Shown one piece after another: positions 1-64,000 of a stretch of 64,000 nucleotides of DNA. Position 1 is the first letter of the stretch; the number at the start of each line of letters is the position of its first letter. The DNA is from Owenia fusiformis (Eukaryota; Annelida; Polychaeta; Sabellida; Oweniidae). The notes beneath the pieces are model-generated. The model was not told the DNA's origin and searched no databases. It saw only the letters and a program-made list of their open reading frames with translations. Where the stretch lies: contig CAIIXF020000001.1 of assembly GCA_903813345.2 (NCBI GenBank), forward strand, positions 14,651,915-14,715,914. Direction: 5' to 3'. The position numbers and the translations under genes were made by a program.

Positions 1-334
1 AGCTTGTATTCGCCAATGCAAATAGTGGCTAACGGATTAACCTATTAATTAATTTATTAACAGTAATCAGTGGTCACATGACTTTTTTATGCCTATGAAA
101 GGATCGATTATAATAAAGCCGCTCGGTCAAATTTGCAAACAAAACATTGGACATTGTTACATGCTGCTAAATAGGCAGATGAACTGGTTATTTAGGCCAA
201 TTACCGGGTCTGAAGTGAGAGGTGGTAGCTAACGGGAATCACGACAGGTACTATTCATATTTAAATGAGTTTGCCTTCAAACTGCAATCAACCCGATAGC
301 CAGTAGCCATTATTTGCATTCGCGAATACAAGCT
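1..334. mobile_element. Inverted-repeat element (MITE-like)
   Basis: Imperfect terminal inverted repeats of about 35-40 bp: the window starts agcttgtattcgccaatgca, and the reverse complement of about 295-334 reads agcttgtattcgcgaatgca. The left end may extend beyond the window. It sits directly in front of the tail of the tandem-repeat transposon at 335-401 and appears inserted into it. Confidence 0.65.
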
Positions 335-401
335 AAGACTGAATTCATAATATTGTGAGCAACTAGGTGTTGTCATTTTGTCATGTTAATGCCTTGTAAA
401 A
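335..401 (+). mobile_element. Tail of the tandem-unit transposon family
   Basis: Matches the 3' ends at about 9890-9950 and 15250-15315: an attgtgagcaactaggtg stretch followed by cattttgtcatgttaatgcc. Only the tail is present here. I see nothing supportable in 402-717 before the first exon. Confidence 0.6.
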
Positions 402-717
402 AAATGTGACATTATATTACGCACCCTAATGTGTACCTTGTTTTAACTGATGATTACATGGCCTTTTAGTCAGTTGAAAATCCATTTGCACCCTGTTCAA
501 TTGAAAAAGAAACAAGAGGAAAATTTCTGTGGAAGACACTTGTGTGCCAAGAACACCATTGGGTATATTCCACTTTTACAGAAAAGTACAATATCAGAGA
601 AAATTGAATATGCTTTAATAAGATGGAGATAGATCCCTCAGATTGAATAACATGGCAACTTGCAAAATGTCCCAGTTACACCTCTTGATAATACAAATAA
701 AAATATTTCCATTTTAG

Positions 718-3700
718 ATATAACACTCTTGAGATGACAAAGAGCATGAATGAACTTGGTGGGATCAGATGGCAGCTTCTGCTGTGCCTGGTACTATCTT
801 GGGTACTTGTCTTTGTATGTCTTTGCAAGGGTGTCAAATCATCAGGCAAGGTAAGCATTCAATCAATTTGAATTCTCATATTTTGTATTCAGAGCCCTAT
901 GTTCAGAGGTTTGAAGGTCTGTGTTCAGGGAGACCTTTGTTCAGCTCCCTGTGTTCCATGGTGTGAAGACCTATGGAGGAAAGTGATGTATGTAGAAGAT
1001 TTAGTTCAGAGATGCATAGGCCTAAGTTCAGAGATGCATAGGCCTAAGTTCAGAGAATCAGAGGTCTATGTTGAGAAATGAGGGACTGTGTTCAGAGGTG
1101 TTTAGGCCTGGGTTCAGAGATTTATAGGCCTAAGTTCAGAAGTGCAGAGTTCTATGTTCAGAGGTGTAGAGACCTTTGTTCATATCTTCATCTTGGTTCA
1201 GAACTTCAGCTGGGATCAGAGGTATAAAGACTCTGTGTTCAGAGGTTTGAAAACCTTTTGTGTAGAGGTTTGGAGGCCTGAGTTTAGAAGAGTAGAGACC
1301 TATATTCATATTGAAAGGGTCTCTATACAGAGATGAATATGATAATAAAAAAGTACCATATTTTGCATATGAACATGTTTAAATGAGCAGAAAATATTTT
1401 ATATTTTATATCATAAAATCTATAGAAACGTACACATGTTCTTTGGAAATAAAAAGGGCTCAAAATTTGCTTTTATTTGTCAAAGTAGTTATTTGTCACC
1501 AGACTTGAAAAAGAAATTGCTTCTAATTTCACCGGTGGGGATCTGTGCTGTCTTGTAAAACACTGGACTCTCTTGAAAATACAAGATAATACCTCTGATT
1601 ATACCCTTCTAAATTTTTTAACCATTTTTTACTTTCATTTACCTACGGAATGAAATTCTGAACAATGTTAATTTCTAAACCAACATTACATTCTAAGTCA
1701 TAAAAATTGTTGTAAAAGGTTGTTATTTTGGCACTGAGCAAAAGTGTCTTATGAATATATAATGTCTTATATTTTCCAGGTGGTCTATGTAACTGCAACT
1801 GCCCCCTATATCTTTCTAGTCATCCTCCTCATTAGAGGCCTATTATTGCCAGGAGCCATGGATGGAATAAAGTTTTATGTCACTCCAGATTTCAAAAGAC
1901 TACTTGACTACAAGGTAAAGTATGTTATAAAAGAAATATATACTAATATAAATATTGTAGATTTCCAGTACAGTAAAACCTGAATATACAGACACTTCTC
2001 TGATCAGAACACCTCCTGGTGTGAACACTTTCTCAGCCCTAAATTTGTTATCTCCCATCAACTCACATACTAGAAACCTTGAAATGTGAACACCTGCTAA
2101 TCTGAACACTTTTGACTGGTTCCAGTGCATGGTGTTTGGATTAGACAGGTTTTATAGTACATTTAAATATAAGATATATAGAGGATATCCTATGATTTTT
2201 GAGGGATACCATTTTTATCCATGAGTGGATATCGCTCATCTCCACAAGTGAGCGCAGCGAATGAGTGGAGATCGGCGATGTCCAAGAGTGGATAAAAATG
2301 ATAGCCGAGAAAATCATAGGATATCATATTTATCCAATGGTCGCTATTTTTGTATGGACTTCAAATAATTTGACCTAAAGTTGTTGTTTTCTAATTCTAT
2401 TCTATTTTTTTCATTTTATTTTCTGTGACCTTATTTTTATAAAATGATTGCATGAAAAAATGTAACTCATTTTTCCTGAGCATATAACCTTGGAACTTTT
2501 CAGATTTTTTCCAAATATTTTTTCAATTTTTTCCAAATTTTTTTTTATTCCTATAATTTTATTTTCAAATTTTTTTCCGAATTAATTTTCAATTTTTTCC
2601 TCAAAATTTCAAATTTTTCAAATATATTTTTTCAAAATATTTTTTGAAATAGTATCCGTTGGATACGATTGGATATCACGTCATATGGATCGGATACGAT
2701 TTTAGTAGCGTATATGAAAATTATCCTGTGTTGGTATCCCCATATATGTTTAGTATCCATTGGATAAATTAGGGTATGCAGTGAAATGCATATTTAAAAA
2801 TCTGAAATATTAGAATGATATTGGCTTTTGTCCTCATGCATATTCACTTTGATTTGTCAACCTAACCTTTCCCATTGGACAGGATCATGATACTATAGTA
2901 AAATGAGAGGTGTTTGCACCAACTTTCTGTTATACTGACCCAATTTAAGCTTCATTTTATAATGCAGTTCATATATATTCGACAGCTGCTCAATATTAGT
3001 TCTACATTACAGCCTGAGGTTCTTCTATAATGCATTTATGAATTTACAGTTATGAAGAAAAGAAATTTACATTTTCCCCATTATTAATATCAAATGTGGT
3101 TCAAGCCAGTTCCTTAATGATGATTACCTGTTATAACTTTTGTCAAAATGTCCATTATTGTCACTGGTGTCATTGTCAATTCACTGATATGAATTGGTAG
3201 TAATTATTGTCAGACTTATTACAATGAATATGGAATTATTTAATACCAAGCATTTTTCTATGATTTATTCCTATTGTTCTCTTTGTAATGATTCTAGTTC
3301 TAGACTAATATATGGGATAATGTGGTTCTCCAATTTCATATCTGGTCACCCTGCTCTTTATAATCTCAGAAATACTTCACAGTTTTTTGTGATAGATATC
3401 ACACAAAAATAAATTGCTCGTTTATAGATAAGCTCACACATTGCTTATGTACTGTATGAGTCTTCACTTTGTATTTGTGTTTGCAGAAAGATGAAAATAG
3501 ATGCGAAGTTAAATAGCTTAAATTCTACTGCCAATATTGTTGGATTATATAGAACAAAGATGTATTGACTCTCACTCAGTATTGAAAGACATGTCTCACT
3601 CTTTTATTTGCATTTTGAATGGAAGTTCACAAAATATTCATGCAGATATTACATGGAAATGAATAAAATGCATTTTAAGGGACCAAATCACAGATGGATT

Positions 3701-6700
3701 GTCCATTAGTTAAGAAATACATTTACTCTATTTAACCAATATTAAAAGGTGTGGGTGGTAGTATCTTGAGAATGAAATATTCATTTAGAATTAAAATTAT
3801 TATGTTGACAATTCCCAATGTGTGTATACATGCATCTCTGTGTTATAACAACCATTTGTTTGTGTTTAGGTGTGGGTAGAGGCTTGCCTACAAATATTCT
3901 ACTCCCTGGGTCCTGCCTGGGGTGGCCTAATCACAATGTCAAGCTACAACAAGTTCCACAATAATGTATACAGGTACAGACTTTAATATATCTAACATAG
4001 AGGCTACGAGGTTTTAGATATGGGGTTTATCCCAAGAGAAATATGTGTCTCTTCCTCAGTCCCTGTGGTGGAGATACATATATTTCACTCAGGATAAACC
4101 CTGTGTTTAAAACGGGACATGCATTGTACAATGGAGATGTATCCCATACCTAGTATGGTTCACTTTCATTGCCTGACATGTTGAAATGTATTAACAAACA
4201 TAAATTGAGTCTGCTAAAATGGATCAGTACTCATATTTCTCTATGAGTGCAAGATATCAGAGATAGTGGGACTGATACAGAAAATATCTGACACACTCTG
4301 GCTACTACACTAGTCTAGAATCTACATGCATTACATCATGTTACCTGCTTATACAATACGTACAATATTATATGTTGTATGATATATGCTACATGTAATA
4401 TTGGAGAAACAAAAGATAAGATATTACAAAAAAAACATGTAAAACATAACAACTAGAAATGTGACTTATAAACTTAGCATAGTTTTCACTATTTTTCACT
4501 ACAATTTGTGTCATTTTGTTTTTTCGCCATCTTTCTTTCACATAGAAAAACATTATTGTAAACTTGTTTGTAAAATATCTCATCTCTACAATCAAATATG
4601 CATCATAATAGGCTATCCTTTGGTTTCAAAGGTTAGTTGTAATTTCATATGTTAGTCGTAGAAAAGTATCAAGAATCCAAAATGGTAGTGAAGCACAGAA
4701 ATGTTTTTCTATTTATTTTAGGGATGCCATATTCGTACCTTGTGTAAACTGTGGCTCCAGTTTCTTTGCTGGTTTTGTCATATTCAGTGTCCTGGGCTTT
4801 ATGGCCAAAGAATCTGGGCTAAATGTTAAAGATGTTGTAAAACCAGGTAAGAGTAATCAATCAACCGTGGAATACTTTTTGCCTTTGATAAATGCTCATG
4901 AATTTTTATAATTTACAGCTACTGCAGTTAATGCTTGTCATAAGAATTGATTATCAAATTAATATTGATCATATCTATGTAAGCTATTGTAGATTCCAAA
5001 AAGTATGTTTTTGTCTAAATGTATATAAGCACTGTACATTTATATTTTCAATGTAAATAATGTTTTGATGTTTTTGTATTATCTTTATACTGTACATGTA
5101 CTTTTAATTTTAACCCTCTGTGTATGTTTATATACTGTTCAAAAATATGTGAAAACCTATACAGTGACCCATATGTCAGAGAGACTTACATAAAAATGGT
5201 CAATAAAAGACATATACGTGTGTGTTAACATCCTCATGGTAGAACTTGAATGTTAACTCTACAGTTGTTTGACTTATGTTCTATTCATAGTTTTGAACAG
5301 ACAAAAACAAACGTAATTTAATTATTCAATTAATCAACATAATTTATTGATATGTTCCAAAAATATGCTCCGAACCTGTGGCTTCCAACTTTAATGGAGC
5401 TAGTTAACTTGTATGACAAAATGAACAGATCTGTTTCTTTTCAATTTTTAATGCAGTTTCAGTATGTTTGCTGATCAGTTCAGATGATTGATTACAGATC
5501 ACTGATTAGAACAAATGAAGATTAAAGATCTAGAAACCCCATGCATGTTAAGATTTACTCTTTTTTACAATATTGTCTTGTTCTAAGTATTCTGAGATAA
5601 ATCTGAACTTTCTCCATAAATTCTAATCATAATACATTGGTTTGTTTTATCTACATTTTTCGAAGTCCTCAAAATCCTTTGATTGTACAATTGAAAATTA
5701 ATTGAGAAAATAATCTGAAAATTACACATAGATTTTATACTAAATGAATTGTAGAATGTACAGATTCATGGTCTAAAATGTATGTATGTCGTTCTATAAT
5801 TTACCAATTGCAAAAGTTCACCATAAAAAATGAACTCACTGATATTAATGTGTGGGTATATTCATGCGGATTATAGGTCCTGGATTAGCATTCTCTGCCT
5901 ACCCACAGGCAATCACAAAGCTCCCCATATCCCCCCTCTGGGCCGTCATGTTCTTCTTCATGTTATTAACCCTGGGGCTGGATACACAGGCAAGTATTCC
6001 ATACCGCATGTTCCCCAGTCTACTCATAGAGGCATGTCATGGGTTAATAGTTTAGTACCCAGCCAGTCTAACACTTGATTGTGGAATAATATTTAACCAA
6101 TAAGCTCATGTGTCAGATCATTGAGATTGAAAATTGTGGTCAAGGTTAGACTTTTTAGAATTTGATTTGTAAATTGTAGTACTTTGCAAAATAGACCATG
6201 GTTGTTATACTGTATTATATCATTCATGATTTGAAAATGCAGAACATATATGGCTGGTTTGAAAGCAGCCTTATTATAATGGTCTATTTCAGAAAGGAGA
6301 AAAGCTGCTTGATTAAAAGATTTAATCTTGCATTTTGCATTTGTTTGTTTAATAGCTTTATTATCCCAACGAACGAAGTTCGGTAGGGATATAGTGAAGC
6401 GTCCGTCCGTCCGGAAGATAACTCAAATACTAGTTGACGGATTTTCTTCATATTTAGTGGAATGATGTATATTGGTGAATAGTTTTACGCAAAAAATTTT
6501 TTTTCCAAGATGGCCGCCACTTTAAAAATGACGGGACTTTTTCGCAAAAATCATAAATTTTTCATTCTAAACTAAAGTAATTAATATTATTGTTTGAAAT
6601 TTTGGTAGTATATTCGCAACATCTATCTATTTCACATATATTCCGTGTTTGTCATCCTGACCCCCAGGGGCCGTGTATGGGGGGTCAGGAAAACAGAAAT

Positions 6701-9700
6701 TTTTGCTAATTTTTAGATCTTTCTGAAGTATAGCTTTATTATACTCAAATGAAAGGCAATTAAGAGTAGATTGCAAATATTATATCTTTTTTCTGATTCG
6801 AGCCTCGTAAAATTCAAAATGGCCTTCTAATGTACGATTTCGCAATAATTTTTCGATCCCTTCAAAGTATGGTTAATATATTATACTCAAATTGAAGGAA
6901 TTTTGGAGTAGATCAAAATTATGGTATTATTTTTCAGATTTGTACCTCAGAAAATTCAAAATGGCTGCTTTGCAGGAATTCGCAATTCTAAAATCTAAAT
7001 TTTTCAATTTTAAACAAAGTAATGAGTATAATTGATTGGAATTCGATAATTGATATTTTGTTCGTTGGGATTTGCTACTCCGTGGAGTTGCCATTATCTA
7101 GTTAGTTTATATCTGTCGCTGTGTTTGCTACATGTGGTGTAGTTTATTTTCGTTTTGAACAACCAGGAAAAAAAAGCTCACACTGTAGTTGTATCACTGT
7201 AATTTATTTTTGGTTTTTATTTTTGCTTAATAAATGGTCAATGCCTATAACATTTATTTATTGAAGATCAGAAAAATACTAAAAGAGATTTTATCAGGGT
7301 GGTCTGTTAGTTTTGTTTTCCAAAACATTCAATCTGTTCTCACTTCCCCTGTGCAGCTTTCTATTGCGGAGCAGATTTCAGGTTTTCTTCCCAGATTTAT
7401 GCAGAAACCTGTCCAAATTGACTTAGTTTGTGTATTGGACTGAAAAAAGTAATTTTCTTCCAGGCCCTGCCCTTGCATTTGGTGCATACCCATATGTTCT
7501 GACAAAACTACCAATTGCCCCATTTTGGTCAATTCTTTTTTTTCTGACCATCTTATCAGTTGGTGCTGATACCCAGGTAGGAATGCACAGATCTGGTATA
7601 ACAATACATACACTTCAAAGAAACACTAACAATTGGCAATCAGGAAGTGATGTCATCGACTCTCAACTTTGCATATAACATTAGGCAAGGAGCTATTAGG
7701 ATTACTAAACCAGCTGAATATTTTTTTCAATTTGGTCTATGATTAAAATCCTTTTGATGGTCTCTTCTTTAGTTCTAAGTTGACGACTCCTGAAAATATT
7801 TTTACACAGAAGATAAGAGCTTCTTGTTTAGAAGTGATTTTGTACTTCTTTCCTATACTGTAATAGACAAGGTTATAACAGGTGAGAGTCGATGACATCA
7901 CTTCCTGAAAGAAATCTGAAAAGATGGCAGCTTACTGGGAATTAGTACTACATTTTTAAATGTTCAATATTGACCATATGAAATCGTTTTCCCGCGTTTT
8001 GCTAAATATGTAAAGTATATATATGATTGTAGCTACCATATCAGGAGAGAGATAGTCTGGCAAGGAATGTTCCTTTAAGTTGAGCAAATGAGGGTCAACA
8101 AAGATTGAATAAAGCTATTTGTCACAGGGTTTTAATACACCATTAGAAAAGGGAAGGTGTTAGGAAGGATATTATTACAAAAGTCAGCTTCACCTTTCAA
8201 ATGGTATATAAGAACCTAGGACAAATTGAGTAATTTTTTTCTCATGGACTTAAGTTTTTATGTCAGTGGTTGGCGGTTGGTGGTTGACGATCGGCGTCTT
8301 TGACAAATTCTTGCAACTTCCAATAACTTAACAATTACTGTTTAGACTGACTTCAATTTTTTTTCAAAATCATCTACCGTATTTGCCGTGATTGGTGCCC
8401 GGGCGCTTAAAGTAAGTCAAAACAGTTCAAAAAGTTCTCCTTATTAGCGCCCATATGAGTCCCGATGAGAAAAATGCCGGAGTTTCAGTTTCAGTTTAGA
8501 AAAAAATTGGAAAAAAAATTTGTTTCATGAAATTCGCCATGTTTGCATGAATCGTAGGGTTCTTGCCTATCCTACTCTTTTCGGAACACTAGTGGAATAT
8601 AAAACATGTACTTACATCAGTATTTTACTCGATAATTCGATAGGAAAACGATATAAACCCACGGAATCGAATACTTCCGTTTCAATTTCTTCTCAGCCTC
8701 GTTTTGAAATTTTCAACACAAACTGAACGAGGTGGCAAGATTACAGGGAAAATCACCGGTAAACATCAAAATATTGGATATATACTTGAGTTACCAACAT
8801 TATATACATTTTATGGTGAAAAGAATGTCATATTCAAGCTGGAATACCTTTTGGAAAAGGTATATGTTTTTAGAAGTTCAAATCTGACTTATATTTAAGA
8901 TTTGACCTTCAATGACCTTTTCAAGATCAAAAAAAGTCAAAAAGTTTTTTTTTAACTTGCTTCAAATTGACATTTTTTTCAAAATCATCTGCAAGTTATC
9001 AGTAGTTCAAATCTGACTTTTAATTTGAGATTTGACCTTCAATGACCTTATCAAGGTCAAAAAAGGGCTTTGTATAAAAACCTCATACCTTATACCCACC
9101 TACCCACGTATGTGGGACATGATACAGTCTTTGAAGGGTTCAATTTTGAAGATCTTAGTTTATTAAAGATGCATTTGTAACGACCCTTGATAGCAAGTTG
9201 CTACTACATCCCAGCTGGGTTCGATTCCCACTCGGGGCATCAAATTTAGCACATTTTTTTCAGTTTCTTTATCTTGCTTGTTGGACCTATGCTTGAGTCG
9301 TTAGTTATTTATTCCCCTGGGACACCCTCGGGTCATTACACATTTAAATGCATCCATATTCCTTTATTTATGGATCTGTCTAGTCATAAAATAAAGCCTG
9401 AATTGTAGAAATGTTGATAATTTGAGCTATTTTGAGATTTAATAGTCTTTAAAATTGAACCCTTCAATGACTGTATCATGTTCCATGTAGGTGGGTATGA
9501 GGTAGGAGCCCGAAAAGGTCAAAAAGGTCTTTTTTCAACTTGCTTCAAATTGACCAATTTTTTTTTCAAAATCATCTACAAGTTCTCAACAGTTCAAATC
9601 TAACTATAGATTTGACCTTCAATGACATTCTCAAGGTCAAAAAGGTATTTTTTCATCTTGCTTCATTTTGACCAACTTTTTTTTTCAAAATTATCTACAA

Positions 9701-12700
9701 GTTCTTAGAAGTTCAAATCTGACTTCTGAGATTTCACCTTCAATGACCTTCTCAGTTTCAAAAAAGATTTGACCTTCAATGACCTTCTCAAGGTTAAAAA
9801 AGGTCAAAAAGGTCTTTTTTCAACTTGCTTCAAATTGACCAATTTTTTTTCAAAAATCATCTACAAGTTCTCAGAAATTCAAATCTGACTTAAGATTGAA
9901 CTATTGTGAGCATCTAGGTGGTGACATTTTGTTATGTTAATGCCTTGTTTAGGTCTTTGGGAGATCAACTATTTATTCATTTCCAGGCAGCAAGTTTACA
10001 GGAGTTTTCATTTCTCATATGACCAAATCGGATTCAGCCATCTTTACTTATGCATGTACCTAACTTTCAATCTATGAAGTCACATTGCAATATATTGTGA
10101 CTCTTGGTAGTGTCCCTTGAAGCTGAATGCAACTTGAAACACTTTTGAGTCAATTTATAGTGCAGTCACTTACATGACCTTTATGTCTCACACTCTTTCA
10201 GTACATTTTGAACTCACATGATTATTATATCCAGTATTATCCCATTCAAGGAGTTTTGTTATGCATATCCATGTATATTCAAATATATTAATTGCAGGAC
10301 CTGGTTTAGCATTTGCAGCATACCCGTTGGCACTTACTACATTACCCATCTCACCTTTTTGGTCAATAATGTTCTTTGTAATGCTCTTGACTCTTGGTCT
10401 TGATACCCAAGTGAGTATTTGAACCTTGTTTGGTAAGTGAGGGCATAAGTGAGTTCATTTAGCTAAGTCCACAACCTATACATGATTTTGTGTTTGCACT
10501 GTTGGATTCACTGTTCCGTTCTCAGGCCCGTAGCCAGGGCGGGTTTGGGGGGTTTGAGCAAACTCCCCTCCAGGCCAAAAAATTCTTTCAAAATCAAGCA
10601 GTTTTTTCCCCATTCTGAGCACTTTTCAAGTGATTTTGGCCATTTTTAGGACAAAGTTGTCAAAAATGTTCCCCCCTTTGCAAAAGCTGGTTATTGGGCT
10701 GATTCTTCAGCTAAATCTGTATGATAAATTAATAATTTTGATTAATTTATGATTTAATTTAATGACGAGTCCATATGATAATTACAGGACTTACGAACAA
10801 TGGTGCCACTCATTATATCCCCAATGAATTTTTACTGTAATTCCATTTTTAGTATATTGTTAGAAAAACTATTGTCTTATGCTAAAACCTGTGTCTTTGC
10901 AATATATTCGTTTGTTAGGATAAAAAGATACAAGGAATTCCTGTAGGATTGATTGATAGGATTTAGAATATCATTTTGAAAAACATTGAAGCATGATTTT
11001 TAAAACGAAATACTGCATTCTTTATTGAAGGACCCCAGGGCTCAATGAATTGTGGATGTCATTTTTGACTTCTGTATTATTCCAGAAGTCAGCTTTCAAA
11101 GTCTCACCTTTCAAATGGTATATGTGTTTTCTATAATTTGTACATATTAAAAATGAATAATGTTGAACAACTCCTTTTCCCATCACGATGACCACGCCCC
11201 TTTGTCTCGCAAATGACAGATGGACTTCTTGATCATATTAGAAATATATTAATTGCAGAACCTGGTTTAGCGTTTGCAGCTTACCCATTGGCACTTACTA
11301 CATTACCCATCTCATCTCTCTGGTCAATTATGTTCTTTCTAATGCTTTTGACCCTTGGTCTTGATTCCCAAGTGAGTATTTGAACCTTGTTTGGTAAGTG
11401 AGGGCATTATGTAGTTCATTTTTGGGGTCTGTAGGAGAACTCCAACTAGACAGAGCATTCAGTCTCAAATGTTTTGGAACAGACAAAATCTAGTCTCAGA
11501 ATCCATAAGAGTGTCACTGGATAAAACACTATTTTTCAATAATAGTCATAAGAAGGAAATAAAGATATGTACTACTTGATCATATTGAAAATATATTAAT
11601 TGCAGGACCTGGTTTAGCGTTTGCAGCTTACCCATTGGCAATTACTACATTACCCATCTCACCTCTCTGGTCAATTATGTTCTTTCTAATGCTTTTGACT
11701 CTTGGTCTTGATTCCCAAGTGAGTATGTGTACCTTGTTTAGTAAGTAAGTCTACCACCACATGATTTTATGTTTGCACACTTCGATTCACTGTTCTGGAG
11801 CTAAATCTGTATGATTTACTGTGAGTCCATTTGAAACTTTCAAGCTGTCTTAATGGTGACACTTCAGCCACACTGCATCGAGGCTTGGGCTTGAATTATT
11901 TTAACACATTGCAAAATATTTTCTATAAAATCACCTAAAAGATACAAAATCACTAAAAGATATTTTCAATGAAACTTTTTGCGAGGGTCAAGTATTGGAA
12001 AACTCATTTATTACATTTATTCCAATTTTAGAATATTGTTGGAAAAATTGTCTTATGCTGAAACCTGTGTCAGCAATATTCATTTGTTTGGATAAAAATA
12101 CCAGGAATTCCTGTTGGATTAGTAATCATTTTAATCCACACCATTATGGAAACTTTGAAGCAAGATTTTTAAAATGAAACACTGCACTCTTGTTTAAAGG
12201 ACCCCAGGGCTCAATGAATAGTGGATGATTTTAAAATGAAAATCCAATATATAGACCTTCAATAAAGATTAAAGACACGAATTGAAGACTATATAAAATA
12301 CATTGAATCACACACAATTCAATTAGTCAATAAATTTTAATTCTTTTCACACATATAGCAAAAGATTTTGGACAATTAAACATAAAAAAATGAAATTCAA
12401 CCAGAAAAGCCATACTGTTTTCTGATTGGCAGAGAATGGAATGTGATTTGTCACTTAATTTAATTCAATTTATTCAAATATTTAATTCAATCATTATGTT
12501 TACAGAATTTATTGATATAACAGGTGGCACCACATGTGATGCATATACCCGTACATATAGTTGTGAAATCATGTAGTATATCAAATCTAAGTTGTCAAGG
12601 AATTGAACCAGAATGAAATCACAAAAATTAGGTTGAAAAGATGATATTTAGTGATTCCCAATGCCTTTTTCACTGGCAATACTGTCCATAATTTGGATTT

Positions 12701-15700
12701 AATTACCTCACCCAGGGCCTAGGGGTGTAGAGAGGCCATTCATTATTTTCTCCTTGGTCTGTCTGGGCGATAACTCAAATAGAAGTTGACAGATTTGGTT
12801 CAAAGGACGATTCTCGGTTTGGAACTGGGCTAATAATTTTTTTCATTAAAAATATAGAAATATTACCCAAATTAAACTATGAATATTCAAAAGAGGACAT
12901 TTAAATCTACAAGATGTAAAAATAACAAATTGGTCTGAAGCAGGGATAACCCTCAATTAGACCGATTCAATAAAATACAAGTCTCGATTTGGGGAAAGAA
13001 GTTCATCAGTGTACTGCGCTAATATTTTTTTGCGAAAAATCGAGAAATATTACCCAAATTAAATTATGACTATTCAAAAGAAGACATTCAAATCTATATT
13101 ATGTAAAAAAAATCAAATTTGTCCGAAGCAGGGATAATGCTCATTTAGATTGATGAACTTCGTTCTCCAAACCGAGAATCGTCCTTTACAGGCCGATACC
13201 TAATGGGTTGTCAGATTTGGTTTAAATCATATACTTTACCGTATGTTATTATGCTAGTGTACTGTATGTAATTTTTATGCTAATATACGTGATTTTATGC
13301 GTTTGTATGTGATTTTTATGTCACCACCAAAAGTGGTGACATATTGTTATGGTCTCCGTTTTTTTGTGACGGCGTCCGGCGGTTGGTGGTTGGCGTCCGG
13401 CGTCCGGCGGTTGGCGGTGGGCGTCCGGCGTCTGTAACAATTTCTTACAACTTCCTATAACTTAACAAATACTGTTTAGACTGACTTCAATTTTTTTCTA
13501 AATCATCTACATGTTCTCAGAAGTTCAAATCTGACTTTAGATTTGACATTTGACCTTCAATGACCTTCTCAAGGTCAAAAAGGTCTTTTTTCAACTTGCT
13601 TCACATTGACTAATTTTTTTTTCAAAATCATCTACATGTTCTCAGAAATTCAAATCTGACTTTAGATTTGACATTTGACCTTCAAATCTGACTTTAGGTT
13701 TGACATTTGACCTTCAATGACCTTCTCAAGGTCAAAAAAGGTCAAAAAGGTCTGTTTTCAACTTGCTTCAAATTGACTAAATTTTTTTTTCAAAATCATC
13801 TACGTGTTCTCAGAAGTTCAAATCTGACTTTAGATTTGACATTTGACCTTCAATGACCTTCTCAAGGTCAAAAAAGGTCAAAAAGGTCTGTTTTCAACTT
13901 GCTTCAAATTGACTAAAAAAAATTTTCAAAATCATCTACGTGTTCTCAGAAATTCAAATCTGACTTTAGATTTGACTTAAGATTTGACATTTGACCTTCA
14001 ATGACCTTCTCAAAGTCAAAAAAGGTCAAAAAGGTCTTTTTTCAACTTGCTTCAAATTGACTAAATTTTTTTTTCAAAATCATCTACATGTTCTCAGAAA
14101 TTCAAATCTGACTTTAGATTTGACATTTGACCTCCAATGACCTTCTCAATGTCAAAAAAGGTCAAAAAGGTATTTTTTCATCTTGCTCAAATTGACTAAA
14201 TTTTTTTTCAAAATCATCTATATGTTCTCAGAAATTCAAATATGACTTTAGATTTGACATTTGACCTTCAATGGCCTTCTCAAGGTCAAAAAAGGTCAAA
14301 AAGGTCTGTTTTCAACTTGCTTCAAATTGACTAAAAAATATTTTCAAAATCATCTACGTGTTCTCAGAAATTCAAATCTGACTTTAGATTTGACTTAAGA
14401 TTTGACATTTGACCTTCAATGACCTTCTCAAAGTAAAAAAGGTCAAAAAGGTCTTTTTTCAACTTGCTTCAAATTGACTCATTTTTTTTTCAAAATCATC
14501 TACATGTTCTCAGTAATTCAAATCTGACTTTAGATTTGACATTTGACCTTTAATGACCTTCTCAAGGTCAAAAAAGGTCAAAAAGGTCTATTTTCAACTT
14601 GCTTCAAATTGACTAAAAAAAAATTTCAAAATCATCTACGTGTTCTCAGAAATTCAGATCTGACTTTAGATTTGACTTAAGATTTGACATTTGACCTTCA
14701 ATGACCTTCTCAAAGTCAAAAAAGGTCAAAAAGGTCTCTTTTCAATTTGCTTCAAATTGACTAAATTTTTTTTTCAAAATCATCTACATGTTCTCAGAAA
14801 TTCAAATCTGACTTTAGATTTGACATTTGACCTTCAATGACCTTCTCAATGTCAAAAAAGGTCAAAAAGGTATTTTTTCATCTTGCTTCAAATTGACTAA
14901 ATTTTTTTTCAAAATCATCTACATGTTCTCAGAAATTCAAATATGACTTTAGATTTGACATTTGACCTTCAATGACCTTTTCAAGGTCAAAAAAGGTCAA
15001 AAAGGTCTTTTTTCAACTTGCTTCAAATTGACTAATTTTTTTTTTCAAAATCATCTACATGTTCTCAGAAATTCAAATCTGACTTCAGATTTGACATTTG
15101 ACCTTTAATGACCTTCTCAAGGTCAAAAAAGGTCAAAAAGGTCTGTTTTCAACTTGCTTCAAATTGACCAAATTTTTTTTTCAAAATCATCTACATCTTT
15201 TCAGAAGTTCAAATTTGACTTTACAAGTTCTCAGAAACTCAAATCTGACTTAAGTTTGAACTCATAATATTGTGAGCAACTAGGTGGTGACATTTTGTCA
15301 TGTTAATGCCTTGTTATTAATTGCTTTAATCACATTGCATATTATTTTAATACACATACTCTCAATGGTCTAAGGATTACAAAATATATAAAGGTCGACT
15401 CAACTTTTAAATTGAGCTCATATGCCAGGTTTTTCTGGTATTGAGATCATGGCTTGATAAGAAGAAGTATAGGTTCTGGTTGTATGAATGAATGCTATCT
15501 AGAACATCACTTATCACTTATGCAATCACTTGTAAGACCATGGTCTTGTAAATAGGTATATCAGGTGATACACTTCACCTTTTCATGTTATTATGTCACC
15601 ACCAGAACTGTTATAGTCTCCAACCTTTTTGTGGCTGGTGTTTGATGTTCAGCATCTGTAACAAATGGAAGGTGGTGACATTTTGCATGTTAATGCCCTG

Positions 15701-18700
15701 TATATAATACTACAGGGTGTGCCAAAAAACGGCACTTTTTTTCAAGACACTATAACTTTTTTATTTTCAAACCAACATACCCATGGTGACATATTTTATT
15801 CATATAAAAGTGTATAATTCATGATTCATGGCTAGATAACAACCTCAAGTTTCATTTGCTATGCAAATTATAATTTTTTATTAAAAATTAAAAAAGTTAT
15901 AGCATTTTGAAAAAAAAGTGGCGTTTTCTTTTTTTGGCTCACCCTGTATATATGTTTGCTTTTTGCCTTGCATGCATCATATTACACGCACTAATCTCTG
16001 CAAAGCACATCTACTTTGTATTACTAATAAGTTGTTTTAATTTATTGGTTACTGTACATATATAAAGTGATTGTTTATTTGTCAACAATTTGAATTTCAA
16101 ATCAACATTTTCCAATTTCATACTTGCACAGGGTGTGTATCAAATTAAGCGTGACAGTTGAACATGCGTGGTAGGGTACAACACGAGGGTGATGAAATTT
16201 GAGCAAACTGATGTTTTTATCTTTTCAGAATGATCTGGTCTAGTTTTTAGATATTTTTTATATGTAAATGTCTGTAACAACATCCTAGACCGTGAACTTG
16301 ACAGTGAATTTCATAGTTCAAACTCCCAATGTACGAGGTATAACGCGTGGTAATGGTAAGGTACAACACAAACAATTTGAATTTGTGTTCTACAGTATAT
16401 CAGGTAAATTTACCTGAGCGTTATACCGTATACTATATTGGGAGTTTGCATAGGTTTAATTATGAAATTCACTGTCAACTTCACTAGCACTGTCAAGGAT
16501 GTTGTTACAGACATTTACATATAAAAATATCTGGATACGATGAAACATCAGTTTGCTCAAATTGCATCACCCTCATGTTGTACCTTACCTGTTTGTTCAA
16601 CTCTTATGCTTGGTACACACCCTGTGTACTTGGGTTTATATAATTCACCACCCTACCTTCCATACTTGGATTTTCATTTAGTTTAAACATTACCAACTAT
16701 TCTTAATAGTTGTATAATAATTATTATTAATAGATTATGAAGAGAATAATTTCTGTAAAATGATTCTGTTTCAGGACTCAACATTTTTGCAATTCAATTA
16801 TATTTTAACTTTTACATTAGAAATTAAATTTCTATTAATTTTAAAACTATTGTTAGCAGGGGATATTCGTTAGCAGGGGATATTCTCAATATACTGGGAA
16901 TCTGACGAGCCTGTTTCTAGGTAAGGAAACTCTGTAAAACTATCACAGGATACTGAGTAAAATCACCCCTACCTCTCTCTGGATCGAAAATGGAGGTCTG
17001 CGTTCAGTATTTCCAGTTGTACCAGACGAAAATACTGGACGAGTTTCTATCCCCTGCTAACAATAGTTTTAAAGAAGAAGAAGATCGTAAATGAAGATTT
17101 TGTTTTTTCTATGATTCATAAGGCGCTTTTACAAAAAAAGGTAAGTGGGACCATCAACAAATACTTAAGACTCCATGTACTGTATGTATATATGTTCATA
17201 GACTAAACACTCATATATACTCATCTATTTTCAGTTTGGTATGTTTGAGACTCTTACAAGTGCTTTTGTGGATGAGTTCCCTGGACTGCTAAAGGGCAAG
17301 AAGTTACGATTCACAATATTCATTTGTGTCATACAATTTTTAGCAGGATTGATATTCATAACACGGGTGAGTTACTTTGACAACCTAAAATAATAGCCAT
17401 GCAGTTCAATGTGTACAGAATTAAAGCAAAATATAAAAATCCAGTATTCAACACAAAGCCAGGCTCATGTATTCATTTGAGACTAGCATTATTTTTTAAG
17501 TGTTGACTTAAGTGTTTTTCGTTACATATTTTAAAAATGATATTTTCTCCAAAAGAGTGATAATACTGTAGTTCCCACTTTTTGAGGTTTTGTACATTTT
17601 TACTGTGCATCTGCAGTATCTGATGGATGGAAAGGAAATAAAGATGAAAAGATGCACTGTTGCTTTATAATACGTATGATGTGCCATATATTCTATTGTT
17701 GTATCTAAATAGCATTTTTCTTTAATGATATGCCATTCTAAAGATCCGGCCTGTTTGTTTCCATCCATCTGGCCAAGTGCTAGATTGTACCTATTAGTTA
17801 CATGTTTTATGATATCATGGTCTGTGACTGATCGAGACATTTATTTTCTTTTTCAGGCTGGAATATATTTCTTTGTTTTATTTGACTGGTACTCAGCAGC
17901 TTTCTCAGTAATGGTTATCTCTTTGCTGGAGTGTGTCGCTGTTGCATGGGTATATGGTGAGTCTATACATCCTTAACCTTGTGTGGTCAAATAAAATAGT
18001 AATTGCTATGGTAGATTAATTCCAGCAAACATTTATAATGCCCACTCATATCATTTATAGTTCAGCCCATATTAATAAGAACCCATTAGGAAGAAGGAAA
18101 GAGGTACATTTAATATATATTTTCTATCAATAAAATCTGTTCTTATTTCCAGGGGTGGATCGCCTATACTATGACATTGAACTGATGATTGGTTATAAGC
18201 CCTCCATTATCTGGAAAGTTTGCTGGCGTTTTATTACCCCTATAATTATGTTGGTAAGTTCCATGTTTTAGAATAACATTCTAATAATTCAAGGTCATCT
18301 TTCCAAACAGGGTCAAATTTAATGTCCAAAGACAGATGGTGCAAGGGGTGTCGTGCAAGGCGCCATACCCAGATTACTGTTGAGGCAGTTCTTTACTCAA
18401 AATTTTACATCTCTACATGTTTTCTCCCTGAAATAAATAATAATGGGGTGAAAAATAACTCCTTATATAGTCATGCATGCTCTCCACATGATAAATAAAT
18501 CTATAATATATAATGTACAAGCAATATATTTTAAACAATGTATACAAACTATACACATAAATGCTCCATCTTATTCAGGTAATCTTAGGGTTTACAATAG
18601 GCACAATGAATGAGCCAAAGTATGGAGATTACACATTACCACGTTGGGCTATTGCTCTCGGATGGTGTGTTGCTATGGTTTCTATTATACCAATACCTGG

Positions 18701-20964
18701 AATTGCTATTTACAAGATCATAAAGGAGAAAGGAACACTTCGTCAGGTTTGTTCACTTTCATTTTATCTCCAAGGAGGATTGGGTGCCAGGACCGAAACT
18801 CAATATTTTCCAACAATGAAATCGTCGAAATGTTGTTATTTTCTGAAATTATAACCGACTATAAATTCAAAATGAACAGTTCATAAGATTCGAACCAATA
18901 TCTCGATCATTTCTTGTGAATTTTGGAATTTGTTGTTAGGAAATAAAACCAAAATTTGTGATTCAAATGTTGAAGTGAACAAAATTATAGCTGCTGTTTG
19001 AATTCGAATTTTGTATCACGACATGAATATTTATAAACAGTAAAACCGGTCTAATTGGAACACCTTTGGTACCTCTGAAAAGTGTTCCACTTGGGAGGTG
19101 TTCCATTTATAAAGGTTCATTTAACATTAAATCAGTTGGTCTTGGGACTTTGAAAAGTGTTCCACTAACAGAGGTCTTCAATTTACAGGTTTCACTGTAG
19201 TTCAAATATAATACTATGTACACATATATATACATAACATCAGGGCTTTCAACTTGTGACCATCTAACATGAGGGGGGTAGGTGTAAATATTTTTGAAAC
19301 AAATGCGTGATATATACACATATTTTGTACCAGATGTGTGACATAAACAGCAATCGCGTGCAAAGACCGAACGGAATGCGTTCGCTTTTTTTCGCCATTT
19401 GCTTTTTTACCGTGTCAGCATTTCACAAAAAGCGATTTTTAAAAATATCAACAAAATGCGTGATTTGCGTGATATTTGATCATACACGCTAAATTGATGC
19501 GTGATTTCTATTTTTCCAGCAAATGCGTGACAATCACACCTAAAGCGTGAGGGTTGACAGGGCAGTAACATATACTGTAGACCTTTGAAACCATGTACAG
19601 TAATTACAATAATTAGAGGAGCAAGAAATATAACAGACAAGTTGAGATTATTTCTTAACAATTATCACAATTTTTCGATATATGTCTTGTTCATAAAATG
19701 GCTCGCCTGTTTTGAACTTGTACATTTCTTTTTTCAATTCTAATGAATATTTCTGCATCTTGAATCTTCAGGGAATTCTTATTTTCAGAATGACGATTGT
19801 GAAGGCAGCATCGACAATTGACATTTTTTGAAAAGTTTACTTCCAACATATTCATGCCCAGTGATTAGACAACTGGAATAGAGGGTACTGTCAATTTCTG
19901 CTAAGAAATTCAACAAATCTGGAAGATTCATTTTTTCAATAGAAAGTTTACTGCTGAATTGCCTAATGGATAGGCACACTGTATGGTAAAATATGTTAGG
20001 ACTTCTAGGATTTATTTTTTTAATTGATACGCTTCTAAGATACAAGATCTATTAAAAAAGGTGCAAGGCCATCAATGAGCACAAGTAAATGTTTTTGCTA
20101 TAAATCAAGTCTACAGTCATGATTTGTAAAAAATACTTGTAAGTGACGTTATCATAACAAAAGTTATGCCATTGCTGACTTTACAAATATGTTTCCAACA
20201 TTGTAAAAAATAATCAAAAATAATTAGAATGGGACGGAGGGGGAGGCAATGGAGGGGGAGGGAGTAATAATAAGGTGGAACAAAACACAAAATCTTGTAT
20301 TAGTAAATGAAACTGGTTGTTTATAATGTATGTAATGGAAACTTATATTTTATAAAGTCAGCAAAAGCATTCATTTTGTTATGGCCTCACTTACATGTTC
20401 TTATTACAGGATGCGAAGACCATTGTAGCTTGATTTATAGCAGAAACACTGTCTTGTGCACGTTGGTGGCGTTGTGCCTTTTTCATAGATCTTGTATCTT
20501 ATACACGTATTGATTCCCAAAAAATCCTATAGGACCAAACATATTTTACCATACCGTACACCTATCCAGTAGGCAATCCAATAGTAAACTTTCTCTTGAA
20601 AAAATAAATCTTCCAGATTTGTTGAATTTCTAGTAGAAATTGCCTGCTCCCCCGTCCCATTTTTCCGACCACCATGCGTGATGTTTCCAACTCTTTGTAT
20701 TTTTTGCTGGCTTGGACCATAGTTCAAGCCAGCACAAGCCTTTTCACAATATAACTTTCAAAATGATTTTTTTAGAGGCTCTGGAAGTTGACCCGACCAG
20801 AGGATGATTGGGGTCCAGCATTGCAGAAATATCGCAAGACCTATAAATACAGCAAAAACTATAATTCTGCAAATAATGGAGAGCTCCACAATCTATACCC
20901 TGTTACAACGACCATAAATACAGGAATTACTCCACCAACTAACGACAAAGTAGATAATGTATAG
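718..20964 (+). CDS. SLC6 sodium/chloride-dependent transporter, glycine-transporter-like (3' part of gene, TM4 to stop)
   Basis: Plasma-membrane symporter of the neurotransmitter:sodium symporter family, moving an amino acid or related solute with Na+ and Cl-. Exons: 718-850 (TM4, ends KGVKSSGK), 1780-1914 (TM5, LLPGAMDG and TPDFKRLLD), 3870-3973 (TM6, [20 protein letters not shown]), 4722-4846 (TM7), one of five alternative 113-nt exons (EL4 to early TM8), 17235-17366 (TM8 end, [16 protein letters not shown]), 17857-17956 (TM9-10), 18153-18253 (TM11 start), 18579-18746 (TM11-12) and 20776-20964 (cytoplasmic tail, TAG). All phases agree and give 432 residues with one cassette. The [14 protein letters not shown] segment of TM6 resembles glycine transporters (SLC6A5/SLC6A9), but substrate is inferred only. 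TM1-3 exons must lie upstream of the window; I see none in 1-717. No frameshift or internal stop is present. Confidence 0.93.
895..1335 (+). repeat. Degenerate minisatellite in SLC6 intron
   Basis: Short degenerate tandem units built on gttcagag plus ggcctaag or gacctatg. The cleanest part is a 22-bp unit (gttcagagatgcataggcct plus aa) repeated near 1006-1050. It starts about 45 bp after a splice donor. Confidence 0.6.
1971..2157. mobile_element. CAGTAAAACCTG MITE, copy 1
   Basis: TA-flanked element starting CAGTAAAACCTG and ending acaggttttatag, with internal gtgaacacc-type repeats. It belongs to the family also seen at 19038, 25329, 30003, 35763 and 52635. The TA target and CAG ends suggest a Tc1/mariner/pogo-type non-autonomous element. 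Confidence 0.7.
2181..2327. mobile_element. Fold-back element, copy 1
   Basis: Two inverted arms of about 65 bp (gaggatatcctatgattt on the left; aaatcataggatatc on the right) around a core containing gtgagcgcagcgaatgagtg. A relative lies at 37943-38089 with the same arms and core. The flanking AT-rich block to about 2790 may belong to a larger element. Confidence 0.65.
5877..5989 (+). CDS. SLC6 alternative exon copy A (EL4/TM8 cassette, GC donor)
   Basis: First of five tandem versions of the same exon. It supplies 2 nt completing a Gly codon plus 37 codons: PGLAFSAYP, then [12 protein letters not shown], then TM8 start ending TLGLDTQ. The acceptor is a weak ttatag with little pyrimidine tract. 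The donor is GC (CAG|gcaagt), unlike the GT donors of the other four copies, though the rest of the donor matches consensus well. It joins in frame to 4846 upstream and 17235 downstream. Confidence 0.9.
6364..7101 (+). mobile_element. Helitron-like non-autonomous element
   Basis: It starts TCCCAACGAACGAAGTTCGG just after an A and ends CTAG just before a T. A short hairpin (ACTCC-GT-GGAGT, 7077-7088) lies 9 nt before the CTAG end. A subterminal inverted match (ttgttcgttggga, about 7059-7072) mirrors the 5' end. TC start, CTRR end, 3' hairpin and A/T insertion are the known Helitron hallmarks. There is no coding capacity. It lies in the intron between cassettes A and B. Confidence 0.65.
7464..7576 (+). 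CDS. SLC6 alternative exon copy B (most divergent EL4/TM8 cassette)
   Basis: Same length and phase as the other copies, with a strong acceptor (ttcttccag) and donor gtagga. It reads [21 protein letters not shown] and ends [10 protein letters not shown]. It has Ala for the second Gly of GPGLAF, Ala for Ser in LPIAP, and SVGADT in place of TLGLDT at the stretch that aligns with the Na2 site. The frame is open and the intron flanks are unrelated to the other copies, so it is an old copy kept intact. Confidence 0.88.
7641..7907. mobile_element. MITE with perfect 25-bp terminal inverted repeats
   Basis: Left end 7641-7665 begins CAGGAAGTGATGTCATCGAC and right end 7883-7907 is its exact reverse complement. 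The 267-bp element has no coding capacity. It lies 64 bp downstream of cassette B's donor, in an SLC6 intron. Confidence 0.75.
9064..9512. mobile_element. MITE inserted in the tandem-unit transposon
   Basis: Inverted arms of about 60 bp: cctcatac...acccacctac...catgatacagtc...tgaagggttcaatttt on the left, and the reverse complement on the right (ending gtgggtatgaggtaggagcc). The SINE at 9180-9347 lies in its middle. Confidence 0.65.
9180..9347 (+). mobile_element. tRNA-related SINE, copy 1
   Basis: Contains a good RNA polymerase III B-box (gggttcgattccc, 9219-9231), then ggcatcaaatttagcac, and ends near ccctcgggtcattaca. The same order occurs on the opposite strand at 46262-46437, where the tRNA-Lys-like head is clearer. 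The head here is decayed. Confidence 0.5.
10298..10410 (+). CDS. SLC6 alternative exon copy C
   Basis: Open 113-nt cassette with acceptor attgcag and donor gtgagt. It reads [21 protein letters not shown] and ends [10 protein letters not shown]. Exon and nearby intron sequence are closely related to copies D and E, for example the shared acceptor context atatattaattgcag and the downstream stretch aaccttgtttggtaagtgag. It keeps Thr at the Na2-site position, like A and B. Confidence 0.9.
10524..10702. mobile_element. Insertion present in duplicate C but absent in E
   Basis: Begins caggcccgtagccagggcgg and ends near gctggttattgggctgattc, a degenerate inverted match. The paralogous sequence after cassette E (around 11790) runs from ttcactgttc directly to gctaaatctgtatgat with no such block. 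The comparison identifies this as an insertion after the duplication, or a loss from the E copy. Confidence 0.55.
11259..11371 (+). CDS. SLC6 alternative exon copy D (Gly to Glu at the junction codon)
   Basis: Open 113-nt cassette nearly identical to C and E. Its first two bases are AA, so the codon completed with the G from the upstream exon is GAA (Glu) instead of Gly, giving EPGLAF. It also has Ser-Ser where the others have Ser-Pro or Ala-Pro (LPISSLW), and ends TLGLDSQ with Ser at the Na2-site position. Donor gtgagt, acceptor attgcag. Confidence 0.88.
11606..11718 (+). CDS. SLC6 alternative exon copy E
   Basis: Last of the five cassettes, 234 bp after copy D. It reads [21 protein letters not shown] and ends [10 protein letters not shown], with donor gtgagt. 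The 5.5-kb intron that follows, before the common exon at 17235, is full of transposon copies. The downstream flank resembles that of copy C, including the segment ggaccccagggctcaatgaa. Confidence 0.9.
12802..13187. mobile_element. MITE with perfect 22-bp terminal inverted repeats
   Basis: Left end AAAGGACGATTCTCGGTTTG (22 bp, 12802-12823) is mirrored exactly at 13166-13187. The interior holds two similar ~170-bp direct copies built on gaaatattacccaaatta and gaagcagggataa. Confidence 0.7.
13318..15315 (+). mobile_element. Tandem-unit transposon, 13 internal units
   Basis: The head has a palindrome (gtcaccaccaaaagtggtga plus c) followed by ttatggtctccg and a ggcgtccggcggttgg block. The body is 13 copies of a unit marked by catctacatgttctcagaa at about 13511, 13635, 13803, 13940, 14078, 14221, 14358, 14503, 14639, 14788, 14922, 15058 and 15194, mostly 134-149 bp apart. 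The tail is ctaggtggtgacattttgtc...taatgcc. The layout (fixed ends, variable tandem core) resembles the pearl/Helentron-associated elements described from bivalves; that link is inferred from structure only. Confidence 0.75.
15592..15702 (+). mobile_element. Tandem-unit transposon, unit-less short copy
   Basis: Head tatgtcaccaccagaac with gttatagtctccaac, and tail aggtggtgacattttgcatg with taatgccctg, with no internal ~140-bp units. It shows the two ends can exist without the array. Confidence 0.65.
15713..15946. mobile_element. TA-flanked MITE with CAGGGTG ends
   Basis: Left end cagggtgtgccaaaaaacgg with actttttttcaa...ctataactttttta; the right end is the inverted counterpart, ending ggctcaccctg. 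Flanked by TA on both sides. Arms about 55-60 bp, imperfect. Confidence 0.7.
16127..16626. mobile_element. Long inverted-repeat element (~500 bp)
   Basis: Ends CACAGGGTGTGTA (16127-16139) and its exact reverse complement (16614-16626). Much of each half is inverted relative to the other, including the catcaccctc, cagtttgctcaaat, atgttgttacagacattta and caatatgggagtttg-type blocks. The element can fold on itself over most of its length. Confidence 0.65.
16845..17068. mobile_element. TTAA-flanked element 1
   Basis: TTAA at 16841-16844 and 17069-17072. Terminal inverted repeats AACTATTGTTAGCAGGGGAT on the left and the reverse complement on the right (atcccctgctaacaatagtt). 224 bp, no coding capacity. 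TTAA target duplication is typical of piggyBac-type transposases. Confidence 0.75.
19038..19197. mobile_element. CAGTAAAACCTG MITE, copy 2
   Basis: Starts cagtaaaaccggtctaat and ends acaggtttcactg followed by TA. Interior has gaaaagtgttccact repeated in the same direction. Lies in the last SLC6 intron. Confidence 0.65.
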
Positions 20965-22519
20965 ACTGAAGAAATGTATAGACTGAAGAAGAAGCTAGAA
21001 GTTGTGTATATTTTCTGTTGTTGAGAATAGAAAGCAACTAATCTGTGCGAGGGGAGATTGGAAAGTCTGCATGCATATTTCAGAAGTATTACATTGAATT
21101 CCAATACCCTACATCTTGAATCTAATTTGACAAAAATGAAAAGACAACCTATTGTTATAAGTTACCTAAGATGTCTGCCTATTGAGTGTCCCCTCTCATT
21201 AATTAATGCCAGGGACCATTTAAAGGAAAACCTTTGTCAAAGACTGAATAATTGTGGGTCTGTTATAAAAATGTCACGAAAACCATATTGCTGGTTGATA
21301 CAGATAAAATTTGAAATGGATATAGAGATGACTTTGATCTTATTGATTTTAGGAAAATATCCATATGACAATTTTATTGCTGATTGAGATATGGTTGAAT
21401 ATTATGATATAACATGTACTCCCAATGGATCGTTGAAGTGTGTGTATACTTTGAAACTGTTACTATGTAGAAATTATTAAGAATGTTATTGCCATATATT
21501 ATAAATTTTGATGCAATTTACGATGAGGCTGTGAAAAATCTATATTAATGTTGTCCCAGTACTGTGTCACATTTAATGTGTATTTGTACATAGTGTAGGC
21601 CATAAAACAGGGTGTGGCCTGAGAATTCAAATCATGCTGAAATTAATGCCTGGTCTGTTACTGATCTGTCCCATCTCCCGAGTGACTTATTTTAGACCAT
21701 TTTCTGGATATTCTTGTTCATTGTAAAATCTGGACAGTGATCAATATACAAATTCTTGTGCTATACCTTGCTTTGTTATCACACAATGCTTGATCAGGTA
21801 TTATGTAGTAATCTATCAATTGACCAACTTGGTTCAACCATCACAGATAGATCATGTCTAAATATCCATACAAAATAAATTAATGCATATTTTGTCATAA
21901 GTAATTTATCTGAAAAGATACCTGATTATCATTTTCAAATCCAAAATTAGCAAAAAGTCTTATTTCAAAGGATAAAATGACATTTATTAAAATATGTATG
22001 GCGTGCATGATAAGTGCTTTTTCTCATTAAAGTTAATTTATACTAGGGTTGATCTATATTATGCAGAGTATCAGCATATTGTCAAAAATGAAAAAATGAG
22101 TACAATATTCTGCCAAATTTTGGTTACCTATAATATGTGGTGTGATTGTCCACATGTGGTATAATACTTGTATGATTTATTTTCCAGATGTGTTTTAATA
22201 CCCCATGGAATCATAAGTCAAAATGCTCCAGTGTTTTTTGATATTTAAAGTTTTACATTTAGATCTTCCCTTGTATAATTAAAATGACTCATTACAATTA
22301 AATATGCAACAACTGAAGGCTGTGAACTTTTGTATTGAAGATTTTACGCATTACATACATATATATGTAAAACTAATTATAAAATTGTAGACATGTAGTT
22401 GTAATTGTAAAAATATGTTTGAATGTTGTCAGGTTAAACATAAGTTGTTATCGATCTGGCTTATTAAGTTGAACCTTTTTCACATAGGCTTGCATCATGA
22501 GGGCAACATGGATATATAG
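20965..22519. other. 3' flank of the SLC6 gene, no gene seen
   Basis: AT-rich sequence after the SLC6 stop codon, probably including the 3' UTR. A candidate poly(A) signal AATAAA lies at 21874-21879. I found no coding similarity and no structured repeat here. Confidence 0.5.
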
Positions 22520-22539
22520 CTAGGGCATCACCCATATAT

Positions 22540-23260
22540 GGGGAAACACAGATATATTGGGAAACACAGATATATAGGGCAGCTCAGATAAAAGGGGCAG
22601 CACAGATATATTGGGCAACACAGATATGTGGGGCAGTTCAAGTGAAAGGGGCAACACAGATATATTGGGCAACACAGATATGTGGGGCAGTTCAAGTGAA
22701 AGGGGCAACACAGATATATTGGGCAACACAGATATGTGGGGCAGTTCAAGTGAAAGGGGCAACACAGATATATTGGGCAACACAGATATATAGGGCAGCT
22801 CAGATAAAAGGGGCAACACAGATATATTGGGCAACACAGATATGTGGAGCAGTTCAAGTGAAAAGGGCAACACAGATTTATGGGGCATCACGGATAAAAG
22901 GGGCAACACAGATATATTGGGCAACACAGATATGTGGAGCAGTTCAAGTGAAAGGGGCAACACAGATATATGGGGCATCACGGATAAAAGGGGCAACACA
23001 GATATATTGGGCAACACAGATATGTGGAGCAGTTCAAGTGAAAGGGGCAACACAGATATATGGGGCAAAACAAATATATTAAGTATCACAGATATAGGAG
23101 GCAATACAAATATATGGGGCATCAAAGATATGTGGGGAAAGTTAGTATATGGAACAGCAAACATATAAGGAGCAACACAGATATGTGGGCAACAGATATA
23201 TGAGAGCACCACAAATATATAAAACAACACAGGTATGTGGTCCAACACAGATGTGAAAGA
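22540..23260 (+). repeat. Minisatellite of 18-bp units in a 54-bp higher-order repeat
   Basis: Basic unit gggcaacacagatatatt (18 bp) with variants ending atgtg and a cagttcaagtgaaag version. Three variants form a 54-bp block whose cagttcaagtg copies start at 22634, 22688 and 22742. The array decays toward 23260. Because 18 is a multiple of 3, long open frames appear on both strands; these are not proposed as genes. Confidence 0.85.
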
Positions 23261-23756
23261 TATTATGTAGTACAGAAATTATCACTAAGCATCGTGAAGG
23301 CCACATGCATGTTATTATCATGAAATTATACATGTTGTTGAAAGGTATTGTAAATAGATATTATTGTTGCTAATAACTTGAGATGAAATCAAATTGTGTA
23401 CACTGAAGTATTGCTACCCATATATATACTGTAGGTTCATTTCTGCTCAGAAGTGTCCACTGCATGCTTGCAGTCATTTAACATTGCAAAAATTGGCATA
23501 GTATTCATTCAGTATTTGAATAGAATAAGGGTTCAATAATTATATTCAATATTTGAATTTACTTTATAAATCATGTATACAAATGTTCAATAGGCAATAT
23601 TTTCTTTGCTTATATATTCAATGTAGATATGCAATGTATATGTTTTCGTACTTAAATGTGCATGTAGTGTAACACACAGCAATAACATTGTAGAACCATC
23701 ACTCAGTATCATTCTTTCATGTTATAATATTAATAACAAAAAGAGGCAGTTATCTT

Positions 23757-24115
23757 TTGGTGGATGAGATATAGACTGAGTGACACATGTGAGTGGATAA
23801 GACACTTTAATGGATAAGATACCCAGAGTGGATGAGACACTTGAGTGGAGACACTTGAGTGGATGAGACACTGGATTAAATGTGACACTTGAGTGGATGA
23901 TAAACTTGAGTAGATGAGACAGTTGAGTGGAAGAGAAACTTGAGTGGATGAAATAATTGAGTGGATGTGACACTTTAGTGCATAAGAAATTTGAGTGGAA
24001 CTTGAGTGGATGCAACACTTGAGTGGATGAGAACTTGAGTGGATGCAACACTTGAGTGGATGAAACACTTGAGTGGATGGAAAATTTGACACTTGTGTGA
24101 ATAAGAAGCTTACGA
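23757..24115 (+). repeat. 17-bp minisatellite
   Basis: About 18-20 degenerate copies of gagtggatgagacactt, with scattered substitutions and short deletions. Open frames on the minus strand here are a by-product of the repeat. Confidence 0.85.
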
Positions 24116-24276
24116 GGATTGCCACTAATGGATCATCATTACTTGCCTCCTTTCCGATTCCATTACATCATCATTAAAATATTAAGCTTAGTTTTTCTTG
24201 GTTAATTTTAATTTTGTAAAATATCCACATCGAAATTCATTCTATCTGCAACAATTATTTACAACATTTTGTTTCA

Positions 24277-24372
24277 GTCATTGGTATTTTGCATATACAT
24301 GCCCCTCATACCATCGTGTAATGTTTGTTTCAATTCAGTCATTGGTATCTTGCATATACATGCCCCTCATAC
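24277..24372 (+). repeat. Direct duplication of ~38 bp
   Basis: cagtcattggtattttgcat plus atacatgcccctcatac occurs at about 24277 and again at about 24336, separated by about 20 bp. The rest of 24116-25328 shows nothing I can support. Confidence 0.6.
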
Positions 24373-25328
24373 ACAGGGATACAGACTAAATGTACCAGAT
24401 GTACAGTATTATTATTTTTGCAACATTTTTTCATTTTTGTGTTAACCTATTATACGAACAATATGTATCTCTTACATTGTTAGGCTATGATAAATAAATC
24501 AGAGTTAAGCATCCTTTATATGAGTTCTGAAGATACACTTAATTTGACGCTACTTACTTGACAGATTTGCTCAATTTCAAATATTGGCGACTTTTTAATT
24601 TGGCAGATTCAGGACTGAAGTTTCATTTTGCAGATTCCTCCAGTTATTTTTATCTCCACTGAAGCACACTGGAATGCCTGTTTGTCTATATTAGTGTCAC
24701 TACGTCTACGGCGTGTATTTACCAAGATATTATCTGGAGTTCTCTCAAAATAAAGTAGAATTGACATTTTAACAAAATTTAGGGAAAATGAAACTGGGAA
24801 GTTTATTTCTGGTAGTGCACTGCACGAACTGAAATTTCCCTGGGGATTTTCCAAAATACATATCTGCAAATTGGTGCATTTTTAATTTGGTTGATTTATT
24901 CAATCCACAGATTCATCTAATTAAAACAGTAGCCAATTTAAGTGTACCTACATTATGTAATGAAAAATAATCTAAGATTCTGTCAAATTTGTTTATTTTA
25001 TTGTACATTATCTGCCAAATTTTGGGTATGTTAGAAGACAAAATGTGCTACCCCCTCATAATTCTCTGAAAACAAAAATTATAATCAAAGAATTTATTAC
25101 TCTAGCCGTACATCCATGAGATACATTATACATGTGCATTCTAATATTACTTTATTTTCACTTATATTACTCTATAGTCTACCTGAAAGGATACAATATG
25201 TCATCACAATTATATCGTTGTAATAAATACATGTAATAGATATAAATAGACACATATCTTCATGTTTAGTCTCTAACCAATCTCTTGAAAATATTATGAA
25301 AATTTGAATTTCCCGAATTTGTAATATA

Positions 25329-25508
25329 CAGTAAAACCTGTCTTAGTGAACACCTCTCTCTAGTGAACACCTGTCTCTATCGGACACCCTCCGCACACAC
25401 GTCAACTGGTTTCTGTATAAATTACTCGTTCTGCAGTGAACACCTACCAACACCTACGAACATTTTTTCTTGGCAAAAACATGTTCAATTTACATGTAGG
25501 TTTCACTG
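25329..25508. mobile_element. CAGTAAAACCTG MITE, copy 3
   Basis: TA then cagtaaaacctgtcttagtg, repeated gtgaacacct motifs, and end gtttcactg followed by TA. Sequence 25509-25970, up to the D123-family stop codon, has nothing else I can identify. Confidence 0.7.
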
Positions 25509-25970
25509 TAACTGATTTTCTGATGCATGTCCCTATACTACTAGTATATATGATTGAAGAAAGTGATCTTTTGTCCCCAAATGATATTATTAGAGAAATT
25601 GATTTACCCATCATTAGGGGCGCATGTCTCTACTGCTCAATACATGTTAATGAATGCCCCATTTATAGATGAATATTGGAAAAATCATCTCCAATACATT
25701 AGGGATGCTGTATAAAATGATAAGAAAAGATACGCAACTCAGATGTACATGCCATGGAATGCAGATTGAAGACTTCATTAGGGTATCTCATGTCAAGATC
25801 TGATTTTCAATTAATCTGACACCATTTTGTGGAATGCCTCAGATGTGCAACATTGTCATTGTTACCATGGTTACACTGGTATGGTGGTGTCAGTGATCAC
25901 ATTAAGATCTGGAATGGTCACCGGGGACTTACAAACATTTGTGCATACTTCAACTAGGACTTTTGTATTG

Positions 25971-27387
25971 TCAGCCAGACATACATTTCTTGAGCAGTTC
26001 CTTTGCACTTTGTGGCAGCATAACAATAGAGCCGGGTTTATTGGCCTTTGTTAGTCGCAGTTGAAAACCTTCCTTGCCCTCTAATAGGTGTCGCTCTTTG
26101 TTCCAAGAGAACAAAGCTCCATCTGTAGTCTCAAGGAAAGGATTAATTTCAATAACCCAGATTTTTTCCTCTGAAATCAAAATTTATGAATATTATAATT
26201 GATGCTTGATTATAAAAAATAAAGCGGCAGTAACAGATATTGTCACATTTTGTGAGTATCGAGTCATTGAATAAATACCCCCCCCCCCCCTTCATTACTT
26301 TGAAACTGGAAATCCACATAGAAATTGTGTTAAAGCATATTTATGTTCGAATCTTAATTTTGTTTGTAATGTAGATTACAACATGTTGAAACAGCCAAGG
26401 CTCTAACATGTTGTTCTAAGGGGACTTCCAATTGCCAAACTTTTGAGGGGGGGGGGGTGTATGCCTGGTATGTGTCAATCATTTTTTAGACTCACCTGTG
26501 GAATTATTACACACTGCAAAGTCAATCACATAATCATGAGGGAAGTTTTTCTGTTTCATCTTCTCTTTGATAGATTTGTCAAAAAATCTTTGAATCCTCT
26601 CAGATATTTGTTTGCCTTCTTTCAATAGTCTCCCGGAAAATATCAGATAATTGTACTGAGACAGTGCCACGAGGTCATGCTCAAAAACAAAACCACGAAA
26701 TTCCATATCTATGTCAATATCAATGAATTTTCTAATGACAAAGTTTTCATTAAATCTCTCCGGGTTGTCCCTGGCTAATGTGAGGTCTTGATAAATGCGA
26801 AGACTCCTTAAAAACATATCAAAGACTTCTTCAGCCGAATGTATCCGCTGCGCCTCAAATGCTGCTGTTAATAACGCAGATATCTGAGAATTTTCAGAAT
26901 TGTCTCGACAAGTATTGATTGTCTTTTTAAAAATATCAACAAATCTTTTCTGCACTAATGGGGCATCTTTAGCACTCCTGCTTGATGTCTTCACAAAAAC
27001 ATCAGATCCCTCTTTGACAAATTCATCAATTTTTGATTGCAAGCGATTCCTCAAAATTTCCACTTGCTTGACTTCTTGTTCATTTAAACCATCTCTCCAA
27101 TCTATACCAGCAATTTTTGACTCATCAATATCCTTATAAAGTCGTTCATATATCTCTATAAATAAATTTGCATCCTCTTTTGTTATTTCACAGTATTTTG
27201 TAGGGAATGTTTCCTCTTTGAGAATATCAACCCAAAGTTCTGTGTTAACATCTAAAACGCTATTCTGATAGTCAGATATTTCTTGTTCACTGATAAACCC
27301 TCCAAGTTTTGGGTTTGAGAAATCAGAGGTGGGTTTGGCGGACTTCTTCAACTTGATTGCTTTCAACTGTTGTTCCAGGCTTGCCAT
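25971..27387 (-). CDS. D123/CDC123-family ATP-grasp protein, CDC123-like
   Basis: CDC123 (D123 family) is an ATP-grasp fold protein; the canonical member binds eIF2gamma and assists assembly of translation initiation factor eIF2. Two coding exons on the minus strand: 26496-27387 and 25971-26170, joined phase 1 (ACAG|gtgag, ttcag|AGGAA), giving 363 aa. Visible family marks are FVKTSSRSAKDAP (residues ~132-144), the MEFRGFVFEHDLVALSQ strand (~228-244) and the VIEINPFLETTDGALFSW block (~303-320) with the Asp/Glu-Asn metal and nucleotide ligands of the fold. The start is ATG at 27387. A TTG six bases upstream keeps the frame but is not a eukaryotic start, and ttcag at ~27397 suggests a 5' UTR intron. 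Compared with canonical CDC123 the sequence is divergent (FVKTSSRS) and nearly intronless, so it is probably a paralogue. Its cellular role is not proven. Confidence 0.87.
26278..26456. repeat. Poly-C and poly-G runs in the D123-gene intron
   Basis: A run of about 13 C (around 26278-26290) and a run of about 10 G (around 26445-26455) lie 155 bp apart in the same short intron and could pair in the transcript. Homopolymer length may also be affected by sequencing. Confidence 0.5.
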
Positions 27388-27589
27388 AGTCAAATGATCT
27401 GAAATTCATAAATGTTCCCAGTTTAGGTAGATTACACAGTCTATTCACTTTTATATTATTTCCACAGTATGTTATCCTATTCACCACTAAAATACCTGTC
27501 CTTCAATAAACATGTACACTGTAGTGCTTACATCAAATATCCATACCATCCCTCAATTCAGTTAGGCTAGTTTGTACTACAATTTAGTC

Positions 27590-28010
27590 TGTAGGACGTT
27601 TAGAGTCCATTTCACTGTTTAATTTCGTCAGTAAAACCTAAAAAATAAGAAATCAAAATATCATTATGCAAGAATATATGAAAATATATTCCTATTATAC
27701 ATGAATGACATTTGTATATCTTGGATTGCCTCTAGTTTGGCTTATAAAGTGTGTGGCCTCTTATATTTGGATGCTTCTCTGCCATGTTATTTTCAATAAG
27801 ATTAACATGGCTGAAATTCTTCAAATTACAAGACAGTACAGGCTTAGACCTATTGCACAAAAAACTAAAAAATCTGAAATATACAAATGTCATTCATGTA
27901 CAATATGAATATACTTTTCCATATATTATTGCACAATGGTCTCCCGATTTCTTATTTTTGGGTACTGACGCAATAAAACAGTTCCAGGGCAGTTCGAAGA
28001 ACTACGTATT
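27590..28010. mobile_element. Mariner-like MITE, uninterrupted copy
   Basis: Inverted arms of about 85-90 bp sharing aaaaataagaaatc, caaatgacatttgtatatct-type sequence and cgtcagta near the outer ends, with a centre holding gatgcttctctgccatgtta. The same arms and centre make up the split copy at 40892-43409. Short open frames across 27705-28047 follow from the repeat and resemble no known protein. Confidence 0.65.
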
Positions 28011-28064
28011 AGATGTCCGTGACATTTACAAAGAAATGAATCCATGAGTAGAAAACCTTAGCTA

Positions 28065-28301
28065 CAGTTGGGGACATAAATAAATGACAGGTGGATTTGC
28101 TGAAGTGAGGATTTCCCATGTTAAAAATAAGAGAATTTACAAGAGGCCATACATCAATGGATGAGATTATACAAAATGTAAAATATACAAATTTTAAGGG
28201 ATATATATCTAGACAATATTGGAACTTATGGGCTTTCAGACCACCATAATTAGGAAATGGTGATCGAAAATCGACCTGTCATTTATTTTTGTCCCCAACT
28301 G
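28065..28301. mobile_element. TA-flanked MITE with CAGTTGGGGACA ends
   Basis: Left end cagttggggacataaataaa plus tgacaggt; right end acctgtcatttatttttgtc plus cccaactg, nearly perfect inverse. TA on both sides. 237 bp, no coding capacity. Confidence 0.75.
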
Positions 28302-30868
28302 TACAGACTGAGCTACTTTATTTCAGCGATCAAACTAAAAAAAAAATTCAAATTATGTTCAAAATGCTAATGTCTAATGATAAAGCTCATTTATAACATT
28401 CTAAGCGTGAAACAATGCCTCTAAAATGAGTAAGATCTTAAAAATATCTAGATATCTCGGGAGTTTGTTTACATACTTTACTTCCGGGTAACATCTGTCC
28501 TTGAACTAAGGTCAGTAGCAGAAAACCTTTAAACCTATACTGATACAAAGGGGACAGCAATGGAAGTACTTATGACTCTTTTTACAACCCGTTTTACACC
28601 TATTCAAAATTGAAATTCTAGAATGAGGGTTATGTGATTCACGTGCAATTAAAACCACTTGTAATGTAACATATCTATATTCTATACTAGAATTGATTCC
28701 ATATTCTGCACATTCTTCGCTTTTACAAATGATACCAAATGGGGAAATCTTACTTCCTGCGAAAGCTATGTGGATTTAGATAAGTTTCAAAATCTAACAT
28801 GGCTCTCGAAGTGAGTAAGGGAAATCTACCCTGCTCTACCATAGCTGAACCAGTTCCAGAAAATTCAAATTAGGATACGTTCACTAGAGGCACATTTAAT
28901 CCGATGAAGAGTTTTATATGCATTTCAATATTCAGTTCATTTATTAAAATGTACATAATTATGCATTCTATAACAAAGACAAGTCAGACCAGAAGGGAGA
29001 ATAAAATGTTACAGCCCCTAAAAATATGAAACTTGGAACACCATAAGACAGAGTGCACCTTTCTGAGGCTGACTAAATCAAAGAATGGAGGCACTGATGA
29101 GGCAATGTAAATAAATCCTAGGAAGATGAACATATCTGTCAGCTAAGCCCAAATCCAAATGTATATAAAATACAGCAATCTGCACAAATGAAGGGAAAAC
29201 CAGAAGCAAAGTTCAATGCTTGTTGGCTAATTATAAAGGCTGACCATATACATGTACAAACTAATCTTATCCTGCATAAAGCATAAAATGGCAATTAGTA
29301 AGCTAAATCACTTATATTTAAATCATGATATTAATATCATATCAAAAAATTAAAATGGGGTATCATGGTCTCAATTACTCAGTATGGTTCATAACTCCAA
29401 AGAGGCAAATGGATATATGATTACCTCCAATGATAATTTCTTGTTGAAGTTTAAGATAAAGTATTGTGAGGGTATATTTGGTTTTGCGCTTGGACAACAA
29501 AACTGACTCCAAGACATGACACAAAAATGGATACAAAATAAACAACTCAAGTACATTTATTATTCAAATAAATAAATTGTTTATTACAAACAATAAACAT
29601 GATGAATCCAGGCTTGAACTATTACAGATTCTGAAAAATGTTATGCTTTAAAAACCACATCATCTTTTTTAATACAAATATATGGACATTAATTGTTTCA
29701 TAAACATATCTTTTAACCTTTGACAAAATATTTTGGCTTGAAACTTGGTGCTTCATTGGCAGTATTGATATATTATTGGGAACTGGTGCTACCATAGTTT
29801 TAAATATTTCCAACAAGGCATTAACATGCAAAATATCACCACCTACAATTTTAATAACTGTGTAAAATACATAATTGCTGATGTGTCCTGTTAGGTTAGA
29901 TTGAGTAGTACAGTAGAAATAGCAATACAATCAGGACGGCAAAATACTTTGAAATGTTTGATTTTTTTGTTTTTGTTTTTATCCAAGGCCACGCTTTTAT
30001 ATACAATAAAACCTGTATAGAGTGAACACTTATGGACTGGAGCCACAAAAATATGTTCATTCACTGTAGGTAGGTTCACGACAGAAAGAGTAATTTATAC
30101 AGAAGTCAGTAGAGTATGTGCATAGGAGGAGTGTCCACTAGAGAATATATAAGCACAAATCCCAAAGGGAAGGGTGACTAAAAACTTTAAAGAAACCCAA
30201 CAAGAAAAGCAAACTGTAAGTGTGAATCTATCATAAGAAAAGTAGACCTTATATATCCCAAAACCATGATCTAACGTGAAAAGAAACAATGTCTAACATC
30301 CCCCTCCTCCCTCCAATCGAGAACCAATATCACAATCCAGGACCAGAACACCAAGGGACATTTCATGTTCACTAAGACAGGTTTAACTGTAAGTATCATT
30401 GGAATGGCAGGGTGAACTAAACCAATCAAACTATTCAATAAATATATACACTCCCATTGTGTTGTTCACGGATGTATATTTACACAGTTGAAATCAGTCA
30501 ATAGAGGGTGCTAGGCTATATTAGGTGGGTTCACACACACACAGGCTCATATCATGTATCAACCACTCAGGTGTAAAATAACAACGAGTAAATAAATGCA
30601 TGGTGTATTTTGTACTGTGATCTTAAACCTGATTTACACATACATAACACCATGGATATTTGAATGAAAGTATCTTTTTAACAGCTTGCCTTTGTCATTA
30701 AATAAAACATGAGAATCAATAATGGCCTTCAAAATAACATATCAAGCATAACTTTTTAAAAGTATTTTTCATATTGGCCCATGAGCCATATATAACAAGT
30801 GGGTCTTATTAAAGAAATCAATGAGATGTACAAAAACCATTTAATCATACTGCACTTTCAGTGGAAGA
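28302..30868. other. Intergenic or NADK2 3' region, no gene seen
   Basis: AT-rich sequence between the D123-family gene and NADK2. Apart from the degenerate MITE at about 30003-30388 I see no coding similarity or ordered repeat. Part of it may be NADK2 3' UTR, but I cannot place the poly(A) site. Confidence 0.45.
30003..30388. mobile_element. CAGTAAAACCTG MITE, copy 4 (degenerate)
   Basis: Begins acaataaaacctgtatagag with tgaacactta, and ends gacaggtttaactg followed by TA. It is longer than its relatives (about 385 bp), perhaps because of an internal insertion. Confidence 0.5.
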
Positions 30869-30870
30869 TA

Positions 30871-31101
30871 TTCAGGCAAGTCTTCAATCACTTTAATGTA
30901 CTGATTCGACCCTACCATGGGCATTTTTAGAAAGGTCATGGCTGTAGTTGTTCAGGCAAGTCTTCAATCACTTAAATGTACTGACTTGACTTTACCATGG
31001 GCATTTTAGAAAAGCCATGACTGTAGTTATTCAGGCATGTCTTCAATCACTTAAATGTACTGACTTGACCCTACCATGAGCATTTTTAGAAAAGCCATGG
31101 C
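30871..31101. repeat. Three tandem ~80-bp repeats
   Basis: Copies begin ttcaggcaagtcttcaatca at 30871 and 30951 and ttcaggcatg at 31030, each running through ctaccatgggcattttt and gccatggctgta. They lie just beyond the NADK2 stop codon, possibly in its 3' UTR. Confidence 0.75.
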
Positions 31102-31384
31102 TGTACTCCACCTCGTTTTGATTGTACTCACAGCGACATCACTGTTGTCTCTTCATTATGCATTCTGCTGCATAAATCACTATCATTTTCAATCTGTATG
31201 ATTATAACAAGAGTAATGGAGTAATGGATGCAAATCAACGTTTCCTGCAGACCAGTTGATGATTTGAATGGTGACATGACAACTCCATTGTTCAACTCTG
31301 AGCATATAGAAAATTCTTAACAGAGGCCCCTAGTCTACAGATATGAAAATGATAATCCAATCAATGCACTCTTTTGTATATTCA

Positions 31385-34300
31385 TTACTCTAGATCTACA
31401 GTTCTTAATGCATCTTCTTCTCGCATCTCTAAAGTTGCAATTGCGCCATCGTTGAAGCTGAATGATGAGCTGCCATCAAGTACGAGACAAGCGTCCCAAA
31501 GTCTGGACTTTACCTCCATCTTGTTGACGAACCCTCTCGCCTTTGTCACTTGAAATATACCTGCAAGTAGAGTGAATAAAACGTATCATTATACATGTAC
31601 TTGTATACTGTTAACATTGCTCAGTGATCTCCCTAGGATTTTTTCTCAGGTGGGAGCAAAATTCTCATTTTCACAATTAAAACCAAAATTGGTCAAAATA
31701 TGCCAATTTTTCATGATTTTTCTCATTTTCAAGTGGGTGCAAATGGATTTTCAGATGGGTGCAAGGCTGTTTTCAAAATCTCAGGTGGGTGTTGAGCCAC
31801 TTGCTTTAATGCTGGGGAGACCACTGTTGCTTTAATATCAATCTAAATGTACCTCTGTCTGTAAGAAGGCCTCGTCTTATGACTTCAACAGATGGCAGAT
31901 GTCATTGGTTAAACTGTCTAGCATATTTATAGATGTAAAGATATATAATTTCCTATCATGAATTGAAAATACCTAAAAAACCTATAGTCATTTATTGTGA
32001 AAACAGATTTATTCAGAGAAAAATGTATAGAATACGTCAGGTAGTTTGATATTGAATTTATTAGAAACATCTATGCATTATCCAATACAACAGAAAGAAC
32101 CAAACAAGCCATTTGAAAGACCTCCAATACAGTAGTCTAAGAGAGTCACTAAGTCACACATTGATAATTACAGATGCATTTACAGTGTCACACACTATAT
32201 TTGGTACACTTCAACTTGAAAACAATAAAGTATAATACAAAAAAAGGAACCATGACCCCTGTGCTCACAGCGAACTGTTACCCCAAAATGTGACATGTTG
32301 ACATCAATTTTTTGAATACATTTCTTTTGCCTATTAATATGGTAGTTCTTATTTTTGACATATTAACGAAAATGTGACTTTTAATGTCAAAATTGCCATT
32401 TTCTCCAAAACTGGGAAAACTTGAAAAATTGCAGTAAGAAGACAAATAACTCTTACGGATGAACAAAAAATGATTGCTTATATAAATTGTATGTTTTTAA
32501 CAATTTATCATCACAAAACCTCCCACTGACTTTGTATATGATAATGCTCCCTGTAAAAATGTTCTATTTTTCAAATTTTATTCAGTAAATATGAAACACT
32601 GAAATTCAAAAAGCAATTAATTGCAATTTTCAGAGGACATATGTTACGCCTAATAGAAACTAATAACAGTTCTAACAGACAGATAGACAATGGATGGACA
32701 GATGCCCAGTCGATCCCACTGTTAATATGTAACAAATAAATGGCCTCATGCTCAGCTGATAACATTAAAGCATAGCCTTCATGGGAATATCATATTAATA
32801 TGTAAATAAAAAGTCGCAAAGCAATTAAAGCTTTGGAACTTACTAACACCAATGATTTGTGTATTCAGATATAGTTCTTTTGCCATCTGAAACATTTATT
32901 ATAATACAGGGATGACCATGCAGCCTTTATAGAGAGATTATATTTGGTAAATTTTATTCCATGTTTTACTTGAGATACTGTACTTCAATGAAATCGATCC
33001 ATCAAATTGTTCGCCATGAATCATGTTATGTAGACAAGACTTTACAGAGAAGATTTTAAGTTAGATCCAAAATAGCCACACTTCCCCAGAATGACAAAAA
33101 ACGAATCAATTTGAGATTTTCATACAAAGAATCATCCCTGAAAATTTGAAATGGATCTGTCAAAATGTCGCCTGAAAATACATAGACAAGATTTTGCAGA
33201 CAAAATTCTATGATGGAAAATCCAAAATGATTGCCTTAGCATTTACCCAAAAGGCCCAAAAAGTTCACCCATGAATGCAAGTCAAATTTTCAGATCATTC
33301 CTGCATAGGGGGGGGGGGGGGGGGGTCTAATGCAAACCTTTGAATCAAGAATGCAAATTCGATGTTTTACCCACCATTGATGACTGGATCTCTGACTGTG
33401 TACGCCATTTTATGTTCTTCAGGGGGGAACTTTAATGAACAGTTGAATCGGCGAGTCAGTTTACGAGAGAGTAACTCAACATCCTTTGGCAATTTACAGT
33501 CACTGATTTCATTTGCTGCAATAAAAGAAAACGTGTAAGGACACCGGATGTGGATATAATAATATGAAGTGTTACAGATGTGATTAACAAGCATTTAGTG
33601 AGATCAAATTCTAAAATTCATTGAACATTCTTTGTGAGAATAAATAGTACTAAATACATGTACATTTGACTTCATGATTCAATACTTCAAGATTACTTGT
33701 ATGCCTTTGAAAGGTCACTGTCCAAGATAATATACATTTCTCATTTCTATGTCAAATTCCTGGCATAACCTCACAAGTTGTAACCATTTAACCATAACTA
33801 GTTAACATGTAATAAGTGTAGGGTATGTTTTAAAAATCATGTTTCTACTACAGCGGTATTTATCAGGGGACAAAATGACACAAAAAGGACACACAATTCG
33901 TGAAAGTACAGTGAAAGTACATGCATACCATTAAAACATTATGCAACTAACCAATTCTTAATATTTTCTTGATATCCTCTTTGGTGATATGATTGATGTG
34001 AAAGTGCCAGGAGCTGGAACCTGTTCCTGTACATACAGTAATACCAGAGCTCTTCTGTTTGACACTAGGTGACCCATCTATGCTGATCTCATAGTACGAT
34101 ACCCTACAATAATAAAATGTCATTGAGTCTAATAGAATCAATGTTGTCTTGTACACCAATGCAAACAGTACATATGCAATGATATTGTTTGCAGTGCTAT
34201 TGTGCAACAGTTATGGGGGGGGTTCCTTTGTTGATTTCAATACATTACATTGTAGATTGTGTGATAGGATTATACATGTACACAATAGAAATGTATTGTT

Positions 34301-37300
34301 ACCATTACATGACAATAATGGGGAGTTCCATTGCTGTTTACCAACATTGCAGGTAATTTGATTATTCTAAGGATAAAAAAAAATAACAAGAAAAAAAAAG
34401 AATTAGGTACTTCAGCAAAATTAATAAAAAAAACATTTTGGGATGTATCTGTAGTTTTTGTATGGGTTTTGTAATTGGACAGAAAAGCATATTTTGGGAC
34501 AAACTAATCTGCAACTGGATAGGAAGGATCTAAGTATCCCTGATGATCTAATGGTTTTCCCCTATGTGTTACCTTGCAGAGTTAGTCTCTCCTATGAAAA
34601 CTTCATTGAGGGCAAGATGGGGCAGGATTCTGGAGGGCTTCTTCTCGACTTGTTTAGAGGGTTGACAGATCACTTCATTTTCTTTCACATGTTCTACACT
34701 CCTGGAAGTATAAATGGAAATACAATGTTCCTTTAACTGACCAATATTATAGAAATAAAATTCTCCTTTGGATATCTCTTACTGAAATGTCTAATATTGT
34801 TTCAATGACAGGTTTAGATTATACAATATGTCTTTTAAATTACATGTAGTAACATAAAAACCCAGATTTGTTCTCAGATTTCTAATTTTGCCTAATATAA
34901 AACTTCAACCTTCGAATCCAATGTTTCACAATTTATCTTAATTCTCTCGGAAAATGATATTCATCTTCACAAAAGTATGTCTTAGAGTGAAGTTGTACCA
35001 TGAAGTTTACTTTACCTCAGTTCTAAAGCTTTGAGTTGAGAGTCATGCAGCTCCACTGGATCATCATCCATGTGTTTCCCTGACATTGTGACCCTAATTC
35101 TTTGTCTCCTCTTCCACCTGAGAAATATTAAACATAATAAACAACATTTATCTGAAAGTGGCATTTCCACAGTTGGATCTTAGTTGTTATATGTATTCAG
35201 AGAGTGACAAAAAGACTGTGCATCATTACACACTGATTAAAATTGATTTATGAATCAGCATCATGAGGCATCAACATGCGAAATATCTCCACATTTTATG
35301 TGCTGATACAAAGGGACAAAGGAGCTCTACTTGAAAAGCAATTTTCATGATGAAAGTTGAATTTCAAAATGGCCACCATTTTTTATAAAAAACAAACTTT
35401 GATAGCTACAAATTTTTACCTGAACTTTCCATCCAGAAGTCGATCCAATGCATGACTAAAGTTAGTAGAAAGTTGCTTCGGTATACACAGGTAGCCCTCT
35501 GATCTGAAAACATATTGATATCATTAACCAGATCTGTCATAACGCACCATATTTCAAGATTTGAAAATGGATCATTTCATTCGTCACGTTTTAGTAATCA
35601 TTTAGACAATTTGTAATTTAATCATTTTCAAAAGTTTCATGAAATTTAATTTGAGGTTGGTAATAGGTATATAAAAATGTTATTTCATGATCGTGTAGAC
35701 TATATTCCCAATGTGACATTAACTGATAGCTGACTTTGGATTTACCATATGTCAGTTCAGTACAGTAAAACCTGTCCAATCCGAACACCTATGGGACCAG
35801 TCATACATGTTCAGACTAGCAGGTGTTCATATTTCAAAATATAAACATGTAAGTCAATGGAAGATAACAACTATGGGACCAAGTAAAAGTATTCACATTT
35901 TGAGAGGTGTTCGGATGAGAGGTGTTCATATATACAGGTTTGACTGTACATTACCTTGCTGGGTCAGAATTGACTCCAATGACAGGTATATCTTGGTTGG
36001 TGACCTTGCTGGCAGCTAGGAGATATGTACCATCACCACCAGCTGTAAATACAACATCTGGCCAACCAGAGTCTATGAGATCCTGTGTGTAGTCAAACCT
36101 TGTCAATACTCGAGTCTCAATATTCTTTTTCCTGAAACAAATGATATATAAACATAATGTTTAAATAGTAGTAGTGCAAGTCATGGAAAAACTAGAGTCA
36201 ACATGATTATGAAAAATTGAGCCAGGACTCAGGAGTGAACGTAAAAATGGAGAAATGAGTATAATGCCATATTTCCTTCATTTCTCCACAACTTTCAAAA
36301 TTTTGATACCATCCTTTACTGCAGTGCAAAATGAGAATAGAGTTGAGGGAGTCATGGCATGCTTATGGCAAGTCCTCAGAACTTGTTATATTGCATGGAG
36401 AGTATTTATGGATCTTATACTTACTGTAGTGCATTGACGATAGAGTTGAGGGAGTTCTGGTGGGTTCTGTACCTCATCAATAGAATATTATAGTCTGAGC
36501 CTTTGGAATATAACTGAAAGTAAATAATACAAAACATTTGATTTCTATCATATGGGGAAATTGCAAAGGAATTGTACATTACGATTTTGGAGGGGATAAC
36601 AACCCTGACCAAATGTTTTCATGAGAAAGCACAAACGGCAAATTTTGATAACCAAAAAATGACACAAATGACTCAAAAGATCCAAAATGAAACATGACAT
36701 ATCTTATTATGTAATTGTGCATTGTCAGCTTTGAGTTACATACTATATACAATTGAGTAACTACAAATACATTTTACTAATATGTAAAATGACTGTGATA
36801 AGGACATGTCTTTATTCCTGGTACATTGTATTTGTGTTATCAATATTCATCAAAAGTACAATATTTTATTCCATAAACATTGAATCAATGTCATCCTCAT
36901 CTGAAAAAACTGATTAATCCAGCACACAAAAAAATTCAAATGAACCTCTGAACTTGTGAAGATTGGGGAATTGTGCTTTCTATTAGAAATTCTTTGACAA
37001 AACAGTGATACAAAATGACTGCAAAAACATTCTTTCAGACAAAAATAATAATGATTAAAACCACTCAAATCAACTGATATTAGATAGACAAGAATGGTTT
37101 GAAAGGTCAATTTTCTTAAAAACATGTTTTGACTGAGAAATATAAAGATAAAATTGATCAATTCCGGTCAAAAATCTTTTTTCTAGATTGTCTAAAGAGT
37201 GACCAGATCAGCTTGACCTTGGAGTTTTAACACAGGGCATCAATTTCAATTCCAAAAAATATAGAGCTGTCAATCAAAATCTTGAACTGTGTGGTAGAGT

Positions 37301-40300
37301 AAAAGTTTGAGTTTGGTTGATGTGATGATCTTGAAATATCCTCAGAAAAAGAATTGGAGTTTGGTAACAATGCTCAAAATTTAATTTGTAAGCATTTAGA
37401 AAATTATTTCTTGATAAATACATTCAGGTCAGAGTGACCTACTTGAAACAGACTATTGAAAATATTCTATTTTTAGCACAATGGAACAAATCAATAATCA
37501 TTCTTAATTTGAAGAAATTTTGCAAGAAACAAAAACATTAGAATAAACTAAAATAATATAAATAAATAAGCAATAAATAAATAATAACAAATCCTACCAA
37601 AAACAATATTTTATCAAATCAATCATCATTTTGAACATAACATTATTACAGAAATAAGTTTCAGTAGTAATTATAAGTAATATGGCTATGGCTATATTTT
37701 GAGTTGGTAGGCACACTCGGGGATGCCTGATTGCGTGGCCGAAGGATGTTATTTGATGGAATCTAAGCGTTTTTTTTTTCAACTTTAAAGGTTGACAATG
37801 GTAAAAATACAGATACGGTAGAAAGCATCAATAAATTCGCAAATAAATTTATGCATTTGAAAGTAGAGTTACATATGTTCCCATTAGCATATAAAATTTG
37901 AACAAAATATGTCAAATAAATATGTGAGTTACCAAAGATATAGAGGATATCCTATGATTTATGAGTGATATGATTTTTATCCACGAATGGATAGGATATC
38001 TGCACGAGCGAGCGTAGCGAGAGAGTGCAGATATCAATATCCATGAGTGGATTAAAATCATATCACAAGTAAATCATAGGATGTTCTTTTTATTCCATAG
38101 TTAAAGTCATCATCAGAATTATCGGAAATTAAATGATTTAAGGATGCAGTACCGGGTCAGCCTAGAAAAAGTTCCAGACATTAGATTTTGCTCATATTTT
38201 TTACAATGCATCACTATGATGTTATCATCATCCAAGTGCAATATGAAGAGGTTTGACCGTCTGGTAATTACAAAATAATAAAATTATTTTACCCACCCAA
38301 AATGTTCCTTTTTACTTTTGAGTTTTCAATAGAGCTGGCACCTTTCGAACCCTGGTTTTCGTATCCACTAATTGCGACTCAAGAACAAGTTTTCCCATAA
38401 AAGTGAAAGGGATAAAATATGTTGATGAAATGTTTGCAATTTAATTTTATTTCTGGAAACACCATTATCGAAATAAACTATAATTTTTGAATAAGACTAA
38501 ATGCGAAAATGACGTTCTTGGGAGCTAGCTTTCTCAAACTGGAAGTCAAACCTGCGCAAACAGACGTGAAAACCGACCCGGTACTGCATCCTTAATTCAA
38601 ATTTTCCAAACGATCCGGCGATGTTGACACTTAACCTCGTTTTGATTCTGAAGTAGCAAAAATCCATAATTCATAGCATACGGAAAAATGGTGGCCATTT
38701 TGAATTCAGTGGCCATCTTGAAAATTCCTTCTTGAACAGAGGCCTATGTAAGATAAGATAAGATAAGTTTATTGTTCTTTATAGTGGTAGGTCCTATGTC
38801 CTGTTGAAGGCATCAGTAAATAAAATTTGAACCATATCCATTGACTGGATGGAGAAGCCGAGTTTTCAAGTTGGTCACTGAATTGCCCTGAATTCATTTA
38901 CTGAAAAATTGGTTAATTTGGCACTATTTAATTTGGTGATTCTGCCAATTTTGGCGGCTATTTATTAATTTTGCGAACACAAGGGTTTGAACATTGCTCT
39001 GATACCACAACTTCCATATGCACTGGAGCAAAATACAAATTGTTACAAACATTCCTTCAATTCAACTGCTATATCCAGTACAGTAATTAAAGCGATTTCC
39101 CTAATCCAATGTAGAAGTGGCATGTTCTGATTAACACCCTTATCCTTTTAAGCTTTTATTTAACCTAAGCCAGAAGTGAGTATCATACACCAGACAAAAT
39201 TTCCAGGGATCCTCTCTAAATATCGGCGAATTCGCCAAATTAAAACAGGCGCCAAATTAACCCAATCTACAGTATTATATGAAAAATGGTGGCCATTTTG
39301 AAATCAGCTGCCATACTAAAAATTCCTTTTCAAGCAGAGGTCCTATCCCCAGCCCCATAAGGCATCGGCCTATAAAATTTGAACCCAATCAGCCATTGGG
39401 TATTTGAATTATTGCCCGTAGAGATGAACGAACTAACAAATATTTTGCTAAAGGTTTGCTAAATTGCCTTGTAACTATTTGAGTTCTTTGAAAAAATTAA
39501 TTACTTGTAGACTAGAGGCCAGTTGAGCCATTAGTTTATATAGTTAAATAAAATATATGAAATGATGTTATTTTAGAATTATATTTTCAGAATTTTTAGA
39601 TGAACTCTAATTCTCTTAAACATTGGCTGCACATCAAAAGATCCTGTCCACCATGGGAGAGCATGCTATTTTCATAGAAATACTAAGAAAACTTCACAAA
39701 TCCCCTTAAAGCTCATACAAATGTGTTTCGTTATACCAAAGATAATTACCTACTCCATGCAATGGGTATATCATTTGCGGGTAACCTTCACTTCTGTTTG
39801 AAGTCCAATAACGCTAGGAGTAAAAGCTATTGAAAACACCATCATACTCTAATATACTTTTTTTAACTTTTTAATGACAATGGCAAAGTGACATGATAAT
39901 ATTTACATATGCTTTTGATATAACTCTGAAGGTATATATTAACAAGATCTAGATATATTGAGGTTTTTGATTTTTTTTATAAATATCAATGTTTCGATTT
40001 TTTGTCTACCATGGAGGAGCATTTTCAAATGTGAAATACATAAAGATTCCTTATTTTTTCCATTTATTTTAACAATAAACTAATCCTGTTGCTCAAAGAA
40101 TAGAGCTTTAATTAGGTTATCCAGTGCCAGGACAATAGACCTAAGAAAATCCTGATAGACTTAGTGTCCATCAATATGGAAGAATTTTCCACACCTTATA
40201 GCTTAAATACACTATTTTGTATTTTTTCCCCAATGAATGGTATGGGTTAATCGGCAGAACAAGAAAATAAAGAAAACTATGGGGAAACATAGATACATAA

Positions 40301-43300
40301 ATCATACAAAAGGTATCTAATAATAATTTATAGCGTCCTACCCTTTTTGAAGTTAAGAGAATTTCATAGCTGTTTGAGAATGGCCGATATTCTAGTGACC
40401 TTGATGTAAGTGATTGACCCAACATTGAAAATGTTTTTTGAAAATGTTTTTCTGACATCATAACTGACAATAAATCAGCATTCCAAAAGATTTGAACTTC
40501 AATCTTTTCTTATGTGTTTTGAAATTTTTTGTTGAGAAATGAGATCAAAACTCGTGATTCAAAAAATGGCAGCCATTTATTTCGAATTTTATAATCACAA
40601 CATTAGCACACGGTTTAGTCATAAATTGGCCTTATGGTCTCGTGGTACTAAGTAGGACCTTCGGAAACGTCACTGAACAGAATATTCTGATTCTTTTAGA
40701 AAACGTGAGCTTTGAAATTTTAAATATTGTCTGAAACAAAAATGGCAGTCATAAAAAGGAAAATAGATCGCTTTTCAATTCATTTTTTTTTATTCTTTCA
40801 TTCTTCTATGAGTGATATCACATTATCAAAGCTCGTATATTGGGCACATTTTCTGAATAATTCAAAAGATTCTGTTCAGTGACTTTTCCTACAGTCTGTT
40901 ACACAGCTTCAAAGGCAAGCAGTTGAACCTGAAAAATAAGAAATCTAAAGACTATTGTGCAATAATATATAGAAAAATATATCCATTTGCACACAAATGA
41001 CATTTGTATATCTTGGATTGCTTGTAAATAGTCTTAAGGTGGGACCTGGTCCGTCAGCATACCCAGCACGATACTATTGCTTAATTATTAATGTAGTTTT
41101 CCAAACTCAAAGACACCCATCAATACGAATAATTATGATGTAATAATAATACGAATGTATTTAAACATTCATGTACGAAGAAATATTTGCATCTTCGGGC
41201 ATTTATAGTTGGGAGATTTAGCGTATTGCATTTGAAATATTTGAGCGCTAGTAACGTCATGGTTTCTATGACATGGGAAAACAATGGCGCTCAAATTTTA
41301 CGCGCAGCATCATGAAGTATACGGCGATGAATGATTGAATTTTTCTAAGTCATATTGTTATAATTCTTTCAAAATATAGTAAAACTAATTAATCTAAAAC
41401 ACACATATGAAGCATGTTCTACATTTACAGCATATGAAAAATATGATGTGATATAAACACTAGTTGAGTCCTGATCATTGTGTACATGGTTACCGACACG
41501 TCACATTTAATGTTGCTCAAAATAATATAATGTTTCTCGTCGCACTATTTATATTTGTAAATACGTATTACTCTGTATTTATGTTTAATAAGTTCAAAAA
41601 TGACTTTTGTTCGTTTTATTACTTCGTAAAATTGTATATTCTCTTATATGTAAAACGTTTTAGATTATGCTTTTTATTGGCACGACTTTCGTCCTAGTTG
41701 TTATCACTTTCGCTTGAGCATGGGCTTCGTCTAGTTATATTTCTTTGCCCTTTTTACATTTTTTTATATATGAATTGTTAATTCGTCATGGTAAAATGTT
41801 TGATAAGAGATATCTTAACATCCGAGAATTTTTAAAACCGAGTGCAACTGGCCCAATGGCAACACAACCAATGCGCAATGTCGGGAAGTGTGCAATAATG
41901 AGTGCGAAGGGGCGTGTCCCCAGGCGTGTTATATGTCGCCAAATTTTGTATCTCTGTGAAACTTGTCCCGTACCCATCCTTCGTAAAATTCGATTTACTC
42001 GCGCACACGTCATTTTGCGAGACACAAAAGTGTGAATTTCTTTTTAACCGGGACACGCTTGGCGGATGAGATATTTGGTGAATTAGATCGTCTTCAGACA
42101 TTGATGGTACGGGACAAGTTTCACAGAGATACAAAATCTTAAAACATGTAAAAAGTGTGATTACAAACCTCAAGCGAAAGAAAATGCGATTTTTATTATT
42201 AACCGTTGATTAAAAACGTTTGATGATCACCTTTACTTGAGTGAATTGCCAAAGTGCGCGATCGGCGATCGGCGGAGCTTCTGTTTGCATACATGAAAAA
42301 TCAAAATAAAGAAGGGCCCTAATAATGGGCAATCTTAGGCCTACATGAAGATAAAAAAGACGATATGATTCAATGATATGATTTGACACAACGTATACGT
42401 AATTAAATCTCGGCACATGAAAAATACAAAAGTTTACTTTTAACTTACATCAATACTTAAAATAGCAGGTAGATGAGGCGATAATTTAATTAATAGTTAG
42501 TTATTTTGCGATCGACCGCGGTTGATTTAGCACGTTATTTACGGTCTTTGTACTAGGCCTATAGACGTCCTTGATTCTAAAAGACTGTGGGACGCTAACT
42601 TTAGTGGAAGTAATTCATACCGATTGACTTATATTCAAAATCAACTAACTACATTTGATTTAGCAAGGCTAAACCCCATTATCCTGGGAATCGTCTTTAT
42701 CTTTGTCGGATCATTCAGGTGAGAAATTTATGACGTAATTCAATTGTTCTCTCCGCCAACTGATGGAATTGGATGCCGGTCTTTTCTCAAAATACAAGGT
42801 ACTTTGACTGAATACTGTGACTACAATTTTTGTAATCTTTTTACCAAAAACTAACATAAGCATAATAATATTCCAGATAAAAAAATGTGGAAATTTTAAA
42901 AAAATCTATCGAGCCGTTTTTCTGTAAATTGAGATCTCCTGAGAGTAAAGTAAGTTTATGGTTTTCCCATAGGATTACATGTTAAATATGACAATATAAG
43001 CAGCATAGGCTCCTCAAAAATACGACCTTTGAACCTTACTTACTATATCTCAACTTACTTTTTCTGTTTAAAATTTCTACAGCATATGTACACCACTTGT
43101 TTACATACACTGTGCGATTTTCAGGAAATTCTATCGAGGATTTTTTTTGGCTGACGGACCAGGTCCCACCTTAAACCTCTTATATTTTGATGCTTCTCTG
43201 CCATGTTAATTCTGAAAATATAACATGGCGAATAGACTTCAAATCATAAGTGGGCACAGGCTTATTGCACTAAACACTAAATAATCTGAAATATACAAAT

Positions 43301-44107
43301 GTCATTTGTGTGCAATATGAATATATTTTTCGATATATGCACAATAGTCTTATTAGATTTCTTATTTGTCAGGTTCAACTGATTGCCTTTGAAGCAGTGT
43401 AACAGACTGTAAGGTGCTACTTTTAGCTATTTTTCAGTCACATTTTCAGAGAGCTGAAAAAGTTATTTCATCATGTTTAATGTAATTCTGGACAGTTTAC
43501 ATTGTGATCCTGGTCATGTATATGATATGTGGAACTAGTTAAACTGACTGGATGTCAAAATAGAACATAAAATTATTATTTTTAAACCCAGCATGGTTTT
43601 GTCACTTCCTGTTTTGTCATTTTCTGTGTGAGACCTAATTTATTCTCTATATTGCAATTCCAATGGAGCTACTCAGAGCTGACTTTGACTTCTGTCAGCT
43701 CGGAAGAGTAAGTGCAAGGCATGGAAAATTCTTCTATATTGTAATCATAAGGTCAACCTATTGTGATCTTCTCTGGACTTTTGTCCTGGCACCAGATAAT
43801 AATTAGTACAGATAGACAGATGCACAGGATGACAGCTGGGTCTGTCTTCTATTTTGGATCAACAAGAACATTTTGAATCTTTACTCACATATTGTTTCAG
43901 TTCATCCTCAGTGCCCTTGAAAAACTTCTTCTCGTATTCGTATCGAGTCATTTTTGTCACAACTGCAGCTGTTTTTGGGTTAAATGCTGACTGATCCCCA
44001 TTTTGGAATAAATTTCTCCTTGAGAAGTGTCCATACACGGACACTTGCAAGATATTTTGACAGTTTTGGACATTTCCAATGGTTCTAATTAACCTGTTAT
44101 GCCACAT
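31385..44107 (-). CDS. NADK2: NAD kinase 2, mitochondrial
   Basis: ATP-dependent phosphorylation of NAD+ to NADP+ in the mitochondrial matrix. Nine coding exons: 43889-44107, 36425-36513, 35955-36131, 35420-35503, 35016-35117, 34573-34701, 33952-34103, 33375-33515 and 31385-31560. The total of 1269 nt gives 422 aa plus TAA with all phases consistent; human NADK2 is about 442 aa. The N-terminus (MWHNRLIRTIGNV) is basic without acidic residues, fitting a targeting peptide, and an in-frame TAA lies 33 bp upstream of the ATG. Hallmarks: TKMTRYEYE (~53-61), nucleotide-binding GGDG (134-137), LNEVFIGE (255-262) and CTGTGS (291-296). Exon 8 uses donor gtgggt at 33374; the overlapping gtaaaa 4 bp further would break frame. 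Intron 1 (about 7.4 kb) holds a nested transposon and a fold-back element. Start codons of NADK2 and SLC30A7 face away from each other across 476 bp. Confidence 0.95.
35763..35946. mobile_element. CAGTAAAACCTG MITE, copy 5
   Basis: TA then cagtaaaacctgtccaatcc, internal gaggtgttcggatgagaggt, end acaggtttgactg then TA. It lies in a NADK2 intron, 8 bp from the exon ending at 35955, so its right edge abuts the splice donor. Confidence 0.75.
37943..38089. mobile_element. Fold-back element, copy 2
   Basis: Inverted arms of about 46 bp (gaggatatcctatgatttat...ttttatccac on the left, its inverse on the right) around a core with gagcgagcgtagcgagagag. The arms and the gagcg-agcga core match the element at 2181-2327. 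Confidence 0.7.
38142..38591. mobile_element. TTAA-flanked element 2
   Basis: TTAA at 38138-38141 and 38592-38595. Ends GGATGCAGTACCGGGTC and its exact reverse complement (GACCCGGTACTGCATCC). 450 bp without coding capacity, in NADK2 intron 1. Confidence 0.78.
40675..40884. repeat. Short inverted repeat
   Basis: gtcactgaacagaat near 40675 is mirrored by attctgttcagtgac near 40870. The right arm ends next to the mariner-like MITE. Possibly the remains of another small element. Confidence 0.45.
40892..43409. mobile_element. Mariner-like MITE split by a TTAA element
   Basis: TA-flanked (40890-40891 and 43410-43411). Ends cagtctgttacacagcttca and the inverse (tgaagcagtgtaacagactg), with inverted arms extending over 130 bp. 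Without the 2137 bp contributed by the inner insertion and one TTAA it would be 381 bp, and its inner sequence matches the copy at 27590-28010. Lies in NADK2 intron 1. Confidence 0.8.
41038..43170. mobile_element. TTAA-flanked element 3, 2133 bp, nested
   Basis: TTAA at 41034-41037 and 43171-43174. Perfect 21-bp terminal inverted repeats beginning GGTGGGACCTGGTCCGTCAG (41038-41058 and 43150-43170). The interior has an inverted pair at about 41942-41977 and 42104-42140 sharing gtatctctgtgaaacttgtc. The longest open frame is about 113 codons and none resembles a transposase, so it is probably non-autonomous. Base composition includes more CG-containing stretches than the surroundings. Confidence 0.82.
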
Positions 44108-44583
44108 TTCGTAAGCTTGGTATACTATGGTTTAGTAGACATAATTATATTCAGTAAACGTTGCCTTCAAGTGGGAATATTCCAGAGAATTCACCGAAAC
44201 ATTTAATTTTTGTTGACAGGGATCGCCATCTTGACCTCTTTCTGAAATTGATAGCGAGTTTGACCTATATAATAAATCCGTTATTTCGTATGAATTTCAT
44301 TTATCTAGGAATCAATGATTTTAGTACTAATTGAAAATGAGTTGTAGCTAATAAATCAAAACACATGCATTCATTTGGTTACTATATATTTTAAGAAAAT
44401 ATAAGTGAGCTAGTGAGTTTTGTATCAATCTTTAAAAAATACGTAAATAAGTTTAGAATGGTTTAGTAGCTAGCACCTGTAGGCTGTCCACGAAACATTA
44501 CTTTTCTCTAACAGCTGCTTTCTTACAATAACTATGATCCTGTTCCGATAGTGTTTGATCATTGGTAGTGATTTACTCCCAAG
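44108..44583. promoter_or_regulatory. Shared intergenic promoter region of NADK2 and SLC30A7
   Basis: The two start codons point away from each other and are 476 bp apart, so both promoters and 5' UTRs must lie here unless either gene has an upstream non-coding exon. I see no canonical TATA box placed convincingly for either gene. The arrangement suggests a bidirectional promoter. Confidence 0.55.
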
Positions 44584-51054
<6,471 letters not shown>

Positions 51055-51732
51055 CAAGCCCCTTCCATTTAGAATCTGAGGAGGGGACATGGGTATCCAT
51101 GCTGCTCCAACATATATTTTGGTTATGGGGAGGACAGGGGGTTGGGATTGATGGACAACTCAACTCATCTGACCAACAGTGCAATCTACTTCGCCATGTT
51201 GCAATTACATCAATACATTCTTAAGACTTTTGTGTCACAATGTTCTCAGATTACATTATACAGCATATACTGTGAACAAAGGACTCAAATTTAAAATGTG
51301 TCTTGATGGAAGCAGTGAGATGGAATTTGATATTGAATGGATGGAAGTTTATATTGAATGTGTTAATGTCATTGCAAGAGATACTGATAGAAACACAAAT
51401 TGACATCATATAAAATTTTAATCAAGTTATATTTATTTCATGAGTTTCATCATTATGGTTTTTGGATCACAGTTGTTATATTTTTGTTATAGCCTATATG
51501 GCTATACATGTACAGTATAGGTCTATTAGGCCTTATTTCAGTAAATAAGTGTCTAAAAAGTAAAAAGAGTGGTGCCTAAATAAGTACTCAACGATTACAG
51601 GAGCCTAGAATAATATAAATGTTCACTTGTCTTTAAAGAGTGCAGGCTTCATTGAGTAGAATTTGTTGAATGGGTATTGTTTAATTTATATGTGTTTCTT
51701 TTGATTTTATCAAGTAAAGGTTTATATCTTAA

Positions 51733-52136
51733 GGTACAGCTGGAAAATAACATTTTGGTAAAAAATTGTTATACCTGTACATGTTATTTTCTGGTGCAAA
51801 ATAAAGTATGAAGGCATGTGTCAATTTCCTTGCTTTTTTCAGGAAAGTATCATTACATTGTCTTCTTTTAGAATATCTGGTAGGAGTTCAATGGGTACTC
51901 CTGGAAATTCTTATATTTCACACTTTCTATTTTTCCAAATTTTCTTTCAAAGTTTCCAGACAACACAGGAGCTACCATTGACCTGTTTCCAGGTTTACTA
52001 AAAGAAGACAGTGTAATGATACTTTCCTGAAAAAAGCAAGGAAATACACCCATGCCTTCATACTTAATTTTGTACCAGAAAATAACATGTGCAGGTATAG
52101 CAATTTTTTACCAAAATGTTACTTTCCAGCTGAACC
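51733..52136. mobile_element. TTAA-flanked element 4
   Basis: TTAA at 51729-51732 and 52137-52140. Inverted arms of about 145 bp begin GGTACAGCTGGAAAATAACA on the left and end gttactttccagctgaacc on the right. 404 bp, no coding capacity. The left arm contains AATAAA (51799-51804), about 745 bp past the SLC30A7 stop, so it could supply that gene's poly(A) signal. Confidence 0.8.
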
Positions 52137-52634
52137 TTAACTGCTTCCGTCTATAATCATGGAGTTACAGAGTGTAAGTCTACAACAAATGCTGTATTAT
52201 TAAGCTTTATCTTATTTTTTGCTTCAGAAACTTTCTTCATTTAGTAATTCCTAGGTGATTTTACATGAAAAAAATGAAATTTTGAATATTGAGTCTATTC
52301 AAATAATTCAAGCCATCAAGTTTGGCTCTTACATGCCTCCAATATTATTGTTTATAAACTGTAGTGCATGAGTACCAAAAGGTTACCTTACCTGTACTGT
52401 GATATATGTAAATGTGTAGATTTAGTTATTACAGTCTGACACTGTATATGCCATGCATGTTATTTGTATACTCGTATGTAATGTAAAACATGGCTCTGTT
52501 AGAGTTCTGACACAAATTGTTCAACTCCTGGATGGAAAATGTGCCTAGTGATTAAATTATTAATTTTGCATAAAAGAGTACTTGATTTGAACACATGTTT
52601 TACTTTGCACTTTCTTGCCCATGAGAATACAATA

Positions 52635-52811
52635 CAGTTAAACCTGTCGAATCCAAACACCACTAACACTAGCTCGAAGTGTTTGGATTAGCCAATGTTT
52701 ACATTGCAATGTCTCTAACATGTGAGTCAATGGGAAAATTGGAACTGAGAAAAGTTTTCTCATTGAGAGGTAGCCAGATTAGAGAAGTGTTCAAATATAT
52801 AGGTTTTCCTG
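52635..52811. mobile_element. CAGTAAAACCTG MITE, copy 6
   Basis: TA then cagttaaacctgtcgaatcc, internal gtgtttggattagcc, end aggttttcctg then TA. Same architecture as copies 1-5. Confidence 0.65.
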
Positions 52812-53523
52812 TACAAGGCCACTTAAATGTTAAGGCAATCGTCATCTGTTAAAATGACTCAGACACGTTGCCCAATGTGTCCATGGAAAACGTTTGTTGT
52901 ATTCTAGCCAGCAATATGCATGTGAATTTATTTCGTACTGTACACACATTGCTATGCTGTTTATATGAAATTGATGATTTGATGCAGTATTAAACGAAGG
53001 TGCAATCTAGTACTTGCAATTTGATAATGCTGTGAACCAAAGTGGAAGAATTCTAGGGAAGAAATATTTTAGTGATGACTACTTATTATTTTATTACCAT
53101 GAGAATGTATGATGGAAGGTATGACAAATGACAAAAGAAATAAACATGCATGGATAATGTAAGAAAAACTTCATTAAAAATTTAATCAACAAAAAAGCAT
53201 AGATCATTTTCATATTCAACTGTTCATGACAACCATGTTTCATAATCAAACAAAAATGTTGTTGTCACAAAACATAATTTAAGAAAGTACAATTCATCTA
53301 GGTCATCAATTTTGCTTTATTTATTTTGCTCTTAAAAAAGACAATTTTTTCATTGTATGCTTTTGTCTACATGTGTCTAGTACCTTGCTTCTACGCTATG
53401 GCATGGAGTCAAATTTTGGCATTGTATAACTCTTAAATACATTGATGATGATAAACCTTGTGCTGAAAAATGATTTCTAAGGACACAAAACACAAAGATT
53501 TATTTATTGTTTGAAGTTACTTG

Positions 53524-53676
53524 GTAATGCTGTGGTCACAGTTTCTCCAATTTTCAGTACTGGCGCCAAGCCAATGAGTAATTTGTTCAGAATTGCATTC
53601 AGTTTTGAGCAAAATACTCATCGCATCTGACTGGTGCCAGTTTTGAAGATCGGAGAAAATGTGACCACACCATTAG
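53524..53676. repeat. Hairpin-forming inverted repeat
   Basis: Arms of about 60-70 bp: atgctgtggtcacagtttct and tactggcgccaagccaatga on the left, mirrored by actggtgccagttttgaaga and gaaaatgtgaccacaccatt on the right. Probably an old MITE. Confidence 0.6.
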
Positions 53677-54659
53677 TCAAACATCATGCTGTCACTATAT
53701 TTTTGATTTTTGCCATAAGTTGAATGCTTTGATGATGACAAACCTTTTTAGGTTATACAAAAATGACATAAGTACACAAAAATCTGTTTTTTGAATTTAA
53801 TGTCAGTCATGCATCATGTTGTTACAAAATTTTATTTTTGAGATAAATTGCATGCTACTTGTATTACTATGGCAAAAACTACGCTAAATTGTCATCTTTC
53901 ATTCCATTTTTTTATTTGAAGAATTAAATTATCAACTTGAAAAAAGTCAATGTTAAAAGATGCAATGATGTTAACAAACAGAATTTGTCCATAAAGTGGT
54001 ATATGGCATAAGCATACAATTAGTATGTGATAATATAACATTTAAACAGATGTCATAAATAACATGTTGGCTCTATCAGTATTGTACAAAATAATGGACT
54101 TGGTGTGTCATGTATCTGGAATTATTTTACAAAAGCCTATGAAATAAAATAAAAAGAGAAACAGAAACATTTAGCTTTACTTATGTCTTTTGTAGAAATC
54201 ATGACTTTTTGACTAGAACATCACTGGTACCCTTTTGGCATTAACAAATACATGACCTTGACCTTCTGATAAATCTTGACCTTCCTTTGGCTCAAATTGT
54301 CAATGGACCATATAAGTGCAAAAACACTTAGCACTCAAGTAAGGTAACCTATGAATGTGAACTTGACCTTGACCCCATTGAAGAGACTTGGATTTTCAGT
54401 TTGGATCCAATATGTTAATCTTTCAGGGGATTAGTTTATGTTCAATGAATATGGACCAGTTAGGGCCACAGGGTAATTGAGAATATTTATTTTATTTACA
54501 AAGTATGAAAATGAACAATCAAACTGTGTGATACATGGCGCAACAATTTATTAATCCGTGTAGTCTATTAAGTGAAGGAAATATCAAAATAACATCAAAT
54601 TTCACCAATAGATGGCAAGCCTAAATAATCCACTATTCACGTATTATCGCCCAATAATA

Positions 54660-54735
54660 AGATGGTTCTTTGTTCACTTATTTCTGCACTGACGGACAAA
54701 AAGTTTGAGAAAACAAGTTTCCGATGGCTTTCAAG
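54660..54735 (+). other. Candidate non-coding first exon of the PRDM gene
   Basis: gatggctttcaag is followed by a near-perfect donor gtaagtat at 54736. Spliced to the acceptor ttttctag before 57063 it would place a short upstream frame (ATG GCT TTC AAG...) ahead of the PRDM ATG. Exon start and use are guesses. Confidence 0.25.
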
Positions 54736-57093
54736 GTAAGTATCTTTGTTCATCATTAATTTAAATTATTCAAGGAAGCAAAGCAGATACATTTAGTGAT
54801 TTCGATCACCGATTTACATCCGAAAAATGAAATGGAAAAGGGGACGTGAAAAAGATCATGTCCCTGAAAAACACCTCAAAGGAATCCAACAATGTTGATG
54901 AAATAGAAATTTCATAACATTTTGTTTATTAGGGAAATTCACTATGTTATATTACTTTTATTTAGTGACACAACTTTTTATAAGATAAACAAAGTGATAT
55001 TGTTACAGTAATAGACCATTAAAAGTGAATAATTAAATTTTTGCATCTAGAAAAATATGGGGTTTGTATGTTGTAGTTGACCTTTTTTCTTGTTGACCTC
55101 GCTTAATATTCCCTTTCATTTATTTCAGTTACCATTTATATATCCAAATAACAGAATACAATATTAACAATAAGTGTTTTGTTGGAATAATTTTTTGTGT
55201 TTTGATCTATAATATTAAATCCCTAATTAGGTATGTGTTATTAGTTCTAGTTTGTACCAGTTTTCATAATTAGGCTATTTGACAAATGAAATATGAAAGC
55301 AAGCACCTGTCTAATATTTCAGGAGATATTAGTAAAAACAATAAATACTTCCAATTATACATAGATCCACGATTTAGAAAAGTGTTGTTTTATATTCAAT
55401 TTCCTTTCTTTCATAAATCCAATTGTGAGGTTGTCTAAGGTCAAAGGGTGCAATATTATTGATCATTTGTTTAGTTCGTCAGATTTAGTGTTTCTTGTAC
55501 GGAAGATATAGTGCCACAAACAAAAGAGGTCAAGAGTGAAATGTTTGTTTTGAAATATTTGAAAGAAGCTAGCTCTATACAATAAAAAATGACTTATGTT
55601 TTTGTTCACCAGTTTCCTTTCAATAAATGGTTGGTTTTTTAATTGGCATTTCTGTTAGGAATGATGTCAACATTTTAGTGCTGTCCTGAAAACATTCATT
55701 GTCATAATATTATTACATATAAGACATTACCCATTCCATAGGGTTTCTCTTGAAAGCCCATGCCCATTCCTTCCCAAAAATCATAATTGAATATATATCA
55801 ATTTAAAAAAATTAAAGTTGCTAAACTTTAAACCAACATGATTATAATATAATTTCACCCCCTCCAATAAGCTGTAGTTTTTTGGTGTATATTGATACAT
55901 TGGTCTTTCCTGTTACTCTTAAATACAGTGTCTGTAAATGTATACATATATATATATATTTTATTTATTGCTGCAAATATTCAATATGGTCAAGGCTCAT
56001 ATAATTGCCTGCAGGTGTGGTTCCACATGGATAATTCACAAAGTTTAATTGTATGCTTTTTCTGTATGGAGGTTTTAATGCACTATACTTCTTTTTTTTA
56101 TATCAGTTGGTCAACCTGCACTGCATTTATATTCATAGAATTGGTACTTCTCTTATTTGAATGGGTATGGAACATGGTGACCTATATACACACTAGAGCT
56201 TCTTCATAGTTAGCCACTCGGCGTTTACTATGATCACTCTTGATCACTCAATACTGTGGTGAACAATAAAATATGTCATTTTGTTGAGTTGAATACCTGT
56301 GCATCAAACAATATTAAGAAGCACATGTATTCATTGAAAATAGAATATGGCACATGTTCTATTATTTACTGTTAACATTCCTCATTTCTAGATCTTCACT
56401 TATGTTTTTATTGCCTTTAGTGTGAATGGGTACCACCATGAATTCTCTAGAAACTGGGGTATATGGCATAAGGATACACTGGGCAAAATGCCAGTCACAT
56501 GTACAGTAGTCACATGTAGGACATAGATCAATCATAGAGTGATGAATATGACAGGGAATCATAATGACTGTTATTCAACTCGTTGCCATATGGACATAAG
56601 TTGATGATGATTTATAAAATTGCTACTTGATTTCAAATTTACCCTAATTCTCTGTTTGCCGCTTCTGTCACACATGTTTTTATTCACTATCACTATGAAA
56701 GTAGATGTTTCTCTTACAATCAAGGAAGAGTAAAGATATAAAAGTATGGTTCAAACAATACAAAGTGAACAATCACCAACAAACAGAATTGATTGAAATT
56801 ATGGACGTGCATCAATATACTGACCTTTGTATGTGACTTAAGGTTTAAGCACCCCTTTGTTGTAGTGAATGCATATCTTTCCATTTTGACTGTTGGTCAT
56901 TCACATCTGTGACAGGAGAAGAGTGGTTGTTCAAAGAATTTTCACCATAGTTTTGAAAATCTCTACCAGAGACTAAGACTGTTTGTGGCTCATTTAAAAA
57001 TCTAAGGCACATGGTGACTCAGCACTTTGGGACAACTAACTGAATGGTAAATTGTTTTCTAGGATTTAAGAAATTGCCGTTAGAAAGAGCAAA

Positions 57094-60000
57094 ATGGCTG
57101 ATGGGATTGATGAGGATGCTGTTGTGCCACATAATACAACCCCAGAGGGTCGTGGGAATGATGAGAGTGATGTGGTAACATTCAACATGCCCCCTGAAGT
57201 AGAATTGAAACCCTCTCAGGTTGATAACACTAGACTAGGTAGGTTACTTCACTTAGATTAGTGGTGTAAAAGTTATGGAGAATTTTGGGATGTACATAAA
57301 TATGAATAAATGCGAAGAATAACTACATTCTGCACATCTACATTACATGCATTATAAAGAAAAAATGGCAATTGGTCAAATAGTAATTTGGTCAGAATGG
57401 TAACTGTAATACAGTCTGGATTGAAAAGGTTTTAAACTGATTTGAACTGATTTCACCATTTAGAATACTGTACTTAGTAGTTATCAAACTTTGTTTATTG
57501 TAGGAGCTTGGTGCAAATACTCAATACCAATTGGCTGTAGGTTTGGTCCTTTTGTTGGAGAGAAGGTGAAGACATTACCAAGCAATGTGGACACCCAGTA
57601 TGCATGGGAGGTAAGCACAAGGAAGGAGGATGCTCACTCAGGGGTTTCACTAGAATTTATCACAACAGTCTAAATAAACGAAAACAACAGGCAAAATTAA
57701 TGGAAATCATAAAGAATGGGTATCGATATGGCGAACTTTTTGAGCACACGTTTCTCTTAAACCAGTCATCCAAAATTTCTGAAAATCTTACAAATTGTCA
57801 ATCTAATGGCCATCTTTTGAATGGTAACAATATAATTTGAAATATAAAATCAAATACTGACTATAAAATACTAGCATTTGTACTTGCAGACAGGCTACAG
57901 TTAGTAATTGGGAAACTTATTAGTTTACACCAAACTGCATATATAAATGGTAGATACATTGGTAACAGTTGCCGCTTAGTGTTAGATATTTTTGAGTATT
58001 TTAAAAATAATAACAAAGGGCAAGGATCAATTCTATTTTTAGATTTTACGAAAGCGTTTGATTCTATTGAATGGAACTTCATGTTTGAAACTTTAAAAAA
58101 ATTCAATTTTAACATTAACATCATCAGATGGCTTAAATTATTATATACAAATCCATTTATTAACATTAAACAAAACGGATGGCTATCACATAATATTCCA
58201 ATGGAACGCTCATGTCGGCAGGGCTGCCCCGTTTCTGCAATTTCATTCATATTATGCTGTGAAGTTATGTCTTTGAAAATAGTTCAAAATAGAAAAATAA
58301 AGGGTATAGAAATTGATAACACAGAATATAAAATTTCACAATCAGCAGATGACACATCATTATTTATCAAAGATAAAGCATCCATAAGTGAAGCATTAAA
58401 AACTATAAAACAATTCTCGAAATATTCAGGACTTCAACTAAATTAAAAGTAAAACAGAAGGAATATGGCTTGGAACCAATCGTACTTTTGAAAAAAGAAA
58501 ATATTAATTTTACAGATGAACCTGTAAGATATTTAGGCATATATATAGGTCACAATGAACATAAATGTTATGATTTAAATTGGAATGAGAAAATAAATGA
58601 CCTTGAAAAAATTCTTGATTCTTGGAAAAAAAGACACCTTACCTTATTTGGAAAAATCACTGTTATAAAATCTTTAGCTATATCAAAACTTATCTACTCA
58701 GCATCAATTTTATCTTTTAAAGAAGAAATTATAAAGCGAATAAACAACTTGATATTCAACTTTTTATGGAATGGCAAGAAAGACAAGATTAGGCGAACTA
58801 TTATGATAAACAATATAGACAATGGGGGTCTAAATATGCTGGATTTAGAATCACAGCTAAATGCTCTTAAAGCTGTATGGATTACCCGTATATACGACAA
58901 AATCAATATGTTTAACAAAATTCCATACTTTTATTTTGACAAACTTGCTCCAAGTTTGGATATTTTGTTAAAAATGAATGTATTTTCTAAAGACCAGCTT
59001 GAGGGATTACCTATTTTCTACAAACAAGTTTTGAAAGCATTCAATAGCTGTAAAGATCTTGATGAAATAAAAAATCTGAAACACCATGAAATAGTCCAGC
59101 AAACCATATGGAATAACAGATTATTTCAATTAAAAGGCAAACCACTTTTCTTTAAATCTTGGATAGATAGTGGTATTATTTATGTCAAAGATATTATCAT
59201 TCGAAATGATTTTTTAAATGTAAACTATATTCTAGAAAAATTGAGAAATAAAATAAATTGGATTTCAGAATATTTTCAAGTCTCAATTGCAATGAAATCA
59301 ATAAAAAAAATCATTAACATAGAACAAGCAAACTTCACAAATATATCAAGAAAACTCAATTTCAAAATAAAAAATGTCCAATTAGATTTTAGAGGCCAAA
59401 AATCCAATTTCTTTTATAACATATTGAAGAATAAAAAATCTGAAAAATGGTTTGTCTCAAAAAAATGGGAAAGAGATTTCTGTATAACAAATCAATGTAA
59501 AATAGATGAAATAAATTGGCAGAATTTTTTTGTTAGCAAGATCATCAAAATTAAAGACAAAAAAGTTGCCAATTTTAATTTCAAACTAATTAATAACATA
59601 CTTCCTGGGTTAACTGACTTATTTATCTATGGTATAACAAATTATTATCATTGTAGTATTTGCAATCACTTATGTGATTTGAAACATATTCTTTTTGAAT
59701 GTTGTTTGTCAAAGGATATATGGAAATTTATATACAACACATGTGGTCTCAATATTTCGTATAGAAAAATAATAATTGGTTATAATGGCCAAGACTCTCA
59801 AACTAATTTTCTGAATTATTTTACAAGTATAGTTGCTTACAGCATTTACAAATCCTATATTTTAGAACTGAATAGTAAAGAACAAAGAACATTTGAAAAG
59901 ATACTTTTTTATGATAAAATATGAAATTAATTGTAGAAAAAATGTGTATTATTGTTCCAAATGGAATTTATTATCCAAACTACTGCAATGAGATTATGTA

Positions 60001-63000
60001 AACCTGTTTTTATAAATCATGTACTGTCTATATATTTAGTAAATGAATGAAATAAAGACTATTTTAAAAGAAAAAAACAAAACAATATAATTTGAAATAG
60101 ATATACATACTTTCATCTATATTGTTTTAAAAAACACATCAAACACTTGTTTTGTCCTTGGTGTTATGTTTCCAGAGTGAAATGAAACATCTTTCCGAAC
60201 CTCATTGGAATAAAACGACATAAACACAACATGTTTAGGTCTCTCAATATTGTAATTGTACAAAGGAAATTTTGGTTGATTTTAAAAAAGTATCTTGTTA
60301 ATGAAATAAAAGGGTTTTCTTGATTTTTATCTATTTTGGGGAGATTTTGTTTTAATTTTTTGAATACTTTTTTAAAATCAACCAAAAATTCCTTTGTATA
60401 ACTTTAATATTGAGAGGTCTAAAAACATGTTATATATGCTATTTTGTTCCAACAAGGTTTGGAAAGACATTTTATTTCATATTCAAGATTTGGTAGAAAG
60501 GAGCAAAAACAATTGCGATAAAAAAAACAAAAAATATTAACAAAAACAGTTATATAAAATATTTCTAAATAATTTTCGCATTAAATTGTTGTCAATCAGT
60601 CAACATTATATAAAATACCATGATTTTTTACAGAATGTTTTCAATGATTGGTTTAAGAGAAAAACATTGTTGAATTCAGTTCTCCATATTGATACCTATC
60701 CTTTAACATGGAAAAGTTGAAATGTCCCAAAAATAGGCGATGTTGTGAAAACAACTGGTGAAAATTGCCTGTTGCCAATTGCTAATGAAACGCCTGCTCA
60801 CTAGGGTTTATGACTGTGTATATTAATGAACATTGTGAGATTCTCCCCCTAAATGGTCAACTTGCATTGGGAATAAATTCCAAGTCCCTTTTGAAATTTT
60901 CATCTCAAAAATTAGTCACATGTGAAATCTTGTCTAAAGATTTTTAGGCAAACTTTCTGAGCAATTTATTTTAAAGTTGAAATCAGGAATTTGAAACATC
61001 AATTTTGAATTTTCTGTCCCAAAATGTTATCTCAATATCACAAGGAACAATTTTATGAAAGAATAATACATGTACATAAAAAATTATTTAAAAATTTCTA
61101 GCATCAAAAATTCAGTATGCTATTCAGACTTTTATTTAGTCTGTCAACTGATTGATTTTTAGATTGAATATATTATATACTTTAGTAGATAATACTTGAA
61201 AAATTCAATTGATTTTAGAAAAATGAAAAAAGTAGCTAAAATCTGCAGCGCAGAGTTTGAAATTTTGGATAAGATGAGGCAAAAATGTAACAATGGAAAT
61301 TGAACAGTGAAAATGACTTTAAGCAAAAGAGAAATGTTGCATTGAATGAAAAACCTATAAGCTTATGTAGTATTGTACTTTGTAAAGCTTCATAATAAAA
61401 TGAACAGATTATAAATTGTTGCATCTATATACACAGATACTGTATTGATAGAACAATAGTTATATAGCATATTATTGTGTTTTAGATCCTAGACAAAAGG
61501 AATAGAACTGTACTATATTACCTCAACGCCAGCAATGCCAAGAATGCAAATTGGATGCGACATGTCAACTGTGCACGCTACTACGAGGAACAAAACCTTG
61601 TTTCGATACAAGAGGGGAAGCAGATATTCTATAAAGTTATAAAGGTACAGAGCATGACATCTAAAGAGTCAATAAAAGATCGTATACTGTATATTTTATA
61701 ACATGGGGTCTATGGACCATCTCCCCAACTTATAAATCACATTTTCAAAGAAAATTAAATTTTCAAAGTTGAAAAACATTCTTTAAACCACATTTTAGAT
61801 GTAATTTTACATGTAGATTTCAAATATGATACCACTTTGACAGAATTTTGAATTTTAATGACATAAATCAAGATTATTTCTACTCGCATCTAGTCTATTT
61901 GTGTCAATTATACATTTACATGTATATAGGCAGCATAATATCATCATAAATGTAACATTTGCTATTTCAAGAAAATATAAGCCTACCAGGCATCTCAAAA
62001 TTTGATAATTTTGACTCAAGCTGTAGTGTTTGGCATTGTGTGTATGTAAAGCAAATTTAAGGTATAGATTACCAGACCTCCAATGAATTGAAAGTTTTGG
62101 CCCAATCTGTAGTGGCTGACATTGTCTGTACATATAGCAATATTTAGGTAGATCACCTGGCATCTCAAAAATTGACATTTTGACCCAATCTCTAGTGTTT
62201 GATATTGTCTGCATTCATATCTTAGCTTTATTTACATTTTCCAGAATATTAACCCAAATGAGGAGCTGTTGACATGGTATGAGAAAACAAACATCAAGGG
62301 TGCTTCAGTATCTGCTGAGAAACCTGACGATGTAGAGAATGATGTTTCAATAGCAGACAATTCCATAGAAGTAGGGGAGACCTTAGATAATAACACAGTT
62401 GATTCTGATGATACTATAGTTGACAACCCTCCACCAACCACACTGATTGACAACAAACCAGAGTTGCCTAAGCCAAGAAAACGAAGGAAAAAGGTTAAGC
62501 GGTTAACACTGAAGAACAAACGTAAAAGACAAATAGACAAGAATAATGTTGACAGTAATACTACTGATAAATACTCAGATGTTAAAGACAATGGAAATGT
62601 AAGGAAAAGAGTACGAAAGAAAAGAGGAAAATTATTACGATTAAAAAATCTAAACATTGAATCCAAAGTGGCAGCTAAACCATTACATGACTCCGGACCT
62701 AATAGAAGACTGACTCGCCTGCAGGTTTTGTCCAAGAAGAAAAAAGGAAAAGTTGACTTACAGCCTAAACACTTAAAAAGCAAAACATTAGACATGATCT
62801 CAAGGGACAAAACGGCTCAGCAGAATGATGATGGATTCTATACCTTTCAGTTGCTAAGACAACATATAATTAGAGATCGAAAAGGTAAACCTGCATATAA
62901 ATGCAACATTTGTCAGTTGGTATACAGCTATATTCACAGTCTGAAACGTCACTTCATACGCAACCACATAAACTATAAATATGTCAGTAGCAATGACAGG

Positions 63001-63697
63001 ATTCAATGTAATCTGAATATAGAACTATTAAAGAGTATGGGTAGAAATCTTGAAACAGGCACACCTCTGAAGAAGCATACTCCAAGCCAGAAGGATACCA
63101 CCAAAATCAACTCTGAAACTACAAAGATCTCAAGTAAAACGAAGCCAAATGCAGTAGAAGAAAGTGCAAGCAAGCCCCGGAGTAGAGGGGACCAACGAGG
63201 AAGTGCCAGTCTACCTGACCTATACTGGTGCAATATGTGCAATAAACTTTTCCATACTCTTGACAAACTCAAGGTAACTAATTCTAATTTATTTATGTGG
63301 TAAAATGTCATTATGACATGACCTTGTCATGGTTACCTTGGTAATGGTTTTCTGTATTTTAACTGTTTGCTCAATGCAAAAAGATTTATTTTAAAATATA
63401 TGTCAAATATATATATATAGAAATAGATGATTCAGAATCTATTTTGAAAAATTGCTTTTACCTTGTTTTTACCATCCTCCGAATGCAAAGCTCCAGACAT
63501 GAAGGAGGTATGAGTTCTGGAGGCCTGTGTTTGGATGATGTTATCTGAACCACTCTCACCTTTCCATATGTATAATATTTTACTTTAGACTCATTCAGCA
63601 GTACACCCGTCCATGACCCTCCACCCATGTCATAAGTGTGGCCTCAAGTTTCAGAGACAGAAGAACCTCTTCAAACATCACCTTGCAGTGCACACTG
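57094..63697 (+). CDS. PRDM-family PR/SET-domain zinc-finger protein (5' part; gene continues beyond window)
   Basis: Nuclear DNA-binding regulator of the PRDM family, possibly with histone methyltransferase-type PR domain activity. Exons: 57094-57238, 57504-57610, 61486-61644, 62245-63273 and 63589-63697, phases 1/0/0/0/1, about 516 residues so far. Exon 1 is an acidic lead (MADGIDEDAVV). The PR domain spans roughly residues 50-150: CRFGPFVGEKV, TVLYYLNASN, NWMRHVNCARYYEEQNLVSI, GKQIFYKVIKNINPNEELLT, WY. A lysine/arginine-rich linker with runs such as KPRKRRKKVKR (exon 4) is probably a nuclear localisation segment. C2H2 fingers follow: YKCNICQ...H...H (~355-377), YWCNMC... (~464-486, split by an intron) and HPCHKC...HH...HTG (~494-514), which ends at a splice donor. 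ATG at 57094 follows acceptor ttttctag at 57062, so a non-coding exon lies upstream. It resembles PRDM5 and PRDM1-type PR domains; subfamily unresolved. Confidence 0.88.
57826..57844 (+). repeat. LINE target-site duplication, left copy
   Basis: AACAATATAATTTGAAATA, identical to 60081-60099. Confidence 0.92.
57845..59924 (+). pseudogene. LINE ORF2-type reverse transcriptase, truncated and frameshifted
   Basis: The reading frame is open from the left edge of the insertion to 58446 and shows reverse transcriptase motifs: TDYKILA, QTAYINGR, FLDFTKAFDSIEW, CRQGCPVSA and SADDTSLF. The aromatic residue usually before ADD is Ser here, while the catalytic Asp pair is kept. After GLQLN at 58446 there are two frame changes close together (58447-58490), then a 484-codon frame to 59924 with YLGIYIG, the LTLFGKITVIKSLAISKLIY thumb-like segment, and a terminal Cys-His cluster (CSICNHLCDLKHILFEC). 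No endonuclease domain remains. It is L1-like in type and cannot be autonomous. Confidence 0.88.
57845..60080 (+). mobile_element. 5'-truncated LINE (non-LTR retrotransposon) in PRDM intron 2
   Basis: Flanked by a perfect 19-bp target-site duplication AACAATATAATTTGAAATA at 57826-57844 and 60081-60099. It starts inside the reverse transcriptase domain, has an AATAAA at 60051-60056 and ends in an A-rich tail (60066-60080). It is in the same orientation as the host gene. About 2.2 kb remain. The intact duplication suggests a fairly recent insertion. Confidence 0.92.
60081..60099 (+). repeat. LINE target-site duplication, right copy
   Basis: AACAATATAATTTGAAATA following the A-rich tail; identical to 57826-57844. 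Confidence 0.92.
60175..60485. mobile_element. Inverted-repeat element just after the LINE
   Basis: Arms of about 115 bp: gaaatgaaacatctttccga, gtctctcaatattg and ggttgattttaaaaaagtat on the left, mirrored on the right (atacttttttaaaatcaacc, caatattgagaggtc-like, ggaaagacattttatttcat). Lies in PRDM intron 2. Confidence 0.7.
61960..62222 (+). repeat. Three degenerate ~85-bp tandem repeats before PRDM exon 4
   Basis: Marked by caggcatctcaaaatttgat (about 61988), cagacctccaatgaattga (about 62073) and ctggcatctcaaaaattgac (about 62157), each followed by ttttga/gcccaa-type and tgtagtg-type blocks. The array ends about 20 bp before the exon 4 acceptor region. Confidence 0.65.
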
Positions 63698-64000
63698 GTT
63701 TGTACTTTCTCAGATTTGCAAATTAAGCTTAAGTTTTCCACCAGTGCTTATCTGATCGTCCCAAAGTTTCCTTTTCTTGCCTTTAATAGCAATTTTGCAG
63801 TTTTCCTTCAATTTGACATGTTTTGTTGCGTTCTACAGTAAAATAGAAAAGCCTAGTCACCCAGTTATTTTCCCTATAAATCTGTAAAACAGAGAATTAA
63901 CTTGTAGAGAAATTTTATATTAATGTTTGACATGATACTTATTAATAGAGATAATAATATTTTACATAATCGTACTGTAAAAACTGTGTCTATGCTTGAA

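Follow-up and report, generated by a model that had tools for sequence, protein, structure and literature searches.

Tandem exons in membrane transporters

The membrane transporter gene SLC12A1 (NKCC2) contains mutually exclusive tandem exons, and the variants of its exon 4 alter ion affinity along the nephron. This variable exon belongs to a different family and encodes a different segment from that of the SLC6 gene described here, where the copies are five rather than three. The third mutually exclusive exon of SLC12A1 is mentioned in PMC9741552. Mutually exclusive exons are also found in the tandem arrays of metazoan MRP (ABCC) genes and in SLC25A3 and SLC39A14, all of them transporters outside SLC6 (PMC6071210, PMC5740500), and the latter two are the only SLC genes named in the main-text passages found of a human survey (PMC5740500). 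Dscam-type clusters resemble the cluster reported here in that one exon is chosen from several, the exon 6 cluster of Dscam reaching 48 copies (PMC6071210) as compared to five.

In open-licence full texts we found no case of mutually exclusive exons in an SLC6 gene, which agrees with the original prediction that no five-way choice had been described in this family; an earlier description may exist in subscription papers or supplements. To our knowledge, human SLC6 members have a single exon at the corresponding site. The architecture itself is of a known kind, and for SLC6 no earlier report of it was found in the open-licence literature.

The window, which is the whole stretch of 64,000 nucleotides that we analyzed (C1:14651915-14715914, within the 498 Mb genome of the annelid Owenia fusiformis), contains in its first 21 kb most of one SLC6 gene on the plus strand (Table 1). 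The TM1, TM2 and TM3/EL2 exons precede the window (C1:14628460, 14633286 and 14650907), and the gene can be read from TM1 to the stop codon over approximately 44 kb. The match of the joined window exons to PF00209 (E = 2.2e-124), together with the presence of exons from TM1 to TM12, places the gene in SLC6. When cassette 1 is used, its 10 exons in the window can be joined in a single frame that stays open up to the final stop, with AG at the acceptors and GT or GC at the donors. Among solved structures with a precise name, the nearest relatives are human GlyT2 (SLC6A5; E = 5.2e-121) and the sodium-dependent proline transporter (1.9e-119); slightly better scores were obtained for two chains whose only label is 'Transporter'. 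Judged by this similarity, the gene is a GlyT/ProT-like SLC6 sodium-driven amino-acid transporter. The window has no Rfam matches.

Table 1. Exons of the SLC6 gene in the window (positions counted from the first nucleotide of the window) and copies of the TM7 exon in a second SLC6 gene
Feature	Position	Strand	Remarks
TM4 exon	718..850	+	SLC6 gene, window
TM5 exon	1780..1914	+	SLC6 gene
TM6 exon	3870..3973	+	SLC6 gene
TM7 exon	4722..4846	+	125 nt, single copy; phase 1 end before the cluster; CCAG/GTAAGA at 4846
Cassette 1	5877..5989	+	113 nt; GC donor CAG/GCAAGT
Cassette 2	7464..7576	+	113 nt; donor CAG/GTAGGA; most divergent, long tree branch
Cassette 3	10298..10410	+	113 nt; donor CAA/GTGAGT
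Cassette 4	11259..11371	+	113 nt; donor CAA/GTGAGT; young; constraint with respect to cassette 5 not detectable
Cassette 5	11606..11718	+	113 nt; donor CAA/GTGAGT
Exon after the cluster, TM8 end and TM9	17235..17366	+	Single copy; phase 0 start; helix labels approximate
Exon, approximately TM10	17857..17956	+	SLC6 gene
Exon before/into approximately TM11	18153..18253	+	SLC6 gene
Exon, approximately TM11-TM12	18579..18746	+	SLC6 gene
Last coding exon	20776..20964	+	SLC6 gene; includes the stop codon
TM7 exon copies of the second SLC6 gene (C7)	L013:2630-2754, 3166-3290, 5175-5299, 5452-5576		125 nt each

The cassettes and their reading frame

The original prediction had placed five exons of equal length in tandem between two single-copy exons. 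We confirmed all five at these positions, each with an AG acceptor, a donor (GT in four cases and GC in one) and an open frame, and the neighboring single-copy exons end at 4846 and start at 17235. The introns that separate the cassettes measure 1474, 2721, 848 and 234 nt. All five cassettes encode the motif P(G/A)LAFxAYP...LPI...W...D(T/S)Q. When used as queries against the window, they returned five strong tblastn matches, and no further cassette was detectable at E < 0.01 among the matches listed. The GC donor of cassette 1, an unusual cassette 4 and a second clustered gene, all discussed below, were missing from the original prediction.

By joining the exons in silico, we obtained an open product in five cases out of five when exactly one cassette was included. 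Skipping all cassettes led to a stop at most five codons past the junction, and early stops also occurred in all 10 double, 10 triple and 5 quadruple products, as well as in the product with all five cassettes. Because only single inclusion stays open, the reading frame imposes the use of one cassette at a time, at least as far as usable mRNA is concerned. Clusters of mutually exclusive exons are characterized by similar exon length, compatible splice sites and frame, homology and the inclusion of one exon per transcript (PMC3228551). All five cassettes measure 113 nt, enter in phase 1 and leave in phase 0, share 57.9-92.1% amino acid identity and fall into one clade (99/94). Equal length, compatible phase, homology, a single clade and the fact that only single inclusion is open support the architecture that had been proposed, and we consider it likely that the five cassettes are mutually exclusive exons of one cluster, with the reading frame as at least one means of enforcement.

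In the mechanism that we propose, the exon encoding EL4 and the outer part of TM8 would have been duplicated in tandem inside the gene, with cassettes 1 and 2 and the ancestor of 3-5 as the old copies and cassettes 3, 4 and 5 as the recent ones. One cassette per mRNA is expected, on the basis that only single inclusion keeps the frame open, and transcripts with any other number of cassettes, which carry a premature stop, would be lost by nonsense-mediated decay. The choice of the cassette would most likely depend on tissue- or stage-specific splicing factors. Neither steric nor U2/U12 incompatibility was detectable in the introns of the cluster: their lengths, 234 to 2721 nt, and their uniform GT/GC-AG ends argue against steric or intron-type exclusion, the latter being assessed on the terminal dinucleotides of the cassette introns.

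We also searched for docking/selector pairing by considering the introns that flank the cluster as docking sites, and by comparing 40-nt segments of 4847-5676 and 11919-17030 with the 200 nt that flank every cassette on either side (587 real and 300 shuffled segments). In this one genome, real and shuffled segments were similarly distributed and no pairing exceeded that of the shuffled segments, the best worst-of-five energies being -20.7 and -22.8 as compared to shuffled minima of -23.5 and -23.0. In the flanking introns of this one genome, no counterpart was found to the docking/selector RNA of Dscam or to the competing RNA pairing of insect genes, among which MRP1 is counted (PMC6071210). 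The top segments of the scan include a GC-rich stretch near 13370-13440.

Age and constraint of the copies

To relate the cassettes to the rest of the family, we relied on a genome search with the TM8 exon, which returned at least 43 matches, five in the window gene and 38 elsewhere, the latter occurring one per gene as far as their spacing shows. Counts of paralogs refer to 35 exons and omit C5:32069988 (truncated), C3:29914950 (no AG there) and C7:11032328 (one codon longer). The acceptor position is identical in all 35 paralog exons, and a GT donor lies at the same place in 31 of them, while four have no GT there. We conclude from these shared borders that a single ancestral exon of the family was repeated. 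None of the 35 has a GC donor here, as cassette 1 does. In a tree of the 40 exon peptides (5 cassettes and 35 paralog exons, 38 columns), the cassettes form the single clade reported above, and most of the other forks are poorly resolved. At position 7 the cassettes have S, G or A; the paralogs have V or I in 33 cases out of 35, and L and E in the remaining two.

The copies are of different ages. Cassettes 3-5 share 89-97% DNA identity and have in common flanking intron blocks of 183-243 nt, 79-93% alike, which on sequence comparison are marks of recent tandem duplication. For copies 1 and 2, the likeness to the other copies ends within approximately 20 nt of the exon edges.

We measured the constraint on the encoded proteins in two ways. 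The dN/dS ratio is 0.11-0.13 between cassette 2 and cassettes 3, 4 and 5, 0.20 between cassette 3 and cassettes 4 and 5, and about 1, on four differences, between cassettes 4 and 5. In the comparisons with cassette 1 silent sites are saturated, and dN ranges from 0.12 to 0.32. We then ran a neutral simulation for five of the ten cassette pairs (20,000 trials per pair), under a simple model of random substitutions matched in number. The observed protein identity with an open frame was never reached for pairs 1-5, 2-3 and 1-2; for pairs 3-5 and 4-5 it was reached in 2% and 60% of the trials, respectively. Cassettes 1, 2, 3 and 5 look constrained at the protein level, and the youngest pair, 4-5, shows no evidence of constraint because the neutral simulation matches it in 60% of the trials.

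The high similarity of cassettes 3-5 and the lack of constraint between 4 and 5 favor a reading in which no more than one or two cassettes are in use and the rest, above all 3-5, are recent or decaying duplicates that undergo no regulated choice. The same reading gains from cassette 4, which begins with E where G is found in the other four cassettes and in 35 out of 35 paralog exons, and from the donors of cassettes 3-5, which outscore only 4 of the 31 paralog donors. However, the old cassettes 1 and 2 show constraint with respect to each other and to cassettes 3 and 5, no cassette contains a stop, and AG and GT/GC ends are intact throughout. We regard this reading as unlikely. The premature stop in every non-single product tested would also fit a dosage switch, in which the extra copies mainly lower expression by giving unproductive mRNA through co-inclusion or skipping. 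Such a switch would work without protein-level constraint on the individual copies, yet this constraint is visible in copies 1, 2, 3 and 5, and we regard the switch as highly improbable. Finally, an assembly artefact, for example repeated pieces of haplotypes, has nothing specific in its favor besides the 183-nt blocks of copies 4 and 5, 93% alike, and deserves almost no credit, since all copies differ, the flanks of copies 1 and 2 cannot be aligned and the genome search returned one locus only.

The outer gate and a second clustered gene

To interpret the putative mutually exclusive cluster in terms of protein structure, we placed cassette positions 1-38 on GlyT2, where they correspond to residues 542-579; this numbering derives from the alignment of the query with the 797-residue GlyT2 chain 9wbr (equal lengths, offset 377), and the alignment displayed for another GlyT2 chain has no gaps. 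In GlyT2, I545 and Y550 are assigned to EL4, and P561, W563 and L569 to TM8 (PMC6797481), so that the segment holds residues of both and coincides with EL4 and early TM8, as had been predicted. EL4 enters the vestibule and closes the extracellular gate (PMC8602798). Each of the five isoforms scores 132.8-151.9 bits against PF00209, as compared to 60.7 bits when the segment is deleted. The cassettes end with a conserved D and a T or S in all five cases, which we take to be Na2 ligands, and they plausibly reach the Na2-site residues of TM8. The residue at position 38, Q in all five cassettes, presumably faces the substrate. The constancy of the substrate-facing and Na2 residues, together with the variability of EL4 and outer TM8, points to a tuning of the gate and of modulation and not to a change of substrate. 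The differences between isoforms would probably concern gate kinetics, sodium dependence or modulator sensitivity rather than what they transport.

A similar arrangement is detectable in a second gene. We grouped at least 116 exon matches into 38 clusters, nine of which have query ranges that overlap by more than 20 amino acids; two of these, the window gene and a gene on C7, are real exon repeats. The other seven were judged from their ranges to be neighboring exons read through into introns. A search with the TM7 exon returned four tandem 125-nt copies in the SLC6 gene at C7:6126500-6136499, whose identity to the query copy is 79-100%; the other matches, among the 41 listed, do not exceed 63%. 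In pairwise comparisons of the four copies, dN is 0.07-0.26 versus a dS of 1.1-2.2, with pair 1-4 saturated. All four products with a single copy are open through the next exon, and an early stop occurs in all six double products, all four triple products and the quadruple one. When all copies are skipped, the frame is shifted, and no stop follows inside the next exon. The exon multiplied in this gene directly precedes the exon type multiplied in the window gene. Judging from exon layout and frame, the C7 cluster is of the same kind as that of the window and follows the same frame logic, at the adjacent exon.

In both clusters, some of the varying positions match residues of the GlyT2 lipid site (R556, P561 and L569 in the window gene, R531 in the C7 gene). 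In GlyT2, Y550L, P561S, W563L and L569F lower the sensitivity to an acyl-amino acid with no significant change in the glycine EC50, I545L weakens lipid action, and E552A and F562L behave like wild type (PMC6797481). In addition, R556 and R531 are listed among the residues of the lipid head-group site (PMC8602798). Y550 and W563 are kept in all five cassettes, and the position of R556 is K, K, T, T and T in cassettes 1 to 5. At the position of L569, the five cassettes have F, L, V, L and L, and at that of P561 cassette 4 has S. Two natural counterparts of GlyT2 mutants can thus be recognized, P561S in cassette 4 and L569F in cassette 1. The C7 copies have K, K, R and T at the match of R531. The lipid reading is weakened because in the window gene I545 is replaced by L, in all five cassettes, and R531 by S. 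It is further lowered because the positions of E552 and F562, which vary among the cassettes, gave no effect when mutated in GlyT2. That in this lineage two SLC6 genes on different chromosomes have independently built exon switches at adjacent exons of the EL4 gate, tuning gating and allosteric control and possibly the lipid site, is a tentative idea that we consider less likely than not.

Major drug targets belong to SLC6. Should the cassettes be in use, a single gene would produce natural transporter variants that are identical except for the outer gate, which would allow a direct test of the role of EL4 and outer TM8 in transport rate, ion coupling and modulation. Each of the two clustered genes could make several versions of the gate, and the presence of clusters at adjacent exons in two paralogs would suggest repeated selection for tuning the gate region.

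SLC6 genes beyond the window

SLC6 genes are numerous in the Owenia fusiformis genome, with groups at 24.7-25.3 Mb of C2 and at 31.9-32.07 Mb of C5, each of which contains one pair of TM8 exons of identical protein sequence. In a second SLC6 gene, on C7 (locus L013), it is the TM7 exon, directly preceding the EL4/TM8 exon, that occurs in tandem. All four copies are open and constrained, and they are frame-compatible only when taken singly.

Features identified in the window and at two further SLC6 loci of O. fusiformis
Feature	Location	Context or match
Four tandem 125-nt TM7 exons	L013 (C7:6126500-6136499), 2630-5576	second SLC6 gene
83-bp tandem repeat, 7.1 copies	L014 (C12:454500-460499), 4097-4683	flanked by TM7 and TM8 exons of third SLC6 gene
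136-bp tandem array, about 11 copies	window 13681-15223	intron 3' of five-cassette cluster
Repetitive stretch, several frames open	window 22520-23248	
304-aa open frame	window 26479-27393, minus strand	D123 (PF07065)
Two consecutive frames	window 57979-59924	first frame: reverse transcriptase (PF00078)
344-aa open frame	window 62269-63303, plus strand	two C2H2 zinc-finger matches, both sub-threshold

Repeats and open frames in the window

Blocks resembling the 136-bp array, as judged by eye, also lie between cassettes 2 and 3 (8860-9900). The repetitive stretch downstream showed no signs of a gene. The D123 match covers residues 98-289 within one single frame. The second frame of the reverse-transcriptase pair had no Pfam match, and the pair is likely a LINE remnant.

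A repeated TM7-like exon half in a third SLC6 gene

At L014, on C12, the 83-bp unit comprises a TM7-like exon's 3' half together with its donor, and some of the copies contain stops. This repeat looks like an exon amplification, either failed or starting.
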